From Verrucomicrobiaceae bacterium (GTDB lineage: Bacteria > Verrucomicrobiota > Verrucomicrobiia > Verrucomicrobiales > Verrucomicrobiaceae), in the NCBI GenBank assembly GCA_027486585.1, contig JAIXOU010000081.1:62001-126000 (forward strand): a DNA stretch of 64,000 nt, given 5' to 3'. This document shows, piece by piece, positions 1-64,000 of the stretch (within the stretch, counting starts at the first letter, position 1; every line of letters starts with the position of its first letter). A program made the position numbers and the translations under genes. The notes beneath the pieces are model-generated. The model was not told the DNA's origin, made no database searches, and was given only the letters and a program-made list of their open reading frames with translations.

Positions 1-2
1 CA

Positions 3-2165
3 GCCTTACCCTTCGGGCAGAGTCCTCAGGCAGCAGCCGCAGCTTCACCTTTCGGGCAAGCGCCGTCTCCCACGGCAGCCTCACCCTTCGGGCAGAGTCC
101 TCAGGCAGCACCTGCTGCTTCACCTTTTGGGCAAGCGCCATCTCCCACGGCAGCCTCACCCTTCGGGCAGAGTCATCAGGCAGCACCCGCAGCAAATTCT
201 TTCAATCAAGAGCCACAAACGACACCTACAGTCTCTCCGTTTGCTCAAATACCGCAAGCAGCACCTGCGAACCCGATGGAATCCCCATTAGGTTCATTGT
301 TTGGAGCCAAGGCTGTGCCAACAGGAGAACCTGCGCCTGATGTGGCTCCAGCACGCCCAGTCCAGCCACCAGTCATGCCCATGGCTTCAGCGCCTAGCAC
401 AAGCGCTCCTCTTATTCGAATCTGCTTTGCCAATCTCCTCAAAGGCTACACTTCCGCCGAATTGGGTTTTGATCCAATGGTCGTTCCTGCTTGGATTACG
501 ACTGCTCTGCCTTCAGCCAAGATTCAAGAGCTTGCCTCTGCCCAAGCTCCCATAGCGGAGCTCGGACTGTTCGTCGATGGCATTACAGACGTCGGCTTCC
601 GCAATGTTCTCAACACCGCGAAGCGAGACTTCCAACTTCGCGTACCCGTTGAAGAGCTACAAGCTGCCATGGCTGGAGCCAGCGCACCGCAGACTCTGCC
701 AAACCTCGCTAGCCTTGGAGCTACTCCGGCAATGGTAGCTGCACCGGTGCCTAGTCAAAATGTAATGCGCGTCGAGCCCATAAACGCGGCTCCCTCTGCC
801 CAAATGGCTCCCCCCCTAGCAGCACCGGTGGACCTTAATGCAGCCTCTATTCCTGGTCCCACCTCACCGTTCCTAGCTCCTGCAGCACGGCAAGTGGATG
901 CTCCACCCAGCGGCCTACAAAGCCCATCAATGCCGAGCTTTAGCTCTGCAACATCTAATCCAACCATGCCAGCTTCAGGTTTCGGCATGCCAGCAGCTGC
1001 ACTTCAGCCACTGACACCAAAAACAGTTGACCCATTTGCCCTTCCCACATCAGGTCAAACTAAACCCCTATTCACCTTCCAGCCGCAGCAGCCTGCTCAA
1101 CAAGCACAGGGAACATTCCAGCCTCAACAGCCTGCACCACAAGTACAAGCCACTTTCCTACCTCAACAGACCAGCTTTGAATCGCCGAAACTAGAAGTTC
1201 CCATTACCTTTAAAGCTCCTGAACCAGAACCTCAGATCTCGTTCTTCCAGCCTCAGTCTTCTGAATCTAATCAACCTGAAGTCTTCAGAGCACCAGCGTC
1301 CTTCTTTACTCAGCAAGAGGAGAGCACACAACTACCTACGGCTAACTATCCCATCACCGAAACGACAGTATTACCACCGGAGCGCCATCAGGAGACAAAC
1401 TCCCTTCATTCAGGCTTCTCATTCATGAAATCTTCCAACCCTATGGAAGAAGGCTTCACCAGTGATCAGCTACTCGGACGCCAACCCAGCCTTGAACAAA
1501 GCTGGAGTGCAGCCGCTGTTGCCGCAGCCAGTGGCCCCTTGGATCAATCTGCCCCTTCGGAAACTCGCGCACGCCAATTACCTGTGATTGATGTGCCGGA
1601 AGCCGCAGCCTCAAAACCAAGGGCTGCCTTCACGCCCCCTCGTATCGAGGAGCCAGCTCCCGCCCCAGTCCCTGCCGCCCAGCCAACAGCAAGACCACAG
1701 GCCGTTAAAGTGCCACCTTCCGTCAAAAATCATGCCACCAACTCAAACCTGGGAGTCCAAATGTACGACACCGATCCAGATCAGATCCTGCTGCGTGCGC
1801 TGCTGGATACCGACAGTGAATTGACGCCCCAAAAAGTCGTTGAAATGGCCTGCGGCCTACCAGGCATTGCTGCTTGCGTCTGCATTCAGGGCACACAATC
1901 CATCTCCCATATTGGCGCACACAAGCCACAGGCACGCGAGTTCCAAAAGCAAGCAACTGACCTAGCGCAGCATTTGCGCACGCTCGCTCCGCTCATCGGC
2001 ATCGAAGGCGCAGAGACCTTCACCATGAATTCAGGAGATCGCCTCATGACCTTCTGCTTCCCAGAGGGATCCATCCTTGGCGTCCTTCATGATGCAGAGC
2101 CCACTCTTGGTTTACGTGATAAGATTACCTTGATCGCCCGAGAGCTTTCACGCATGATTATCTGA
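3..2165 (+). CDS. Roadblock/LC7-domain protein with FG-repeat low-complexity N-terminus (5' end outside window)
   Basis: The frame is open from base 3, so the true start lies upstream; the first internal Met is at 276. About 720 residues are visible. The first 65 are 25-residue repeats carrying five PFGQ motifs. About 430 residues of Pro/Ala/Gln/Ser-rich, probably disordered sequence follow. The last ~135 residues, beginning near DPDQILLRALLDTDSE, look like a roadblock/LC7 (MglB-like) fold: helix, strand GIAACVCIQG, strand, long helix, paired strands ending in GVLHD. Such domains act as regulators or GAPs of MglA-type GTPases. The next gene is exactly that GTPase and overlaps this stop by one base (TGATG), so the two are surely translated together. 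Usual MglB proteins are ~150 residues, so the long disordered extension is unusual. The domain call is by pattern, not by search. Confidence 0.75.
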   Translation, partial: ALPFGQSPQAAAAASPFGQAPSPTAASPFGQSPQAAPAASPFGQAPSPTAASPFGQSHQAAPAANSFNQEPQTTPTVSPFAQIPQAAPANPMESPLGSLFGAKAVPTGEPAPDVAPARPVQPPVMPMASAPSTSAPLIRICFANLLKGYTSAELGFDPMVVPAWITTALPSAKIQELASAQAPIAELGLFVDGITDVGFRNVLNTAKRDFQLRVPVEELQAAMAGASAPQTLPNLASLGATPAMVAAPVPSQNVMRVEPINAAPSAQMAPPLAAPVDLNAASIPGPTSPFLAPAARQVDAPPSGLQSPSMPSFSSATSNPTMPASGFGMPAAALQPLTPKTVDPFALPTSGQTKPLFTFQPQQPAQQAQGTFQPQQPAPQVQATFLPQQTSFESPKLEVPITFKAPEPEPQISFFQPQSSESNQPEVFRAPASFFTQQEESTQLPTANYPITETTVLPPERHQETNSLHSGFSFMKSSNPMEEGFTSDQLLGRQPSLEQSWSAAAVAAASGPLDQSAPSETRARQLPVIDVPEAAASKPRAAFTPPRIEEPAPAPVPAAQPTARPQAVKVPPSVKNHATNSNLGVQMYDTDPDQILLRALLDTDSELTPQKVVEMACGLPGIAACVCIQGTQSISHIGAHKPQAREFQKQATDLAQHLRTLAPLIGIEGAETFTMNSGDRLMTFCFPEGSILGVLHDAEPTLGLRDKITLIARELSRMII
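11..194 (+). repeat. 75-bp in-frame tandem repeat encoding PFGQ motifs
   Basis: Unit 1 spans 11-85, unit 2 spans 86-160, and a third partial unit runs from 161 to about 194 before diverging. The period is exactly 75 bp (25 codons), so the frame is kept. Each unit encodes two PFGQ motifs separated by Ala/Pro/Ser-rich sequence. More copies may lie left of the window. The array lies inside the roadblock-protein gene. Confidence 0.9.
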
Positions 2166-2797
2166 TGCCAGCCATTGACCACCAGGAAAAGACGATTCGC
2201 TTCAAAATCGTTTATTGTGGGACTCCGCTTAGCGGTAAGACCTCTAACCTGCGCCAAATTCATGCCAAGCTAGATCCTCAAGGCCGCAGCGACCTTGTCA
2301 GCCTTTCCACGGCTCAGGATCGCACACTGTTCTTTGACTTCCTTGCTGTCGAAAGCGCCGCTATTCCGGGATACCGCATCAGTTTTCATCTCTATACGGT
2401 GCCCGGTCAGATTACATACAATGCCACCTTACAGCTCGTGCTACGTCAAGCTGACGGCGTTGTCTTCGTCGCTGATAGCCAGATGGATCGCCAGCGGGAC
2501 AACGTCCATGCCTTTCAATCCCTGGAAGCCAACCTACGACTCAACGGCAGCGACGTCGATCGCCTGCCATTAGTGTTACAATATAATAAGCGCGACCTGC
2601 CGAATGCCGCCCCAGTTGAGTACCTTGAGTTTCTTCTCAACAACCACGGCGTGCCTCATCTCAGCTTTGAAGCAGACGCCAAAGGCGGGCGCAATGTGCT
2701 TGCCACTCTGAACGCCATTTCCCAAGCCGTGCTGACTCAATACCAAGCCAGCCTGGAGCGACAGAGTGAAGTCATGCGAGAGATGATCACGGCCTAA
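2165..2797 (+). CDS. MglA-type small Ras-like GTPase
   Basis: The 210-residue protein has a P-loop GTPLSGKT, a switch II motif TVPGQ, and the base-recognition motif NKRD (in LQYNKRDLP). TVPGQ instead of DTPGQ is the hallmark of the MglA family, which lacks the usual Walker B Asp. MglA GTPases switch cell polarity and position motility or secretion machinery with the help of MglB/roadblock partners. Here the roadblock partner is the immediately upstream gene; the ATG shares an A with its TGA stop, indicating translational coupling. The pair probably forms a polarity module on the cytoplasmic side of the membrane. The downstream gene is convergent. No lipid anchor or transmembrane segment is seen. 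Confidence 0.88.
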   Translation: MPAIDHQEKTIRFKIVYCGTPLSGKTSNLRQIHAKLDPQGRSDLVSLSTAQDRTLFFDFLAVESAAIPGYRISFHLYTVPGQITYNATLQLVLRQADGVVFVADSQMDRQRDNVHAFQSLEANLRLNGSDVDRLPLVLQYNKRDLPNAAPVEYLEFLLNNHGVPHLSFEADAKGGRNVLATLNAISQAVLTQYQASLERQSEVMREMITA

Positions 2798-2856
2798 TTT
2801 TCGCCGCACAACTCATCCTAGATTTTCAGTCAACGCCGCTCTTTAGGATGCACGAG

Positions 2857-4935
2857 CTATTTGATCGTCAATTGTCTGATCTCTTCATCACTTAAGGCAC
2901 GATTAAAGAGAGCAATCTCGTCAAGGCGTCCCTCCCAGCTGGAATCATAATCACTGCGTGCTCCAAAGAAACAGGCTGCGATCTTCGAGTCAGGTGCGGC
3001 CCCCTCGATCTCTAGATTGCCATTCAGATAAACATGAACCCTACCCGCCTCACGAACGAGCACGACATGTTGCCAGGTCCAGCGCGGGATGTCTGATTTG
3101 CCAACGAGTGACTTGTCGGCCTGAAAGATAAGCCTGCCTGAGTGAGCACCTATGCCTCCGATGCCCAAATGCTCACCATATGCACTGAGGCCATGATTGT
3201 GATCCCTAGAATACAGCCAACCTGTAATCTCACGGGCGTCATTGGGCATCCCATTCCAGAACCAGAAAGAGGCCGACCATGACTCACCCATGGCTGATAA
3301 ATCGGTGCACAAACGACCACTGACAAAATGAGGCGCGCGGTTCTTTTCGCCAGCACAAAACTGAGAAGAATGAGGCCCCTCAAGATAATAGGCCACGCCG
3401 CCTTCATAAGTAGCTGATTGGTGATTACCACTTTCATCCGCAGCCAGAGGCCCTGTGAATTCATTCAACCGCCACCAGGCGGACGGCTTCAAACCAGCGA
3501 TGGCTTTTGTGGCCGGACCTGCCGTAAGTGCCGGTGTCTTCCGTTGTGCACCACTGACTTTTTCTAGTAATGAAATGGCCGCCTGAGTGATCTTTGGCTC
3601 CGCCATAACCTCCAGTCCAGCCGAGCGCGCCGCCCATGTGTTGTAGCCACCCCAGGCATGCATTTCCGGCGGCGGGATGTAGCCATCGCCGCCGTTGGCC
3701 AGCTCGATGACCATGTTCTTTGGTAGTGGGCTGGCGGCTTTAATCTTCAGCCCGGTGATCGCATAAGTCTCATTTGGTGTGGTTGCGATGCCGATGTCTC
3801 CAATGCGCAACCCCTGAACCACGATCTCCGTTTTCTGCCGTTCATGCAGCAGAATCTGCTCGCGCGCATAGACTTCTGTCGGCGTCTTGGCCAAACGGTC
3901 GCCCATCTCGGTGACGATGCGCTGCGCCCACTCCAGCCGCTGTTTGTCAGGAACTCGATAGTTTAATACCATGCGCTGCTCTGCCATGGCGATGTCTGCA
4001 TTAGCTCGATATTCAATGCTCCCATATGCCTTCATGGCGATCTCCAGCAAACCGTCGGTGTACTCTTCGATGGTCGGCTTTGGTCGATCTTTTTCAGGAA
4101 CCGTGTAATCCACACGGTAAATATCTCCACTGCACCCATGGGACATCATGCCGACCATCTTTCCGTTTGGATCGATCCGCTGCTTCAGTCCATCTGAGAA
4201 GAGGCCAAAGTAGTCGGAGCTAATGTCCTTATCCCCAAAGTAGTGCATGGAAAAATTGGCCAAAACAGCCAGAGGCTCCCCTGCCCGAGTCTGAATTGAA
4301 ATCAGCGAAAGATCAGGATCTTCCGGCCCTGATTCCCCCACGGCCTCATCCCAGTTTTTCCCAGCGTGCATATTGGCTCTCACTGTCAGGTTTCCAAAAG
4401 GATCTTCGGCTAGACGATCAGGCCGACGAATCCATTGCCGCAGGGCCGTGAATTCAGCCGCATCCGCCTTCCCAAAACCTATGCGAGCTGGTTCTAACGC
4501 TGACTGCGCCGCCAGGATCACCTCCACCAACTTGTCCTTCAAATAAGGTATGTAACTCGGATCTGCATCTGTGCCCAAACACCCCATGGAAGCCGGAGCT
4601 GTGTGCGTATGCGTGGCTGAAATCAGCAACCGATTCGTGGGTATGCCAGACTTTGCTGCTGCCATGGTTTTGGCCGCATCCAGAACCTCTCGGCTCATCA
4701 TGCAACTATCCGCTACCACAATGGCGACCTGGGTTTGACCATCGCTTAGCACGACCGCCCTAGCATTCACCCGCGTTCGGATTTTGTCGAGATAGCGGCT
4801 TGTCATCCCCCCATTCACGAAGACCGGTAGCTTCACCGGCGTGATATCTATAACCGCCGCCCCCGCCTCAAAATCAGCGCGGACGGAAGGCAGAGACAAA
4901 ACGATGGCCAAAAAGATAAGCGTGGATCGAATCAT
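2857..4935 (-). CDS. Secreted neutral/alkaline ceramidase-like protein with C-terminal LamG domain
   Basis: From ATG 4935 the product is 692 residues with a signal peptide (MIRSTLIFLAIVLSLPSVRA). A TTG four codons upstream is less likely. Residues ~20-440 resemble the N-terminal domain of neutral/alkaline non-lysosomal ceramidases: AAVIDITP start, metal-binding SATHTHTAP, and SHGCSGDIYR near the position of the nucleophile-containing loop. The classical GDxSPN motif is not present, so ceramide may not be the substrate. The last ~190 residues form a LamG/concanavalin-type jelly roll (motifs WSASFWFW, WQHVVLV, VYLNGNLE, LDEIALFNRALSDEEI), a common carbohydrate-binding or anchoring add-on in secreted Verrucomicrobiota and Planctomycetota proteins. 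It is transcribed alone, convergent to the MglA gene. Confidence 0.75.
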   Translation of the reverse strand: MIRSTLIFLAIVLSLPSVRADFEAGAAVIDITPVKLPVFVNGGMTSRYLDKIRTRVNARAVVLSDGQTQVAIVVADSCMMSREVLDAAKTMAAAKSGIPTNRLLISATHTHTAPASMGCLGTDADPSYIPYLKDKLVEVILAAQSALEPARIGFGKADAAEFTALRQWIRRPDRLAEDPFGNLTVRANMHAGKNWDEAVGESGPEDPDLSLISIQTRAGEPLAVLANFSMHYFGDKDISSDYFGLFSDGLKQRIDPNGKMVGMMSHGCSGDIYRVDYTVPEKDRPKPTIEEYTDGLLEIAMKAYGSIEYRANADIAMAEQRMVLNYRVPDKQRLEWAQRIVTEMGDRLAKTPTEVYAREQILLHERQKTEIVVQGLRIGDIGIATTPNETYAITGLKIKAASPLPKNMVIELANGGDGYIPPPEMHAWGGYNTWAARSAGLEVMAEPKITQAAISLLEKVSGAQRKTPALTAGPATKAIAGLKPSAWWRLNEFTGPLAADESGNHQSATYEGGVAYYLEGPHSSQFCAGEKNRAPHFVSGRLCTDLSAMGESWSASFWFWNGMPNDAREITGWLYSRDHNHGLSAYGEHLGIGGIGAHSGRLIFQADKSLVGKSDIPRWTWQHVVLVREAGRVHVYLNGNLEIEGAAPDSKIAACFFGARSDYDSSWEGRLDEIALFNRALSDEEIRQLTIK

Positions 4936-6613
<1,678 letters not shown>

Positions 6614-6642
6614 TTCAACTAGCCGCCCGACGCGGTATCACC

Positions 6643-6978
6643 ATGAAATACGAAGAATTTCACATCGAACCTCCTCAGCCAGCCAAGCATGTCGATCGCG
6701 CTTTGCGCGGCTTGGTTCGACTCGGTAAATTCTGCCTACTTCTCCTGGTGGTGCCCGTCGTGGTAGCCGTTTACAAGCAACCTCTTGGCGAGCAAAAAGC
6801 TCAACGCGCCAAACTGGAAGCCATGCAATCCCAGCGAGATTCGCTGAGAACGAAGCGTGATCAACTGCTTCGTGAAGTGGATTGGATCAAGACTGACACC
6901 AGCTATCTCGAAACACGCGCCCGCGATCATGTACACATGCACAAAAAGGGCGAATACGTGATCCGATTTGAACAATAG
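6643..6978 (+). CDS. ftsB: FtsB/DivIC-family septum formation initiator
   Basis: The 111-residue protein has a ~30-residue cytoplasmic tail, one transmembrane helix (LGKFCLLLLVVPVVVAVY), and a coiled coil rich in Lys, Gln, Arg and Leu, ending in a short globular tail (ARDHVHMHKKGEYVIRFEQ). This is the layout of FtsB/DivIC, a bitopic divisome protein that bridges FtsL and FtsQ at the septum. The position right behind eno supports the call, since eno-ftsB linkage is widespread. The N-terminal tail is longer than in E. coli FtsB. FtsB against DivIC naming cannot be settled from sequence alone. Confidence 0.8.
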   Translation: MKYEEFHIEPPQPAKHVDRALRGLVRLGKFCLLLLVVPVVVAVYKQPLGEQKAQRAKLEAMQSQRDSLRTKRDQLLREVDWIKTDTSYLETRARDHVHMHKKGEYVIRFEQ

Positions 6979-7068
6979 CTCGAAGAGCCGTTCAAAACCC
7001 CTGAGAAATCAAATCCTCTTGGGCTTTCTATTCAATTTATAGCCGTTACCGTCGATCAGCTTTATTTT

Positions 7069-7632
7069 ATGCGTGCCTACATTCTATTGCTTCCTCTGCT
7101 CCTCACCCAATGTGTCGATCAATACGGAAACCCCATGAGCCCTTTTGGCCCACAAGTTCCGCCGCCATACTCAGAACAGCGTGAGCAGTATCGCCAACAA
7201 ACACAGGATTACTCCCAGCAACAAAATCAAGCGGCCTATGAGCGAGGCATTTCAGATGCGCGATCCGACAGCTCTAATGGCCTGAGCAAGAGCTACACGC
7301 GGCACTTTCAGAGTTACAGCCCCGGCACACAGACCGCTTACCGTGCTGGTTATGATCAGGGCTACATGCCGCCACTGGCCCCATATCCAGGAACCCAACC
7401 TCCATCCTGGCAAACTCAGCCCAATGCGCAACCGCCCAGCTACCAGGGAGGAAACAGTTATACACCTCCGCCAGCCAGTGATCCGGCCTACAATCAGGGC
7501 TACGACATAGGCCTCAGGGACCGTGTTGCCGGACGCCAAAACGATCCCGGCGCCCACACTGGCGTGTATGATCCACGTTTCAGACGCAGCTTCGAGCGCG
7601 GGTATAGCGACGCATATAATTCACGCCGCTAG
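7069..7632 (+). CDS. Tyr/Gln/Pro-rich putative lipoprotein
   Basis: The 187-residue product starts MRAYILLLPLLLTQC, a short signal peptide with a lipobox (LLTQC), so lipidation at Cys15 is likely. The mature part is low complexity, rich in Tyr, Gln, Pro, Ser and Gly. It has two related segments of the type AYERGISDARSD / AYRAGYDQGY / AYNQGYDIGLRDR / FERGYSDAYN, that is a repeated (A/F)-Y-x-x-G-Y/I-x-D motif. No enzyme motif is visible. It lies 90 bp after ftsB on the same strand and may be expressed with it or separately. Function is unknown; a surface- or peptidoglycan-associated structural role is possible. Confidence 0.7.
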   Translation: MRAYILLLPLLLTQCVDQYGNPMSPFGPQVPPPYSEQREQYRQQTQDYSQQQNQAAYERGISDARSDSSNGLSKSYTRHFQSYSPGTQTAYRAGYDQGYMPPLAPYPGTQPPSWQTQPNAQPPSYQGGNSYTPPPASDPAYNQGYDIGLRDRVAGRQNDPGAHTGVYDPRFRRSFERGYSDAYNSRR

Positions 7633-7907
7633 CCGTTAGACCAAAGATAAGAATTGGCTGCGCAATGGTCGTGGATTGGGAATAGTTGGCGAACAAGAAT
7701 TGTAACCATGCAGGGCCCAATCACCAAAACTTCACGATTTTTTAACGGTACCGACCGAGCATGGGCTCCGACACGCCCAATCCAATCGCGAAGATCGGCA
7801 GCAGTAGCATGGGTGTTAACGACGGGTTTTTCCGACAAGCATTCCCAACACTTGCCAGAGCCACTCTCTCGACGATGTACTGACAAGACGACTTAACGGC
7901 GTTGCGA

Positions 7908-9206
7908 CTAAATCCAAGTTCCCGAAGGAATGGCGGTATCCTTTGGAATCACAACGATACCGTCGCGGATGTAGAATAGCTCGCTGTCCATGTTATCGGG
8001 CTTCCCGTCTGGAGTAATCACCACGTTGTCTCCAATGTGTACATTTTTATCAATGATAGTGCGCTCGATCCGGCAATTACGGCCAATACCCGGAGGAGCT
8101 TTGTTCGGATCCGTGCCAGCAGCACCCGCATAATAATCTGCCCCCATAATGACGACCTCACGCAAGGTGGTGCCGGTTTCAATGATAGATCTCACGCCGA
8201 TAACAGCCGTTTCGACATGAGCATCTGTGATGATACAACCGTCTGAAATAAGCGCCTCTTTGATGTCGGCCCCATTAATCTTGGTCGCAGGCAGAATGCG
8301 TGCATGAGTGAAGATCGGTGCGACTGAATCAAAGAAGTCATACTGAGGCACCAGCTTACAGAGATCCAAGTTTGCATGGAAGAAGGAACGAATGGTGCCG
8401 ATGTCTTCCCAGTAACCTTGGAAGTTAAACGCATGAACATTGTATTTCTTTAGGGCTGAAGGAATGATGTGCTTGCCAAAGTCCATGCAGTCATTGTCCA
8501 GACTGTCGATGAGCGCTTGGCGATTAAAAATATAGATACCCATGCTGGCCTGATAACGGGGCTCATCAGGTGAAAGCCCCAGTTCGGCAAGTGTCTCTGC
8601 CGGCATCTGCAGGCCTTTCAAGACTTCTGGATCCTTCGGTTTTTCCACAAACTCATGGATCCGACCTGTGGCATCGGTTTTCATGATGCCAAAGCTCGTC
8701 GCATCCTTTGCATTAACCGGAAGGGTCGCGATGGTTAGCTCGGCCTTCGTCCTGATGTGTTGCGCCATCACTTCACGAAAGTCCATACGGTAGAGCTGAT
8801 CACCACTCAGGATCATGTAATAGTCATAATTATTTTCTGTGAAATAGCGGAGATTCTGCCGCACAGCATCCGCTGTTCCCTGATACCAGCGCTCACCTTC
8901 CTGCGTTTGCTGGGCGGCTAAGACCTCCACAAAACCACGAGTAAATTGATCAAACTTATATGTCCTAGCAATGTGACGATTCAGCGACGCACTATTGTAT
9001 TGGGTGAGCACATAGACCTGGCGTACCCCTGAATTGATGCAGTTACTAATCGGGATATCGACGATGCGATACTTCCCAGCCAGTGGCACGGCTGGTTTGG
9101 CACGATCTTTAGTTAGCGGGAAAAGTCGAGTTCCAGCACCACCACCCATAACGATGGCCAAGGTGGAACGACGGAGAATGGCATCAGTGGCGAGGTTGTT
9201 TGGCAT
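7908..9206 (-). CDS. glgC: Glucose-1-phosphate adenylyltransferase (ADP-glucose pyrophosphorylase)
   Basis: The 432-residue enzyme makes ADP-glucose from glucose-1-phosphate and ATP, the committed step of bacterial glycogen synthesis. The N-terminal nucleotidyltransferase domain shows GGGAGTRLFPLTKDRAKPAVP, the substrate-binding YYMILSGDQLYRMDF, GTADAVRQNLRYF and FVEKPKD. A C-terminal left-handed beta-helix hexapeptide domain begins around residue 290 (TKINGADIKEALISDGCII). Length and motif order match GlgC and also plant AGPase. ATG at 9206 gives the expected short N-terminus. It stands alone, divergent from the cytochrome/LRR gene and convergent with the lipoprotein gene across a 275-bp gap in which nothing convincing was found. 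Confidence 0.95.
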   Translation of the reverse strand: MPNNLATDAILRRSTLAIVMGGGAGTRLFPLTKDRAKPAVPLAGKYRIVDIPISNCINSGVRQVYVLTQYNSASLNRHIARTYKFDQFTRGFVEVLAAQQTQEGERWYQGTADAVRQNLRYFTENNYDYYMILSGDQLYRMDFREVMAQHIRTKAELTIATLPVNAKDATSFGIMKTDATGRIHEFVEKPKDPEVLKGLQMPAETLAELGLSPDEPRYQASMGIYIFNRQALIDSLDNDCMDFGKHIIPSALKKYNVHAFNFQGYWEDIGTIRSFFHANLDLCKLVPQYDFFDSVAPIFTHARILPATKINGADIKEALISDGCIITDAHVETAVIGVRSIIETGTTLREVVIMGADYYAGAAGTDPNKAPPGIGRNCRIERTIIDKNVHIGDNVVITPDGKPDNMDSELFYIRDGIVVIPKDTAIPSGTWI

Positions 9207-9329
9207 GGGTTAAGGTGGTAATATTGTTTTGCTAGATAAATCACGCTAAGGCAAGCGTTTCCATCACCACATAGGTGAAAGAACTCTTTTTTGAGCCCCT
9301 TTGACCTTAGCCAAAACTCTCTCTTCCAC

Positions 9330-10313
9330 ATGTTCACCTTTGTCAAAAACTGCCTTCCCATTGTCATTAGCTCGCTAGCTCTATTTTCTTTCAGCAGCCA
9401 GGCCGCCGTGAACTTCGAAAGACAGATCCTACCGGTTCTCCAAAAAAAATGTCTCGACTGCCACAGCGCCACCAAGGTCGTGGACGGCAAGCCGAAAAAA
9501 CCGAAGGGCGACCTACGTCTAGATGCCGCTTGGGCTATGCTTAAAGGGGCTGAAAATGGACCATCCATTGTTCCTGGCAATCTCGCTAAAAGTTACATGC
9601 ATGAAGTGGTCAATCTCCCCAAGGATGATGACATGTTCATGCCGCCGAAAGGTGATCCAATGACAGCTGAGGAAATCAAGCTCCTCAAGGAATGGATCGA
9701 ATCAGGTGCAGACTTCGGTGGATGGACAGGCAACATGGAAGGTGCCCCTGCTGATGCTGTTGCTGCAGCTACAGCATCCGCCCCAAAGCCCGTCAAACCT
9801 CGTGACCATGATCTTTTTTATGTGGAGCTTTCAAAAGATCTAAAACCTGCCGCGGATGCCGATATCGCCAAAGCTAAAGCAGGTGGAGCCCAAATCTCAC
9901 TCCTCAAAGCAGACAGCCCTCTTCTGCGTGCCGACTTCCTCACAGGCGTCTCCAAATGTGATGATTCAAAAATCGCTCTACTGCTGCCATTAAAGGATCA
10001 GATCGCCCAATTGGATCTAGGGCGCACCGTCATTACGGATGCAGCTTTAAAAACTCTATCCGAGGTTTCTCACTTGGCCGTTTTAGATCTGCGACAGACT
10101 AAAATAACGGATGCAGGTTTAACGGCACTTGCCAGCCTTAAAAAACTTCAAACTCTCAACCTTTTTGGCACAGAAATCACGGACGCAGGGCTTAAAAGCC
10201 TCACATCCCTCAAAAGTCTAAAACAAGTCACTGTTTTTCAAACCAAAGTCACTCCTGCTGGAGTCAAACAACTGACCGATGCCATCCCTGGCATCCAGGT
10301 CACTCTCAAGTGA
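9330..10313 (+). CDS. Secreted cytochrome c (PSCyt1-type) domain protein with leucine-rich repeats
   Basis: Starting at ATG 9330 gives 327 residues with a signal peptide (FTFVKNCLPIVISSLALFSF ending before AAVNFERQ). A TTG at 9291 would add 13 residues before the signal and is less likely. The N-terminal half is a planctomycete-type cytochrome domain: VNFERQILPVLQKKCLDCH with one CxxCH haem site and the conserved MPPKGDPMTAEEIKLLKEWI. The C-terminal ~120 residues are leucine-rich repeats of the bacterial type (LDLRQTKITDAGLTAL, LNLFGTEITDAGLKSL). Such fusions are typical of Planctomycetota and Verrucomicrobiota and are periplasmic. Redox or binding partners cannot be named. Confidence 0.8.
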   Translation: MFTFVKNCLPIVISSLALFSFSSQAAVNFERQILPVLQKKCLDCHSATKVVDGKPKKPKGDLRLDAAWAMLKGAENGPSIVPGNLAKSYMHEVVNLPKDDDMFMPPKGDPMTAEEIKLLKEWIESGADFGGWTGNMEGAPADAVAAATASAPKPVKPRDHDLFYVELSKDLKPAADADIAKAKAGGAQISLLKADSPLLRADFLTGVSKCDDSKIALLLPLKDQIAQLDLGRTVITDAALKTLSEVSHLAVLDLRQTKITDAGLTALASLKKLQTLNLFGTEITDAGLKSLTSLKSLKQVTVFQTKVTPAGVKQLTDAIPGIQVTLK

Positions 10314-10361
10314 TTACTGCGCCATTGGATGGACCTCTAATCTGATTTAGAATCAAACTTG

Positions 10362-10387
10362 AGTGAACCTCGCTGAAAAAGTTCACT
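10362..10387 (+). terminator. Weak hairpin downstream of the cytochrome/LRR gene
   Basis: The arms AGTGAAC (10362-10368) and GTTCACT (10381-10387) can form a 7-bp stem with a 12-nt loop, about 50 bp after the stop at 10313. Only two T residues follow, so it is at best a weak intrinsic terminator. Confidence 0.3.
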
Positions 10388-10404
10388 TTCGATCACATTC
10401 AAGC

Positions 10405-10432
10405 TTGCTTGTCGCTCAGGATTGATTATCTC
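10405..10432 (+). promoter_or_regulatory. Possible promoter of the tRNA-Lys pair
   Basis: TTGCTT at 10405-10410, a 16-bp spacer, and TATCTC at 10427-10432 lie 15 bp upstream of the first tRNA gene. The match to sigma-70 consensus is moderate. Confidence 0.35.
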
Positions 10433-10447
10433 ATTGGCCCCCCTTTC

Positions 10448-10519
10448 GCGCGGGTAGCTCAGCGGTAGAGCAGTTGGCTTTTAACTAATTGGTCGAGGGT
10501 TCGAATCCCTCCCCGCGCA
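10448..10519 (+). tRNA. tRNA-Lys (anticodon TTT)
   Basis: 72 nt without an encoded CCA. The acceptor GCGCGGG (10448-10454) pairs with CCCGCGC (10512-10518), with discriminator A at 10519. The D-arm is GCTCAGCGGTAGAGC, the anticodon loop is CTTTTAA with anticodon TTT, and the T-arm is GAGGG-TTCGAAT-CCCTC. It decodes AAA and AAG. A second tRNA-Lys follows 32 nt downstream. Confidence 0.97.
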
Positions 10520-10551
10520 CTTGGTGGTTCTATAGTTTGTTTGTTAGCTTT

Positions 10552-10623
10552 GCCCAGGTAGCTCAGTGGTAGAGCAGTTGGCTCTTAACCAATTGGTCGT
10601 GGGTTCGAATCCCCCCCTGGGCA
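10552..10623 (+). tRNA. tRNA-Lys (anticodon CTT)
   Basis: 72 nt without an encoded CCA. The acceptor GCCCAGG (10552-10558) pairs with CCTGGGC (10616-10622), with discriminator A. The anticodon loop CTCTTAA carries CTT, so it reads AAG. The body is nearly identical to the TTT gene 32 nt upstream, suggesting tandem duplication and anticodon change. The T-stem GTGGG/CCCCC contains one T-C mismatch (position 50:64). Confidence 0.95.
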
Positions 10624-10687
10624 CTTTCTCCGACAGACGGAAAAGGTGCCATTTTTCAAAGCAGCAAGTGTTCGTGGTCTGACTGAA

Positions 10688-11086
10688 TCAGTCATCCTTG
10701 ACCCGACTGCGGTTCTTTTTCACTTCACCGCGATTTTTCTTTTCCTTCAAAATGCGCTGCTGTAGCCCACGAGGCCGCGGACGATTCTGACGACGAACTT
10801 TTTCTCGCTCATTTTGCGCCGCCAATTTAGCTTCATTCAAGATCGACTCGATCCTGTCACAAAGCTCAACTCGGGCCCAGTAGCGATTCATCACCTGGGA
10901 ACGCTCACGCTGACAGCGGATCTCGACTCCGCTGGGAACGTGACGAAGCATGACAGTAGAGGAAGTCTTATTGACCTTCTGCCCACCCGCGCCGCTGCCA
11001 CGAACGAACTGCTCCTCCAAGTCCTCCAAACGCAGGCGCAGCTTCTTCATGCGCTTGGAGAGTCCTTCATCATCGGGCAGTGGCAT
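10688..11086 (-). CDS. Release-factor-like peptidyl-tRNA hydrolase domain protein (GGQ motif)
   Basis: The 132-residue protein contains the RF-1/ICT1-type catalytic loop GSGAGGQKVNKT, with GGQ acting on peptidyl-tRNA, followed by SSTVMLRHVPSGVEIRCQRERSQ. It ends in a Lys/Arg-rich tail (QRILKEKKNRGEVKKNRSRV) like the rRNA-binding tail of ArfB. It lacks the codon-recognition domains of RF1 and RF2. Members of this class (ArfB/YaeJ, mitochondrial MTRFR) rescue stalled ribosomes. It lies 43 bp downstream of the ArsR-methyltransferase gene on the same strand and may share its transcript. The exact subfamily is not resolved, so no symbol is given. Confidence 0.85.
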   Translation of the reverse strand: MPLPDDEGLSKRMKKLRLRLEDLEEQFVRGSGAGGQKVNKTSSTVMLRHVPSGVEIRCQRERSQVMNRYWARVELCDRIESILNEAKLAAQNEREKVRRQNRPRPRGLQQRILKEKKNRGEVKKNRSRVKDD

Positions 11087-11129
11087 ATAGAAAGTCTATT
11101 AAAGAGGAACAACCTAAACCACAAACTCA

Positions 11130-12128
11130 TCAGGATAGACGCTCAGCCATGGCCAGCACTGTCTGGAAATGTGGGCTTTGCGATTCACGATGAACGATAT
11201 TCGTCTCAATGTTTGAAAAACCAGCCTGTTCAAGCATCTCATGAAGTTCGCTTTCCGAAAAACCCAACCAAACGTCGGCATAAAGCTCACGCGCCTTCTC
11301 AAACTGGTGCTTCATTAGATCCAGAATGGCAATCCGCCCACCAGGCTTGAGTAATGCAAAAGCAGCCTTCAGCGCCTGCGCAGGCCGTTGCGCGTGATGA
11401 AGCGCCTGACTGAGAAAGACAAGATCCATGGTTCCTGGATCAATCGGCGGACTTTCGAGATCTCCGAGCCTGTATTCCAGATTGGTGAAGCCATGCTTCA
11501 AGGCCAATTCAGAACCGTAAGAAACCATTTTCTCACTACTATCGACCGCAATCACACGCTTGGCTGTTTGCGCCAGAAGCTGGGAAAGCGTGCCCTCACC
11601 TGCCCCGAGATCTGCAATCATCAGTGGCGGCATTAGTTTCAAAACGGTCTCGCCGAGTCCTTTCCAGGAGCGGCCAGGAATGTAGTGCCGACCAAATTTG
11701 CCTGCAAGTGCATCAAAGTAAGCCTGCGCCGTCCTCTCTCGCTTCTGAAGCACCACCTTAAGAGCCGTTGCATCTTTTCTCACCTCACGCATTTCATTAC
11801 CAGCAGCTTCCAAAAGAGCAAAAAAATGATGCCTTGAATCAGCCTCCTGCTTGCTGGGTTCTTCAAGTCGATAAAGGCGATTCTTTCCACTGCGCCGATC
11901 ATTGACCAAACCTGCCGCTTTGAGCTTACTAAGCTGTGCTGAGATATTCGACTGGGGCAGTGAAAGCACTTCCTGAAGCTCAGCCACACTCAACTCTTCC
12001 TGCTGAAGCAAGAGCAAGAGCCGGACCCGTGTCGGGTCTGCGATCAGACTGAGAGATTTAAGAAGTGAACCCAAAGTAGGCCTTAATCTAACCATGCATT
12101 TTATTTCTTCAATGCCGAAGATACTCAC
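11130..12128 (-). CDS. ArsR-family HTH domain fused to class I SAM methyltransferase
   Basis: The 332-residue product has an N-terminal winged helix of ArsR type (LSLIADPTRVRLLLLL, LSVAELQEVLSLPQSNISAQLSKL) at residues ~20-100. A Rossmann methyltransferase follows at residues ~150-320, with motif I IADLGAGEGTLSQLLA, the acidic loop IAVDSSEKMV, and the post-motif LDLMKH. ArsR-methyltransferase fusions occur in several phyla, often near methionine-cycle genes, and probably sense a methylation-related metabolite, but no such neighbour is seen here. The longest start is GTG at 12128; an ATG 11 codons in (MVRLRPTLGS) is equally plausible. It is divergent from the YugP gene across ~100 bp. Confidence 0.85.
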   Translation of the reverse strand: MSIFGIEEIKCMVRLRPTLGSLLKSLSLIADPTRVRLLLLLQQEELSVAELQEVLSLPQSNISAQLSKLKAAGLVNDRRSGKNRLYRLEEPSKQEADSRHHFFALLEAAGNEMREVRKDATALKVVLQKRERTAQAYFDALAGKFGRHYIPGRSWKGLGETVLKLMPPLMIADLGAGEGTLSQLLAQTAKRVIAVDSSEKMVSYGSELALKHGFTNLEYRLGDLESPPIDPGTMDLVFLSQALHHAQRPAQALKAAFALLKPGGRIAILDLMKHQFEKARELYADVWLGFSESELHEMLEQAGFSNIETNIVHRESQSPHFQTVLAMAERLS

Positions 12129-12228
12129 GAATGGACGTTACAATCCTGAGCTGATTTTTGATTCAACACTTCACCGCAACCACACCTCTAAAGTTGACCG
12201 TAAACTTATAACACTATTCTAACCTACT

Positions 12229-12909
12229 ATGTTCTTACTTGTCATCATTCTCACCATGCTCCTGTCCATTTATGCTTCGTGGAAAGTCAGCAGCAACTAC
12301 CGCAAATACTCACAAGTACGCGCATCCTCGGGCATGACGGGCGCAGAGGTCGCTCAGCGAATCCTTGATCTGAATAACATCCGGGATGTGAGCATACACT
12401 CAGCACAGGGTGAACTCGTGGACCACTATGATCCATCTAACCGCCGCTTGGTGCTCTCCGAGGCCAACTACTACGGCCAATCCGTCGCGGCACTTGGTGT
12501 TGCTGCCCATGAATGCGGGCACGCCATCCAACACCAGCAACTCTACGCGCCATTGCAGTGGCGCATGGCGGCAGTCGGCATCACCACGATGGCTGGCACG
12601 ATCATTCCGATTGTCGGCTTTGCCGGAATGCTATTCATGCCAAAACTAGCGATACCGGTTCTGGCCGTTGCTTTTGGAATTGTCATGGTCTTTCAGCTTG
12701 TGACTCTACCCGTAGAATTTGATGCCACAGCCCGAGCCAAAAAAATCCTGCTTGCGACAGGTGCAGTCACTCCTGGAGCTGAATTTGATGCCATGAATAA
12801 AGTGCTAAGCGCTGCTGCTCTAACCTATGTGGCAGCCTTCCTCAGTGCTCTGGCACAATTTGCTCATTATGCCTTCCTGCTTCTTGGTCAGCGACGAGAG
12901 GAAGAATAA
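12229..12909 (+). CDS. YugP-type membrane zinc metallopeptidase
   Basis: The 226-residue protein matches the YugP (neutral zinc metallopeptidase, Zn_peptidase_2) pattern. It has an N-terminal transmembrane helix (FLLVIILTMLLSIYASW), a conserved segment SSGMTGAEVAQRILDLNNI, the zinc-binding AAHECGHAIQH (HExxH), two further transmembrane helices, and the downstream LPVEFDATARAKKIL with a likely third zinc ligand. Length is typical for the family. Its substrate is unknown; the active site is expected near the membrane. It is likely monocistronic, with a hairpin about 65 bp downstream. Confidence 0.88.
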   Translation: MFLLVIILTMLLSIYASWKVSSNYRKYSQVRASSGMTGAEVAQRILDLNNIRDVSIHSAQGELVDHYDPSNRRLVLSEANYYGQSVAALGVAAHECGHAIQHQQLYAPLQWRMAAVGITTMAGTIIPIVGFAGMLFMPKLAIPVLAVAFGIVMVFQLVTLPVEFDATARAKKILLATGAVTPGAEFDAMNKVLSAAALTYVAAFLSALAQFAHYAFLLLGQRREEE

Positions 12910-12973
12910 AAGCGGTCCATTTCTATCCGACAGCTATTAAAATGGGATCATTACTGCTCTTTATTGGATTTGT

Positions 12974-13006
12974 GGCTCGCCAATTTAGCAATTAAATAGA
13001 CGAGCC
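12974..13006 (+). promoter_or_regulatory. Symmetric nested hairpin between yugP-like and ydjY-like genes
   Basis: The outer arms GGCTCG (12974-12979) and CGAGCC (13001-13006) enclose a 3x3 internal loop and inner arms ATTTA (12983-12987) and TAAAT (12993-12997). It lies 25 bp before the ATG at 13031. There is no T-run directly after it, so it may be a leader structure or operator rather than a terminator. Confidence 0.45.
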
Positions 13007-13030
13007 GATAAATATGTATTTACTGCCCGC

Positions 13031-13762
13031 ATGTTGCGTCTTTTGCTTGCCCTCATCCTTTTCCAATCAACTATCTTGTTAAGTCAAGAACCTGCCACGC
13101 CGCCGGACCCAGCCAAGCAGATGAGCGAGGCGCAGCAACGGATCAAAAAACTTTCAGCTACCGAATACGATCTTGATGGCATCAAAATCAAAGCTGATAC
13201 CCGAGAAGTCAGAATTCCATGTCAGGTATGCCTAAAGAAGGCTCCCATTGAGTACATGCTTACAACCGAAACTGGAAAGACCCACGAAACCGTCCTGACA
13301 ACAGCCATCAGCCCAACAGCCATTCAAGTGGCCATGCTTTTAGTTAACTATGAACCTGCCACCGAAGGTCTGCTTTCCAAGGTGCCTGAAGCTGAACGCC
13401 CCAAAGCATGGAAGGAGGAACCACCCAAGACTAAAGGTGCCAATCGTGTCAACATCTCCGCCGAATGGAAAGTCGGCACAGAAGTCAAAAATAGTGCCTT
13501 ATCCCAGTGGGCACAAAACTCTGATACACGTAAGGCACCAACGGACTTAGACACTTGGATTTTCAACGGCTCCTACATCGATGAGCGTGGCTTCATTGCT
13601 CAACAAGAAGGGTCAATCATAGGCACCTGGCTGGATCGCGGAGCTATCTTTAATTCACCGGCAGAAGGAAATTGGAGAGACGATCTATGGATCTCGCTTC
13701 CAGACAACATTCCAGAAAAAATGACTCCAGTCACCCTCATCATCACCCCCGCAAAACCATGA
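13031..13762 (+). CDS. Secreted YdjY-domain protein
   Basis: The 243-residue protein has a signal peptide (MLRLLLALILFQSTILLSQ) and a YdjY-like domain. After IKIKADTREVRIPCQVCLKKAPIEYM comes the ETGKTHETVLTTAISPTAIQVAMLLV segment typical of this family, later WIFNGSYIDERGFIAQQEGSIIGTW. These domains are common in Planctomycetota and Verrucomicrobiota secreted proteins, but their chemistry is not known. The stop overlaps the start of the next gene (ATGA), so both are co-translated. The neighbouring product is a cyclase-like repeat protein, suggesting a periplasmic two-protein function. Confidence 0.75.
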   Translation: MLRLLLALILFQSTILLSQEPATPPDPAKQMSEAQQRIKKLSATEYDLDGIKIKADTREVRIPCQVCLKKAPIEYMLTTETGKTHETVLTTAISPTAIQVAMLLVNYEPATEGLLSKVPEAERPKAWKEEPPKTKGANRVNISAEWKVGTEVKNSALSQWAQNSDTRKAPTDLDTWIFNGSYIDERGFIAQQEGSIIGTWLDRGAIFNSPAEGNWRDDLWISLPDNIPEKMTPVTLIITPAKP

Positions 13763-14931
13763 AACTAAAGACCACTCTTGCTCTCTTTTTAGCGGCACCA
13801 CACCTACTGCTCTCCCAAGCAGCCACACAACCTGCGCGTCATGAATCTTTGAAACAGGAGATACGACTGGCTTATGAACGCGGCCTAAGCTTCTTAAAGT
13901 CAAAACAAAACTCGGAAACGGGTCAATGGGGCGATGCAGAACCTGTAGCATTCACTGCCCTGGCCATTACGAGCTTATTGTTAGCTCCTGAAAGAAAAGC
14001 GACAGATCCCCTGCCACCCGAAGTAGAAAAAGCCATTGCCTTTCTGATGAAAAATGTACAGCCTGATGGCGGCATTTACGTGAAGGCAAGAGCCAATTAC
14101 AACACCTCCTTGGCATTAACGGCACTCATGCTGGCGCCTAACCTTGATCGTGAAGCAAAGCTGCTAGCTGCACGCCGATTCATCATTGGTCAGCAGAATG
14201 ATTTTGATGAAAAAGGCAAACTCGATAATCCCAATGACGGAGGCGTCGGCTACGGCACGCCAAAACCGAATAATCCAGCCCACGCAGATCTTTCGAATAC
14301 CCACTTCGCACTCGAAGCGCTTTACTACTCCCAAGCCCTGCTCGCCGACAAAGGAGATGCTGGTAAAAACGAGCCCCAACTCAATTATGCCGCAGCCATA
14401 CAGTTCATTCAAAACTGCCAAAATCGTCCTGAAACTAATAAAGCAAGTTGGGTCAGCACCGACGCTAAAGATGCGGGTGGATTCATCTACAGCCCTGGTG
14501 AAACTCGCGGTGGTGAAACCAAAACAGCTGATGGCCGCACAGCCCTGCGCAGCTACGGCAGTATCAGTTATGCAGGCATTCTAAGCTTCATCTATGCAGG
14601 CGTGGACAAAAATGATCCTCGGCTCCAAGCAGTCATGCAATGGATTACCGAAAACTACACCTTGGATGAAAATCCAGGTCTGGGCGCAGAGGGCCTCTAT
14701 TATTATTACCACACTATGGCTAAAGCCCTGGCGATCGCCGATGTAGACTTCCTGAAAACCAAAGATGGCAAAATTGTCGATTGGCGCGTTGATCTATCCC
14801 AGAAGCTCCTCAATCTGCAAAAAGGCGATGGCTCTTGGGCCAACAGCGCCGGGCGCTGGATGGAGAGCGACACGAGTCTGACAACAGCCTACATGCTCAT
14901 GGCACTGGCCCGTGTACATGCCACGCTTTGA
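13759..14931 (+). CDS. Secreted squalene-cyclase/prenyltransferase-like repeat protein
   Basis: ATG 13759 overlaps the upstream stop (ATGA) and starts a clear signal peptide (KLKTTLALFLAAPHLLLSQA), so it is preferred to the ORF-maximal start at 13672. The ~390-residue mature protein folds as an alpha/alpha barrel of QW-like repeats: LSFLKSKQNSETGQWGD, AIAFLMKNVQPDGGIY, AIQFIQNCQNRPE, LLNLQKGDGSWANS. These resemble the terpene cyclase/prenyltransferase superfamily. Catalytic DxDD or zinc residues of true cyclases were not recognised, so it is more likely a secreted binding or structural relative. It pairs with the YdjY-like protein. Confidence 0.75.
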   Translation: MKLKTTLALFLAAPHLLLSQAATQPARHESLKQEIRLAYERGLSFLKSKQNSETGQWGDAEPVAFTALAITSLLLAPERKATDPLPPEVEKAIAFLMKNVQPDGGIYVKARANYNTSLALTALMLAPNLDREAKLLAARRFIIGQQNDFDEKGKLDNPNDGGVGYGTPKPNNPAHADLSNTHFALEALYYSQALLADKGDAGKNEPQLNYAAAIQFIQNCQNRPETNKASWVSTDAKDAGGFIYSPGETRGGETKTADGRTALRSYGSISYAGILSFIYAGVDKNDPRLQAVMQWITENYTLDENPGLGAEGLYYYYHTMAKALAIADVDFLKTKDGKIVDWRVDLSQKLLNLQKGDGSWANSAGRWMESDTSLTTAYMLMALARVHATL

Positions 14932-14946
14932 TGGCAGAATCTGATC

Positions 14947-14987
14947 AAAAGGTCAAATTTGGGCTAAACTGGCACCTTTTAAGTGCC
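14947..14987 (+). terminator. Possible terminator hairpins after the cyclase-like gene
   Basis: AAAAGGT (14947-14953) can pair with ACCTTTT (14974-14980), giving a stem ending in a T-run, 16 bp after the stop. An alternative 5-bp hairpin GGCAC/GTGCC (14971-14975/14983-14987) overlaps it. The two are mutually exclusive. Confidence 0.35.
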
Positions 14988-15002
14988 CGACGTGCCACTT
15001 TG

Positions 15003-15049
15003 GGGTCAATTGAGATTGATTTTCACATGGGTGAATCTTCTCTTGACCC
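15003..15049 (+). promoter_or_regulatory. Inverted repeat overlapping the -35 box of the mreB promoter
   Basis: GGGTCAA (15003-15009) and TTGACCC (15043-15049) are perfect inverted arms of 7 bp. The right arm contains the -35 hexamer of the proposed mreB promoter. Between them an inner imperfect pair TTCAC/GTGAA adds symmetry. It could be an operator; chance is not excluded. Confidence 0.35.
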
Positions 15050-15071
15050 TAAATATGCCTGCACTTAGGAT
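15043..15071 (+). promoter_or_regulatory. Sigma-70-like promoter of the mreBCD operon
   Basis: TTGACC at 15043-15048, a 17-bp spacer, and TAGGAT at 15066-15071. The expected start near 15079 leaves a leader of about 110 nt before the mreB ATG at 15192. Confidence 0.6.
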
Positions 15072-15191
15072 TTGATAGTTAGAAACTTGGGCCAGAACGT
15101 GCTTTTTGTGAACCTCAAAAAAAGCCGGAGTTATCCGTCACGACTCTAGTTTCTATTCTTTTTCCTCAGTAACTTTTCACAATTCTAAATA

Positions 15192-16223
15192 ATGTTCGGC
15201 AAATTCTTCGGCTTCGTAGCCAATGATATGGGTATCGATCTTGGTACCGCAAATACTCTCGTTTACCTCAAGGATCACGGCATTGTACTTCGAGAACCCT
15301 CCGTTGTCGCCGTCAAAACCGGCACCAATGAAGTGGTCGCCGTTGGCGACGACGCTAAACGGATGCTAGGAAGAACCCCCGGTGGGATCACTGCCATTCG
15401 CCCTCTAAAAGACGGCGTTATTGCGGACTTCCGTGTGACAGAGGCCATGCTCCGTCACTTCATTCGCAAGGTGAACAATAATCGCCGCGCATTCCGCGGA
15501 CCTCGTGTCGTCATTGCTGTGCCGTCAGGCATTACCGAAGTGGAAAAGCGCGCTGTCAAAGAAAGCGCCGAGCAGGCTGGAGCACGTGAAGTCTATCTGA
15601 TCGAAGAACCCATGGCTGCCGCCATCGGCGTCGGTCTGCCGGTCCAAGAAGCTGCTGGCAATATGATTGTCGATATTGGTGGTGGAACGACTGAAGTCGC
15701 CATCATTTCCCTAAGTGGCATTGTTTACAGCCGCAGCGTCCGTGTCGCAGGCGATGAACTTGACGAATCCATCATCAATTACATGAAGCGTGCCTATAAT
15801 CTCATGATTGGTGAGCGCACTGCTGAGGAGATCAAGCTTCGCATCGGATCGGCCTTCCCACTTGGCAAGGAAACAACCATGGAAGTTAAAGGACGCGACA
15901 TGGTAGCGGGACTCCCGAAAACCATTACCATCACCAGCCAGGAAGTGCGTGAGGCCATGCTAGAACCCTTGAACGCCATCATTGATGCCGTCCGCACCAC
16001 TCTTGAACGCTGTCCGCCTGAACTTGCCGCTGACTTGGTTGATCGCGGCATCATGCTTGCAGGTGGTGGAGCCCTGCTCCGCGGCCTTGATAAACTTCTT
16101 CAGGAAGAAACTGCACTGCCGGTCCACATCGCTGATGATCCATTGAGCGCCGTGGGTGAAGGTGCCGGTCGAGTTCTAGGTGAACTTGAATTTTTGAAGA
16201 AGGTCAGCACAACCGAGGTCTGA
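15192..16223 (+). CDS. mreB: Rod-shape-determining actin homologue MreB
   Basis: The 343-residue protein has canonical length. Visible are the membrane-binding amphipathic start [14 protein letters not shown], the phosphate-1 loop [12 protein letters not shown], the [15 protein letters not shown] segment, the phosphate-2 motif [32 protein letters not shown], and the adenosine motif [18 protein letters not shown]. MreB polymerises on the inner membrane and guides the elongasome. It is the first gene of an operon with mreC, mreD, PBP2 and RNase E/G. A good promoter lies 120 bp upstream. The 79-bp gap to mreC holds two hairpins that may separate expression levels. Confidence 0.98.
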
Positions 16224-16274
16224 ACCTAACGAATGATGTGATTCTTCACAGCTGTTAGGTCAGAGTTATCTCTG
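16222..16274 (+). promoter_or_regulatory. Two consecutive hairpins between mreB and mreC
   Basis: Hairpin 1: ACCTAAC (16224-16230) pairs with GTTAGGT (16254-16260), enclosing TGTGA/TCACA around a TTCT loop. Hairpin 2: CAGAG (16261-16265), loop TTAT, CTCTG (16270-16274). They fill most of the intercistronic gap. No U-tract follows, so RNA stabilisation, processing or attenuation is more likely than full termination. Confidence 0.5.
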
Positions 16275-16302
16275 AACTGATCAATCTGGTGACAAGGCAT
16301 CC

Positions 16303-17127
16303 ATGAAAAAGCTTAACATCCTGGCGCTGCTTATGTTCATTGCGGCAGTCGTTTCAGTCTTCATGCTGGACACACCGACAACGCGCATGATCCAGAGTCG
16401 CGCAATGTCAGCACTCTCACCTTTCGTGCACTCAAGCGCGGCAATTGAGGATGGGGTCTCCGGCGCTTTAGTCACATCGATTGACCCGCGCGAGATCAAA
16501 CGAGAGAATGATCGCCTTCAAATTGAGAACGAAAGACTGAGCATCATTTCACAGAAATATGTTCAGACTCTAGACGAGAATAACAAACTACGTGATCTTC
16601 TGGAATTTAAGAAAGCATCACCTTACAAAATGATCGCAGCGCGAGTCATTAAGCGCGTTTCCTCGACTTGGTGGAATACCATGATCATTGACAAAGGCCT
16701 GCTTGATGGCCTAGCCACAGACACGCCCGTCATTAGCGCAACAGGCCTTATCGGCAAGACCGGCAAAATGGCCCCCCATATGTGTGAGGTTATTTTGCTC
16801 ACCGATGAAATGTGCCGCGTCTCAGCCAAAATCGAGGGCACGATTGAGCAAGGCATCATCTCTGGCGAACGCGCAGGACTGGACATGCGCCCCGACCTGA
16901 GGCTGCGTTTTTTGAATCGCAATGCCATCATCAATCCAGGTAGCAACGTCATTTCCACAGGTGAAGGCGGCGTCTTTCCAGCAGGCTTATTGGTTGGACG
17001 TGTGAAGCGGTACGAAAACAAAGACATCACCGCCGATGCCGTGGTTGAACCAGCTGTCGATTTTTCGATTTTAGAGCACGTGTTTGTCCTCGAAGTCCCC
17101 GTCGAAGACAGTCCGCCCAAGAAATGA
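16303..17127 (+). CDS. mreC: Rod-shape-determining protein MreC
   Basis: The 274-residue protein has the MreC layout: a short cytoplasmic tail, one transmembrane helix (LNILALLMFIAAVVSVFML), a coiled coil (ENDRLQIENERLSIISQKY), then a beta-rich periplasmic domain with VIKRVSSTWWNTMIIDKG, PVISATGLIGKTGKM and NVISTGEGGVFPAGLLVGRV. It bridges MreB to periplasmic elongasome enzymes. It sits 79 bp after mreB and 16 bp before the mreD-like gene. ATG 16303 gives the expected short N-terminus. Confidence 0.93.
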   Translation: MKKLNILALLMFIAAVVSVFMLDTPTTRMIQSRAMSALSPFVHSSAAIEDGVSGALVTSIDPREIKRENDRLQIENERLSIISQKYVQTLDENNKLRDLLEFKKASPYKMIAARVIKRVSSTWWNTMIIDKGLLDGLATDTPVISATGLIGKTGKMAPHMCEVILLTDEMCRVSAKIEGTIEQGIISGERAGLDMRPDLRLRFLNRNAIINPGSNVISTGEGGVFPAGLLVGRVKRYENKDITADAVVEPAVDFSILEHVFVLEVPVEDSPPKK

Positions 17128-17143
17128 CTGACCTTTAAGTTTC

Positions 17144-17761
17144 ATGATTTTCTATCCGGTCACCATCCTGCTACTGTTGCTCACTTTTGTGGTTCAGGAG
17201 TTCATTCCTGGATTGTCCATGGCTCATTACGCCACACTTCTTTTGCCGCCTGTCTTTTTCTTTGCTTCAGCCGTAGCTGTCCCCTTCCCGATGATGCTCT
17301 TCATGGCTTTCATCACAGGCTTTATGTGGGACGCGCGCTATCTACCTGGCGCGTCTAACACCATCAAAAGCGCTTCAGACAGCCTCATCTCAGGGTCTCT
17401 CGCAGCACCAGAGCTCATGTCTGTAGGTGGATTTGGATTCGGTGTCTCGATCATCCTCTTTGCTTTTTTGGGAACCTTTCTCCAAGGCGTAAGGCCCTTG
17501 TTCAAACGCGGCAGACTCGAGCTTCCAGTGCTGCTGGTAGGCGTCACGACCTTTCTTTGGCTGCTTTTAGAATACCTGATGATGACCTTCTTGCGTGGCA
17601 GCCTGCATTTCCCTGCGGCCATCTGGTCAAAAATGGTCACGGATACTCTTTTAGCCATGTTAGCATCTCCTTTGCTTTTTCTTTTGCTGTATTCCTTAGC
17701 TGGACTGTCTAGATATGAAATTAAATATGATGGACTGAGGTACTCTTTCGATGGTCGTTAA
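17144..17761 (+). CDS. mreD: MreD-like integral membrane protein
   Basis: The 205-residue, very hydrophobic protein has about five transmembrane helices, e.g. FYPVTILLLLLTFVVQEF, YATLLLPPVFFFASAVAV and TLLAMLASPLLFLLLYSL. Sequence similarity to MreD is weak, as usual for this family. The call relies on topology, length and position between mreC and PBP2. Its last 11 bp overlap the PBP2 start, so translation is coupled. Confidence 0.8.
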   Translation: MIFYPVTILLLLLTFVVQEFIPGLSMAHYATLLLPPVFFFASAVAVPFPMMLFMAFITGFMWDARYLPGASNTIKSASDSLISGSLAAPELMSVGGFGFGVSIILFAFLGTFLQGVRPLFKRGRLELPVLLVGVTTFLWLLLEYLMMTFLRGSLHFPAAIWSKMVTDTLLAMLASPLLFLLLYSLAGLSRYEIKYDGLRYSFDGR

Positions 17762-20015
17762 ATATCGCTTCCGACTCTACCTATTGACCCTCGCCATTTT
17801 GTGCGGGTTTGGGGTTCTCGTGTACCGACTATGGTGGCTTCAGATTGAGCACCACCAAGAATTCGTCAATAAAGTGCCGGAAGCTAAGCGCGAGCGCGCT
17901 CGTATCCCCGGCGTTCGTGGCGAGATTAAAGATCGCAACGGTATCGTTCTAGCCACGAATAAAGCTACCTTTGAAGTTCGCGTGAACTTGCGTGAAGTGC
18001 ATGATGAATATGCACGTCAATGCCGAATCAAGAAGGTCAATATCCCAACGGTAGGATTTGAGTTCAAGGATCGTGGCATCATCCGTCAGAAGGAAGAACC
18101 TGACATTGTCACGATGTTTAGGGAACTCATCGAAAACCGGCTGGCTGAGATGAACTTAGCAGGTGCCGATCAAGATGAGCAGGATCTACGAGTGCATTAC
18201 CGCAGCTTTGGTGGCGTCATCCCTTACGTCTACAGAGATAACCTTACCTTTTCTGAATTCAGCCGGTTTGCCGAGCATAATCTCTCTCTGCCGGGCGTGA
18301 CCGTGGCAGAGCGTGGAAGCCGCGTCTATCCCTTTGGCGCGCTTGCCTGCCATATGCTGGGTTATGTCCGTCTTCCAGATGATCAGCGAGTCTCTGCTGA
18401 AGAACGCAAGGGCTGGGACTATTACATGCCGGACGATTTTGGTGGTGCCGGCGTGGAGAAAAGCTTCGACTCCTACCTGAAAGGCCGCCCTGGAGTCCGC
18501 ACCATGCAGAAAAATGAACGTGGGCGAATCGTTGGTGAAATCAAAGGCAGCTATGAGGCACCACGCAAAGGCAACGATGTCTATCTGACCCTCGATGCAC
18601 GCATCCAATTCATCGCTGAAAAAGCGCTTCGAGATGGCAACATTGGCCGTGGCTCAGTCGTGGTCATCAATCCCCAGAGTGGCGAGGTCTTGGCCATGGC
18701 CACAGTACCCAACTACGACCCGAACCGATTTATTCCAAGCATCACCCAAAAAGACTGGGATGCGCTCAACGATAACCCCGTATTCCCCATGCTGAATCGA
18801 GCCATTCGTGGTTTCGCACCGGGATCGACTTACAAGGTACCTATTGCTCTAGCTGGCTGCGTCGCCAAAATTCAAAACAATCGCTACAACTGCAGCGGCA
18901 GTGTCACCTACGGCACCAATGCCATGCAATGCTGGATTCAACGCCAAAGTGGAGGATCACACGGATCATTGGGACTCAGCGATGCACTGATGCGCTCCTG
19001 CAACTGCTTCTTTTATCAATACGGCAATGCGGCAGGCATCGAAAACATTACGAAGGTTGGAAAAATGTTAGCCTTGGGCGAACGCACAGGCATCGAACTC
19101 GACGAAGAAGACACGGGCATCCTGCCAAACCCTGAGTGGTTAAGAGTGCACAGTCCACAAGAACGCTGGAGCTCTGGTTACACAGCCAATACGTCCATTG
19201 GCCAAGGCTCTGTTTTAGCTTCACCGTTACAAATGGCCTCTGTCACTGGTGCTGTCGCTTCAGGAAAAGCCTACAAGCCGCACCTCCTCTATAAAGTCAT
19301 GGATGGCTCAGAAACAGTGGAGCCACACAAGCCACAACTTCGCGCCGATTTGAATGAGCACTTCTCAGACAAAGAACTGGAAGTCGTGCGCAAAGGCATG
19401 TGGAAAGTCGTCAACGACGCCAGTGGCACAGCCAAAGCCGCGCGAATTCCAGGGGTTGAAGTCGCAGGAAAAACTGGAACAGCTCAGAACTGGAGAAGAG
19501 ATGATCGCGGTAATCGACTCGAAGATAACCACACCCTTTTCATCAGCTTCGCTCCGTACGTGAATGCCAAGTATGCAGTCTGTATCCTAGTGCAGGGCGG
19601 TAAGTCCGGCGGCGGCTGCGCAGCCCCTGTCGCCCACCGCGTCCTTGAGCAATCCTTAGCCTTAGACAATGGCTACAATCCAAAGATCGAAGCCCTTGCC
19701 GAAGTAACCGGCAACTTTAACAAGATCGAGTCCGTCAGCTATGCTGATTCCGGCATTCCAGCATTAGCTGCTGTTGATGAAGACGGCGACACAGGCACCG
19801 ACGCACCAGAGCGCGAGGCATCCGACGCCGCCCCGCGTGTCCGCATCGCCGCACCCAATATTCGTAAACAGTCTGACTCCAACCGTGAGACCCCGACGAG
19901 CACGCCCCGACGGGCGGGCATCTTCAGTCGTGGAGCTAGCTCTAGCGAATCACCCCAACCTTCAGGAACATCCAACGGTGGTTTTTTCCGCAGGTTATTC
20001 CGCGCGCCGCAATAG
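17751..20015 (+). CDS. mrdA: Penicillin-binding protein 2 (elongasome transpeptidase)
   Basis: The 754-residue protein starts with a short cytoplasmic tail and a transmembrane helix (FRLYLLTLAILCGFGVLVYRLWWLQI), then the class B pedestal domain (VRGEIKDRNGIVLATN). The transpeptidase domain has the nucleophile motif STYK (Ser359), SCN (Ser416-Asn418) and KTGTAQ (Lys574). It cross-links lateral-wall peptidoglycan with MreBCD. The gene overlaps mreD by 11 bp. The C-terminal ~100 residues are an unusual disordered Ser/Pro/Arg-rich cytoplasm-like tail ending GGFFRRLFRAPQ, longer than in E. coli PBP2. RodA, the usual partner, is not in the window. Confidence 0.95.
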   Translation: MVVKYRFRLYLLTLAILCGFGVLVYRLWWLQIEHHQEFVNKVPEAKRERARIPGVRGEIKDRNGIVLATNKATFEVRVNLREVHDEYARQCRIKKVNIPTVGFEFKDRGIIRQKEEPDIVTMFRELIENRLAEMNLAGADQDEQDLRVHYRSFGGVIPYVYRDNLTFSEFSRFAEHNLSLPGVTVAERGSRVYPFGALACHMLGYVRLPDDQRVSAEERKGWDYYMPDDFGGAGVEKSFDSYLKGRPGVRTMQKNERGRIVGEIKGSYEAPRKGNDVYLTLDARIQFIAEKALRDGNIGRGSVVVINPQSGEVLAMATVPNYDPNRFIPSITQKDWDALNDNPVFPMLNRAIRGFAPGSTYKVPIALAGCVAKIQNNRYNCSGSVTYGTNAMQCWIQRQSGGSHGSLGLSDALMRSCNCFFYQYGNAAGIENITKVGKMLALGERTGIELDEEDTGILPNPEWLRVHSPQERWSSGYTANTSIGQGSVLASPLQMASVTGAVASGKAYKPHLLYKVMDGSETVEPHKPQLRADLNEHFSDKELEVVRKGMWKVVNDASGTAKAARIPGVEVAGKTGTAQNWRRDDRGNRLEDNHTLFISFAPYVNAKYAVCILVQGGKSGGGCAAPVAHRVLEQSLALDNGYNPKIEALAEVTGNFNKIESVSYADSGIPALAAVDEDGDTGTDAPEREASDAAPRVRIAAPNIRKQSDSNRETPTSTPRRAGIFSRGASSSESPQPSGTSNGGFFRRLFRAPQ

Positions 20016-20052
20016 CGGCAAAACAACTTCCTAACCAAACAACTATAACTTT

Positions 20053-21645
20053 ATGGCCCTCGGCATCGTTCAAAGAATCAAAGAATTCATCACTGGCAAA
20101 AAAGATCTAAAAACCGGCACACGTCTCGTCATCAACTGCGAAAGGCTGGAAAATCGCGTGGCACTGCTCGATAACGGAGCACTCGAAGAGTATACCATCG
20201 AGCGCGTCGGCACGAGTACCATCGTCGGCTCCATTTTCAAAGGCCGCGTCAAAAACATCGAACAAGGACTCAAGGCCATGTTCATCGACGTAGGCCTAGA
20301 TAAAAATGCCTTCCTGCACTTTTGGGATGCCATTCCTGAAGCCCTATCCAATCAAGGCATGGAAGAAGTCACCCGCGGCGGTGCCCCGAAAAAGCAGAAG
20401 CGCATTAAGGCTGAAGACATCCCTAGTCTCTACCCCGTAGGTTCTGAGATTATGGTTCAGGTCACAAAAGGCCCCATCGGCAATAAAGGTCCACGAGTCA
20501 CCACGAACATCTCTCTGGCCGGCCGACTGCTCGTCCTCATGCCCCAGAATGATCAATTTGGTATCTCCCGCAAAGTCGAAGACCCCAAAGAGCGCGCGCG
20601 CCTTCGCAAGATCATCGAAAAGGTTAATCTCCCAGAAGGCATGGGCCTCATCATGCGCACCGAAGCCTCAGGCAAACGTGCCCGCCACATCATTCGTGAT
20701 CTCAGCCTGCTCATCGAACAGTGGAATGACATCGTCACCAAACGTGATGGCCATAAAGCCCCCGTCTGCTGCTTTGAAGAGCCAGAACTCATTGAGCGCA
20801 CTGTCCGTGACTTCCTCACCGAAGAGATCGACGAAGTCGCCTGCGATGACCGTGAAACCGTCGAGCGTATGCAAAAGATGGCTGCTCAAATTTCCCGCCG
20901 CGCCAAGAGCCGCATCACTTTTTATCAAGGCCAAGTCGCCCTCTTTGAACATTACGGCATTCAGAAGCAAATCGACAACGCCTTCTACCGCCAAGTTTGG
21001 CTACCCTGCGGAGGCTACATCGTGATTGATCAAACCGAAGCGCTCGTCTCCATCGACGTCAACACCGGCAGAAACAAAGGCTCCAAAGACCTCGACCGAG
21101 TCATCGTCGAGACCAATCTCGAAGCCGCTCAAGAAGTCGCACGTCAGCTCCGTCTCCGTAACATGGGTGGACTCATCGTCGTGGACTTTATCGACATGAA
21201 ACACCGCCGCGATCAGCAGGCTGTGTCTAAAGCTATGCAGGAGCACCTCAAGCGTGACAAGGCCAAAACTCAGGTCCTCCCCATCAGCCAATTTGGCCTC
21301 ATGGAAATGACTCGTCAGCGCCTCCATGAAAGCCTGAGCAGCGCCCTCTATGAGCCCTGCCCATACTGCAAAGGCAACGGCCAAGTGAAAACCACCATGA
21401 CCATGAGCGTCGAGCTTCAGCGCACCCTGAGCGCCATTCTTGGCCGTGGCAAACCGGAACAGAAGTCCCTCGTTGTTGTCGTTCATCCAGAAGTGATGCA
21501 ACGCCTTAAAACTGAAGATGGCGAACTCCTGGTCGAACTCGAACGCAAGTATGAGGCGCGCCTCACCTTCCGCAGTGATCCAAACCTGCATCGCGAAGAA
21601 ATTAAAATCACAAGCACTCAAACTGGCGAAGAAGTCCGAGCTTAG
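20053..21645 (+). CDS. rng: Ribonuclease E/G family endoribonuclease
   Basis: The 530-residue protein is RNase G sized. It has an S1 domain near residues 35-125 (GSIFKGRVKNIEQGLKAMFI, DVGLDKNAFLH), the RNase H-like/5'-sensor region (GLIMRTEASG), catalytic Asp residues in VSIDVNTGRNKG and VVDFIDM, and the zinc-link CPYCKGNG that holds the dimer. No long RNase E C-terminal scaffold is present. mreBCD followed by rng is a conserved arrangement in many bacteria. It lies 37 bp after PBP2 and is probably the last gene of the operon. It degrades or matures RNAs with 5'-monophosphate ends. Confidence 0.93.
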   Translation: MALGIVQRIKEFITGKKDLKTGTRLVINCERLENRVALLDNGALEEYTIERVGTSTIVGSIFKGRVKNIEQGLKAMFIDVGLDKNAFLHFWDAIPEALSNQGMEEVTRGGAPKKQKRIKAEDIPSLYPVGSEIMVQVTKGPIGNKGPRVTTNISLAGRLLVLMPQNDQFGISRKVEDPKERARLRKIIEKVNLPEGMGLIMRTEASGKRARHIIRDLSLLIEQWNDIVTKRDGHKAPVCCFEEPELIERTVRDFLTEEIDEVACDDRETVERMQKMAAQISRRAKSRITFYQGQVALFEHYGIQKQIDNAFYRQVWLPCGGYIVIDQTEALVSIDVNTGRNKGSKDLDRVIVETNLEAAQEVARQLRLRNMGGLIVVDFIDMKHRRDQQAVSKAMQEHLKRDKAKTQVLPISQFGLMEMTRQRLHESLSSALYEPCPYCKGNGQVKTTMTMSVELQRTLSAILGRGKPEQKSLVVVVHPEVMQRLKTEDGELLVELERKYEARLTFRSDPNLHREEIKITSTQTGEEVRA

Positions 21646-21727
21646 TTCTTTAACCAGTGTTTTTCACAGGACGATTTTCCGCCCAAATTGAACAAACACC
21701 CAGTTATCGCTTGTCCCAACTCCTGAC

Positions 21728-22369
21728 ATGAATCCCAATTCTTCACGTAATCGTCTTCTTCTCATTGCAGGCAGTCTCCTCTTAATCGTTGCGCTCTTTT
21801 TTGGTTGGCAATGGGCTGGCCAAGACAGCGCTAAACCAGCCCCCAAAAAGCCGGCACCAGCAGTCTCCAAGACTGAGCCCATCAAATCAGCCGAGGCCCC
21901 ATCACAAACGCCAACTCCAGCCATGCCAGCTGGGGGAGAAAAGCTGACAACCGTGGAAGAGGGCGACCTCATGATTGATGAGATTCTGCGGTCCAATAAG
22001 GAGATCCCTGCGATGGCGAGAGATCTCCATAATCTGGTGAAAAAGCTCAACAGCGAGGCCCAAGTCAATGCCAGCCGCCACTTAGTCAACCTGACCAGCG
22101 ACGAAGACTACGGATTAATCGCAGGCTATCTCGTCGATGCCAAAATGAATCCTGATGTCATTGAGGTTCTCTTTTCTGATCTCATGAATCGGAAGCGCGA
22201 ACTGCAGCTCCCTCTCTTTATGAACATCCTCAAAAATCCACAGCACCCCCAAAATGAGCAGGTGCGCAATGTGATGACCATTCTTGCAGGACAAGATTAT
22301 GCTCAGGACTTTGCAGCATGGGATAAATGGTCCAATGAGGAGATCAGGAAGGCCCAAACTGGCGAATAA
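21728..22369 (+). CDS. Membrane-anchored protein of unknown function
   Basis: The 213-residue product has an N-terminal transmembrane anchor (LLLIAGSLLLIVALFFGWQW), a Pro/Ala/Lys-rich linker, and a helical domain from about residue 75 (LMIDEILRSNKEIPAMARDLHNLV, HLVNLTSDEDYGLIAGYLVDAK) ending in a Trp-rich stretch (DFAAWDKWSNEE). The helices suggest HEAT-like repeats. No family was recognised. It lies 82 bp after RNase E/G and 227 bp before the FHA gene on the same strand. Its general plan (one anchor, helical tail, C-terminal W motif) recalls the 338-residue protein at 48938, though sequence identity is not evident. Confidence 0.65.
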   Translation: MNPNSSRNRLLLIAGSLLLIVALFFGWQWAGQDSAKPAPKKPAPAVSKTEPIKSAEAPSQTPTPAMPAGGEKLTTVEEGDLMIDEILRSNKEIPAMARDLHNLVKKLNSEAQVNASRHLVNLTSDEDYGLIAGYLVDAKMNPDVIEVLFSDLMNRKRELQLPLFMNILKNPQHPQNEQVRNVMTILAGQDYAQDFAAWDKWSNEEIRKAQTGE

Positions 22370-22402
22370 TCCCCGTTTACCGATCCTTGAGGCGACCAAT
22401 CG

Positions 22403-22429
22403 GCAGATTATTTTAAAATAATGATCTGC
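22403..22429 (+). terminator. AT-rich palindromic hairpin after the membrane-protein gene
   Basis: GCAGAT and ATCTGC flank a perfect 16-bp palindrome ATTATTTTAAAATAAT (22407-22422). It lies 33 bp after the stop codon. It may be a terminator or a protein-binding palindrome; a clean U-tract after the stem is missing. Confidence 0.4.
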
Positions 22430-22440
22430 AAGATTCGCGT

Positions 22441-22487
22441 GATTGAATTGAAATACCATGTATTTTTATGGTCACTATGATTCAATC
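22441..22487 (+). promoter_or_regulatory. Nested hairpin in the leader region of the FHA gene
   Basis: Outer arms GATTGAAT (22441-22448) and ATTCAATC (22480-22487) enclose inner arms ACCAT (22455-22459) and ATGGT (22468-22472). A further GATTGATTCAAT-type sequence lies downstream near 22539, repeating the outer-arm motif. It is a candidate leader structure or operator for the 22597 gene. Confidence 0.4.
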
Positions 22488-22596
22488 TTGAAAATAGACT
22501 GCTAAAGCAATCATTACGAGTGCGCAGACTTATTCAGATTGATTCAATGATCATCCAAAATTAATATTTCACCTCTCACGCTGCAGTTGCCACCAC

Positions 22597-25500
22597 ATGC
22601 CCTATCTGGCTTTTAATCTCAACGACGGAAATGAATTCGTCTTCGACATTCTCGAAGACCGTCTTTCCATAGGTCGTGATGCCAAGAATGACATCGTCAT
22701 CGACAACAGCTACATCTCTGGCTTCCACGCAGAAATGACCAAACAGGCAGATGGTGCCTACGAATTGGTCGATCTAAAATCCTCTAATGGCACCTTCGTT
22801 AATGGCCAACGAATCGAGCGATCAAAAATCAAAGGTGGAGATAAAATCCGCTTTGGTCAGTTAGACTCCCGCTTTCGTGAACGCGCCCCCAAGGGAACGG
22901 CACCTTCTGTCGAAGTAAAACCTGGAACAGGAGGCAAAGGATTAGCCCCTAAATCAGATGGGCGCAGCGGCAACACCGACTCAATCCCTGCCCGTGATGC
23001 ACCAGCTGCCGATGAAACTGGCCCCATCCAACCGACCCGTGCGCCCCTGGTTCGAAACGAGATAGGTGCAGCGACGATGGCCCCCTCAGCTGTAAGCCTG
23101 CCAATACAGCGCCCAGAAGTCATCGACCCGACGCTTAAAAAACAAGCGGACGAACTGAAAGAAGAGCTAACCAAGCTCAAACTGGAGCGTGATTTACTGC
23201 GAACAGAGAACGAAAAAGAAGCTCGGCGCCGAGATGAAATCCGTGCTTTAGAGAAGGCGCTGGAAACACGCCAAACCGAGGCCAAGGCAGCTGAGGAAAA
23301 CCTAGCAAAGCTCAAAGCTGATTTAGCCAATGCTCAGACAGAGACCGAAAAACTGGCCATCAAGCGCCGTGAAGCGGCTAATCTTGATAGCCAACTGGAA
23401 TCGAATCGGACCGAACTGAGCAAGGTACAGGCTGACATCAGCATGGCAACAAGTGGGCTCCAAGCTCTGCATCGTGATGCCGAAAAAGCTCAAAAAGATC
23501 GCCAAGAAGCTGCCGCGAAGTTCGAAGAGTTAAAGTCACAGCTTCTAGAGTCAGAAACTCGGGCCAAAGAACTGACTGCCCAAACACAAAACTTCACGGA
23601 GCTTTCTCTTCAATTCAGTCAGCTTCAAGCCAACGCAGCCAAAAGCGAGACCACACTCAAGACGCTGGAAGAACTCATCGGCACGAAAAAAGCCGAGTTA
23701 ACCAAGATTGAATCCAGTCTTACTGGCGCTCAAAAAGCCGTTCAAGCAACCCAATCTGAAGCACAAAACGGAGTCGCTGAATTATCAAAAGAAAAAGCAC
23801 AACTGGAAGAGCAAGTCAGCACCCTGCGTGCTCAGCTTAGCGATGGAGAAAAGAATCTCTCTGCGGTCAAGAACCAGCATGGCATGATCGAACTGGCCTT
23901 GACGGCTTTGCTTGCCAAACAGCAATCCGCCGAATCAACGGTTTCATCGCTAAACTCGCAGACGGAAAACACCCAGAAATCTCATCAGGTAGCCCTTGCG
24001 GAGACTCAGTCGCTCGAGCTCAAACTAGCAGAACTCAGGGCACAGATAGCCGCAGCTAAGGATGAGCAGATCAAGCTCAGCACAAATGCGAGCACTGAAA
24101 CGAAAGCCTTAGAGCAGGCACTTCAAAGCAAGAGGACAGAACTCACTCAACTCGAGACTGAGATCAAGACACTTGCGACACAAGAAGCAGCAATCCAAGC
24201 GCGAGTCGGTAACCTCTCAACGACCGAAGCTCAGCTCAGCAAAACGGGACAAGACCTGCAGAAGCTGGAATCCCAAAAAGCCGAATTGCAGTTAGCCGTC
24301 TCAGGCCTTGAAGAGACCCACTCTAAAGCCAATGCAGCGTATCTGGCACTCACCTCTCAAATTCAGAGCCGTGAAGCAGAGATTCCGAAACTGGAGACCC
24401 AGGTCACTGAACTGCAAAAGAGCGCCGAGCGTTTGACATCGATTCAGGCTTCAGTGGCCGAAACCGAAGGCGAACTCAAAGTCCTCAGCAGTAAGAAATC
24501 CGAGCTTGAAGCCTCTGTCTCTAAGCAGCAAAACGAACTCAGTGCGCTACTGCAACAAAGCAAGCTTGCCACCGGAGAACTCGAAGCAAAATCCAAGCAC
24601 CTAGACGAAGCGATCCAGACCAAAACCATGGCTCTCGAAAGCCTGGAAAAAGAGTTGTCTCAATTGCAGGCTAAGTCCGCTGATCTTACCCACAAGCTTG
24701 ATGACTTAGCAGGAACAGACGCCAAACTGGGCAACGCCAATGAAACCTTAAAAGCGGTTGAGTCCCACAAAGCCGAACTCACTACCGCAATTCAGGACAT
24801 GTCGGCTCAGCGTGATACGCTCACTCGTGACCTTTTAGCAGCGACAGAACAGGGGCGCGCTCAGCATACACTCACGCAGACTCTTAGCAGCCGCCGCGAA
24901 GTTCTCGAAAAAGAAATCCTCACCACTGAAGAGCAAAAAGACACCCTTTCGACTGAACTCGGAAAAATGCGTGAAAGCCTGCGCAGCACGGAATTGTCCT
25001 TGGAGATCAAGCAGAAGGACCTCTCCGAAGCAGACACCAAGGCCAAGCAAGCCAAAGAACAGACAGAAGAGGCAAACCGTCATCACGAACGTTTGCAATC
25101 TGAGATGGAAAAACTGCGTGAAAAACTCACCAGTGGCCAAACAGAGCTAGCAGCCATCCAAGCAGAGGCCGAGAGCAAACGTCTTGCTGCTGAAAGCTCC
25201 GCAGCCAGCCATGAGCAGCACAGTACGCGTCTCGTTGATTTACAGGCCAAAATTGGCGGGCTTGAAACCCTCTTAACCACACTCGCCGCCACACACTTAG
25301 CCAGCCAGAATGAGCTCACTGGCCTGAAAACCCAGCATCGTGAGGCCACCGATCTACTCACGACTCGTCAGCAAGACATTGCGGCATCCGAAGCGCGCCT
25401 TGCTGAATTGCGTCATCTAACGGCGACCTTTGACGCCCGCGTCATCGAGCTCTCTTCCACAGAGAAGAAACTCGGAGAAGCCAAGGCTGCTCTCATCGCC

Positions 25501-27825
25501 GCAAATCAAGAGTTTGAGAAAGCAAAGGCAGAGTCCCAACGACTCAGTGATGAGCGTTCTGATCATGAAAAACGTCTTCCGGCATTACGCGAAGAAACAG
25601 ACAGATTGCAGTCTGACCTAGCCGACAAGCTGAAAACAGTCGCCACTACAGAAGTGCGTATCACCGGACTGACACAGCAAGTGAAAGACCTGGAAACAAA
25701 GCTCGTCGAGTTAAACAACGCTCAAGCGACTCTGGAAAAAACCAAGCTTGAAGTCACTCAACTTGAAACTGAGAAAGAGACCATCAATGCCTTTGTCGCC
25801 ACTCTTCTGGCCCAACGCGAAGCACATGAAACCATCCTCCCAGGATTAAAAGCAGACGTTGAAGTGCTCAGAACAGAAGTTCGCACCCTGGCTCAGGACA
25901 AACAAACCATGGCTGCGGCTCTCGAGAAAGCCCAAGTTGACCGCCGAGCAGCCTCCGAACAGGCCGAGTCTCTGCGCATTGAAGCCGTCAATCTAGACAA
26001 GCTGCTGAACGATAAACGGAACAATCTCGAAGCTGAAACCAAGAGCAAGTTGGCCGAGGCCAACAGCGCCGAAGCCAAACTCCGCGAAGTCAACGCTAAA
26101 GTCACTGCGGCTGAAAAGCGTGCCTTGGAACTCGCTACCGTTGAAAAACAATTGGCCGCTGCCACACAAGCCTGCAAAGACAGTGAAAAGCTGCGCCAGA
26201 CCGAAGAAAAAACGGCAGCAGAACTAAAATCTCAACAAGAGATGTTACGCAAAGATCTGGCCGTTATCGAGCTAACGATCAAAGATACCCATCTTCAAAT
26301 AACAGAGCTGACCAAGAAGCTAAAATCTGAGGAGGAAAGCCACGCAGACGCCCTCAGCCGGACCGAGAAAGCCAATCAAGCCCTGCATACCGTCGAAACC
26401 AAACGCCAGGAAGCTGAAGAGGCTGCGCTCAAAGCCCGCGAAGAAGAGAAAAACCTGCGTAAAGGCATCCCTGCACTGAATACCGAAATGGCAGGTATCC
26501 AGGCCATGCTAGCGACACTTAGCCGAGAGCGCGATGAAGCCTCTCAATACGTGACACGTCTCAACGTCACCACGGACAGCTCCAACAAAAAATTAGCTGA
26601 ACTCCAACAGCAGATCTCTCAACTCGAGGAAGCTCATCGTCTGCGTGAAGAACGTCTGATTAAAGCACAAGCGGAAGTGGACGCCGAAAATGCCCGGCTT
26701 AAAGCCGTGCAGGAACAATCACGTGCAGCTGAAACCGCGCTTCAGGAGATCGAGCGTGAAGTCAAAGAAGCACGGCCAAAAGCCGAAGCTGCCCGCAATC
26801 AAGTCAGCAATCTGGAAGGTGTGCTTACGGAGCGCCTGGATCGCGTCCAAACGCTCAAACAAGAAGAGGATCGTCTCGGCAAAGAACTCGCAGCGCGCCA
26901 AGAAGCACTTCAAAAAGCCGACACGGCCTTGCTTGAAGCGCGCGAACAAATCTCAACCGAGCAGAAACGTGTGGTCGAATTCACTCATGTCGGCGATCAG
27001 GTGCTGACCCTAGGCGCAGCTCTTGCCAGCCTAACGACACGCCAAACTGAGACAACCAACTCCTTGCGCGAGGCGGCTGAGCGTGAGCTCGCCCTGCAAG
27101 TGAAGATCAATTCTCTCCAGGAAAGCTTTAACCGAGACTCGGCACGTGCTGAAGCCGCCAAGAAAGAGCGCTTGGAAATGGAAACTGCGCTTGCTGAGAT
27201 GACTGACAAATCACAGAAGCAATCCGCTAGCCTCACCGCTCTCGAATCCGAACAGCGCAAGCGCCTGGCAGAAATTGAAAAATCGTTGCATGATCAGATC
27301 ACTCAGACTGAGCGTGTGAAAAGTGAACTTTCAGGCCTGCAAGATCGGCGCGCCGAATTTGCCCAAGCAGAAGCTCAACTTCGCCACTGGCAGGAGATCG
27401 AAGCACGCCTGCGTGGCCAGCTCCTGGAGCTGGAAGAGAAACATGAAATCATGCGCCGAGGATTGCCGACAGATGAAGGGACCGTCATCATGTTTGCCAA
27501 TGACCTCATCAAGCGCATCGACCTCATTGATGCTCTGAGCGCCCGTTACAGCGGTCACAGTGGCGGTGATGTTGTCGCTCAACTCGGCACACTGCGTGCT
27601 TCCTTTGAGGATATCCTTCTTCAACATGGCGTCAGTGAGTTTGACATTGCCGCCGGAACGGAAGTGGATACGCAGTTGCGCAAGCGAATTGCCGTCGTGG
27701 ACAGCCTTCCTGGAAAAGAGAAGCCACGAGTCGTTGAAACTTGTCGATCTGGCTTTATGTATTCCCGAGAGGAAGGCCAAGAGGTCATCCTACGAAAAGT
27801 AGAGGTCCGCACCTCCAGTCAATAG
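22597..27825 (+). CDS. Giant FHA/coiled-coil protein with GrpE-like C-terminal domain
   Basis: The protein has 1742 residues and no signal peptide. Residues ~5-92 are an FHA domain with the phosphothreonine-binding set GRD, SGFHAE, SSNGTFVNG. Residues ~93-190 are a Pro/Gly/Ala linker. Residues ~190-1620 are almost continuous coiled coil rich in Glu, Lys, Leu, Ala and Gln. The last ~119 residues are globular and look like GrpE: FEDILLQHGVSEFDI, then VDTQLRKRIAVVDS, and finally a GF-x-EVILRKVEV strand pair matching the GrpE beta-wing. GrpE releases ADP from Hsp70. The gene directly downstream (42 bp) is an Hsp70, which strongly supports the call. It probably scaffolds a chaperone at phosphorylated partners. 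Confidence 0.8.
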   Translation: MPYLAFNLNDGNEFVFDILEDRLSIGRDAKNDIVIDNSYISGFHAEMTKQADGAYELVDLKSSNGTFVNGQRIERSKIKGGDKIRFGQLDSRFRERAPKGTAPSVEVKPGTGGKGLAPKSDGRSGNTDSIPARDAPAADETGPIQPTRAPLVRNEIGAATMAPSAVSLPIQRPEVIDPTLKKQADELKEELTKLKLERDLLRTENEKEARRRDEIRALEKALETRQTEAKAAEENLAKLKADLANAQTETEKLAIKRREAANLDSQLESNRTELSKVQADISMATSGLQALHRDAEKAQKDRQEAAAKFEELKSQLLESETRAKELTAQTQNFTELSLQFSQLQANAAKSETTLKTLEELIGTKKAELTKIESSLTGAQKAVQATQSEAQNGVAELSKEKAQLEEQVSTLRAQLSDGEKNLSAVKNQHGMIELALTALLAKQQSAESTVSSLNSQTENTQKSHQVALAETQSLELKLAELRAQIAAAKDEQIKLSTNASTETKALEQALQSKRTELTQLETEIKTLATQEAAIQARVGNLSTTEAQLSKTGQDLQKLESQKAELQLAVSGLEETHSKANAAYLALTSQIQSREAEIPKLETQVTELQKSAERLTSIQASVAETEGELKVLSSKKSELEASVSKQQNELSALLQQSKLATGELEAKSKHLDEAIQTKTMALESLEKELSQLQAKSADLTHKLDDLAGTDAKLGNANETLKAVESHKAELTTAIQDMSAQRDTLTRDLLAATEQGRAQHTLTQTLSSRREVLEKEILTTEEQKDTLSTELGKMRESLRSTELSLEIKQKDLSEADTKAKQAKEQTEEANRHHERLQSEMEKLREKLTSGQTELAAIQAEAESKRLAAESSAASHEQHSTRLVDLQAKIGGLETLLTTLAATHLASQNELTGLKTQHREATDLLTTRQQDIAASEARLAELRHLTATFDARVIELSSTEKKLGEAKAALIAANQEFEKAKAESQRLSDERSDHEKRLPALREETDRLQSDLADKLKTVATTEVRITGLTQQVKDLETKLVELNNAQATLEKTKLEVTQLETEKETINAFVATLLAQREAHETILPGLKADVEVLRTEVRTLAQDKQTMAAALEKAQVDRRAASEQAESLRIEAVNLDKLLNDKRNNLEAETKSKLAEANSAEAKLREVNAKVTAAEKRALELATVEKQLAAATQACKDSEKLRQTEEKTAAELKSQQEMLRKDLAVIELTIKDTHLQITELTKKLKSEEESHADALSRTEKANQALHTVETKRQEAEEAALKAREEEKNLRKGIPALNTEMAGIQAMLATLSRERDEASQYVTRLNVTTDSSNKKLAELQQQISQLEEAHRLREERLIKAQAEVDAENARLKAVQEQSRAAETALQEIEREVKEARPKAEAARNQVSNLEGVLTERLDRVQTLKQEEDRLGKELAARQEALQKADTALLEAREQISTEQKRVVEFTHVGDQVLTLGAALASLTTRQTETTNSLREAAERELALQVKINSLQESFNRDSARAEAAKKERLEMETALAEMTDKSQKQSASLTALESEQRKRLAEIEKSLHDQITQTERVKSELSGLQDRRAEFAQAEAQLRHWQEIEARLRGQLLELEEKHEIMRRGLPTDEGTVIMFANDLIKRIDLIDALSARYSGHSGGDVVAQLGTLRASFEDILLQHGVSEFDIAAGTEVDTQLRKRIAVVDSLPGKEKPRVVETCRSGFMYSREEGQEVILRKVEVRTSSQ

Positions 27826-27867
27826 TAACCGTCAATTAAAGATCTCACCCTCACTCAAACAACTTTT

Positions 27868-29358
27868 ATGGCTGAATATGTTGGCATCGATCTTGGCACC
27901 ACGCTCTCCGGGCTCGCCTATTTGAAACCTGATGGCAATCCTGAGATTGTCCCAAACTCTGATGGTGAGCGGCTCACCCCGTCCGTCGTCTTTTTTGAGG
28001 CGCATGAAGATGTCAAGCTGGTCGGCAGCGCTGCCCGTGACGGTGGCGAGCCAGACCGCACCGTGTTTCAAATCAAACGCTACATGGACGATCCCGAGCA
28101 CCTCGTGGAGATCGACGGTAAAAAATGGACCCCCGCAGAAATCTCGGCCCTGATCCTTTCTAAGCTGAAACGTGACTGCTCCAAAATCATCGGAGAAATC
28201 AAAGAGGTCGTCATCACCGTTCCCGCTAACTTCAATGAACTGGCCCGTAAGAGCACCATCGCAGCTGCTGAAATGGCCGATTTAAAGGTGAAGCGTCTGG
28301 TCAATGAGCCCACCGCTGCCGCCGTTTATTATGCCCACAGTCAGGGCGTGCAGGGCCGCATCCTCGTCTACGACCTCGGTGGTGGCACCCTGGACGTGAC
28401 GATCCTCAATGTCGAAGGTGACAATATCCGCATTCTCACCAGCGAAGGCGCGCGTCACCTCGGTGGCAGCAACTTTGATGAAATGCTGCTGGAAGCCTAC
28501 GCTGAGCAATACAGCAAACAAACCGGTGCCAAACTCTTCACCGATGAGCGTCACCGCCGCCGCGTGCTCCAGACCACGGAAGATGCTAAGAAAATGCTCT
28601 CCAAGCTTCAGCGCGTGAATGACACCGTGGCCAATGATAAGAATGATGGCATTGCCCGCATTGATCTGACTCGTGAAAGCTTTGAAAAACTCATCCGCCA
28701 GATGCTCACCCGCACCGTCATGCTGGTGGAGCAGGCACTGGATTCCGCCAAGCTAAAAACCAGCGAGATCGACCATGTCGTGCTCGTCGGCGGCTCCACT
28801 CGTATCCCGAAGGTGAAGACCGTTCTGGAAAAGCTCTTTGGTAAAGTTCCCAAATCCTGCGGCAATGTCGATGAATGTGTGGCCCTCGGCGCTGCCATCT
28901 TTGCCAAACGATCTGCCCGCATTCAGGAAGTCTGCAATGCCAGCTACGGCACGGTAGCCATGGTTTACAATGCTAGGACTGGGGAAGAGAAGCTCATGAA
29001 TTCCGTCGTGATCCCGAAAAACACGCCGATCCCCTGCTCCCGTACTCAGATTTATCAAACCAGCGAGGACAACGAGCGCGTCATTGAGGTGGACATCACC
29101 CAGGGCGAAGATGAAGACGCCAAGTTTGTCGATGTCATCGGCCGCATCACCCTGGAAGTGCCACCCAACCGCCCAAAAGGTTGTGAAATCGCCGTCACCT
29201 TCAGCTACGATGAAAACCAGCGCGTGCGCGCCCTTGTCGTGGATAAACAATCCGGCCGCAGTCGCGAAGTCGCTGTCAGCTACAAAGGCGCAGGTGTCCT
29301 ATCGGATGAAGATCTAAAACGCAAAAGCGCTCACCTCAGAACCATGCGGATCGAGTAG
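27868..29358 (+). CDS. Lidless Hsp70 (DnaK-like) chaperone
   Basis: The 496-residue protein has a complete Hsp70 nucleotide-binding domain: VGIDLGTTLSGLAYL, LVNEPTAAAVYY, ILVYDLGGGTLDVTIL and VVLVGGSTRIPKVK. A ~110-residue beta-type substrate-binding region follows (TQIYQTSEDNERVIEVDITQGE, GRITLEVPPNRPKG). It ends where canonical DnaK would start its alpha-helical lid, ~140 residues short. It is therefore not the housekeeping DnaK. No dnaJ or grpE gene is adjacent, but the upstream giant protein carries a GrpE-like domain. Client holding without a lid suggests specialised, weak or fast binding. Confidence 0.9.
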   Translation: MAEYVGIDLGTTLSGLAYLKPDGNPEIVPNSDGERLTPSVVFFEAHEDVKLVGSAARDGGEPDRTVFQIKRYMDDPEHLVEIDGKKWTPAEISALILSKLKRDCSKIIGEIKEVVITVPANFNELARKSTIAAAEMADLKVKRLVNEPTAAAVYYAHSQGVQGRILVYDLGGGTLDVTILNVEGDNIRILTSEGARHLGGSNFDEMLLEAYAEQYSKQTGAKLFTDERHRRRVLQTTEDAKKMLSKLQRVNDTVANDKNDGIARIDLTRESFEKLIRQMLTRTVMLVEQALDSAKLKTSEIDHVVLVGGSTRIPKVKTVLEKLFGKVPKSCGNVDECVALGAAIFAKRSARIQEVCNASYGTVAMVYNARTGEEKLMNSVVIPKNTPIPCSRTQIYQTSEDNERVIEVDITQGEDEDAKFVDVIGRITLEVPPNRPKGCEIAVTFSYDENQRVRALVVDKQSGRSREVAVSYKGAGVLSDEDLKRKSAHLRTMRIE

Positions 29359-29402
29359 TTTCAGCCGTTACTTTTTTATCCCCATTCCAACTCACCGTTC
29401 CT

Positions 29403-29747
29403 ATGTTCAAGAAGATCCTCGCATCCCTCTCAAAGTCCCAGACCGCCAAGACCGAGGCTCCCAAACAAGCGCCCGTGACAGCCCCCGCTCCTGTCGCTCC
29501 GACAGCCGGTGGTGTTCTGAATCAACTCGCTAAACCAGCGACGGTGCCGGACAAACCCAAAACTCCTGAAGAGCTTTGTGAGATCACGCCGAAGATGTCC
29601 AAAGATCAGATTCAGGCTCAGCTAAAGCTGCTTTATCGCCGTTACAATCGCAGTGCCTCCAGTCTAGATTCCAAAATCCGCAAAGAAGCCGACGACATGC
29701 TCACCGCCATCGTTGTGGTGCGGGAGAAAAACTTTGGAGAGATCTGA
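29403..29747 (+). CDS. Small protein with possible degenerate J-domain shape
   Basis: The 114-residue protein has a ~55-residue Lys/Pro/Ala-rich N-terminal part and a compact helical C-terminus: PEELCEIT, then KDQIQAQLKLLYRRYNR, a short loop SASSLD, and IRKEADDMLTAIVVVREKN. Helix lengths and spacing are like helices I-III of a J-domain. The HPD tripeptide needed to stimulate Hsp70 is absent, so this is a hypothesis only. It lies 44 bp after the Hsp70 gene and 38 bp before the CbiX-like gene, all on one strand. Confidence 0.6.
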   Translation: MFKKILASLSKSQTAKTEAPKQAPVTAPAPVAPTAGGVLNQLAKPATVPDKPKTPEELCEITPKMSKDQIQAQLKLLYRRYNRSASSLDSKIRKEADDMLTAIVVVREKNFGEI

Positions 29748-29748
29748 C

Positions 29749-29764
29749 CTAGATTTAGATCTAG
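29749..29764 (+). promoter_or_regulatory. Short hairpin between the 114-residue gene and the CbiX-like gene
   Basis: CTAGAT (29749-29754), loop TTAG, ATCTAG (29759-29764), just behind the stop at 29747. There is no T-run. It may modulate read-through into the next gene or be chance. Confidence 0.3.
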
Positions 29765-29785
29765 ACTGGCATTTCATAGGCATCA

Positions 29786-31321
29786 GTGGCAAAGCTGAGA
29801 CGTAACACTCGTCTCTTGAACTCGCTTTCTCACACCCACGCCGCCCTCATCATCATCGGTCACGGATCGACCGTGAACCCCGACTCCAGCGCACCGACCC
29901 ATCTTCATGCCGATGCCATTCGTCAGCGCGGCCTGTTCCGCGAAGTCGCCTGCTGTTTCTGGAAAGAAGAGCCCACCATGCGGGAGGTCTATGAAAGCAT
30001 CGACAGTGACGTCATCTACATCGTCCCCAATTTCATCAGTGAGGGCTACTTTTGCCAGCAGGTGCTGCCACGAGAATTACGCCTCACCGGCCCCACGACC
30101 GAGCGTGATGGCAAAACGATCCACTACTGTGACCCCGTCGGTATTCACCCAAACATGACCCGCCTGCTCTTGCAGAGAGCTGATGAAGTGGCCAGCGGCG
30201 TACCGCGCTCCGAGACCAGCCTGATCATCGTCGGTCACGGCACCAACCTGAACGATAACTCCACCAAGGCGATCCAGGACCAGGTGAAATTCATTCGTGA
30301 AGGCGGCTACGGCTTTGCTGAAGTGATCGACACCTACATGGAAGAGGCCCCGTTTGTGGCCGACTGGCACACGCTGACCACCGCTCCAAACGTCGTCGTT
30401 GTCCCCTTTTTCATCGCGGATGGTCTGCATAGCTTTCAGGACATCCCCGTTCTCCTGGGCATGGAAAAAGAAGTGGGTAAGGCCCTCAGCCAGATGGAGG
30501 TCTTTCGCAGTAATCCGATCGAACTGCATGGTCGCCACCTCTACTACAGCAGCGCCATCGGCACCGAGCGATTGATGGCCGACGTCATCTTAGATCAGGT
30601 GAATGATTTCGATCAAAAATGGTCCCTTCAGCAGGCCGCCGACATCCCCGTTAAAGATGAACTCAAACAAGCCCTCGCCGCCTGGCTAGATGCCGGGAAA
30701 AACGTCATCGGTCAGGTGCGCATTTTAGGTTCTGCCACATCAGGCTTCAGCCTCCGTCATTTAGAAGACCAAAACACCCCCGAAGAAGCCCTGCAAAAAC
30801 ACAGTCAGCCTGAATCAGCCCGCGAGATCGCTCGGAATGATGTGGCCGGAGAATTCCGCGCCATCAAAACAGCCCCCACGCTGAAAAGCGGCTGGCAGCT
30901 CGATCTAGCAGACCTGACCGAGCTGCACTTAGCTCTGGAATTCTTTTATCCCGCCGCTGTCGGCATGGCCATGGCTCAGGAAAAAGGCAGCCTTCAGCCA
31001 GTCACTCTGCGTGACCTTCTGGGGCGGCAAACAGGCATGTATCGTTTTGCCAACGGCATCACTGACCCACAAGGCAGCGAGATCATTGGCAAATACTGCG
31101 CCAGTGCCACCCACTGCCTTCGCCGCATCGTTTACCCTCTCGATGCAGCTCAACCCCTCAGTGGCCCCGCCGCATCCAAGCTCGGACATGAGGCAGGTCA
31201 GGTCTCAGGCCAGGAAAACTCCATTCCCCTGCTCTGCATGGAAGCCTGCAACCACATTGTCTCCGTCGCCCGCAAAGTTGCCCGCGAAAACTTTGAAAAG
31301 AAAGCCGCCGAACCGGCCTAA
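29786..31321 (+). CDS. Duplicated CbiX-like (DR2241-type) protein with C-terminal 4Fe-4S cysteines
   Basis: The start is GTG at 29786; no ATG fits upstream of the first conserved block. The 511-residue protein has two CbiX/sirohydrochlorin-chelatase-like halves, each beginning with a metal-binding IIIGHGSTVNPDS or IIVGHGTNLNDNS. A third region from ~280 has GQVRILGS and a four-cysteine set, CASATHC and LCMEAC, expected to bind a 4Fe-4S cluster. This order matches the Deinococcus DR2241 family as recalled, of unknown chelatase role. No cobalamin or sirohaem genes are nearby, so the substrate is open. The frame runs with the Hsp70 block but functional linkage is uncertain. Confidence 0.82.
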   Translation: MAKLRRNTRLLNSLSHTHAALIIIGHGSTVNPDSSAPTHLHADAIRQRGLFREVACCFWKEEPTMREVYESIDSDVIYIVPNFISEGYFCQQVLPRELRLTGPTTERDGKTIHYCDPVGIHPNMTRLLLQRADEVASGVPRSETSLIIVGHGTNLNDNSTKAIQDQVKFIREGGYGFAEVIDTYMEEAPFVADWHTLTTAPNVVVVPFFIADGLHSFQDIPVLLGMEKEVGKALSQMEVFRSNPIELHGRHLYYSSAIGTERLMADVILDQVNDFDQKWSLQQAADIPVKDELKQALAAWLDAGKNVIGQVRILGSATSGFSLRHLEDQNTPEEALQKHSQPESAREIARNDVAGEFRAIKTAPTLKSGWQLDLADLTELHLALEFFYPAAVGMAMAQEKGSLQPVTLRDLLGRQTGMYRFANGITDPQGSEIIGKYCASATHCLRRIVYPLDAAQPLSGPAASKLGHEAGQVSGQENSIPLLCMEACNHIVSVARKVARENFEKKAAEPA

Positions 31322-31350
31322 CAGGCCCGTGCCGTCAGGCCGCGGAACAG

Positions 31351-31400
31351 TAGCGGATAGAAGATTGCAGATGGAAAATAGCGGGTAGAAGATTGCAGAT
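31351..31400 (+). repeat. 28-bp tandem repeat, about 1.8 copies
   Basis: TAGCGGATAGAAGATTGCAG begins at 31351 and TAGCGGGTAGAAGATTGCAG at 31379, a period of 28 bp. The block directly precedes the zeta-toxin remnant. Confidence 0.8.
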
Positions 31401-31641
31401 AGAGGTCAGAGGTCACGAGATGCCGCCCGATCTCGTGGAGAAACGCTACTACCGCTCCCTCGATCTCCTCATCTCCGCCATCCGGCACACCAACCGTGCC
31501 TACATTTTCGACAACTCGACAGACAACGCCGACCGCACGCATACTTGGCTGGCAGAGATCACCGAAGGGCAGACGCTGGAACTGAAGACGGACCAAATTC
31601 CGGCGTGGTTCAAGCGTGCCGTACTGGACAAGATTACCTAA
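31393..31641 (+). pseudogene. C-terminal remnant of a zeta-toxin-like/COG4185 ATPase
   Basis: The 82-codon frame starts with TTG inside the 28-bp repeat and has no proper start. From about 31414 it reads HEMPPDLVEKRYYRSLDLL, then AIRHTNRAYIFDNS and IPAWFKRAV. This matches the C-terminal end of zeta-toxin-like P-loop kinases (GHDVP...RRYxRSL...A...DRAYxFDNS). The N-terminal kinase domain with the Walker A motif is missing. It is read as a decayed fragment of a toxin-antitoxin type gene. No antitoxin is nearby. Confidence 0.7.
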
Positions 31642-31787
31642 CTCTGCTGCCCAGGCCTGAAATTCCCCGCTCTGAACGCAAGACGCCTATTCTCTGACTT
31701 CTGAGCTACGGCTCCCGTTTCACCCTTCATCCTTTTCTCATCTCTGCCCTCTGCCCTCTGCCCTCTGCCCTCTGCCCTCTGACCTCT
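31401..31787. repeat. 11-bp inverted repeat pair flanking the zeta-toxin remnant
   Basis: AGAGGTCAGAG at 31401-31411 and its exact reverse complement CTCTGACCTCT at 31777-31787 bracket the remnant. The right copy lies within the 7-bp array; the left is a two-unit version of the same 7-mer family. Confidence 0.6.
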
Positions 31788-31811
31788 GCCCTCTGCCCTC
31801 TGCCCTCTGAG
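31742..31811 (+). repeat. 7-bp tandem array (CTCTGCC)n
   Basis: Nine units from 31742 to 31804, eight CTCTGCC and one CTCTGAC (31777-31783), plus a tenth degenerate CTCTGAG. The opposite strand would read (GGCAGAG)n. It is noncoding. Confidence 0.9.
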
Positions 31812-32224
31812 CTTTGGTGCTTCGTCTGAAAAGTTGCTATCCGTCATTCAACAGAGGTTAGAACTATTGGGCTTTCTCTGCGGTTATCCTAACTCTTGCG
31901 GTGCCACCTTTCTGACGCTGTCGAATCAGGCTATTTCTGCCTATCGTGAGTCGGGAGGGGTAAATCGATTTTGCTGGAGTTTGAGTGCCTAGGAGCCTCT
32001 GTGTTTATCTTGGCGCAATGACAGCACATCCCAGAGGGCCAAAGGTGAGAAGAAAGTTCAGCGAGAATAATCAGCACTCCATCCCCTACCCTTTCCTGCG
32101 GCGGCATAATCCATCATATTATTCTTAAGGGCGACAGAAATAAAGCTTGTGACATCCTCTAAAGATTGAGTAACTGTGGCCGATTCTTAGAACAAGGCAG
32201 TCCATCCTTAATTCATCATTTGTT

Positions 32225-35200
32225 GTGAAAGTCTCATCCATTTTATTTTATCGAGCTTTGATCTGCCTTTTTCCGGTTTGGCTGGCCTTGGGTTTGGTGA
32301 GTGTTCAGGCTCAAAACATCATTACCATTGATGGGAAAAAGGCTTCCTCTAGGGGTATCTTGGCCAAGCTGAAAAACACGAATCATCGTTTGGAATCTGC
32401 TGTGCTGAATCAGACGATGGCTCAGAAATCATTGCGCCCAAAGGCATTGAGTCAGCAGGGGGGCGTGCGTGGCTTGATGCATTTGGAAAAGGTGGGCTCT
32501 AAGACTCAAGTTGGAGCGCTCAGCAGCCAAGAGGCGAAGAGCTTGGTCAAGGAGTTGATGGCCACGGGTCTTTATGACTATGTGGAGCCGGACTGGATTG
32601 TGACGACTCAGCAAGTGCCAACGGACACTGCTTTTACGAACGGAGCCCTCTGGGGGCTGCGGAATACGGGTCAAAATAGCGGCACCCAGGATGTGGATGT
32701 GAATGCAGTGCCTGCATGGGCTTTGACCCGAGGATCACCCAATGTGATCGTCGGGGTGATCGATTCTGGCATCCGCTACACCCACCAAGATTTGGCGGCC
32801 AATATGTGGCGTAATACGAGGGAAATTGCAGGCAATGGCATCGATGATGATGCCAATGGCTATGTCGATGATGTACACGGGATCAACGGCATCACCAATA
32901 GCGGTGATCCGATGGACGATAACAATCATGGAACACACTGCGCCGGCACCATTGCAGCTACCGCAAACAACGCTGGGCAGCATGTGGGCGTGGCGTATAA
33001 CGTGCGTCTGATGGGGCTGAAATTTCTAAGTGCCTCAGGCTCTGGTGCTACTTCAGATGCGATCAAATGCATCAATTATGGTGTGGCCCATGGGGCGACC
33101 ATTTTGAGCAATAGCTGGGGAGGTGGGGGTTACAGTCAGTCACTGAATGATGCCATTGCCGCAGCAAGCCAAGCTGGGGTGCTTTTCATCGCAGCGGCAG
33201 GAAATTCGGCCACGAATAATGATTTAACCCCCCATTATCCGTCCAATTATGATACGGCCAACATGGTCTCAGTAGCGGCGATTACACGCACGGGAGCACT
33301 GGCAAGCTTCTCTTGCTTTGGCCGCACGACAGTGGACATCGCGGCTCCTGGGGTAGAGATCCTTTCCTGCACCGCCACATCTGATACTAGCTATGCTTCC
33401 TTTCAGGGGACGAGTATGGCCACTCCGCATGTCGCTGGGGTAGCTGCGCTGGTGAGAAGTCTGCACCCAGCAGCGAGTATGATCGAGTTGAAAAACCGTC
33501 TGCTCGTCGCAGCCCGCCCCTTGGCTTCACTGCAAGGGCGGATTCTTACTGGCGGTATGGTGGATGCCAATGCCGCACTGACGGTGGCCGCTGATGGCGT
33601 TTTAGAGCTGCGTGCATCGGCTCAGTCTGCACAACTGAATGCCGGGTCGAATGCGGCTATTTACATCATGGTTTCTGACCTACTGCCCGTTACGGGTGCG
33701 ACGGTCACTGGCACTCTTGGCGCTGGAGCTGTCGTTCCTTTTTTAGACAATGGTGTGTTGCCTGATGTCTCGGCGAATGATGGGACCTACTCGGCTAATT
33801 TCAGCGTGCCCCAAGCGCTAAGCACGGTGAACCTGAGTGTCCAGGCGAGTGCGCCCTCAGTAACGGCTGCTTCGGCCACCTTTCCCTTCACCATCATCAC
33901 CCCGCCAGTGAATGATTTGTTTGCAAACCGAGTGGTGCTTGCCGCTGGCAGCACGCAAACAAGGGGGAGTAACCGCCTAGCTGGGAGTGAAGTCGGTGAG
34001 CGCAGAAATCCCAGCACTGCAGGTGGCGTGACTGTTTGGTGGGAATGGGAGGCCGGAAGCAGTGGTAGCTTCACCATCACAACTTCCGGCAGTAGTTTTG
34101 ATACGACCATGGCTATCTATTCTGGCACGGCTAGTCTCACGGCGATGAACTTGATCGGCTCAAATGATGACTCGTCTGGCCTGACAAGTTCTGTGACCTT
34201 TAATGCGGTGACCGGCCAGCGCTTCTTTATCCAAGTTGACGGTTATTCGGGTGATGTCGGAGACATCGTCTTGAACTATCCTGCGCCAGTTAGCGCGAAT
34301 TCGCCGCCTGTGATTGCCGTCCAGCCGGTAGGCGCGCAGATGATTGTCGGTGATCCATTAAGCCTGATGGTGTTGGCCAATGGAAGCGTGCCGCTGACGT
34401 ACCAGTGGTTTTTTGAAAATGCCCCGATCTCGAATGCCCGATCAGCTCTTTACACACTGCCTGCGGTTCAAAAAGTGAACGAGGGTAACTACTCTGTGGT
34501 GATTACCAACCCATTTGGCAGCATCACCAGCTCTGTGGTTTTTGTCGGGGTAGATCCTATTTCTGTACGTCCGAGTAACGATGCCTTTGCCACAGCTGAA
34601 GTTCTGCCAGGTGCAACAGGCCGCGTGAATGGGACGAACCTGCGTGCATCTGCTGAAAGTGGTGAGCCAAATCATGCGTCAGCATCCACCCCGATCGAGT
34701 CTGTTTGGTTCCGCTGGACGGCGCCTTCGGATGGGGTGATCTCCTTCAACACCTATGGCAGCTCTTTAGATACGACCTTAGCTGCCTACACCGGCACGGC
34801 CGTGGGTGCATTGACGGCGCGTGCCGCAAACAATGACACGGGCGGAGTGCAGAGCTTCATCAGCACTCCCGTCGTCTCGGGGCAGCAGCTCTCCATCGCT
34901 GTGGATGGTGCAGGGACTCTGGAAGGTATCTTTTCACTCAATTATTATTTCCAGCCCACGGTGCCCGGTCTGATCAATGATTCTTTTGCCAATCGAAGCA
35001 TCGTGCCAGGAGTCTCTGCGACGGTGACGGGGAGTAACATCTCTGCCACGGAGGAGCCTGGAGAGCCCATTCACAGTCCCTTGGCAGCGCCGACTGCATC
35101 TGTCTGGTGGGAATGGACGGCACCCACCAATGGCGTTGTGGTGGTGGATACTTTTGGCAGTGATTTTGATAGCGTATTGGCCGTCTATACCGGCTCAGAC

Positions 35201-38200
35201 TTGAATGCATTGTCTCTGGTAACAGGTAACGATGATGCAGGCAGCACTGCACAGAGTCGTGCCACCTGGAACTGTGTAGCCGGTCTTTCGTACCTGATCG
35301 CGGTGGATGGCCGTGGCAGCGCGGAGGGGACCATCAAATTAAATCTTTCAGCAGGCATCTTTGCGCCAGAAATAGGGGTATCCCAGCCTGAGACTGGGAA
35401 TCTGGTCGATGGCGTGTCGCAGGTGAATTTTGGCGGAGTGACCTTGGGGCTGAATCGCACCCTCGCATTCACCATCACCAATTCAGGCGGGGCCGATTTG
35501 AACGGCTTGGGTATTGTGGTCGATGGGAATTCAATCAGTGATTTTAGCCAACCTGGACTCTCGGCAACGACGCTCCCCGCTGGCCAGTCCACGAGTTTTT
35601 TGCTACAGTTTTCTCCCCAATCATTGGGGCAAAAATCCATCACTCTACGCCTGACAAGCAATGACGGAAATGAGAGTCCTTTTGACATCAGCATCGTCGG
35701 CTCAGGCTTGCCTGCGATGCCTGAAATCAGCCTGGAGACAGCCGAGGGCAATGTGCTCACCGCTGGAGCGTCCTCAGTTTTCTTTGGCTCTGTGGCGCGC
35801 GGGCTTTCTCGATCACAGACCTTTGTGATCCGGAATTTAGGGCAGGCGGCTTTATCCAATATTGCCACCTCACTTAGTGGGCTGCAATCCGGTGACTACA
35901 GCTTTCTCACGCTTCCGCCAGCTGTTCTTCCAGCAGGCACCAGCGCTTCTTTTGTGATTCGCTTTTTTCCAGCTGCGATTGGCAGCCGCAGTGCGGTGCT
36001 GAGCATCGTGAGCGATGATGCGGATGAGAGTTCATTCCTCATTAACCTCAATGGGCGCGCATCCAACCCAGCGCCAAACTTAGGCTTCCAGATCAGTGAA
36101 CTAAAAACCACAAATGCCCAAGTTATCGATCATTTTGGCCTCACTGGAGATGATCGAGGTGGCATCGCGCTTTCAAGTACGCGAGTCTTCGTGACTGGGG
36201 ATTCTGCGACGGCAGGCTATAACTTGGCGGATCTCAGCGATGGAGCCTCAATTGGCCGTGTGGCAAATGGGCTATGTACTGACCTAGCCACCAACCAAGC
36301 CTACGTATTGGCGGCAAATGGTACGGAAACCAGTTCTGCGGGCACGGTCAATCAGCTGATCCCGATTCATGCGACGACAGGAGCGCGCACGACTCCCATC
36401 ATCAATTTGGGGCAAGCCGTCGTCATGGGCTCAGGCAGCGGTATCTTCAGTGGTTATGGCCGAGTGGTGTTGCATACAGGCACAGACGTTTTTGAGGTGC
36501 GGGTGCCCAGCGGGGAGGTGATCCCCCAAGGAAGCATGCGGAGGCCGACCTGGAATGCCTCTGAAAACTGGGCGGTTTGGGGAGTTGCTGAGGATTTTGG
36601 CGGTTACCTTTACCTAGCCTATGCCACGGGCGCCACGATCACTCGGGCACGAGTTCCAGATGGCGCTACCTCGGTCATCTCCACCTTCACTAACCTGGCC
36701 GACATGGCGAACTGGGTGGCCTCTCCCTCGAATAATCGTTGGTATTTTCATCATGAATTCACGAGTCAGTTTGGGGGCGGCAGCGAGATCCTCGGTTTCG
36801 CCGATGCAAGCTATTTGATAGGGCCACCGGCAGCAGCTCCAGACATCACCAACTCTGGCACGGCTTTGGCATTCGTGGGAGGCGGATTTTTTTATCAAAT
36901 CACAGCTACGAATCAGCCAACGAGCTTTTCTGCCACGAGTTTGCCACCAGGCTTGGTCGTGAATCCTGCGAATGGATCCATCATCGGCATTCCGACGGCT
37001 GTGGGTGTTTATGACTGCACTTTAAAAGCAACAAACGAAGTCGGTTCAGACAGTCAGATCATCCGAATCACCACACGCATGCCACTGCCTTCTTTGAGTG
37101 ATGATTTTGATCCAGGTATTGATGGAAATCTGTGGTCTGAGTTTGGTGGCACTGTGACTGCAAACACCCTAGGCCAGCAGGCAGGCGCAGGCTCCACGGG
37201 AAACAGCCTCTATTTTGCAGGAGAGGGAAGCCGCTTCGCAACGACTTACCCGATTGATACGCGGACTCTGACAGCGGTTTCGTTCACAGTTGCGCTAGCC
37301 AACGGCCCGTCAGGAAATTGGGAGTCTGTGGATACGGGTGAGGAGCCTGTGCTGGAGTATGCACTCGATGGCAGGAACTTTACTCGTCTTGGTGGCCCGT
37401 ATTACAATCGTGCCTGGCGTAGTTATGTGGTGGCTATCCCAGCTGCGGCACGATCAGTGGCGACGAGTTTCCGCTGGCGGCAGCTGAGTGCTTCTGGGAC
37501 GACCTTTGATCAGTGGGCCCTGGAAGATGTGGTCATTGGTTCGGGCACTCCACTTGCTCCAGAGATTTCTGTGGATTCACCTCTGGGTACAGAAATGGTT
37601 TCAGGGGTTTCTACCGTGAGCTATGGCGGCGTGGGCGTGACCTTGACCTCTAGCCGCAGTTTCACGGTGCGTAATGATGGCGGAGCAGAACTCAACCATT
37701 TGAATGTGATGGTGACCGGTGCCGATGCGAATGAGTTCCGAGTTCAGTCTCCGCCGGCCGCTTCTATTCCATCTGGTGCAACGTCATCTTTTAACCTCAT
37801 TTTTGCACCCACCAGTCCTGGTCTAAAGCAGGCGAATCTGCGCATCGCCAGCAATGACGCTGATGAATCTATTTTTCAGTTAGTCGTGACTGGCTCAGGA
37901 TTGGTCTTAGCTCCGGATATAGCCGTTGAGCAGCCGTCGGGTTCTGGTCTTGTGGATGGAGTCTCTACCGTGAACTTTGGGAACACTCTAGCCACGCAAG
38001 CTGTGCAACGAACATTTACCATTCGTAACACAGGTGTCGATCAACTTGGCGGCATCGCTCTCAACATCCTCGGCCAGGATGCCGATTTATTTACAGTGGT
38101 CTCCAGCCCCAGCTCAACTGTCTCTGCGGGTGGCTCAACGAGTTTTACGGTCAGATACCTGCCAACGATTCAAGGTCAGCAGTCTGCCGTCTTACTGATC

Positions 38201-41200
38201 ACGAGTAATGATCTAGATGAAAACCCCTTTGAAATCACCTTGGCTGGCACAGCAGATGCGCCGCTAGCTTATTATTCTATTTTTGCCAATCAGGCTTATG
38301 TTTCGACCGCTTCTGGCAGCACGTATGCTCGGATGGTTCAGCTCCTGCAAGAAGCTGGGAATGCCGTGGTCGATTTTACAGGCACCACATCTACAGATTG
38401 GGATGCTGCATTCAACGCTGATGCGGTGCTCATACCGCCGCTTGAAGGCTTACCCATTCCGATGGATCAGGACTCGGCGGATCTCATCCGACTACGCACG
38501 GCTCAGGGGAAGTGTCTCATCGTGGTGGGCAAGAATTTGAGCTACCTTTCCTCAGATGCAGCCTTTCTTAACAGCACTTTTGGTTGGTCACTGATTCAAG
38601 GAAGTTATTATAATTCGAATTTTCTAAACCTGCGCATGCCGACAAATCGGTTCCCACAATCACCGAATGTGATTGCGCCAAGGAGTTCCAGTGCACCAAA
38701 GTTCAAAGATGCCTCACTGCCGATCGGAGCCCAGCGCATTTATGCAAATGATGTGACAACGATGTCCTTTTATAAAGGCTCAATCGCTTACACAGCGGAT
38801 GAAATCACCCTCGGAACCAGCGAATTTGATGCCTTTTTTGGAAATCTCTGCCCCTTCATCTTGCGCAACGGAAGTATTGCAGACATGCGGGTGCAGACTC
38901 CAGATGCAACGATGCAAGCTGACACTGGAGCGGAGATGGATCTGGGGGCGACCGCTGTGGGGACGACGACCACTTATGGGCTAAACATAACGAACACCGG
39001 CTCTCAGCCACTGACGGGTCTACAGGCCTCTTTCTCTGGCGTGAATGCCACTGATTTCTCCCTGGCAGCCGCGCTTCCAGCCCAGTTGGCTGAGGGGGTG
39101 AAATACACGGTCAATGTGCGGATGAGACCTTCCGCATCAGGAATCAGAACCGCAAAGCTGACATTGACCAGCAATGCCTACTACTCGCCAGTTTTCGAGG
39201 TGCAACTCAGCGGCACAGGAGGAGTCGGCGCGCCTGAGTTTTCGATACCATCTTCTTCCTTTGATGAATCAGAGACGCTCACCAAAGCGCCCCTCTTTTT
39301 CGCGTCGAATTACTCATCTGTGTCCTCCAGAGCTGTAACGATTTATAATCTGGGCACTGCCCCGCTTGGCATCAAGTCCGTTGAGATTACAGGTCGATTT
39401 GCAGGCGATTTCATCCTAAGAGACCGCAGCCCTTTAAGCCTGCAAATTCCAGTGGGTGGAATGATGTCTATCCCCGTCACTTACCGTGGCTCCTTTTTTG
39501 AGCCAGCCGTGGCTCAGATGAGGATTCTAACCAATGACACGTCAGAGAGCGTCTTTGATTTAATGCTGATCAATGGAGATCAAAACTTTCCGTCAATCTT
39601 TGTTAGTAACGATACAGATAATCGCTACCACTATGAAACCAGCAATCTCAGTTTTGGCACTTTAACTTTAGGCTTATCCACGGTGAAAAGATTCACGATT
39701 GGGAATAATGGAGGATTTAATCTGACCGGCATTAGCCTAACTAAATCAGGGCCACACGCGGCGGATTACATTGTCTCTGCGCTACCAACCAGCTCATTGA
39801 TACCGGGTGCCAGCCAGAGCTTCACGGTGACATTTAATCCAAAAAATGGCGGATTCCGAAATGCCACATTAAGACTCACGAGTAACTCGGTCTTTGATAA
39901 CCCGCTAATCATCAATCTTTCTGCGTATGTGGACGCCGCTGAGATTCAGGTAGCAGATGCAGTGCAGACAAATAACATTTATGTGGATGGTAAAAGTCAG
40001 CTGCCTTTTGGACTCAATCTAAGGAGTGGCCAGTCGGTGACACGCGGACTCATGGTCTCTAATCAAGGCACCCGCCCAATGACTATCGGCGAGACCGTGA
40101 TTGATGGGCCAAATGCAGCTGCTTTCAGCATCACTCAGTTTGATACAGAGGTGCTGAACCCATCTGGTTTTTCACCTCTAGGACTACGCTTTCAGGGCAG
40201 CCTGCCAGGCACTTACAATGCCACGCTGCACATCGTGAGTAGTGATGTGGATGAGTCCCCCTTTGATCTAAAGTTAACGGCTCATGTGGCCGAGCCTGAT
40301 ATTGGTTTAGAGTTATCTCCAAAGCGTACTTTGACTTCCAACTTGGATGTGGTGGAGTTTGCCGATGTGAAGGCACCCACGCTGGTGAGCCGTAAAATCA
40401 CGATTCGCAATCTTGGCAACGCAGTGCTGAATTTAAACTCTGCGACGATTACCGGCCTGGGCTCGGGCAGCTTTGGATTGAGGGATTTCTCTCCAATCGC
40501 CATCCCACCAAAGGGTAGCACAGCGGTCTATCTGGACTATTCAGCCACTGCTCAGCGGAATTTGGCAGCTAGTTTCAGAGTCATGAGTAATGACCCTGAT
40601 GAGGCGGTCTTTCATCTAGATCTCCTCGGCATTGGCCACCAGGAATATGCCCCGCAAGTGCTTGGAGCGGTGCAAGATCAGATCGCTTATGCAGGCCAGC
40701 CTGTCAGTTTTGTGAGCCAGTTCGAAGGCTATCAAAGCAACGTTTACCAGTGGTTCAAAGGCCCAACGCCAGTCAAACGTATCCCCCGATCAAACTCACG
40801 CATGCTGACCCTACCCGCGGCGAAGTTGGATGATGGAAGGTTTCACTATTATGTTACCGCCGTGAATCCAGGGGGACAGGCGCAGACGGCACCAGCTGTG
40901 CTAACTGTGGTGGAGCGAAAGTCCACGATCACCAGCTTACCAGAGGGGGCAGAGGTCAGCTTTAGCGTGAATGCCACAAGCAGTGCTCCGCTTTCTTATG
41001 TCTGGTTTAAAGCTGGCGTGCCCCTAATTGCGGACACTCGTTTCACTGGCCTAGATGGGCCGGTGCTAAAGATTTCCAATTTGGAGCTAGCAGATGCCGG
41101 CATCTACAGCTGTGAGGTGACAGGCACCGCTGGCGCTTTATTTTCGGGTCAGTCCACTTTAGGCGTCTATAATACTGGCCCTGAAATCATGGGTGATCCG

Positions 41201-42595
41201 CTCATCCTCCCGAGCACTGGATTAGCTCAAGAGTACAGCTATGAAGCACCCCTCAACCCAGCCAGTGGTGTGGCTGTTTCATACACTGCAAAAGGCCTTC
41301 CACGTGGGCTAGTGCTGAATGCTCAGACGGGTATCATTTCTGGCAGGGCGACGCAGCTCAGCCCAGCTGGTGGACGCTTAAAGTTCAGTCTGACAGCAAC
41401 GAATTCCTTTGGCTCAAGCACGGTGCAGGCAGAGTTAGAGGTCACTGGATTACCTGCTGGCGTGGCTCGGGATTATTCAGGCATGATCGCCCGTGGCTCA
41501 GTGAATGGTGAGCTAGGCGGGCGTGCAGATTTCACCATCTCAAACATCGGCAGACTCACGGGCAAACTACGTTTAGGAAAAAGCACCCTCACTTTACCCT
41601 CCAGCCTGATTACCTGTCTGACTCAGAGCCAGGAGATCAAGATCGGCGTGACGATCCCACGCCCTGGTCTTTCAGCCTTAAAGTTGGACATGACCCTCAG
41701 TTACAGTCCAGAAATGCAGTTCATCTCGGGTGGCATCACTGGGCAAAATGTGGTGGATTGTCCTGTCACCTCATGTTGGCCGCGCCTCATTGGCACTCTC
41801 TCCGAGACTTCCGTTTACTCAGGTTATCACACCTTTTCGATGAGTATTCCCACGCCGCTGATCGGCGCAGAGTCCATACCTCAGGGCCAGGGTTATGCTT
41901 CCTTTACCATTCCCCCCAAAGGCGGTGCATTCTCCTTCGTGGGGCGCCTGCCAGATGGGGATGCTTTTACAGCGGCTTCACTTTTGGCCGTGGGCGGAAA
42001 CTGCACGGTTTATACGATGCTGCCGAGTGCGGGCAGTTTGCATGGAGAGATCCTTTTACCCGCGCCAACACAGACCCTGCTTCAGGGAGACCTTACTTGG
42101 TCAAGACCTGCCTCTCTCAAAGGCAATTACATGGACGGACTCGGCCCTCTGAGCATGGGGCTCTTGGGTGGGCGCTTCACGGCAACGAGTCGCACACAGA
42201 TTGTTCTTGGAAAGACTCTGCCAGCCACTCCTGGTAATGCCCGCTTGGCTTTCCTTCATGCGGGGCTTCTGGGACCGCCGACCGTAGTGGATCGTCTCTT
42301 AGATCTAACGCCAGGAACTAAGCTCAGCTTCCCAGGCGTGGGCATCACCAACACCACTTTTACAGTCAACGCCATTACAGGTGTCTTTGGCGGTAAATTC
42401 AATTTCAATGAACCGCACCCCTACATTCCTGGTGCAGCCCGCATCCTGCGCTCTGCCACCTATCAGGGGCTGATCATACCGAGTGGCACGCGACAGATCG
42501 GACGCGGTTACTTCATGCTTCAGCAGTTGCCAAAACCCATCTTCCCACAGCCGCGCGTGCAGCCTTCACTATCAGGCTCAGTTCTTTTTGAGTGA
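32225..42595 (+). CDS. Giant secreted subtilisin-like (S8) protease with Ig, PPC-like and ASH-type repeats
   Basis: 3456 residues from GTG 32225, with signal peptide VSSILFYRALICLFPVWLAL and cleavage near VQAQ. An inhibitor-like propeptide precedes the S8 domain with Asp180 (VIDSGIRYTHQD), His235 (NNHGTHCAGT) and Ser397 (GTSMATPHVAG). Three ~135-residue beta domains start NDLFANR, NDAFATA and NDSFANR; an Ig-like domain lies between the first two. About nine 'choice-of-anchor D' modules follow, with NFGG...L...FTITN...SNDADES hallmarks. A propeller-like stretch, a Reelin-like domain (FDPGIDGNLWSE) and an amidotransferase-like segment interrupt them. Near the C-terminus come two Ig-like and one putative-Ig (He_PIG) domains. 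No PEP-CTERM or other sorting tail is seen. It is likely a huge surface or extracellular protease. Confidence 0.88.
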   Translation: MKVSSILFYRALICLFPVWLALGLVSVQAQNIITIDGKKASSRGILAKLKNTNHRLESAVLNQTMAQKSLRPKALSQQGGVRGLMHLEKVGSKTQVGALSSQEAKSLVKELMATGLYDYVEPDWIVTTQQVPTDTAFTNGALWGLRNTGQNSGTQDVDVNAVPAWALTRGSPNVIVGVIDSGIRYTHQDLAANMWRNTREIAGNGIDDDANGYVDDVHGINGITNSGDPMDDNNHGTHCAGTIAATANNAGQHVGVAYNVRLMGLKFLSASGSGATSDAIKCINYGVAHGATILSNSWGGGGYSQSLNDAIAAASQAGVLFIAAAGNSATNNDLTPHYPSNYDTANMVSVAAITRTGALASFSCFGRTTVDIAAPGVEILSCTATSDTSYASFQGTSMATPHVAGVAALVRSLHPAASMIELKNRLLVAARPLASLQGRILTGGMVDANAALTVAADGVLELRASAQSAQLNAGSNAAIYIMVSDLLPVTGATVTGTLGAGAVVPFLDNGVLPDVSANDGTYSANFSVPQALSTVNLSVQASAPSVTAASATFPFTIITPPVNDLFANRVVLAAGSTQTRGSNRLAGSEVGERRNPSTAGGVTVWWEWEAGSSGSFTITTSGSSFDTTMAIYSGTASLTAMNLIGSNDDSSGLTSSVTFNAVTGQRFFIQVDGYSGDVGDIVLNYPAPVSANSPPVIAVQPVGAQMIVGDPLSLMVLANGSVPLTYQWFFENAPISNARSALYTLPAVQKVNEGNYSVVITNPFGSITSSVVFVGVDPISVRPSNDAFATAEVLPGATGRVNGTNLRASAESGEPNHASASTPIESVWFRWTAPSDGVISFNTYGSSLDTTLAAYTGTAVGALTARAANNDTGGVQSFISTPVVSGQQLSIAVDGAGTLEGIFSLNYYFQPTVPGLINDSFANRSIVPGVSATVTGSNISATEEPGEPIHSPLAAPTASVWWEWTAPTNGVVVVDTFGSDFDSVLAVYTGSDLNALSLVTGNDDAGSTAQSRATWNCVAGLSYLIAVDGRGSAEGTIKLNLSAGIFAPEIGVSQPETGNLVDGVSQVNFGGVTLGLNRTLAFTITNSGGADLNGLGIVVDGNSISDFSQPGLSATTLPAGQSTSFLLQFSPQSLGQKSITLRLTSNDGNESPFDISIVGSGLPAMPEISLETAEGNVLTAGASSVFFGSVARGLSRSQTFVIRNLGQAALSNIATSLSGLQSGDYSFLTLPPAVLPAGTSASFVIRFFPAAIGSRSAVLSIVSDDADESSFLINLNGRASNPAPNLGFQISELKTTNAQVIDHFGLTGDDRGGIALSSTRVFVTGDSATAGYNLADLSDGASIGRVANGLCTDLATNQAYVLAANGTETSSAGTVNQLIPIHATTGARTTPIINLGQAVVMGSGSGIFSGYGRVVLHTGTDVFEVRVPSGEVIPQGSMRRPTWNASENWAVWGVAEDFGGYLYLAYATGATITRARVPDGATSVISTFTNLADMANWVASPSNNRWYFHHEFTSQFGGGSEILGFADASYLIGPPAAAPDITNSGTALAFVGGGFFYQITATNQPTSFSATSLPPGLVVNPANGSIIGIPTAVGVYDCTLKATNEVGSDSQIIRITTRMPLPSLSDDFDPGIDGNLWSEFGGTVTANTLGQQAGAGSTGNSLYFAGEGSRFATTYPIDTRTLTAVSFTVALANGPSGNWESVDTGEEPVLEYALDGRNFTRLGGPYYNRAWRSYVVAIPAAARSVATSFRWRQLSASGTTFDQWALEDVVIGSGTPLAPEISVDSPLGTEMVSGVSTVSYGGVGVTLTSSRSFTVRNDGGAELNHLNVMVTGADANEFRVQSPPAASIPSGATSSFNLIFAPTSPGLKQANLRIASNDADESIFQLVVTGSGLVLAPDIAVEQPSGSGLVDGVSTVNFGNTLATQAVQRTFTIRNTGVDQLGGIALNILGQDADLFTVVSSPSSTVSAGGSTSFTVRYLPTIQGQQSAVLLITSNDLDENPFEITLAGTADAPLAYYSIFANQAYVSTASGSTYARMVQLLQEAGNAVVDFTGTTSTDWDAAFNADAVLIPPLEGLPIPMDQDSADLIRLRTAQGKCLIVVGKNLSYLSSDAAFLNSTFGWSLIQGSYYNSNFLNLRMPTNRFPQSPNVIAPRSSSAPKFKDASLPIGAQRIYANDVTTMSFYKGSIAYTADEITLGTSEFDAFFGNLCPFILRNGSIADMRVQTPDATMQADTGAEMDLGATAVGTTTTYGLNITNTGSQPLTGLQASFSGVNATDFSLAAALPAQLAEGVKYTVNVRMRPSASGIRTAKLTLTSNAYYSPVFEVQLSGTGGVGAPEFSIPSSSFDESETLTKAPLFFASNYSSVSSRAVTIYNLGTAPLGIKSVEITGRFAGDFILRDRSPLSLQIPVGGMMSIPVTYRGSFFEPAVAQMRILTNDTSESVFDLMLINGDQNFPSIFVSNDTDNRYHYETSNLSFGTLTLGLSTVKRFTIGNNGGFNLTGISLTKSGPHAADYIVSALPTSSLIPGASQSFTVTFNPKNGGFRNATLRLTSNSVFDNPLIINLSAYVDAAEIQVADAVQTNNIYVDGKSQLPFGLNLRSGQSVTRGLMVSNQGTRPMTIGETVIDGPNAAAFSITQFDTEVLNPSGFSPLGLRFQGSLPGTYNATLHIVSSDVDESPFDLKLTAHVAEPDIGLELSPKRTLTSNLDVVEFADVKAPTLVSRKITIRNLGNAVLNLNSATITGLGSGSFGLRDFSPIAIPPKGSTAVYLDYSATAQRNLAASFRVMSNDPDEAVFHLDLLGIGHQEYAPQVLGAVQDQIAYAGQPVSFVSQFEGYQSNVYQWFKGPTPVKRIPRSNSRMLTLPAAKLDDGRFHYYVTAVNPGGQAQTAPAVLTVVERKSTITSLPEGAEVSFSVNATSSAPLSYVWFKAGVPLIADTRFTGLDGPVLKISNLELADAGIYSCEVTGTAGALFSGQSTLGVYNTGPEIMGDPLILPSTGLAQEYSYEAPLNPASGVAVSYTAKGLPRGLVLNAQTGIISGRATQLSPAGGRLKFSLTATNSFGSSTVQAELEVTGLPAGVARDYSGMIARGSVNGELGGRADFTISNIGRLTGKLRLGKSTLTLPSSLITCLTQSQEIKIGVTIPRPGLSALKLDMTLSYSPEMQFISGGITGQNVVDCPVTSCWPRLIGTLSETSVYSGYHTFSMSIPTPLIGAESIPQGQGYASFTIPPKGGAFSFVGRLPDGDAFTAASLLAVGGNCTVYTMLPSAGSLHGEILLPAPTQTLLQGDLTWSRPASLKGNYMDGLGPLSMGLLGGRFTATSRTQIVLGKTLPATPGNARLAFLHAGLLGPPTVVDRLLDLTPGTKLSFPGVGITNTTFTVNAITGVFGGKFNFNEPHPYIPGAARILRSATYQGLIIPSGTRQIGRGYFMLQQLPKPIFPQPRVQPSLSGSVLFE

Positions 42596-42995
42596 AGCGT
42601 CCGGCGTCCTGGCCACGAAAGAGGAAGCGATCAACTCGGACGACGCTTTTGGGTTCATGGCAGAGGCTCAGCAAACGTGACTGTCTGCATTCCTCCATCC
42701 ATCGTAAATTGGGCCCCGCCACGGATAATCCTAAAATTCCGCCTGCCGAGAAAGCCTTTTCTGAGGGGTTGGGACAGGCCACGCTCATCGCGCCATGCCT
42801 GAGCATGGGACGGCGCGAGCCACGACCACCCACGTCTTGCAAGACCTCGTGGAGAAAAAAGCCTTTGTTCGCACCGGAACCTTCAAGAGCACCCGCTATC
42901 CTCTATACTTCACGCTTAAGCCATAGCCATTCGGCAAAGAGCTTGGCCATGTGCGGCGCAGAACTGAGGCAGAGTTAGAGGCCGTCACGCCCGAA
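42596..42995. other. 400-bp region between the giant protease and the SDR gene
   Basis: It contains no intact gene with convincing coding character. ORFs on both strands (e.g. 42592-42978 on +) lack domain resemblance. The only recognisable part is a Fic-like C-terminal fragment at 42795-42926. Confidence 0.55.
42795..42926 (+). pseudogene. C-terminal winged-helix remnant of a Fic-like protein
   Basis: In the frame ending at TAG 42924-42926 the sequence reads MPEHGTARATTTHVLQDL, then VEKKAFVRTGTFKSTRYPLY and FTLKP. This resembles the winged-helix tail of Fic-family proteins (ARATATRDLQDLVEKG...GRSTRYxL). The HPFxxGNG catalytic domain is not found upstream. A fragment this short could also come from another winged-helix regulator. 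Confidence 0.45.
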
Positions 42996-43766
42996 TCAGA
43001 GAACATTCACCGCAGCACCGCCGTCCACGACGATTCCCTGCCCTGTGATGTAAGCACCGGCTTCACTGGCCAGGAGGAGTGCAGGTCCGGCAAGCTCACG
43101 AGGCGCAGCCCAGCGCTTCAAAGCGGTACGATCGGCGAAGTATTGCTTCTCCTCGTCATTCAGGAGTTTCCCAGGCATGTCGGTCAAAAAGGGGCCTGGG
43201 CAGAGGCAATTCACGGTGATGCCATAAGGCCCTAGATCCAGAGCGCTGGCACGCGCAAGGCCAATCAGCGCTGCCTTGCAGGCACAATAGACATTTCGTT
43301 TCAGGCGGCCACCCACGCCTAAGACGCTGGAGATATGGATCACGCGTCCCCACTTCCGCGCCTTCATTCCAGGCACCAAAGCGCGGGTCAGTGACATCAC
43401 GCTGGTCAGATCTACCTCCACATTCCGATCCCAAACGTCATCGGTGATTTCATCAATGGCCTGGGGATTGTTGATGCCTGCATTATTGACCAGAATGTCG
43501 ATCTTACCGAGCCGGCTTTCAGCTTCGACGGCCAGACCGCGCACCTGAGCACGATCAGCCATGTCGGCGACCATCCACTCCACACGCACGGAAAGTCCCG
43601 CACCGATTTCAGCTGCGGCAGCCTGGAGTTCATCCGCGTTGCGACTGGAGATGAAAACATCTGCTCCTGCTTCCGCAAAGCCACGAGCCATGGCCTTGCC
43701 AAGCCCTTTGCTACCGCCGGTTACAAGCGCACATTTGCCAGAGAGATCAAAAAGAGGAGATGCCAT
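42996..43766 (-). CDS. Short-chain dehydrogenase/reductase (SDR)
   Basis: The 256-residue classical SDR has the NAD(P) loop TGGSKGLGKAMA near residue 17, NNAGI, and the catalytic pattern Ser (SSVLGVGG) with YCACK (YxxxK), and it ends with the usual DGGAAVNVL. Length matches FabG or gluconate 5-dehydrogenase relatives. Substrate cannot be read from sequence. It stands alone on the minus strand, with the degraded region on its 3' side. Confidence 0.9.
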   Translation of the reverse strand: MASPLFDLSGKCALVTGGSKGLGKAMARGFAEAGADVFISSRNADELQAAAAEIGAGLSVRVEWMVADMADRAQVRGLAVEAESRLGKIDILVNNAGINNPQAIDEITDDVWDRNVEVDLTSVMSLTRALVPGMKARKWGRVIHISSVLGVGGRLKRNVYCACKAALIGLARASALDLGPYGITVNCLCPGPFLTDMPGKLLNDEEKQYFADRTALKRWAAPRELAGPALLLASEAGAYITGQGIVVDGGAAVNVL

Positions 43767-43871
43767 AACCTCCCGAATAGCACGAAGCTAGCTCATGAAA
43801 AGTCAAGATTCCGAGAGGCGCGTTTTGAGTTAAGTGTTGAGAGCGAGTAGGAAGAGGCGGCTCGGTCCTCT

Positions 43872-44285
43872 CTATCCTTCTCTTGGCCCATTCCATCGAC
43901 GCTTGGGAATAAAGGGTTCCTTTGGCGGTGGGCTCGGAGGCGTTTTCTGTCCATCAATGACTCCGTCTCGGGCGTCAATTTCATGGGCACGCAATGCGAC
44001 AGATTGACGATCCAATACCTTGGCTTCTTCAAGGAGTTCGAGAAGTGTTTCAATCACAAGACCAGCCTGACAAAGATCATGCTCTAACTGTTCCACTCTT
44101 TTTTCCATGCCCTGGTTCTTAGATTCTTGGACTCTTCGTTTCTGCTCCAAGTGAAAGCGCTGACGAGACTGCTCCCTTGCAATGATCGCGCCCTGATTTG
44201 CGATCTGATTCAAATAACTTGCCTGTGCTTGCTCAGGAAAGAAAAGATCTAAAAAGTTCATGGCCTTCATTAGCATGCGCCCCAT
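43872..44285 (-). CDS. Coiled-coil protein of unknown function
   Basis: The 137-residue protein is predicted helical through residues ~20-110 with a coiled-coil-like stretch (RFHLEQKRRVQESKNQGM, LEHDLCQAGLVIETLLELL), then a Pro/Lys-rich tail (PPSPPPKEPFIPKRRW). No transmembrane segment is seen and no family was recognised. It lies 58 bp downstream of the SufR-like regulator on the same strand and may be co-transcribed with it. Confidence 0.6.
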   Translation of the reverse strand: MGRMLMKAMNFLDLFFPEQAQASYLNQIANQGAIIAREQSRQRFHLEQKRRVQESKNQGMEKRVEQLEHDLCQAGLVIETLLELLEEAKVLDRQSVALRAHEIDARDGVIDGQKTPPSPPPKEPFIPKRRWNGPREG

Positions 44286-44343
44286 GTATCGGCCAATAAA
44301 AAACTTCTACAGACCATGTTCTGGATGCAGACCGAGTGCAGCC

Positions 44344-44985
44344 TTAGGTCCTGATGGTGAAGATCACTTGTTTAAGCCCTGAAAACGCCTGAACAGTCCT
44401 CTCCACGGGCTGTCCGAGCAGGCGCTCCAAGACTTCACATTCGATGTCCGCCAATCCTGGATACTTCTGCATCAGTGGTGCTAGAGGCAGATGGTAATCC
44501 ACCAGTCTCAGTGCACCCGTCTGCGAAGTTTCCACCATGCACATGTGGCCATTTATCGTGCGGAGGCGGGCAAGCGTGATGGCTTTATTCTCAAGTGAGG
44601 TTTCCTTTTGCAGCTTCAATGCCCAGACATCCGCTTTCGTCTGGAACCAAGAGTGCAGCAGTTTTTCAGGTGCCGTCGGTCCAAAGTTACGCTCAGCCTG
44701 CGCCAGCAGGTCCAAAATCAGCTCGCAACCGACCGAAGGAAACAAGGGATCCATTTTCACCGTCAGCCGATAGAGTTTTTCCGGCCGACCATGTGGGACG
44801 GAGCGACGGAAACTATCCAGGCAACCGTTTTTCTCCATCTCCACGCAGTGTTGCTTCACCCCCATGTAACTCATCTTCATGTGCTCTGCCAACTCGCGCA
44901 CGGTCATTCCATGAGAATGCTTGAGGTGATGAATGATGTCCACCACAGGCGAATGGAAAAGAGTGCGAAGAATGGTCAAAGCCAT
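44344..44985 (-). CDS. SufR-like winged-helix transcriptional regulator
   Basis: The 213-residue protein has an N-terminal winged helix (MTVRELAEHMKMSYMGVKQH, then a wing GRPEKLYRLT) and a C-terminal domain of the SufR/ArsR-like family (YPGLADIECEVLERLLGQPVERT). In SufR, Cys residues in the C-terminal part bind an Fe-S cluster; here only one Cys (IEC) lies in the corresponding stretch and the usual Cys before the final Phe (KQVIF) is absent. It may therefore not bind a cluster. Target genes are not evident. Confidence 0.7.
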   Translation of the reverse strand: MALTILRTLFHSPVVDIIHHLKHSHGMTVRELAEHMKMSYMGVKQHCVEMEKNGCLDSFRRSVPHGRPEKLYRLTVKMDPLFPSVGCELILDLLAQAERNFGPTAPEKLLHSWFQTKADVWALKLQKETSLENKAITLARLRTINGHMCMVETSQTGALRLVDYHLPLAPLMQKYPGLADIECEVLERLLGQPVERTVQAFSGLKQVIFTIRT

Positions 44986-45038
44986 AAGGAGAGAAGATCA
45001 GTCAGCGGACATCGTGGAGGAATAACAGCAGATAGGAT

Positions 45039-45581
45039 TCACGCCATGATAGCCTTGGCAACCCTCGCTGATTCCTCGGCCCCTGATAGATAGGCCAAAA
45101 GAGTCAGCCCAAAATCCAAAGCTGTGCCAACACCGCGCGAGGTGATCAGATTTCCATCCATGACCACACGCTGGTCTGGCTTTGCATCCAAAAGTTCCGA
45201 ATAGGTCGAGTCATGCGCTGTGTAGGCTTTGCCATTCAACAAGCCCGCCTCATGCAGAACTAAAGGGGCGGCACAAATCGCAGCTATCGCTTTCCCGGCA
45301 CTAGCAAAGATGCGGGCGGTGGTTAGAACGCGCGCATCCACACGAAGAGCCGCCACCTGCGGACCACCCGGAATAAACAGCAGATCAAAAGTACTGACAT
45401 CGACCTCCGCAAACTTGGCATCTGCATGCATCGTGATACCACTGCGGCCAGTGACATGGATGCCCTCACCCATCGAAGTGATGATCACCTCAACACCGCC
45501 ACGGCGAAGAAGATCAACGGGCGTGATGGTTTCAATTTCTTCAAAGCCATCAGTAATGAGGCAGAGGACACGTTTACTCAT
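45039..45581 (-). CDS. DJ-1/PfpI family protein
   Basis: The 180-residue protein matches the DJ-1/YajL pattern. It has the conserved Glu in DGFEEIETITP, the nucleophile elbow AAICAAP with the reactive Cys, DLLFIPGGP before it, and SRGVGTALDFGLTLL near the end. DJ-1-type proteins protect against oxidative or carbonyl stress; reported activities include deglycase and chaperone functions, and activity here is unknown. It is likely monocistronic and divergent from the aminotransferase gene. Confidence 0.9.
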   Translation of the reverse strand: MSKRVLCLITDGFEEIETITPVDLLRRGGVEVIITSMGEGIHVTGRSGITMHADAKFAEVDVSTFDLLFIPGGPQVAALRVDARVLTTARIFASAGKAIAAICAAPLVLHEAGLLNGKAYTAHDSTYSELLDAKPDQRVVMDGNLITSRGVGTALDFGLTLLAYLSGAEESARVAKAIMA

Positions 45582-45746
45582 CGCTGTTCATAGCACGAAA
45601 TGCTCATGAATCAAAAGGCTGTCGTGAATACCATCGACGCCGAGTCTGCAATGAGTCACAAAAATACCCAGAGCCGCCAGTTTGCGAGTAGCGAAGACTT
45701 AGCGCAAAGCTCATGATAGGCATAGCTTTAGAAACGACATATCCCC

Positions 45747-47129
45747 ATGGGCAAAGAATTCGACACCACACCGCAAAACGTCCCTCACGTCTCGACTCAA
45801 TACCGCACGATCTGCACACCCGTGCCCCATCCAGACTCTTTGCAGCACATTGAGCGCAGCCGTAAATTTGAACCCTTGTCGATGCGTGGCATGCCCCCCA
45901 TTGTATGGGATCGGGCAGAAGACATTTCCATCTTTGATAAGTATGGTAATCGCTGGCTGGACTGGAGCAGCGGTGTGCTGGTGACAAATTGTGGCCACGG
46001 CGTGCCTGAAGTCCGCCAGGCCATCATTGATCAGGTGAATAGTGGCCTGATTCACAACTACGTTTTTCCCAGCGAAGAACGCCCTGAATTGGCTGAACTC
46101 ATCGCCAGTGTCTCTCCGGCAGCTTTGCAAAAAGTATTTCTACTCAGCAGCGGCAGTGAAGCCACTGAATGTGCCATCAAGCTTTCCCGTGCCCATGGCA
46201 TCCAGGTCGGTGGCCGTGAGAAAATTGGCATTGTTGGCTTCGAGCGCGGTTATCATGGTCGCACCATGGCCAGCCAGCAAGCCGGTGGCATGGCGGGGCA
46301 AAAAGCTTGGATTGTGAACCTTGATCCAGCCATCATCAATGTGCCGTTCCCGGATCAGTATTGGGAAGAAGACAGCAGCTTTGAGGGCTTCCTCCAAGGC
46401 ATTGAAAAAAGCGGACTTAAACCCAGCCAAATTGCCGGAGTGATCATGGAAAGTTACCAGGGAGTAGGCCCTGACTTTGCGCCGGTGGAATACATCCAAA
46501 AACTTCGGGCTTGGTGTACCGAGCATCAAGTCGTGCTGACTTTTGATGAAGTGCAATCAGGCTTTGGCCGCACCGGTAAGTTTTGGGCTTTTGAACATTA
46601 TGAGGTGGTGCCAGACCTCATCTGCTGTGGCAAGGGCATCTCCTCTTCCCTGCCCCTAAGTGCAGTCATCGGCAGTGCAGAAATCATGGACATGTTCCCC
46701 CCTGGATCGATGACCAGCACCCATTCTGGCAATCCTGTCTGCTGCGCAGCGGCCATTGCCAACATTCGCAAACTTCTGCGGGAAGATCTCACCGGCAACG
46801 CAGCACGACTCGGCCCCATCTTGCATACAGGCTGCAAAAGCATTCAGGCCAAGCACCCTGAAGTGATCGGCAATGTCACCTGTGCAGGTTTTGTAGCTGG
46901 GATCCAGACTGTAAAACGTGGCACCAAGCAGCCCGATCATGATTTGGCGCATCGAGTCATTGAACTCTGCTATCAAAAGGGCCTGTTGCTCTTTGCTCCG
47001 GTAGGTGCCTGGGGACAGACGGTCAAAATCTGCCCACCTCTGACCATGCCTCGTGAAGCCTTGGAAGAGGGACTTCTAGTGATGGCCCAAGCTTTTGATG
47101 AAGCTGTGGCCGAGATGCCTACGGCATGA
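45747..47129 (+). CDS. Class III aminotransferase (PLP-dependent)
   Basis: The 460-residue protein resembles 4-aminobutyrate/ornithine-type omega-aminotransferases. It shows WLDWSSGVLVTNCGHGVPEV, SSGSEATECAIKLSR, FERGYHGRT, TFDEVQSGFGRTGKFWAFEH and the PLP lysine in CCGKGISSSLPLSAVIG. The ~40-residue N-terminal extension before HIERSRKF is typical of the group. Likely reaction is transfer of an amino group from an omega-amine or amino acid to an oxo-acid; the substrate cannot be fixed. Its stop at 47129 lies one base from the stop of the convergent exosortase gene. Confidence 0.9.
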   Translation: MGKEFDTTPQNVPHVSTQYRTICTPVPHPDSLQHIERSRKFEPLSMRGMPPIVWDRAEDISIFDKYGNRWLDWSSGVLVTNCGHGVPEVRQAIIDQVNSGLIHNYVFPSEERPELAELIASVSPAALQKVFLLSSGSEATECAIKLSRAHGIQVGGREKIGIVGFERGYHGRTMASQQAGGMAGQKAWIVNLDPAIINVPFPDQYWEEDSSFEGFLQGIEKSGLKPSQIAGVIMESYQGVGPDFAPVEYIQKLRAWCTEHQVVLTFDEVQSGFGRTGKFWAFEHYEVVPDLICCGKGISSSLPLSAVIGSAEIMDMFPPGSMTSTHSGNPVCCAAAIANIRKLLREDLTGNAARLGPILHTGCKSIQAKHPEVIGNVTCAGFVAGIQTVKRGTKQPDHDLAHRVIELCYQKGLLLFAPVGAWGQTVKICPPLTMPREALEEGLLVMAQAFDEAVAEMPTA

Positions 47130-47130
47130 T

Positions 47131-48831
47131 TCACTTCACGATCATGCTCGGGATCAACTCCTTGATAAATGCCTTTGTATCCTCAAGGGCTGCTATCTCG
47201 GAATAGGCATCATCAAGTCCACCTATCGACTGCTTAATCGGCACAAAAAACATCATCAGCGCCCAGCGGTGATTGATATTTTTGATGAACGCATCTGTAT
47301 AAGTTTTGATAACATGTCCCTGATATGAAGCGCTAGTAGCCTCGTCTGAGCCTTGATACCAAAACACACTTAGCGCCTTAACACGCATCTTTTGGCCCGA
47401 CTCGTTTTCCACCTCACGATACATATTCATGAGCGTTGCGTTGATTTCTTTTCCCGTTCCGATATCAACGGGAATAGTGGTCGAGCTACCAATCTTCCAG
47501 CCCTGAGCTGGCAAGCAGACATCAGGTGGATGAAGTGACCTTTTTTCCGCACCACTCAAGACGGCTGTGGCTAGGATCACGCGATCCGGTTTGGTGAAAA
47601 CCCGACGCTCAATCTTCACATCTTCCGCGAGAATGGATTGCTCACGGGAGGTCATGGGTTGATCACTGCTGGCATAGCTTCCGAGTATGCTTGGCATCTC
47701 AGCTCGAATACCGGCGGGCGCCACGTGATAACTGGAATCTGACATCATGCAGATCACTAATCCGCCGCCCAAAATGACCAGGATGGAAGCAAATGGCAGC
47801 CATGGAAGCGACGGTGGGCCAACTTCAATATTCGTTTCTTTGACCCCAGGCTTACCACGATCAAGCCATCTCTCCAGCTGTGTGCAAAGCGCGAACATGC
47901 CGGACAAGGCGACCCCAAAGACAGCAAAGCCTGCCATGCTATGGTAAAAACTCATTTCCTGCTGACCATCAATGTTCCGACCCACTGCAAATTCTGTACC
48001 GAACCAAAGACTACCTAGTGCAAGCAAGACCATGCGCACCATGTTTCCCACCATGGCTAGCGGAATAGCACTGGCAAAAAGAATTCCCCGGGGAAGCCAG
48101 GTCTTCAATGATAGCCAGCCATAGAGCGCGCTAATCATCATCAAGGAAAAGAGAGATCGAATGCCACTGCAGGGCTCTTCGACATCCAGCTGAAAAAGCT
48201 GCCCACGGACTAATCCGCTTGTCGCATCAGCCGCCGAGTGCAGGCCAGTCCCTTCCCGCACGACATCTACGCCAACCAGATTCAGCATCACGCTGGAGGC
48301 CTGTGCCGTAAGATGTCGCAGAGGCACAGCCATCAAATTTTCCAAGGGTAACATCGGCCAGGTGAACACCAAAAAAGCCCAAGGAAAAAACAGCTGCCGG
48401 AACCAAGCCAACCCACCGATCGCTAAGATCAAACCCAGAGTGATGAGTTGTGCCGAAAGATAGCCGGGATAGGCCGTATCCACCTTGAAGCCGAACCAAT
48501 AAAAAACCATGCCTAGAGTCAAAACGGGAATCCCAGACCAATGTGCGTGCATCGGCAATGCAGACAAATTGGCCCTCATTCTCCAAACAAGCCAAGCCAC
48601 AATGAATGGAGTGAACAAACAAAACCACCACTCAGCATCTTGATTTGCCTTTCGAATAATGCCCCCGAAAACACTGCTACGCTGCTCAAAATCCCAATGC
48701 TGATATGGCCACACGCCAAGAAGCAGGACGAGAAATACAGCGGCTAGCACCCACAAGACGCGACGTCGAAGTAGCTCGTTTGCAGAAAACTGCATGGGTT
48801 GAGGAAGATCTGGCATGGATAAGTTGAGCAT
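47131..48831 (-). CDS. Exosortase with fused EpsI-like C-terminal domain
   Basis: The N-terminal ~340 residues hold about eight transmembrane helices and the exosortase catalytic set: Cys in [11 protein letters not shown], Arg in [11 protein letters not shown] and His in SFYHSMAGF. These are transpeptidase residues that cleave and anchor proteins with PEP-CTERM-like tails. The last ~220 residues resemble EpsI/exosortase C-terminal domains ([18 protein letters not shown]). Start choice is uncertain: TTG 48861, ATG 48831 or ATG 48816; ATG 48831 is used. No substrate with a sorting tail was found in the window, so the sorted proteins lie elsewhere. Confidence 0.88.
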
Positions 48832-48937
48832 GACTCTAGCGACGACATTGATCAATAACAAGACTTCCTGTGCTAGATTTTTGTTTCAGTTTGCAGATTG
48901 ATTCCGTTGAATTCAAAGCCATTAGAATGTCTTAAAA

Positions 48938-49954
48938 ATGCCCGCCCCTGACCAAGACAAATCCGCCAAGAGTAAAACCAACAAAATTGGTACTGAAATG
49001 AGTCATGATAAGAACTCGATCCTACCGGAAGTAAGCCACGCCAAACGGGACAATCATCGCCAACATCGCGTCAGCTGGCCCGCCTTTGTGATGATTCAAT
49101 TCCTCATCTTGCTGGGGATCGTCATGTTCTACAAATCAAGCGTCGCGCCAAAAATCAATCAAGGCGCAGTCTCCACGGGTCAGGCACTAGGCCAATCCGA
49201 GGCCAATTTAACAGCCAGTCTGAATCGTGCAGAATCACAAATTTCAGCACTGCAAAAGCAACTGGATGCCCAGGCTGAAGAAAAAGAACACACCAAGGCA
49301 CAGGTACAAGAAATGACTGACCGCGTAGCCTTGGTTCTCAAACAGTCCTCCTTTCTGCCCTCTGGAGAAAAGACAAGAATGGGGGCTTCAGACGCGGCTG
49401 AGGTAGCCAGCATGATGCCTTCCGTCTCACCTAGCACCAGTGAACTCATTTTACTCAAGGAACGCAACCGGCTCAGTGAATACGCAGACAAAGCCATCGC
49501 CATTGGCAGCCGAGATGATTTACAGGCCATTGTGGATGCCATGTTTGACCCAGCGATGAAGCATCTCAATCATGCCTGCCAGGCTGAGTTTAAACGTGTT
49601 CAAAACTACTATGAATACAGCATCAGCATTGATCCAGGATTTACACTGCCAATTCAGGACCTTTTCAAAGACGGCTCCATCCGTGCAGAAGCGGACATAA
49701 CCCATGCGCAGCTCACTGGTCTGCTTCAAGACTTCAAGCAGCCATGGGAATTCCGTCTCAGAAGCGCTTTCCTGCTCCGTGCCAGCACGGATAAAAGCAC
49801 GAATGAGATTCTTTTAAAGGCACTCAAAGAGGATCCATCGCTTGATGTAGCCAAGCAGGCCCAAACAACTTTTGAAAAGCGAGTCGGCCGTAAGTTTCGA
49901 CTCTTTGATCTGCCGACCATCGAAGCCTGGTGGGAAACTCAAAAGAGCAAATAA
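48938..49954 (+). CDS. Membrane-anchored coiled-coil protein of unknown function
   Basis: The 338-residue protein has a ~50-residue basic cytoplasmic tail, one transmembrane helix (WPAFVMIQFLILLGIVMFY), a coiled coil (LTASLNRAESQISALQKQL), and a helical C-terminal half ending in a Trp-containing motif (LPTIEAWWETQKSK). No family was recognised. It diverges from the exosortase gene across ~100 bp, so a functional link to surface sorting is possible but unproven. Confidence 0.65.
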   Translation: MPAPDQDKSAKSKTNKIGTEMSHDKNSILPEVSHAKRDNHRQHRVSWPAFVMIQFLILLGIVMFYKSSVAPKINQGAVSTGQALGQSEANLTASLNRAESQISALQKQLDAQAEEKEHTKAQVQEMTDRVALVLKQSSFLPSGEKTRMGASDAAEVASMMPSVSPSTSELILLKERNRLSEYADKAIAIGSRDDLQAIVDAMFDPAMKHLNHACQAEFKRVQNYYEYSISIDPGFTLPIQDLFKDGSIRAEADITHAQLTGLLQDFKQPWEFRLRSAFLLRASTDKSTNEILLKALKEDPSLDVAKQAQTTFEKRVGRKFRLFDLPTIEAWWETQKSK

Positions 49955-49960
49955 ACCCAA

Positions 49961-51385
49961 TCAATCAGCCACCTTCACCCGCAGGGTGGGCGGTGAATTC
50001 CGTTGGTTTTCTTTACTGGCAAAAGCATGGGCCAACCCATTGCGATCCGTCTCATTGGTCTCGCGACAAAGGATGAGCGACAAGGTGCCGTTCGTGTCAC
50101 TACGCAAAGCTTCAGCCAATGCGGTACTCTTCACGGAAAAAGCACCGCGCGTCGTGCCCTGGGGCATCATAAATGAACCAATGCAAACCGTCTCTTCTGC
50201 AATAGGTGAAGTGCGATGCTTTGGCTGGTCATCATGGGCAGGAGCATTCCTCCAGTTAAGTTCAGACTCACGCCATTGGTCCGCATCCTCGCGCGTTAGG
50301 GCATAAAGGCGAAAAGTTGCGTCTGGAACGAGCGATGCAAAGCCGAGATCGCTTGGCTCGACATTGATCACAAACTCAGCCTCTTCGATCTGCTTACCTT
50401 TGAAGCGGGAGATATCAAAAGCCATGTAAGCTTTGCGATCTAACTTACCATCAAAGGTCGAATGTTTCACACGCAGGTAAGACTCTTGACCTGTGACTTT
50501 GACATTGGGATTGGATTGAATCCATGAATCCCGCCCCTCACCAAAAGCCGTCGTAACAGCTTGCCAACCATCACCGAGATCTTTAATCGTTTCAGGCAAC
50601 CAGCGACCCGGCTCTGCTTCGCGTTCGGCATCAGGATTCACCGCACTTGCCAGAAAACCACCATAATCTGCCCGCTCTCCGGCACGCAGTTCCTTGGATT
50701 TTGACTCACCCTTGCGTTGCACTTCGACCAGACCTTTGATCACATGCACTAGGCATTTACCATCATCACCAGCACTCACACCAAAACGAGTCCCCCAGTC
50801 CACCACCTTTGTCTCAGGCGTGTAAATGGTAAAGCCCTTAGCCTGATCTGGCACATCTGCAACGACAGTGCCTTTACGCACTCGACATTCCATGCTGGAA
50901 AGGACCTCCAAGCTAACAGGAGCCTCCATCACCACCTCAGCACCACTTTTGAATTGAAGCGTCGCCATGCCTTCCACCAAATCCAGCAGTCCAGGCGTTA
51001 AAAGCCCCCCTTCAAGGGTTGGCAGAGCACTGTTGCCCCACTTGCATGACTGAGCTTTCACCAGTGTGGCCACAGGCGCCGGTTCTGCCGTGAGAAGCCA
51101 AACAGCCCCGGCTGCGACCAAGGCAGCTGCCGCGGCTGTCATCATATGCCATGGCCAAGCACGAGGCTGAACATGAGCAGACTCAAAAGCTGGCTTAGCC
51201 TGGAAAGCGGCCTCTTCCATGTCACGTAGCTGGGCATCCATCAGGGCCATCCGCGCAATCAAGGGCAGAACCTCAGCATGGTCATTGATCAGGGCATTGA
51301 GTCTTAGCGCCTCGGCCTCCGTCGCCCTGCCGTCCCGGGCTTTTTCCCAAAGTTCACTTAAGTTCCACTGTTCTTGAGCTGTCAT
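49961..51385 (-). CDS. FecR-like anti-sigma/sensor protein with C-terminal DNRLRE-type domain
   Basis: The 474-residue protein begins with a cytoplasmic anti-sigma-like segment (LSELWEKARDGRATEAEALRL), then one transmembrane helix near residue 90 (MMTAAAAALVAAGAVWLL). A FecR domain follows (GAEVVMEAPVSLEVLS, RKGTVVADVPDQAKGFTI, DWGTRFGVS). The C-terminal ~190 residues resemble the DNRLRE/CBM96-like beta domain (DSWIQSNP, LRVKHS, KAYMAFDIS, ALTREDADQWRESELNWRN). It lies 14 bp behind the ECF sigma gene, so it probably controls that sigma in response to an outside signal. Fusion of FecR to such a domain suggests polysaccharide or particle sensing. Confidence 0.8.
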   Translation of the reverse strand: MTAQEQWNLSELWEKARDGRATEAEALRLNALINDHAEVLPLIARMALMDAQLRDMEEAAFQAKPAFESAHVQPRAWPWHMMTAAAAALVAAGAVWLLTAEPAPVATLVKAQSCKWGNSALPTLEGGLLTPGLLDLVEGMATLQFKSGAEVVMEAPVSLEVLSSMECRVRKGTVVADVPDQAKGFTIYTPETKVVDWGTRFGVSAGDDGKCLVHVIKGLVEVQRKGESKSKELRAGERADYGGFLASAVNPDAEREAEPGRWLPETIKDLGDGWQAVTTAFGEGRDSWIQSNPNVKVTGQESYLRVKHSTFDGKLDRKAYMAFDISRFKGKQIEEAEFVINVEPSDLGFASLVPDATFRLYALTREDADQWRESELNWRNAPAHDDQPKHRTSPIAEETVCIGSFMMPQGTTRGAFSVKSTALAEALRSDTNGTLSLILCRETNETDRNGLAHAFASKENQRNSPPTLRVKVAD

Positions 51386-51399
51386 AAAGATGTCTATTT

Positions 51400-51918
51400 T
51401 CAGGCCATTTCAGCGGCCATTTGTTTCTGAACACACTCCATGAGCGTCATGCGGACACGACTGAGAGCCCGATAAACAGCGGCTTCTGTGCGATTGACGC
51501 GCTCAGCCACCTGCTCGATTTCCAAATCATCGTAATAGCGTAACTGCATGAGTTGTCGGTGCTCTATGGGCAGCCGCGCCATGCAATGCCTCAGCGCCTC
51601 ATGTCGCTGAGGCAGTTCCGATGCCAGCTCGCTCACGGCCGCCCCAAGAGCCTCCAAAGTGACCTCATCCAGCGGCAAATGCTCACGCTTTTTCTGACGC
51701 CGATGGGAAAGAATTTGATGAAACGCAATCTTACGTGCCCAAGCCAAAAAGTTAGTGCCCAATTCAAAATCAGCGAAGTGCTTCCAGAGCAAAAGCTTCG
51801 TCTGTTGCAGAATATCCTCAGCAGACGAATCACGAGGCACAAGACTATGAACATACATCGACAACGCCCGGTCATGGGTGGTCAGCAATTCAAGAAAGGA
51901 AGTCGTTCGATCTGTCAT
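51400..51918 (-). CDS. ECF-type RNA polymerase sigma factor
   Basis: The 172-residue protein contains sigma region 2 (DILQQTKLLLWKHFADFE, TNFLAWARKIAFHQILSHRR) and region 4 (LPIEHRQLMQLRYYDDLEI, EQVAERVNRTEAAVYRALSRVR). It is of the Rhodopirellula/Verrucomicrobium ECF type. The FecR-like gene follows at once. The promoter motif it reads cannot be inferred from this window. Confidence 0.92.
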   Translation of the reverse strand: MTDRTTSFLELLTTHDRALSMYVHSLVPRDSSAEDILQQTKLLLWKHFADFELGTNFLAWARKIAFHQILSHRRQKKREHLPLDEVTLEALGAAVSELASELPQRHEALRHCMARLPIEHRQLMQLRYYDDLEIEQVAERVNRTEAAVYRALSRVRMTLMECVQKQMAAEMA

Positions 51919-52067
51919 AGAGAATAGGCAGCAACGTTTAAAGGCCCGTCAACAGCCACTTTGGACAGATTTTTGGTTCTTTTTGAATCTTGAATGCAAA
52001 GCTGTCTGGGCATGGCCCACCAAAGTCGAGCGCAACATCTCTGAGCGGGGCACGTTGTACGGCCATC

Positions 52068-52991
52068 ATGAAAGTTATCCTCTGTTTGCTGCTCCTCGCC
52101 ACGCCGATCCTTCACGCTCAAAAAGCCAAAGGCGGTGGAAAGAAGGCCGTCGTCAAGCTCACTGCCGAGCCAGTCAAGGCAACTGAGGTGGTTTATAAAA
52201 CGACCCCACAAGGTGAACTGAAGTTGCATGTGTTTGCCCCAGCAGGCGAAGTGCAAGCGGCCGTGCAGCGCCCCTGCGTCGTCTTTTTCTTTGGTGGCGG
52301 TTGGAAGAGTGGCTCCTACCTCCAGTTTGTGCCGCAGGCAGAGTATCTGGCTACGCGTGGCATCATCGCCATTTCAGCCGACTATCGTATCCAGAGCCTT
52401 CACAAGACCACACCCGACAAGGCCGTGGAAGATGCCAAGAGTGCCATTCGCTGGGTGCGTGGCCATGCCGTCGAACTTGGCATTGATCCTAGCAAGGTCA
52501 TTGCCTCCGGTGGCTCTGCTGGCGGCCACCTTGCGGCCTGCACCGCCCTCTGCGCTGCCTATGATGCCGAGTCTGATGAAAAGACCATTTCCGCCAAACC
52601 CAACGCGATGGTGCTCTTCAATCCCGCCATGAACATTGCCACGCTTTTCAAGCAGCGCGATACGGGTGACAACTCCATGAATCTAGAAATGGCCGAGGCG
52701 ATCACACCCAATAATTTTGTCAGCAAAGACACACCTCCAGCCATTCTCTTCTTCGGCACTGCCGACAAACTCAAGGCTGGTGGTGATGAGTATGTGGCCA
52801 AAGCCAAAACGCTGGGCCTACGCGCCGAAATGTGGAGTGCCGCTGAGATGCCCCATGGTTTCTTCAACAAGGAACCCTGGATTCAAGTCACCACAAAACA
52901 GATGGATGTGTTCCTGACCTCACTCGGCTATCTCGGTGGCGCACCAACGATCCAACTGCCAGAGAAGGCTCCCGCTTTGGTTAAGGAGTGA
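52068..52991 (+). CDS. Secreted alpha/beta-hydrolase (esterase/acetylxylan-esterase-like)
   Basis: ATG 52068 begins a signal peptide (MKVILCLLLLATPILHA); the longer TTG start at 51990 is rejected. The 307-residue protein has the oxyanion motif VFFFGGGWKSGS, the nucleophile elbow GGSAGGHLAA (Gly-x-Ser-x-Gly), the acid region ILFFGTADKL and the catalytic His in MPHGFF. This matches the BD-FAE/carboxylesterase type common in polysaccharide degradation. It is divergent from the sigma/FecR pair and might be one of its targets, but no shared promoter motif was established. Confidence 0.85.
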   Translation: MKVILCLLLLATPILHAQKAKGGGKKAVVKLTAEPVKATEVVYKTTPQGELKLHVFAPAGEVQAAVQRPCVVFFFGGGWKSGSYLQFVPQAEYLATRGIIAISADYRIQSLHKTTPDKAVEDAKSAIRWVRGHAVELGIDPSKVIASGGSAGGHLAACTALCAAYDAESDEKTISAKPNAMVLFNPAMNIATLFKQRDTGDNSMNLEMAEAITPNNFVSKDTPPAILFFGTADKLKAGGDEYVAKAKTLGLRAEMWSAAEMPHGFFNKEPWIQVTTKQMDVFLTSLGYLGGAPTIQLPEKAPALVKE

Positions 52992-53090
52992 AATGGGTCT
53001 GATCCGAGCAAAAAGTTCAGTTACACCTTCATTTGCGACATCAAAAAACAGGCATTCAAAAAAGAAAGTGCAGGCAACTGCAAAACTTAC

Positions 53091-53118
53091 TTGCCAAACG
53101 TTTTACGTAGTCCATAAT
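53091..53118 (+). promoter_or_regulatory. Likely promoter of tRNA-Tyr
   Basis: TTGCCA at 53091-53096, a 16-bp spacer and CATAAT at 53113-53118. The expected start near 53125 is 20 bp upstream of the tRNA. Confidence 0.5.
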
Positions 53119-53144
53119 CGCGGCCCTTCCGAAAGGATGGGAAT

Positions 53145-53230
53145 GGGTAGGTGCCCGAGCGGTTAAAGGGGGAAGACTGTAAATCTTCTGGCTTACGCCT
53201 ACGTTGGTTCGAACCCAACCCTGCCCACCA
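53145..53230 (+). tRNA. tRNA-Tyr (anticodon GTA)
   Basis: 86 nt with encoded CCA (53228-53230). The acceptor GGGTAGG pairs with CCTGCCC. The anticodon stem GAAGA/TCTTC encloses loop CTGTAAA with anticodon GTA. A long variable arm (TGGCTTACGCCTAC) marks a class II tRNA. In contrast to the two tRNA-Lys genes, CCA is encoded here. Confidence 0.97.
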
Positions 53231-53329
53231 TTTTCATCCTTTTCGGGGCACGTTGCCAAACTCAAAAACGTGCCTTATGTCCGATCCACTTCGGCTCTCA
53301 TTCCTTCAGCTCGGAGCCAATTCAATTCT

Positions 53330-54613
53330 ATGACTCCCTCTTTTAATGAAGCGCTGCGTTATTGGCTCAAGCTGGGTTTCATTAGCTTTGGCGGACCTGC
53401 GGGCCAGATTGCCATCATGCACCAGGAGTTGGTGGAAAAGCGCCGCTGGATCAGTGAAACACACTTTCTCCATGCACTGAATTTCTGCATGCTCTTACCG
53501 GGACCCGAGGCACAGCAACTGGCCACTTATCTGGGCTGGCGTCTGCATGGTGCCAAGGGAGGGATTGCCGCGGGTTGCCTCTTTGTGCTGCCCTCGGCCC
53601 TCTTGCTATACGGGCTGAGCTGGCTTTACATGGCGGGCGGGCATTTACCCTGGCTTGCGGCGCTTTTTCATGGGCTAATGGCTGCCGTGATCGCGGTCGT
53701 TCTTGAGGCTGTCTTGCGCATTGGCAAAAAATCCCTCAAAAGCCCCACACTTTGGGCTGTGGCTATGATGTCTTTCGTCTCCATTTACTTTTTCCACCTC
53801 TCTTTTGTCTTCATCGTGCTGATGACGGCCTGGCTGGGATGGGTCGGCCATCGTCTCTACCCAACTCAATTTCCTGCAAGCAAAGGCCACGGCAGCTTCA
53901 AGGAAGATAGTCAGCCCAGTCTCCCGTTACCCCCAGCGCCACGGGCTTCCTGGAAGCGCAGTCTGATCATCACGGGCCTCTGTCTCAGTCTCTGGAGCCT
54001 GCCACTTTTTCTCGTCGCCTATTGGCTTGGCTGGAGCAGCACGCAGGCCCAGCAGGGACTGTTCTTTAGCAAAGCGTCCTTGGTCACCTTTGGCGGTGCC
54101 TATGCCGTGCTTCCCTATGTGGCCCAGCAGGCGGTGGAGATTCATGCTTGGCTGACCCACGCCCAGATGATGAGTGGACTAGCCCTAGCCGAGACCACGC
54201 CAGGCCCACTGATCATGGTATTGCAATTCGTCGGCTTCGTCGGCGGCTGGCAGCATCCGGGAACACTCAGCCCGCTGCTAGCAGCAACCGTCAGCTCGCT
54301 GATTACGACTTGGAGCACTTTTGTGCCCAGCTTTCTTTTTGTGTTCCTCGGTGCACCCCACATCGAGAACCTCTCGGAGCGTCAACGATTCAGTGCGGTG
54401 CTCACAGCCATAACGGCCGCTGTCGTTGGGGTCATCCTCAATCTCGGCCTCAAATTCACCACTCACGCTCTTTGGCCCACTGGCGATCAACTGGATTCCT
54501 TCGTGGCCATTCTCGCCATCACTGCCTTTGTGACCATGCACCGGTTCAAAATTGGCCTGATCCCTGTCATCGCCGCCTGTGCCTTGATCGGATTTTTCTG
54601 GAGCTTCGTCTGA
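53330..54613 (+). CDS. chrA: Chromate transporter family protein (ChrA)
   Basis: ATG 53330 yields 427 residues; the longer start at 53204 overlaps tRNA-Tyr and is rejected. Two homologous CHR halves are seen: SFGGPAGQIAIMHQELVEKRRW with LLPGPEAQQLATYLGW in the first, and TFGGAYAVLPYVAQQA with LALAETTPGPLIMVLQFVG in the second. About ten transmembrane helices are expected. The family exports chromate or takes up sulfate/chromate; chromate resistance is the best-known role. A short hairpin lies downstream. Confidence 0.92.
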   Translation: MTPSFNEALRYWLKLGFISFGGPAGQIAIMHQELVEKRRWISETHFLHALNFCMLLPGPEAQQLATYLGWRLHGAKGGIAAGCLFVLPSALLLYGLSWLYMAGGHLPWLAALFHGLMAAVIAVVLEAVLRIGKKSLKSPTLWAVAMMSFVSIYFFHLSFVFIVLMTAWLGWVGHRLYPTQFPASKGHGSFKEDSQPSLPLPPAPRASWKRSLIITGLCLSLWSLPLFLVAYWLGWSSTQAQQGLFFSKASLVTFGGAYAVLPYVAQQAVEIHAWLTHAQMMSGLALAETTPGPLIMVLQFVGFVGGWQHPGTLSPLLAATVSSLITTWSTFVPSFLFVFLGAPHIENLSERQRFSAVLTAITAAVVGVILNLGLKFTTHALWPTGDQLDSFVAILAITAFVTMHRFKIGLIPVIAACALIGFFWSFV

Positions 54614-54672
54614 CGTTCTTGTTCAGCCTAGATTCAGCAATCCTCAGGACATAAGCATGAAATAGGCGATGG

Positions 54673-54691
54673 CCGACTTGGGCGGCTTTTC
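54673..54691 (+). terminator. Weak intrinsic terminator after chrA
   Basis: GCCG (54673-54676), a 7-nt loop, CGGC (54684-54687), then TTTT. The stem is short. It lies between two convergent genes. Confidence 0.35.
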
Positions 54692-54696
54692 CAAAT

Positions 54697-57240
54697 TCAG
54701 ACTCCCATCTCAAGAACCGGTTTTAACACAACCAAAATCAAGGTAGGCTTCCCATCTTCCTTGGCCTGACGTAGATCGACAGTGAACTCCAATTGCCAAT
54801 CGTTGAGCTCTTCAGGATCGACGAGAACTTGGTGGATGCGCCAGGTTTGCTGATCCTCACTGGCTTCAATGTAAGTGTGGCGGCCATTGCGGGCCTCATT
54901 ATCAAGACGGATGCGCTCATGATCCAAAAGGTAATCATCGACTAAGACTCGCAGTCGTTCCACGGTCCACCCGAGGGCTCCAGCGCCAAGCGAACTCAGT
55001 GCGTTCTCCAGATTTTGAAGAGCCAGAGGACGCAGGAAACGGAAAATCTCGGTGCGAATGAGAGCCGTGAACTCGCGCTTGTTTCGAGTGATGTCAGGCG
55101 CTTCTTCAGGCTTCTCTTCACTGGGTTTCCAATCGGGATCACGCAGACGCTCCCATTCATCCAGCAGGCTGGAATCGGTGCCACGCAGCAGACCGGCAAG
55201 CCAGGCTTCCATCTCTTGCACAGGCTCCGTCTTAGCTGCTTCAGGCACAGTCTGAGCGAGCACTTTATGAACGCTGCTGAGATGCCGAAGCAGCACGCCC
55301 TCGGCACGGTGCAGGTCGTAATCGTGCACGTAGTCAGCAAAGCTGCGGAAGTTTTCATACATCTCACGGGCGATACTTTTGGGCCGAATGTTTTCCTGAC
55401 CGACCCAGGGATGCATGGAGGCAAAATCGTTGAAGGTATTGTAAATGAAATCGCGATTCGGCTTCGGGTATTCCAGCTCCTCCAGTTTAGCGATCCGCTC
55501 CTCATACGGCACGCCTTCGGCCTTCATGCCAGCCATGGCTTCGTCCTTCACCTTGCTAAGCTGGCGGCGCAGGATGAGATCAGGATTCTCCAAAATGGAT
55601 TCGCAAAGCGTCATCACATCCACCGCATAGCTTGGTGAATTGGGATCGATCAAAGTCAGGGCATCAATGAGATAAAGTGACAGAGCATGGTTGAGAGAGA
55701 AGTCTTCTTGAAGCTCCACATTCAGCCGCAGCTTGGACCCACCCGCACGTTGGTTTACAGGCACGATGTCCACGATCTTCCGTTCGATCAGGGCGCGGAA
55801 TAGCTGCCAGGCACGCTTCCGATGCTGCTTTTTGGCATTGTTCGTTTCATGCGAGTCCTGGATCAAACGCAGCATCGCACGGCAGCCATCATCTGGGCGA
55901 CTGAGCACTTGCAGCAGCAGGCCATGAGAAACTTGGAAGCGTGACACCAGCGGCTCTGGAGTGGCCGTTTGCAGCTTTTTAAAAGTGTCTTCACTCCAAC
56001 CTACGAAGCCTTCAGGTGCTTTCTTTTTGACCATCTTTCGCATCTTCTTCACATCACCAGCGGCCTTGGCTTCCATCTTGGCATTTTCAATCATGTGCTC
56101 CGGTGCCTGCGCCACGACAAAACCAATGTCATCAAAGCCGCGCCGCCCTGCACGTCCGGTAATCTGATGAAAGTCACGCGCGCTGAGTGTGGCCACTTTT
56201 TGTCCGCCATATTTACTGAGCTTGGTCAGCAACACCGTCCGGATGGGGACATTCACGCCCACGCCCAAGGTATCCGTGCCACAGATGACTTTCAGCAGTC
56301 CCATTTGCGCCAGCTTTTCGACTAGGATTCGATACTTGGGCAGAAGACCGGCATGATGAATGCCGATACCGTGATGCAGATACTTTTTCACCTCCTTGCC
56401 ATACGGACTGGTAAACTTAGCCCCCTGCATCAGCTCTTTGATACTGGCCTTTTCAGCGGTGGAACAGAAGTTCAGACTCATCAGATCCTGCGCTGCCTGC
56501 GCAGCATCATTCTGGGTAAAGTGCACGAGATAGACGGGTGCTTTATTTTCAGCAATCAACTCCTGCAACGTCACATCCACCGAAGTCTCAACATAACTGA
56601 ACTCCAGTGGAACAGGCCTCTGAGTGGAGGAAACAATCACCGTTTCCGTGCCAGTCAAACGAGCGACTTCTTTTTGAAAAAAATCAGGCGTGCCAAGCGT
56701 GGCCGAAATCAGCAAAAAACGTGACTGACTCATCGTCAGCAGTGGCACCTGCCAAGCCACACCACGCTCGTGATCCGCGTAGTAGTGGAACTCGTCCATG
56801 ATCACCTCGCGGAACGGCGCACGAGCTCCCTCACGCAAAGCGTAGTTAGCTAAAATTTCAGCCGTGCAACAGAGAATCGGTGCATCTCGGTTTACCGTTG
56901 CATCTCCCGTGGCCATTCCCACATTTTCAGGACCAAAGTCACGACAAAGCGCCAAAAATTTCTCATTCACCAGCGCCTTGATCGGACAAGTATAAATAGA
57001 GCGCCGTCCCTGAGCCATCGAACGAAAGTGCATGGCCGTTGCCACCAGTGATTTCCCAGAACCTGTTGGCGTAGCCAGGATCACATTTTTATCCTCAAAC
57101 AGCTCCAAGATGGCCTCTTCCTGAGCCGGATACAGCTCCAGCTTTCTCTCCGTCACATAATCGAGAAAAAGACTGAGGAGTTCATCGCTGGAGCAGTCCT
57201 TTGAAACAGGAAGGCGGCGGAGCAAAGGATGGTCTGACAT
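54697..57240 (-). CDS. DEAD/DEAH-box (Ski2-like) RNA helicase with DUF3516-type C-terminus
   Basis: The 847-residue protein has motif [10 protein letters not shown] (Lys63), motif II DEFH (149-152), SAT (LLISATLG), and motif [14 protein letters not shown]. The C-terminal ~400 residues match the DUF3516-type extension found mainly in actinobacterial helicases. The probable role is RNA or ribosome-related remodelling. It is divergent from the FKBP gene and convergent with chrA. Confidence 0.88.
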
Positions 57241-57340
57241 GAAGGCCTAATTTCCCGAGAGCAAAGCCGGAGGCAACGAAAGACTATGGCATTCCTGCTT
57301 GCTCAAACCGTAAAGCCTTGGCATAAAGCGCGCCCCATTT

Positions 57341-57745
57341 ATGCCATCCCCTGCCCTAGAAATCGGAAAAGCCTTCCTCGCTGAAAACGCCCAAAAAGAA
57401 GGCGTCATCACTACCAAAAGCGGTCTGCAATACCTTGTGCTCACCGAGGGCAAGGGCAAAAGCCCCAAGAAAACCGACACTGTCGTGGTGAACTACCGGG
57501 GCACGCTCATCAATGGCGTGGAATTTGACAGCAGCTACCTGGCTGGCCGCGAACCAGCAGAATTCCCACTCAATCGCGTCATTAAAGGCTGGACGGAAGG
57601 ACTGCAACTCATGAAGGAAGGCGCGAAATTTCGCTTCTTTATCCCCTCTCAGCTTGCCTACGGTTCACGTGGAGCAGGCATCGACATTGGTGCCGATGAG
57701 ACGCTCATTTTTGAAGTAGAACTGCTCAAAGTTTGGGAAGACTAA
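57341..57745 (+). CDS. FKBP-type peptidyl-prolyl cis-trans isomerase
   Basis: The 134-residue protein lacks a signal peptide. After a ~20-residue helix (GKAFLAENAQKEGVIT) comes a full FKBP fold: GLQYLVLTEGKGKSP, VVNYRGTLINGVEFDSSY, FPLNRVIKGWTEGLQLM, FFIPSQLAYGSRGAG and LIFEVELLKV. It is a cytoplasmic protein-folding catalyst of the FklB/Mip-like type. Confidence 0.93.
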   Translation: MPSPALEIGKAFLAENAQKEGVITTKSGLQYLVLTEGKGKSPKKTDTVVVNYRGTLINGVEFDSSYLAGREPAEFPLNRVIKGWTEGLQLMKEGAKFRFFIPSQLAYGSRGAGIDIGADETLIFEVELLKVWED

Positions 57746-57819
57746 GGAGCTGTTCAGCTTTCAAAACGACATCAACTAATCAATCAGCACAAAAGCTCTT
57801 GCTCTGCGTGCCCTGGACG

Positions 57820-57839
57820 ACTGTATGTGACTTTACAGT
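57820..57839. terminator. Hairpin between convergent FKBP and SDR genes
   Basis: ACTGTA (57820-57825), an 8-nt loop, TACAGT (57834-57839). It lies directly at the SDR stop codon and could serve both strands, but has no clear T-run. Confidence 0.3.
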
Positions 57840-57840
57840 A

Positions 57841-58614
57841 TTAGCGCAGGTTCACTGCGCCACCGTCGATGGAATAGGAGCTACCCGTGATAAAACCTGC
57901 CTCGTCGCTGCAAAGATAAAGAGCTAGATGGGCGATCTCATCAGGCCTTGCCATGCGTCCGATGGGCTGGGCCTCGCTCAGTTTTTGAAACATTTCCGCT
58001 TCACGCCCAGGATAAGTATTGGCCAAAAAACCATCGACAAACGGGGTGTGAACGCGGGCTGGACAAATGCAGTTACAGCGGATGCCAACTTTAATAAAAT
58101 CCTTCGCCATCGACAGAGTCATGGATAGCACAGCCCCCTTGGTCATGGAATAAGCAAAACGATCAGCCAACCCCATCTCCGCAGCAATGCTGCACATGTT
58201 TAAGACCACTCCCCCGCCCTGCTTGACCATTTGCTCAACAGCTACCTGCGCGCAATTAAAGACGCCTTTGATGTTGATCCGGTAAAGACGATCCAGATCT
58301 GCTTCACTTGTGGTTAATAGGGTGCCAATGTGAGCGACACCTGCATTATTCACCAAGATGTCGATCTTCGAACGGCTAAGGGCAATCGACTCAAACAAGG
58401 TTTTCACTGCCAGATGGTCACCGACGTCACAGGCAGAAGCCTGAGCACTGCCACCAGCAGCGATGATTTGATCCACTGTGATCTGAGCCGCTTCCAGCTT
58501 CAGATCGATGACCTCGACGTGAGCGCCCTGACGGGCAAAGACAAGCGCGATGGCCTGACCGATGCCTGAACCTGCACCCGTGACGAGGGCTACTTTATCC
58601 GTTAGCTTGAACAT
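57841..58614 (-). CDS. Short-chain dehydrogenase/reductase (SDR)
   Basis: The 257-residue classical SDR shows the cofactor loop TGAGSGIGQAIA, Asp at the end of strand 2 (VEVIDLKLE, favouring NAD), NNAGVAH, and the YSMTKGA active-site Tyr-Lys pair. Its carboxy terminus ends SYSIDGGAVNLR. It resembles sugar-alcohol or 3-hydroxybutyrate-type dehydrogenases. It sits 13 bp downstream of the 1183-residue cytochrome gene's stop side on the other end of the intergenic region. The substrate is unknown. Confidence 0.9.
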   Translation of the reverse strand: MFKLTDKVALVTGAGSGIGQAIALVFARQGAHVEVIDLKLEAAQITVDQIIAAGGSAQASACDVGDHLAVKTLFESIALSRSKIDILVNNAGVAHIGTLLTTSEADLDRLYRINIKGVFNCAQVAVEQMVKQGGGVVLNMCSIAAEMGLADRFAYSMTKGAVLSMTLSMAKDFIKVGIRCNCICPARVHTPFVDGFLANTYPGREAEMFQKLSEAQPIGRMARPDEIAHLALYLCSDEAGFITGSSYSIDGGAVNLR

Positions 58615-58627
58615 AGGGCAGGAAAGC

Positions 58628-61600
58628 TTACTTCGGCAGCATGGTAAAGTACTGCGTTTCCAGCTGCTTCACCTTAGCGCGCATGGGCTCTAACTGAGGT
58701 TGCAGTTTGGCCAGTTCAGCACTGATCTCGACGAGGTTTTTGTCACGCTGCGGATTATCCTTTTCAGCGGCTGCCAGCGCTGATTCAGCAGCTGCTTTTT
58801 GCTTCTTGGTCGTCTCCACAGTCTCGGTTGCTTTGGTGACTTCGATCCGCTTTGCCTCGATGATCTTTAACTCGCCTTCCAATTTAGCACGGGCATCGGC
58901 AAAGGATTTCTCCAGCGGCGCTTGAGCAGCTTTGAGCTGAGCAATAGCGTCATTGATGGGCTTGGTCTTGCTGGCAAAATCTGCCTCCAAAGCGGCTGGC
59001 AGAGCCTGCTTATCAGTGCGAGCTTTTTCCTGCGAGGCGATCTCTTTCGTGATGCTTTCAAACTGACCTTTGAATGGAGCCGCATTCTTTTCTGCCGCTG
59101 CCAGCTCAGCTTTGGCTTGAGAAAGGCGTTTCTCCGCCTGGGTCTGGGTATTATTAGCAGCAGCAAGTTCAGCTTTGGCTTTATTGGTGGCTTGCTTCGC
59201 CTCATTGAGAGATTTTTCACCAGCAGATTTAGCCGCACGTTTTGCGTCCAGTTCTGACTGCGCTTTGGCGATGGCTGGTGCATCCTTACCCTTTTTCACT
59301 TCCGATAATGCCTTTTCTGCCGCTTGAATCTCAGCCACTGACTTTTTCATAGCAGCTTCTGCTTCGGCAGCCGTCTTTTCTTTGACTGGGATCAATGGAG
59401 TAAGTGCAGAAACAGCCTTTTTAGCTTCAGCATTGGCGGCATCCAGCTTAGCCACATTGGCCTGCTTGCTAGCGACCTGCTCAGCTGGGCCTTTAAGCTT
59501 GGCCGACACTTCAGCCAGCTTTTTCTTCAGCGGCTCGATGGCTTTGCCGATGTCATCAGCCGCTTTCTTGGCAGCAGCCACACCTTCGTCCTTGGCCTTG
59601 GTCAAAGCTGCCACTTCAGCCACCCGAGCTGCGAGCGTTTTTTTATGATTTTCCAAATTCGCATTAGCCGTAGCATCGGCACCCTTACTTGGTGCGGAAG
59701 CCTGCTCTAAGGCGTTCAATTCAGTTTTAAGCTTTGCTGTCGTAGCCTCATGCTGTGGGATAGCAGCGGTGGTTTCAGCGATTGTCTTTTTCGAAGATTC
59801 GATCTTGGCCGTGTTACTGACCTTGGCATCTTCATTGTCTTTCTTTGCCGCTGTGTAGTCGTTAAAGCTGCCTTCGAGCTTAGCCAAATTGGCTTTCTCT
59901 GAAAGAACGCCGACATTGAACTGCGCGGCCTTAAGAGCTGTGGGGAGCTTTTGAAGGATGTTGATTTCTTCTGTGACAGACTTGGCGGTGAATTGGGCTA
60001 AGGCTAGTTCTTCCCTGCCTTTGACGACCTGAGACTCGGCACCTTTGATGCGATCAGGACCAGCTTTCACCAAGGCTGGCAATTTAGGCAATTCAGCCTT
60101 TTTCGCGGCGATGCTGTCAGCCGTCGTTTTCACTTTAGCGGTATTATCGGCAATGAGTTTGTCCAAATCAGCGACAGGAGATGGTGCGGCACCTAGCTCG
60201 GCCTTGGCTTTCGTGGCAGAAGCCGTGAGCTGATCCGCTTTGGCTTTCAGCGGTGCCAGCTTTTGCTGCTCGGCCTTGGCGGCAGTCAGCTTGCCTTCCA
60301 GATCTTTGACTTTAGCGGTTAAAGCAGCATCACCCGCCTTGGCGGCGAGTTCTTTTTTGGCAGCTTCCAGTGCCGCATTGGCATCAGTCGCAGCTTTATC
60401 TGCCACAGCCAATTTGGCAGCTTCTGCGACGGCGACAGCTTGCTCTTTTTGGAGAGCCGTAAACTTCAGCGATTTTTCTTCAAACGCTTTGATCGCAGCA
60501 AGGCGGGCGGTTTTGTCAGCCGTAGCTTTAGTGATGGCAGCCTTTGCCGCAACCAACGCCTTCTCCTCGGCAGCTATTTCAGCTGGGTAACTTTTACTGC
60601 GGCGTTCCTGCTCTGCGAGTTCGGCACGGACTTTGGCCAAGCTGTCATCATAGGCTTTGAGTCCTGCTTCTGCTTTTTTTGCAGCTTCTTGCAGGGATGG
60701 CAGCTTAGCGACGAGTTCAGTCGCACGCTTTTCGGCTTCGATGATCCGCTGAGTAATGAGCGGCGGATTGGAGCTAAGGGCACCCACTTCCTTTTTCATC
60801 TTCAAGTCATACATTTTCACTTCACCCAGGAAGTTACCGACAACGCAGGTCTTACCGTCGTGTAATGAGACGACCTGAGTGGCCACGTCTGGCTGCTTGG
60901 GGAGATCTGCCAGCTTGGAGCCTTTGATGTCCCAATGACTGACGCTGCCATCTAGGCCGCAGGTCACCAAAGTGCCTTCAGGCGTGAAGGAAAGACTTTC
61001 AGTGCCACTGCCATGAGCCTGCCAGGTAGCGATTTGTTTGCCCTCAGTCATCTCCCACACGATAATGGAACCATCCCGGCTGCTTGAGGCCAAAACATTG
61101 GAGTCCGCGCGCCAGGCCAGATCCGTGGAGGATGCTTTGTGCTGTCCGAGAACATAAAATTCTCCACCATTGGCAGCTTCCCAAACCATGACATTGCCAT
61201 TGCGATCAGAGCTGGCCAAAAGCACGCCATCTGGGCTGAAGGCTGTTCCCATGATCCATTCGGTGTGCTTGCTGATGGTGTAGAGTTCCTCGCCCGTGGC
61301 CGTGTCATACACTTTGACCTTTTTAGAAGGGCTACCGATCACGACCATCTTCTGGTCTGGACTGATGTCGGCACTCATGACCTGATCAAACTCTTTACCC
61401 ACTTCGACGATACGCTTGCCGGTCTTCACATCCCAGACAATCGCATGGCCGAGCTTGCCTCCGCGCCCGCCACCCATGACGAGAAGTGATCCATTTCGGC
61501 TAAAGCTCAAAGTGCGCGCGTAACCTTCCGTGTAGGGGAAAATGCCTGCGAGTTGTTTTGTATCCGTATCATAAAGCAGGATCTGTTTTGGCGCAGCAAA

Positions 61601-62146
61601 AGCGACAAGGGAGGTCCATGGACTGGCGGCCATGGCCGTCACAGCGGTGCTGCGCGGCGTCACTATAACTGGTTCTAAGAGAACGTTTTCAGGTTTAGCG
61701 ATGGGTCCTGCGGGCTTCCCACTCGTAACGGTCACTGCCATGTCCACCTTAGGCTTCGTGGATTTTTTGGCCAAACTAGATTTTGTCTCCAAAACACCAC
61801 CTGAGATCCATTTAGCCAAAATGGCCAGTTCCTTGGCATCCAAAGCTGTGCCCTCAGGCGGCATAAAGGGTTCCTCTTTCTTGGCACAGGTCGTCCAGAG
61901 ACGGCTGGCGTCTGGATTCCCCGCATCCACAACGGCACCGCCACCTCCGCCCGTCAGCACGCCACCCATGCTCGTCAGATCGAGATCCCCCTTCTTTTTG
62001 TCGGGATTGTGGCAAGAGAAACATTTGTTCTCTAACAAAGGCCGAACGTGGTCCTCATACGTGATTTTCTCCCCATCCTGCGCAAAGGCAGAAGCGGAAA
62101 GAAACAGGATGGAGTTCAGTGAAATGAAAGCGCGGCGGTAAAGCAT
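58628..62146 (-). CDS. Exported cytochrome c (PSCyt1) / WD40 / coiled-coil giant
   Basis: From ATG 62146 the protein has 1172 residues with signal peptide LYRRAFISLNSILFLSASAF; the TTG at 62179 is rejected. Residues ~20-110 are a PSCyt1-type cytochrome domain with one CxxCH (CFSCH) and MPPEGTALDAKELAILAKWI. Residues ~150-460 are a WD40 beta-propeller (WIMGTAFSPDGVLLASSDRN, STDLAWRADSNVLASSSRDG, TESLSFTPEGTLVTCGLDGS). From ~470 to the end are ~700 residues of Ala/Lys/Glu-rich coiled coil. Cytochrome plus WD40 fusions are typical for this phylum; the long periplasmic coiled coil is unusual. A role as electron-transfer or surface scaffold is inferred. Confidence 0.85.
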   Translation of the reverse strand: MLYRRAFISLNSILFLSASAFAQDGEKITYEDHVRPLLENKCFSCHNPDKKKGDLDLTSMGGVLTGGGGGAVVDAGNPDASRLWTTCAKKEEPFMPPEGTALDAKELAILAKWISGGVLETKSSLAKKSTKPKVDMAVTVTSGKPAGPIAKPENVLLEPVIVTPRSTAVTAMAASPWTSLVAFAAPKQILLYDTDTKQLAGIFPYTEGYARTLSFSRNGSLLVMGGGRGGKLGHAIVWDVKTGKRIVEVGKEFDQVMSADISPDQKMVVIGSPSKKVKVYDTATGEELYTISKHTEWIMGTAFSPDGVLLASSDRNGNVMVWEAANGGEFYVLGQHKASSTDLAWRADSNVLASSSRDGSIIVWEMTEGKQIATWQAHGSGTESLSFTPEGTLVTCGLDGSVSHWDIKGSKLADLPKQPDVATQVVSLHDGKTCVVGNFLGEVKMYDLKMKKEVGALSSNPPLITQRIIEAEKRATELVAKLPSLQEAAKKAEAGLKAYDDSLAKVRAELAEQERRSKSYPAEIAAEEKALVAAKAAITKATADKTARLAAIKAFEEKSLKFTALQKEQAVAVAEAAKLAVADKAATDANAALEAAKKELAAKAGDAALTAKVKDLEGKLTAAKAEQQKLAPLKAKADQLTASATKAKAELGAAPSPVADLDKLIADNTAKVKTTADSIAAKKAELPKLPALVKAGPDRIKGAESQVVKGREELALAQFTAKSVTEEINILQKLPTALKAAQFNVGVLSEKANLAKLEGSFNDYTAAKKDNEDAKVSNTAKIESSKKTIAETTAAIPQHEATTAKLKTELNALEQASAPSKGADATANANLENHKKTLAARVAEVAALTKAKDEGVAAAKKAADDIGKAIEPLKKKLAEVSAKLKGPAEQVASKQANVAKLDAANAEAKKAVSALTPLIPVKEKTAAEAEAAMKKSVAEIQAAEKALSEVKKGKDAPAIAKAQSELDAKRAAKSAGEKSLNEAKQATNKAKAELAAANNTQTQAEKRLSQAKAELAAAEKNAAPFKGQFESITKEIASQEKARTDKQALPAALEADFASKTKPINDAIAQLKAAQAPLEKSFADARAKLEGELKIIEAKRIEVTKATETVETTKKQKAAAESALAAAEKDNPQRDKNLVEISAELAKLQPQLEPMRAKVKQLETQYFTMLPK

Positions 62147-62238
62147 AGCAATGGAGGGTGCTAAACTTACGCCTGCCAAGCCCGCGGCCTTTCGCCAAAT
62201 GTTCGATTCACTGTAATGTCTGCCCTAGCCAGACAAAA

Positions 62239-62652
62239 CTAGCCATTCCAAACAAAGGTCACCGTCTTATCGATGTCTGGATGCAGACTCTGATGCACAG
62301 GACAGGCTAGAGCCGTCGCTTCAAGCACTTTACGATCAGGATGCTCAGGAGAAAGCGGCACCTCAATGGTCACAGGAAGCCGAACAATACGGCGAGGAGT
62401 GTCCTCACTCATATGCTTCTCCACACTGACCTTCATGCCAACCATATCATAACCCTTTTGCTGAGCTTTGATATTCATGACTGTCGCCATGCAACTAGCC
62501 AACGCTGTGGCAACAAGATCGGTTGGTGAAAAGGACTCACCTTTTCCGTGATTATCCACGGGGGCGTCAGTGATGATTGAAGTCTGGGAGGGACCGTGCG
62601 TCGCTGTGCAACGAAGCCCGCCTGTGTAATCGATAGAGATAGAAACTGCCAT
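62239..62652 (-). CDS. OsmC-family peroxiredoxin
   Basis: The 137-residue protein has OsmC length and the two redox Cys residues in TALASCMATVMNI and TALACPVHQSLHPD, plus GESFSPTDLVATAL. The family reduces organic hydroperoxides with thiols. It is divergent from araB across ~145 bp. Confidence 0.92.
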   Translation of the reverse strand: MAVSISIDYTGGLRCTATHGPSQTSIITDAPVDNHGKGESFSPTDLVATALASCMATVMNIKAQQKGYDMVGMKVSVEKHMSEDTPRRIVRLPVTIEVPLSPEHPDRKVLEATALACPVHQSLHPDIDKTVTFVWNG

Positions 62653-62737
62653 GGAATTGTTTTAGCGGCGTCTTCAGAAATTGCCAAGCCCTGAATGAAT
62701 GATGCGCAGCAATTTCAGAATAATATCGTCTGGTTTT

Positions 62738-62767
62738 AGCTAGCACGGCGGGATGATCAAGCTAGCA
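62738..62767. promoter_or_regulatory. Repeated AGCTAGCA half-sites upstream of araB
   Basis: AGCTAGCA occurs at 62738-62745 and 62760-62767, each with a GCTAGC palindromic core, spaced 22 bp (two helical turns). They lie 30-60 bp upstream of the araB ATG. They could be operator sites; this is not shown. Confidence 0.35.
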
Positions 62768-62797
62768 TCCTGCGCTCACTTCCACCAACCAACCGAC

Positions 62798-64000
62798 ATG
62801 AAACGCTACTCCCTTGGCATCGACTATGGCACCAACTCCTGCCGATCTCTTCTCATTGACCTGGATAATGGAGTGGAGCTGGGATCGACGGTTTTCAACT
62901 ATCCGAGCGGTGAAATGGGGATTCTGCTAGATCCCAAAGATCCGCATGTTGCCCGCCAAAATCCCCAGGATTATCTTGAAGGCTTGGAAGTCGTCATCAA
63001 AGGCGCGCTCCAGCAGGCGAAAGACAAAGATCCGCAGTTCGACGCCGCTCACGTTGTGGGTATCGGTATCGACACAACCGGCAGCACACCGATTCCCGTG
63101 AATCGTGAAGGCACCCCATTAGGACTGCTTCCAGAGTTTAAAGAAAATCTCAATGCCATGGTCTGGCTCTGGAAAGATCATACCGGATACGCAGAGGCAG
63201 CTGAAATCACCCATTTAGCGCAAGAGATGCGCCCGAACATCATTGCCAAATGCGGCGGCATCTACTCCAGCGAATGGTGGTGGAGCAAGATCCTGCGCCT
63301 GCGCCGCATCGATGAACAGGTCTTTGGAGCAGCTTACAGCTTTGTGGAGCACTGCGACTGGATCCCTGCCGTTCTCTCTGGCAACACCGACCCGTTAACC
63401 CTGAAGCGAAGCGTCTGCGCGGCAGGGCACAAGGCGATGTTCAGCAATGAATGGGGGGGGCTTCCAGACAAGGAATTCCTGAGCAAATTGGATCCCGCAC
63501 TTGCCGATCTTCGTGACCGTCTTTTCAATGAAGCCTACACGGCGGACACAAAAGCGGGTCATCTATGCAATGAATGGGCACAGCGACTGGGTTTAAAACC
63601 TGGCATTGCCATCGCTGTTGGTGCTTTTGATGCCCATATGGGAGCTGTCGGCGCCGGTATAAAGGAAGGCACCCTCGTGAAGATTCTCGGCACCAGCACC
63701 TGTGATCTCATGATCGCTCCAAACCACAAGCCTTTGGCAGATGTCCCCGGTGTCTGCGGCATCGTGAACGGCTCCGTTTTGCCGGGCTACTATGGCATTG
63801 AAGCAGGTCAAAGTGCTGTCGGAGACATCTTCCTTTGGTTCGTCAACCACCTCGTTCCGGAGAGCTACGGCAGCACTGTTGGAGAGAAGTTTGTGAATAT
63901 GGAAAAGGCCATGGCTGGAAAAAAACCAGGCTTCACCGGCCTATTGGCGCTGGATTGGAATAACGGCAACCGCACCATCCTCGTCGATGTTCGACTCACT
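62798..64000 (+). CDS. araB: L-ribulokinase (FGGY kinase), 3' end outside window
   Basis: 401 codons are visible from ATG 62798 and run off the right edge. The start shows the FGGY nucleotide loop GIDYGTNSCRSLLID, IGIDTTGSTPIPVN, the ribulokinase-type NAMVWLWKDHT, GGIYSSEWWWSKIL and EHCDWIPAVLSG, and IAVGAFDAHMGAVGAG with ILGTSTCDLM. L-ribulokinases of the AraB type share these features and phosphorylate L-ribulose in arabinose use. Other pentulose/hexulose kinases are possible, but the EWWWSKIL and CDWIPA segments favour AraB. No other ara gene is in the window. Confidence 0.88.
   Translation, partial: MKRYSLGIDYGTNSCRSLLIDLDNGVELGSTVFNYPSGEMGILLDPKDPHVARQNPQDYLEGLEVVIKGALQQAKDKDPQFDAAHVVGIGIDTTGSTPIPVNREGTPLGLLPEFKENLNAMVWLWKDHTGYAEAAEITHLAQEMRPNIIAKCGGIYSSEWWWSKILRLRRIDEQVFGAAYSFVEHCDWIPAVLSGNTDPLTLKRSVCAAGHKAMFSNEWGGLPDKEFLSKLDPALADLRDRLFNEAYTADTKAGHLCNEWAQRLGLKPGIAIAVGAFDAHMGAVGAGIKEGTLVKILGTSTCDLMIAPNHKPLADVPGVCGIVNGSVLPGYYGIEAGQSAVGDIFLWFVNHLVPESYGSTVGEKFVNMEKAMAGKKPGFTGLLALDWNNGNRTILVDVRLT

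Follow-up and report, generated by a model that had tools for sequence, protein, structure and literature searches.

The window, by which we mean the whole 64,000-nucleotide stretch of DNA analysed, contained a three-gene unit on the plus strand. The sequence-only reading had described it as two genes, an FHA/coiled-coil/GrpE protein and an Hsp70. Both open reading frames and the 42-bp gap between them were recovered as described and their linkage stood, but the unit turned out to have three genes, the small protein of 114 aa having been overlooked. The features were as follows.

22597–27825, plus strand: FHA–coiled-coil–GrpE protein, 1742 aa (ORF call and domain matches)
22666–22857, plus strand: FHA domain, residues 24–87, with the GR / S..H / NGT..N pattern (PF00498, E=2.8e-19)
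23152–27366, plus strand: coiled coil, about residues 186–1590, with strong 3.5-residue periodicity
27298–27822, plus strand: GrpE domain including its long entry helix; the model covers the last 175 aa, and the Pfam match lies at 27487–27765
27868–29358, plus strand: Hsp70 of 496 aa that lacks the lid and keeps its ATPase residues (PF00012 and alignment to DnaK)
28930–28953, plus strand: rewritten NBD–SBD linker, VCNASYGT in place of VLLLDVTP of DnaK
29403–29747, plus strand: third protein, 114 aa, with an amphipathic N-terminal helix, an Ala/Pro-rich spacer and a C-terminal helical hairpin
29403–29441, plus strand: predicted amphipathic N-terminal helix of the third protein (from the hydrophobic moment), putatively membrane-associated
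29565–29735, plus strand: probable J-like domain, helices 67–84 and 90–111, without HPD

Upstream of the locus lay mreB, mreC, pbp2, an RNase E/G gene and a probable mreD. The idea that the module is tied to cell-wall growth was considered and dropped: a scan of 130 loci showed the RNase gene in 3, pbp2 in 2 and a 213-aa gene in 3. The absence of mreB, mreC and mreD proved little because they would lie beyond the available flanks in most of these loci.

Domains of the coil protein

The coil protein ended C-terminally in a GrpE domain. PF01025 matched its last 150 aa with E=1.2e-5 and 25.4 bits, just under the Pfam cut-off of 25.8, and was unlisted when the whole 1742-aa protein was scanned; all 16 members of alignment A1, the window's protein included, gave a match to this family at E<=0.1, with 3.8e-10 as the lowest value. 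The AF2 model, built for the 175 C-terminal residues (mean pLDDT 89.8), contained the long helix, the short helices and the beta-wing of the GrpE fold. Foldseek with this model returned GrpE chains as all of the top eight matches (1dkg_A, E=3.5e-5), and GrpE also filled rows 1–6 of the VIA ranking (1dkg_A, Z 12.6, 103 aligned, 2.4 Å), with the next row at Z 7.5. A profile of the GrpE part searched against the PDB by sequence gave no match. The GrpE-like C-terminus proposed earlier was thus borne out by both the family matches and the model.

At the other end of the protein, the predicted FHA domain was confirmed by the PF00498 profile match together with the conserved GR, S..H and NGT..N residues, which we take to be the phosphothreonine-binding positions. 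This pattern was present in 49 of the 53 FHA-positive proteins scanned, the window's protein included. The periodicity power of the coil between the two domains was 1.09, compared with a mean of 0.17 and a maximum of 0.29 in 200 shuffles. FHA, spacer and GrpE were on one chain, as had been suggested; the long spacer, however, is not essential because the FHA–GrpE fusion is found at sizes ranging from 294 aa (L222, with little coil) to 2388 aa. The length of the coil varies greatly, and the linkage of FHA to GrpE is the kept feature.

The lidless Hsp70 and the small protein

The Hsp70 matched PF00012 with E=1.9e-103. It is lidless because the sequence ends at a residue aligned with residue 525 of E. 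coli DnaK, so that SBD-beta remains but the helical lid (SBD-alpha) is missing; a 496-aa Hsp70 ending after the beta substrate-binding region had been described from the letters, and the alignment agreed. All 70 full-length named copies were 495–496 aa long. Every one of them retained the ATP-site residues D8, T11, K70, E171, D194, T199 and D201, and 69 of the 70 retained R167, so normal Hsp70 cycling is possible. SBD-beta was strongly conserved. A loss of the catalytic threonine (T199 to R) was rejected, since the replaced residue was T225 by E. coli DnaK numbering and T199 was kept in every one of the 70. In the tree, the module Hsp70s formed one clade with support of 100/100 against E. coli DnaK, HscA, HscC and the DnaKs of the same genome, in a tree where G356, HscC and others were flagged for long branches.

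The linker was changed throughout. L390 was replaced by C and L391 by N in all 70 full-length named copies, none of which had the hydrophobic VLLLD linker, and the D393 position was occupied by S in 68 and by G in 2. L068, outside this set, had A and N at L390 and L391. The available text of PMC8215388 reports that the linker VKDVLLLD raises ATPase activity 40-fold and that alanine replacement abolishes the effect; in that of PMC7289447, the HPD motif sits against R167, and this arginine forms pairs with D393 of the linker and with D481.

The N-terminal helix of the small protein had a mean hydrophobic moment of 0.60, compared with 0.31 after shuffling (74 small-protein sequences). The C-terminal hairpin is probably J-like. 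J-domains led the Foldseek matches (24 of the 50 best rows) with a weak best E of 0.37. The best VIA match was weak (Z 6.2, compared with 5.0 for ribosomal chains), and chain 2guz_B of Tim16/Pam16 was among the matches. The hhalign score against J-domains was 22.5 (20.3 without G422 and G356), whereas 300 column shuffles gave at most 19.4, at a J-domain probability of only 21%; a second J profile containing one wrong DjlC stretch was set aside in favour of the first. Pfam DnaJ matched none of 10 small-protein members, the small-protein profile search returned chance matches only, and the HPD motif was found in 0 of 77 small proteins. The J-like assignment is a weak one. Judged from sequence, the changes in the linker and the absence of HPD point to an Hsp70 cycle that differs from the usual one, in which nucleotide exchange serves folding.

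Conservation of the module

The three genes form a conserved module in the order Verrucomicrobiales. Among 80 named loci, which were found via their Hsp70 and of which 8 have at most 1.5 kb of upstream sequence, a GrpE-type ORF ended no more than 400 bp before the Hsp70 start in 61. FHA was on the same ORF as the GrpE-type domain in 51 of these 61, and the small protein was present in 77 of the 80. The conserved linkage of the FHA–coil–GrpE gene to the lidless Hsp70, for which the sequence-only reading had proposed a synteny search, was therefore seen in these loci; a C-terminus without a structural match to GrpE, or full-length Hsp70s without linkage in orthologous loci, was looked for and neither occurred. 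Across 27 diverse neighbourhoods of the module, no fourth gene family came up more than 8 times.

Absences in the genome searches are soft because only a limited number of candidates from the first look was scored per genome (for example, 4 in one search and 11 in another) and 38 of the 189 genomes of the order were below the quality bar used in the tallies. With absences read in this way, the Hsp70 of the module was detected in 88 of the 189 genomes. Of those 88, 86 also had the small protein, which was found in only 6 of the 101 others; for the GrpE-type domain the corresponding figures were 81 and 18, leaving 7 Hsp70-positive genomes with no GrpE-type match. The module occurred in 52 of the 59 genomes of the window's own family in this sample, and named relatives that are not MAGs include Brevifollis gellanilyticus NBRC 108608 and Verrucomicrobium sp. 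Module membership is not strict across genomes: G067 (one contig) and G058 encoded the FHA–GrpE protein, but neither this type of Hsp70 nor the small protein passed the thresholds there, and at L150 and L224 an FHA–coil protein without GrpE occupied that place. The genome of the window also encoded an ordinary GrpE and two full-length DnaKs, and it gave 21 protein-kinase matches, 20 of them above the cut-off. Many Verrucomicrobiales have a second, rebuilt copy of the Hsp70 machine, with the exchange part fused via a coil to a phospho-protein-binding domain.

In two other lineages of the phylum the genes stood in the same order, with the first encoding a short protein that resembles GrpE weakly and has no FHA. 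In G422 and G356, as in the module, a GrpE-like gene came before a lidless Hsp70 and a J-like gene after it; the rows of these two in the GrpE alignment were out of frame and were left out. One of the two G422 Hsp70s had lost D8, T11 and K70, and the G356 Hsp70 matched a purpose-built model at 1.3e-117, having been just below the threshold in an earlier genome search.

Interpretation and comparison with known systems

In an ordinary Hsp70, the lid, the linker and the HPD of the partner together trap the client after the J-triggered hydrolysis step. In the module all three were altered and the exchange factor was kept; therefore a fast-exchange, nucleotide-gated tether or holdase is likelier than a refolding machine. 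Our best explanation, held tentatively and at a little under an even chance, is that the operon encodes a membrane-associated, phospho-targeted Hsp70 tether. The coil protein would be a parallel dimer because the coil continues the paired long helices of GrpE itself. Its pair of FHA domains may dock on a phosphothreonine protein made by the Hanks kinases of the cell, while the GrpE head would grip the lidless Hsp70 and swap its nucleotide. The small protein would be a J-like adaptor that anchors this Hsp70 to the inner membrane and no longer triggers hydrolysis. The complex would then bridge a phosphorylated partner and a membrane site in this gated, fast-exchanging manner. A bolder claim, possible and on balance doubtful, is that the Hsp70 trio is here put to a categorically different use, in which lid, linker and HPD changed together around a kept ATP site and exchange factor to connect a phosphorylated protein to a membrane-held Hsp70 over a coil of up to about 200 nm.

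The intact ATP site (70 of 70), R167 (69 of 70), the strongly conserved SBD-beta and the retained exchange factor would suit a specialised but ordinary client-folding machine like HscA/HscB, with an active ATPase, the small protein as a functional J partner whose motif has been replaced, and FHA only recruiting to phosphorylated clients. This seems rather unlikely, as the lid was missing and the linker rewritten in all 70 full-length named copies and HPD was missing in all 77 small proteins. A structural scaffold or cytoskeleton-like assembly, with GrpE and Hsp70 merely as dimeriser and connector and no nucleotide cycle, is consistent with the very long heptad coil, with the persistence of the GrpE-type protein in G067 and G058, where no such Hsp70 was found, and, for one G422 copy only, with the lost ATP-site residues. 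The compact version with little coil and the conserved ATP site, which is unexpected in a pure connector, make it improbable. Hsp70, GrpE and DnaJ parts are likewise co-encoded in the GTPase-centred neighbourhoods described in the accessible part of PMC7159879, and a defence or conflict system akin to these was also weighed. It appears very improbable: counted by family recurrence, no fourth gene family exceeded 8 of the 27 neighbourhoods, PADLOC matched only the coil (as SMC-like proteins) and gave nothing for the Hsp70 or the small protein, no relatives were confirmed in viral contigs, and a module in 52 of 59 genomes of its own family looks like a core gene. The identities LmuB and JetC from PADLOC were rejected, the matches being confined to the coil.

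With the module, nature provides an Hsp70 whose lid and allosteric linker are altered, as is the HPD of its partner, and whose ATP site is conserved across a bacterial order; it could show what an Hsp70 does without a client trap. If the tether reading is true, an exchange factor aimed by phospho-recognition would be the first such case; we know of no earlier one. A literature search, by title and abstract too and with most subscription journals outside its range, found nothing joining a GrpE domain, FHA and Hsp70.

Like DnaK–DnaJ–GrpE, the module has the three kinds of component, the J-like one being a probable assignment, as a second set beside the housekeeping one; it differs in that the lid, the VLLLD linker and HPD are all absent and GrpE forms part of an FHA coiled-coil protein. 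Tim16/Pam16 of the mitochondrial import motor has a J-like fold without HPD and would resemble the small protein in this probable fold, in the putative membrane site and in the Hsp70 alongside, but it partners an active J-protein, whereas the operon has no second J gene. The GAP1-N2 systems, in the accessible part of PMC7159879, also bring duplicate Hsp70, GrpE and J parts into one neighbourhood, and some of their Hsp70s lack the peptide-binding domain; they differ in being GTPase-centred, mainly in actinobacteria and firmicutes, with GrpE as its own gene, and that part of the source mentions no FHA–GrpE fusion. RAC (Ssz1 and Zuo1), as presented in the available text of PMC7083937, likewise has an Hsp70 without the SBD-alpha lid, an unusual detached linker and, as is probable for the module, a dedicated J-type partner, and Ssz1 is an active low-affinity binder. 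No kinship with RAC beyond Hsp70 is claimed. Ssz1 binds ATP without hydrolysis and the J-domain of Zuo1 works, whereas the module Hsp70 keeps its ATP-site residues, its J-like partner lacks HPD, and its GrpE is fused to FHA.

GrpE domain of the FHA-coiled coil protein

The module consists of three genes:

22597-27825: FHA-coiled coil-GrpE protein, 1742 aa
27868-29358: lidless Hsp70, 496 aa, after a spacing of 42 bp
29403-29747: small third protein, 114 aa, starting 44 bp past the Hsp70

The first two open reading frames and their spacing agreed with the sequence-only reading, which had also assigned a GrpE-like C-terminus to the 1742-aa protein. PF00498 clearly identified its FHA domain (E=2.8e-19). 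GrpE was matched over the last 150 residues with E=1.2e-5 and 25.4 bits, slightly under the curated cut-off of 25.8, and all 16 members of an alignment of GrpE-type proteins, that of the window included, matched GrpE at E<=0.1 (best 3.8e-10). The AF2 model of the C-terminal part (pLDDT 89.8) contained a long helix, two shorter helices and a beta-wing, and the top eight Foldseek matches were all GrpE. The VIA comparison of this model with 1dkg_A gave a Z of 12.6 over 103 residues at 2.4 A, versus 7.5 for the best non-GrpE row. The profile matches, the Foldseek ranking and the VIA score bore out the earlier assignment, and the C-terminal domain is a GrpE domain. FHA-GrpE proteins with an adjoining Hsp70 ranged from 294 aa (locus L222) up to 2388 aa, so the length of the coil is free.

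Variants were also seen. Two loci encoded FHA-GrpE paralogues of 544 aa (L085, 6431-8065) and 458 aa (L086, 5620-6996), with the lidless Hsp70 unmatched in the fetched region. Locus L084 (6320-6910), in a 13-kb region without a lidless Hsp70, encoded a separate GrpE-like protein of 196 aa that had a hydrophobic stretch at its N-terminus. At L169 (8359-9366), a 335-aa ORF fused FHA, a portion of GrpE and the Hsp70 SBD, with the NBD absent; either sequence was deleted here or the MAG was misassembled.

Lidless Hsp70 and the small third protein

The lidless Hsp70s formed one clade (100/100) separate from E. coli DnaK, HscA, HscC and the two full-length DnaKs of the window's genome, in a tree that carried a long-branch warning. 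Residues were compared, in E. coli DnaK numbering, across 70 full-length named copies, every one of which was 495 or 496 aa long. D8, T11, K70, E171, D194, T199 and D201 were kept in all 70, and Y145 was replaced by N, L390 by C and L391 by N in all 70 as well. D393 was S in 68 and G in two, whereas R167 was kept in 69. D481 was N in 69, which says little because both DnaKs of the same genome carry N too. According to passages of two previous studies, HPD acts on R167, which is paired with linker D393 and D481 (PMC7289447), and the VLLLD linker raises the ATPase 40-fold, a rise abolished by alanine replacement (PMC8215388). In the module, linker and HPD are thus each changed, and the lid is lost.

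A relative of the 114-aa protein was present in 77 of the 80 named Hsp70-bearing loci. Pfam gave no match for the protein itself and only weak scattered matches for ten relatives. The N-terminus was amphipathic (moment 0.60 vs 0.31 shuffled, 74 sequences), and the C-terminus formed a helical hairpin. J-domains led the VIA comparison weakly, with 6rzy_A at Z 6.2 and ribosomal chains reaching 5.0; 5nro_B, a DnaK-bound J-domain, and 2guz_B, from a Tim14-Tim16 entry, each gave a weak Z of 5.5. The first J-domain in Foldseek had a weak E of 0.37 (probability 0.91), and J-domains made up 24 of the best 50 rows by hand count. Profile-profile alignment placed the first part of the protein in register with J-domain helices I and II, but not helix III. 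The score was 22.5 with two genomes of other lineages of the phylum (G422 and G356) in the profile and 20.3 without them. Shuffling the columns 300 times gave at most 19.4, and ribosomal L29 scored 12.3. The program's own probability was only 21%. The HPD motif was found in none of the 77 small proteins. The small protein is probably J-like, and it is not classed as a J-protein.

Distribution within and outside the order

The loci of the nearest named relatives carried the names Prosthecobacter or Verrucomicrobiaceae, and those of the wider set Verrucomicrobiales, on which the assignment to the order rests. Within the family, the Hsp70 was found in 58 of 68 genomes (E<=1e-70). The 20 family regions fetched all contained the small protein, and 17 had an upstream GrpE-type ORF; FHA was seen in 15 of these, and the remaining two reach the contig end. 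Searches of 189 genomes of the order with each model found the GrpE-type domain in 99, the Hsp70 in 88, the small protein in 92 and all three in 80. The GrpE-type ORF lay <=400 bp from the Hsp70 in 61 of the 80 named loci, and G006, G008, G012 and G029 kept both genes though apart in the genome. Of 27 diverse neighbourhoods, 23 contained the Hsp70, 23 FHA-GrpE and 14 the small protein (110-aa cut), and no further gene family was present in more than eight.

Several other genes were observed around these loci. Immediately upstream of the module, mreB, mreC, a probable mreD, pbp2 and an RNase E/G gene occupied 15192-21645 of the window; the RNase E/G gene occurred in 3 of 130 loci, and the mre genes lay past the flanks covered for most loci. 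The product of another gene of the window (32225-42595) is 3456 aa long and combines a subtilase domain with numerous domains of the Ig-like and ASH/HYDIN-like types. A second lidless Hsp70 of G085 (L226, G085:C99) had its own small protein, with an adjoining GrpE-type ORF unmatched.

A phylum sample of 387 genomes was searched with the Hsp70 (E<=1e-120) and the small protein (E<=0.001), with a capped number of candidates scored in each case. Among the candidates scored, the Hsp70 search gave only seven genomes of the family and G422, and the small-protein search gave the same genomes plus G356. The GrpE-like protein of G422 matched PF01025 over its last 150 aa (E=4.2e-5, 23.7 bits, under the cut-off). 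Two lidless Hsp70s, 82% identical, stood there in tandem (L083, 5188-8359), one of them without D8, T11 and K70. A 385-aa protein of G422, hydrophobic at its N-terminus by eye, carried TerB (E=4.6e-12) and resembled the small protein over a C-terminal stretch (E=3.2e-5), a TerB-J layout reminiscent of DjlA. The gene order was the same in G356, where the GrpE match was weak (E=0.01) and the corresponding protein had a hydrophobic N-terminus by eye and a C-terminal domain of the small-protein type (E=4.4e-10); no TerB was detected there. The Hsp70s of G422 and G356 share VCN or ICN as linker signature, and R167 was G in that of G356 and in both of G422. The ancestral form may have comprised GrpE, a lidless Hsp70 and a membrane J-like protein, FHA and the coil having been acquired later in the order of the window.

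Proposed tether and known systems

The module may be best explained as a phospho-targeted, membrane-associated Hsp70 tether. From family knowledge, FHA would bind phosphothreonine, and the GrpE domain and the J-like protein would each bind the Hsp70. A phosphothreonine target in the host is plausible because the genome has 21 kinase matches, 20 of them above the cut-off. Several genomes speak against a strict machine. G067 (L089, a one-contig genome) and G058 (L081) had the FHA-GrpE protein with the Hsp70 and small protein unmatched, and the GrpE-type match was absent in seven Hsp70-positive genomes. At L150 (4500-7634) and L224 (7647-10874), the FHA-coil protein upstream of the lidless Hsp70 had a C-terminus without a GrpE match.

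Full-text literature searches found nothing joining a GrpE domain, FHA and Hsp70, or Prosthecobacter, FHA and coiled-coil, and no paper on an FHA-GrpE/lidless Hsp70 system was found by title and abstract among those listed. On a word search, the main text of a paper on DnaK duplication (PMC11019930) contained neither "verrucomicro" nor "truncated". Judged from passages of the sources, the nearest published systems are RAC with the lidless Ssz1 (PMC7083937) and neighbourhoods centred on a GTPase that also contain Hsp70 and GrpE (PMC7159879).
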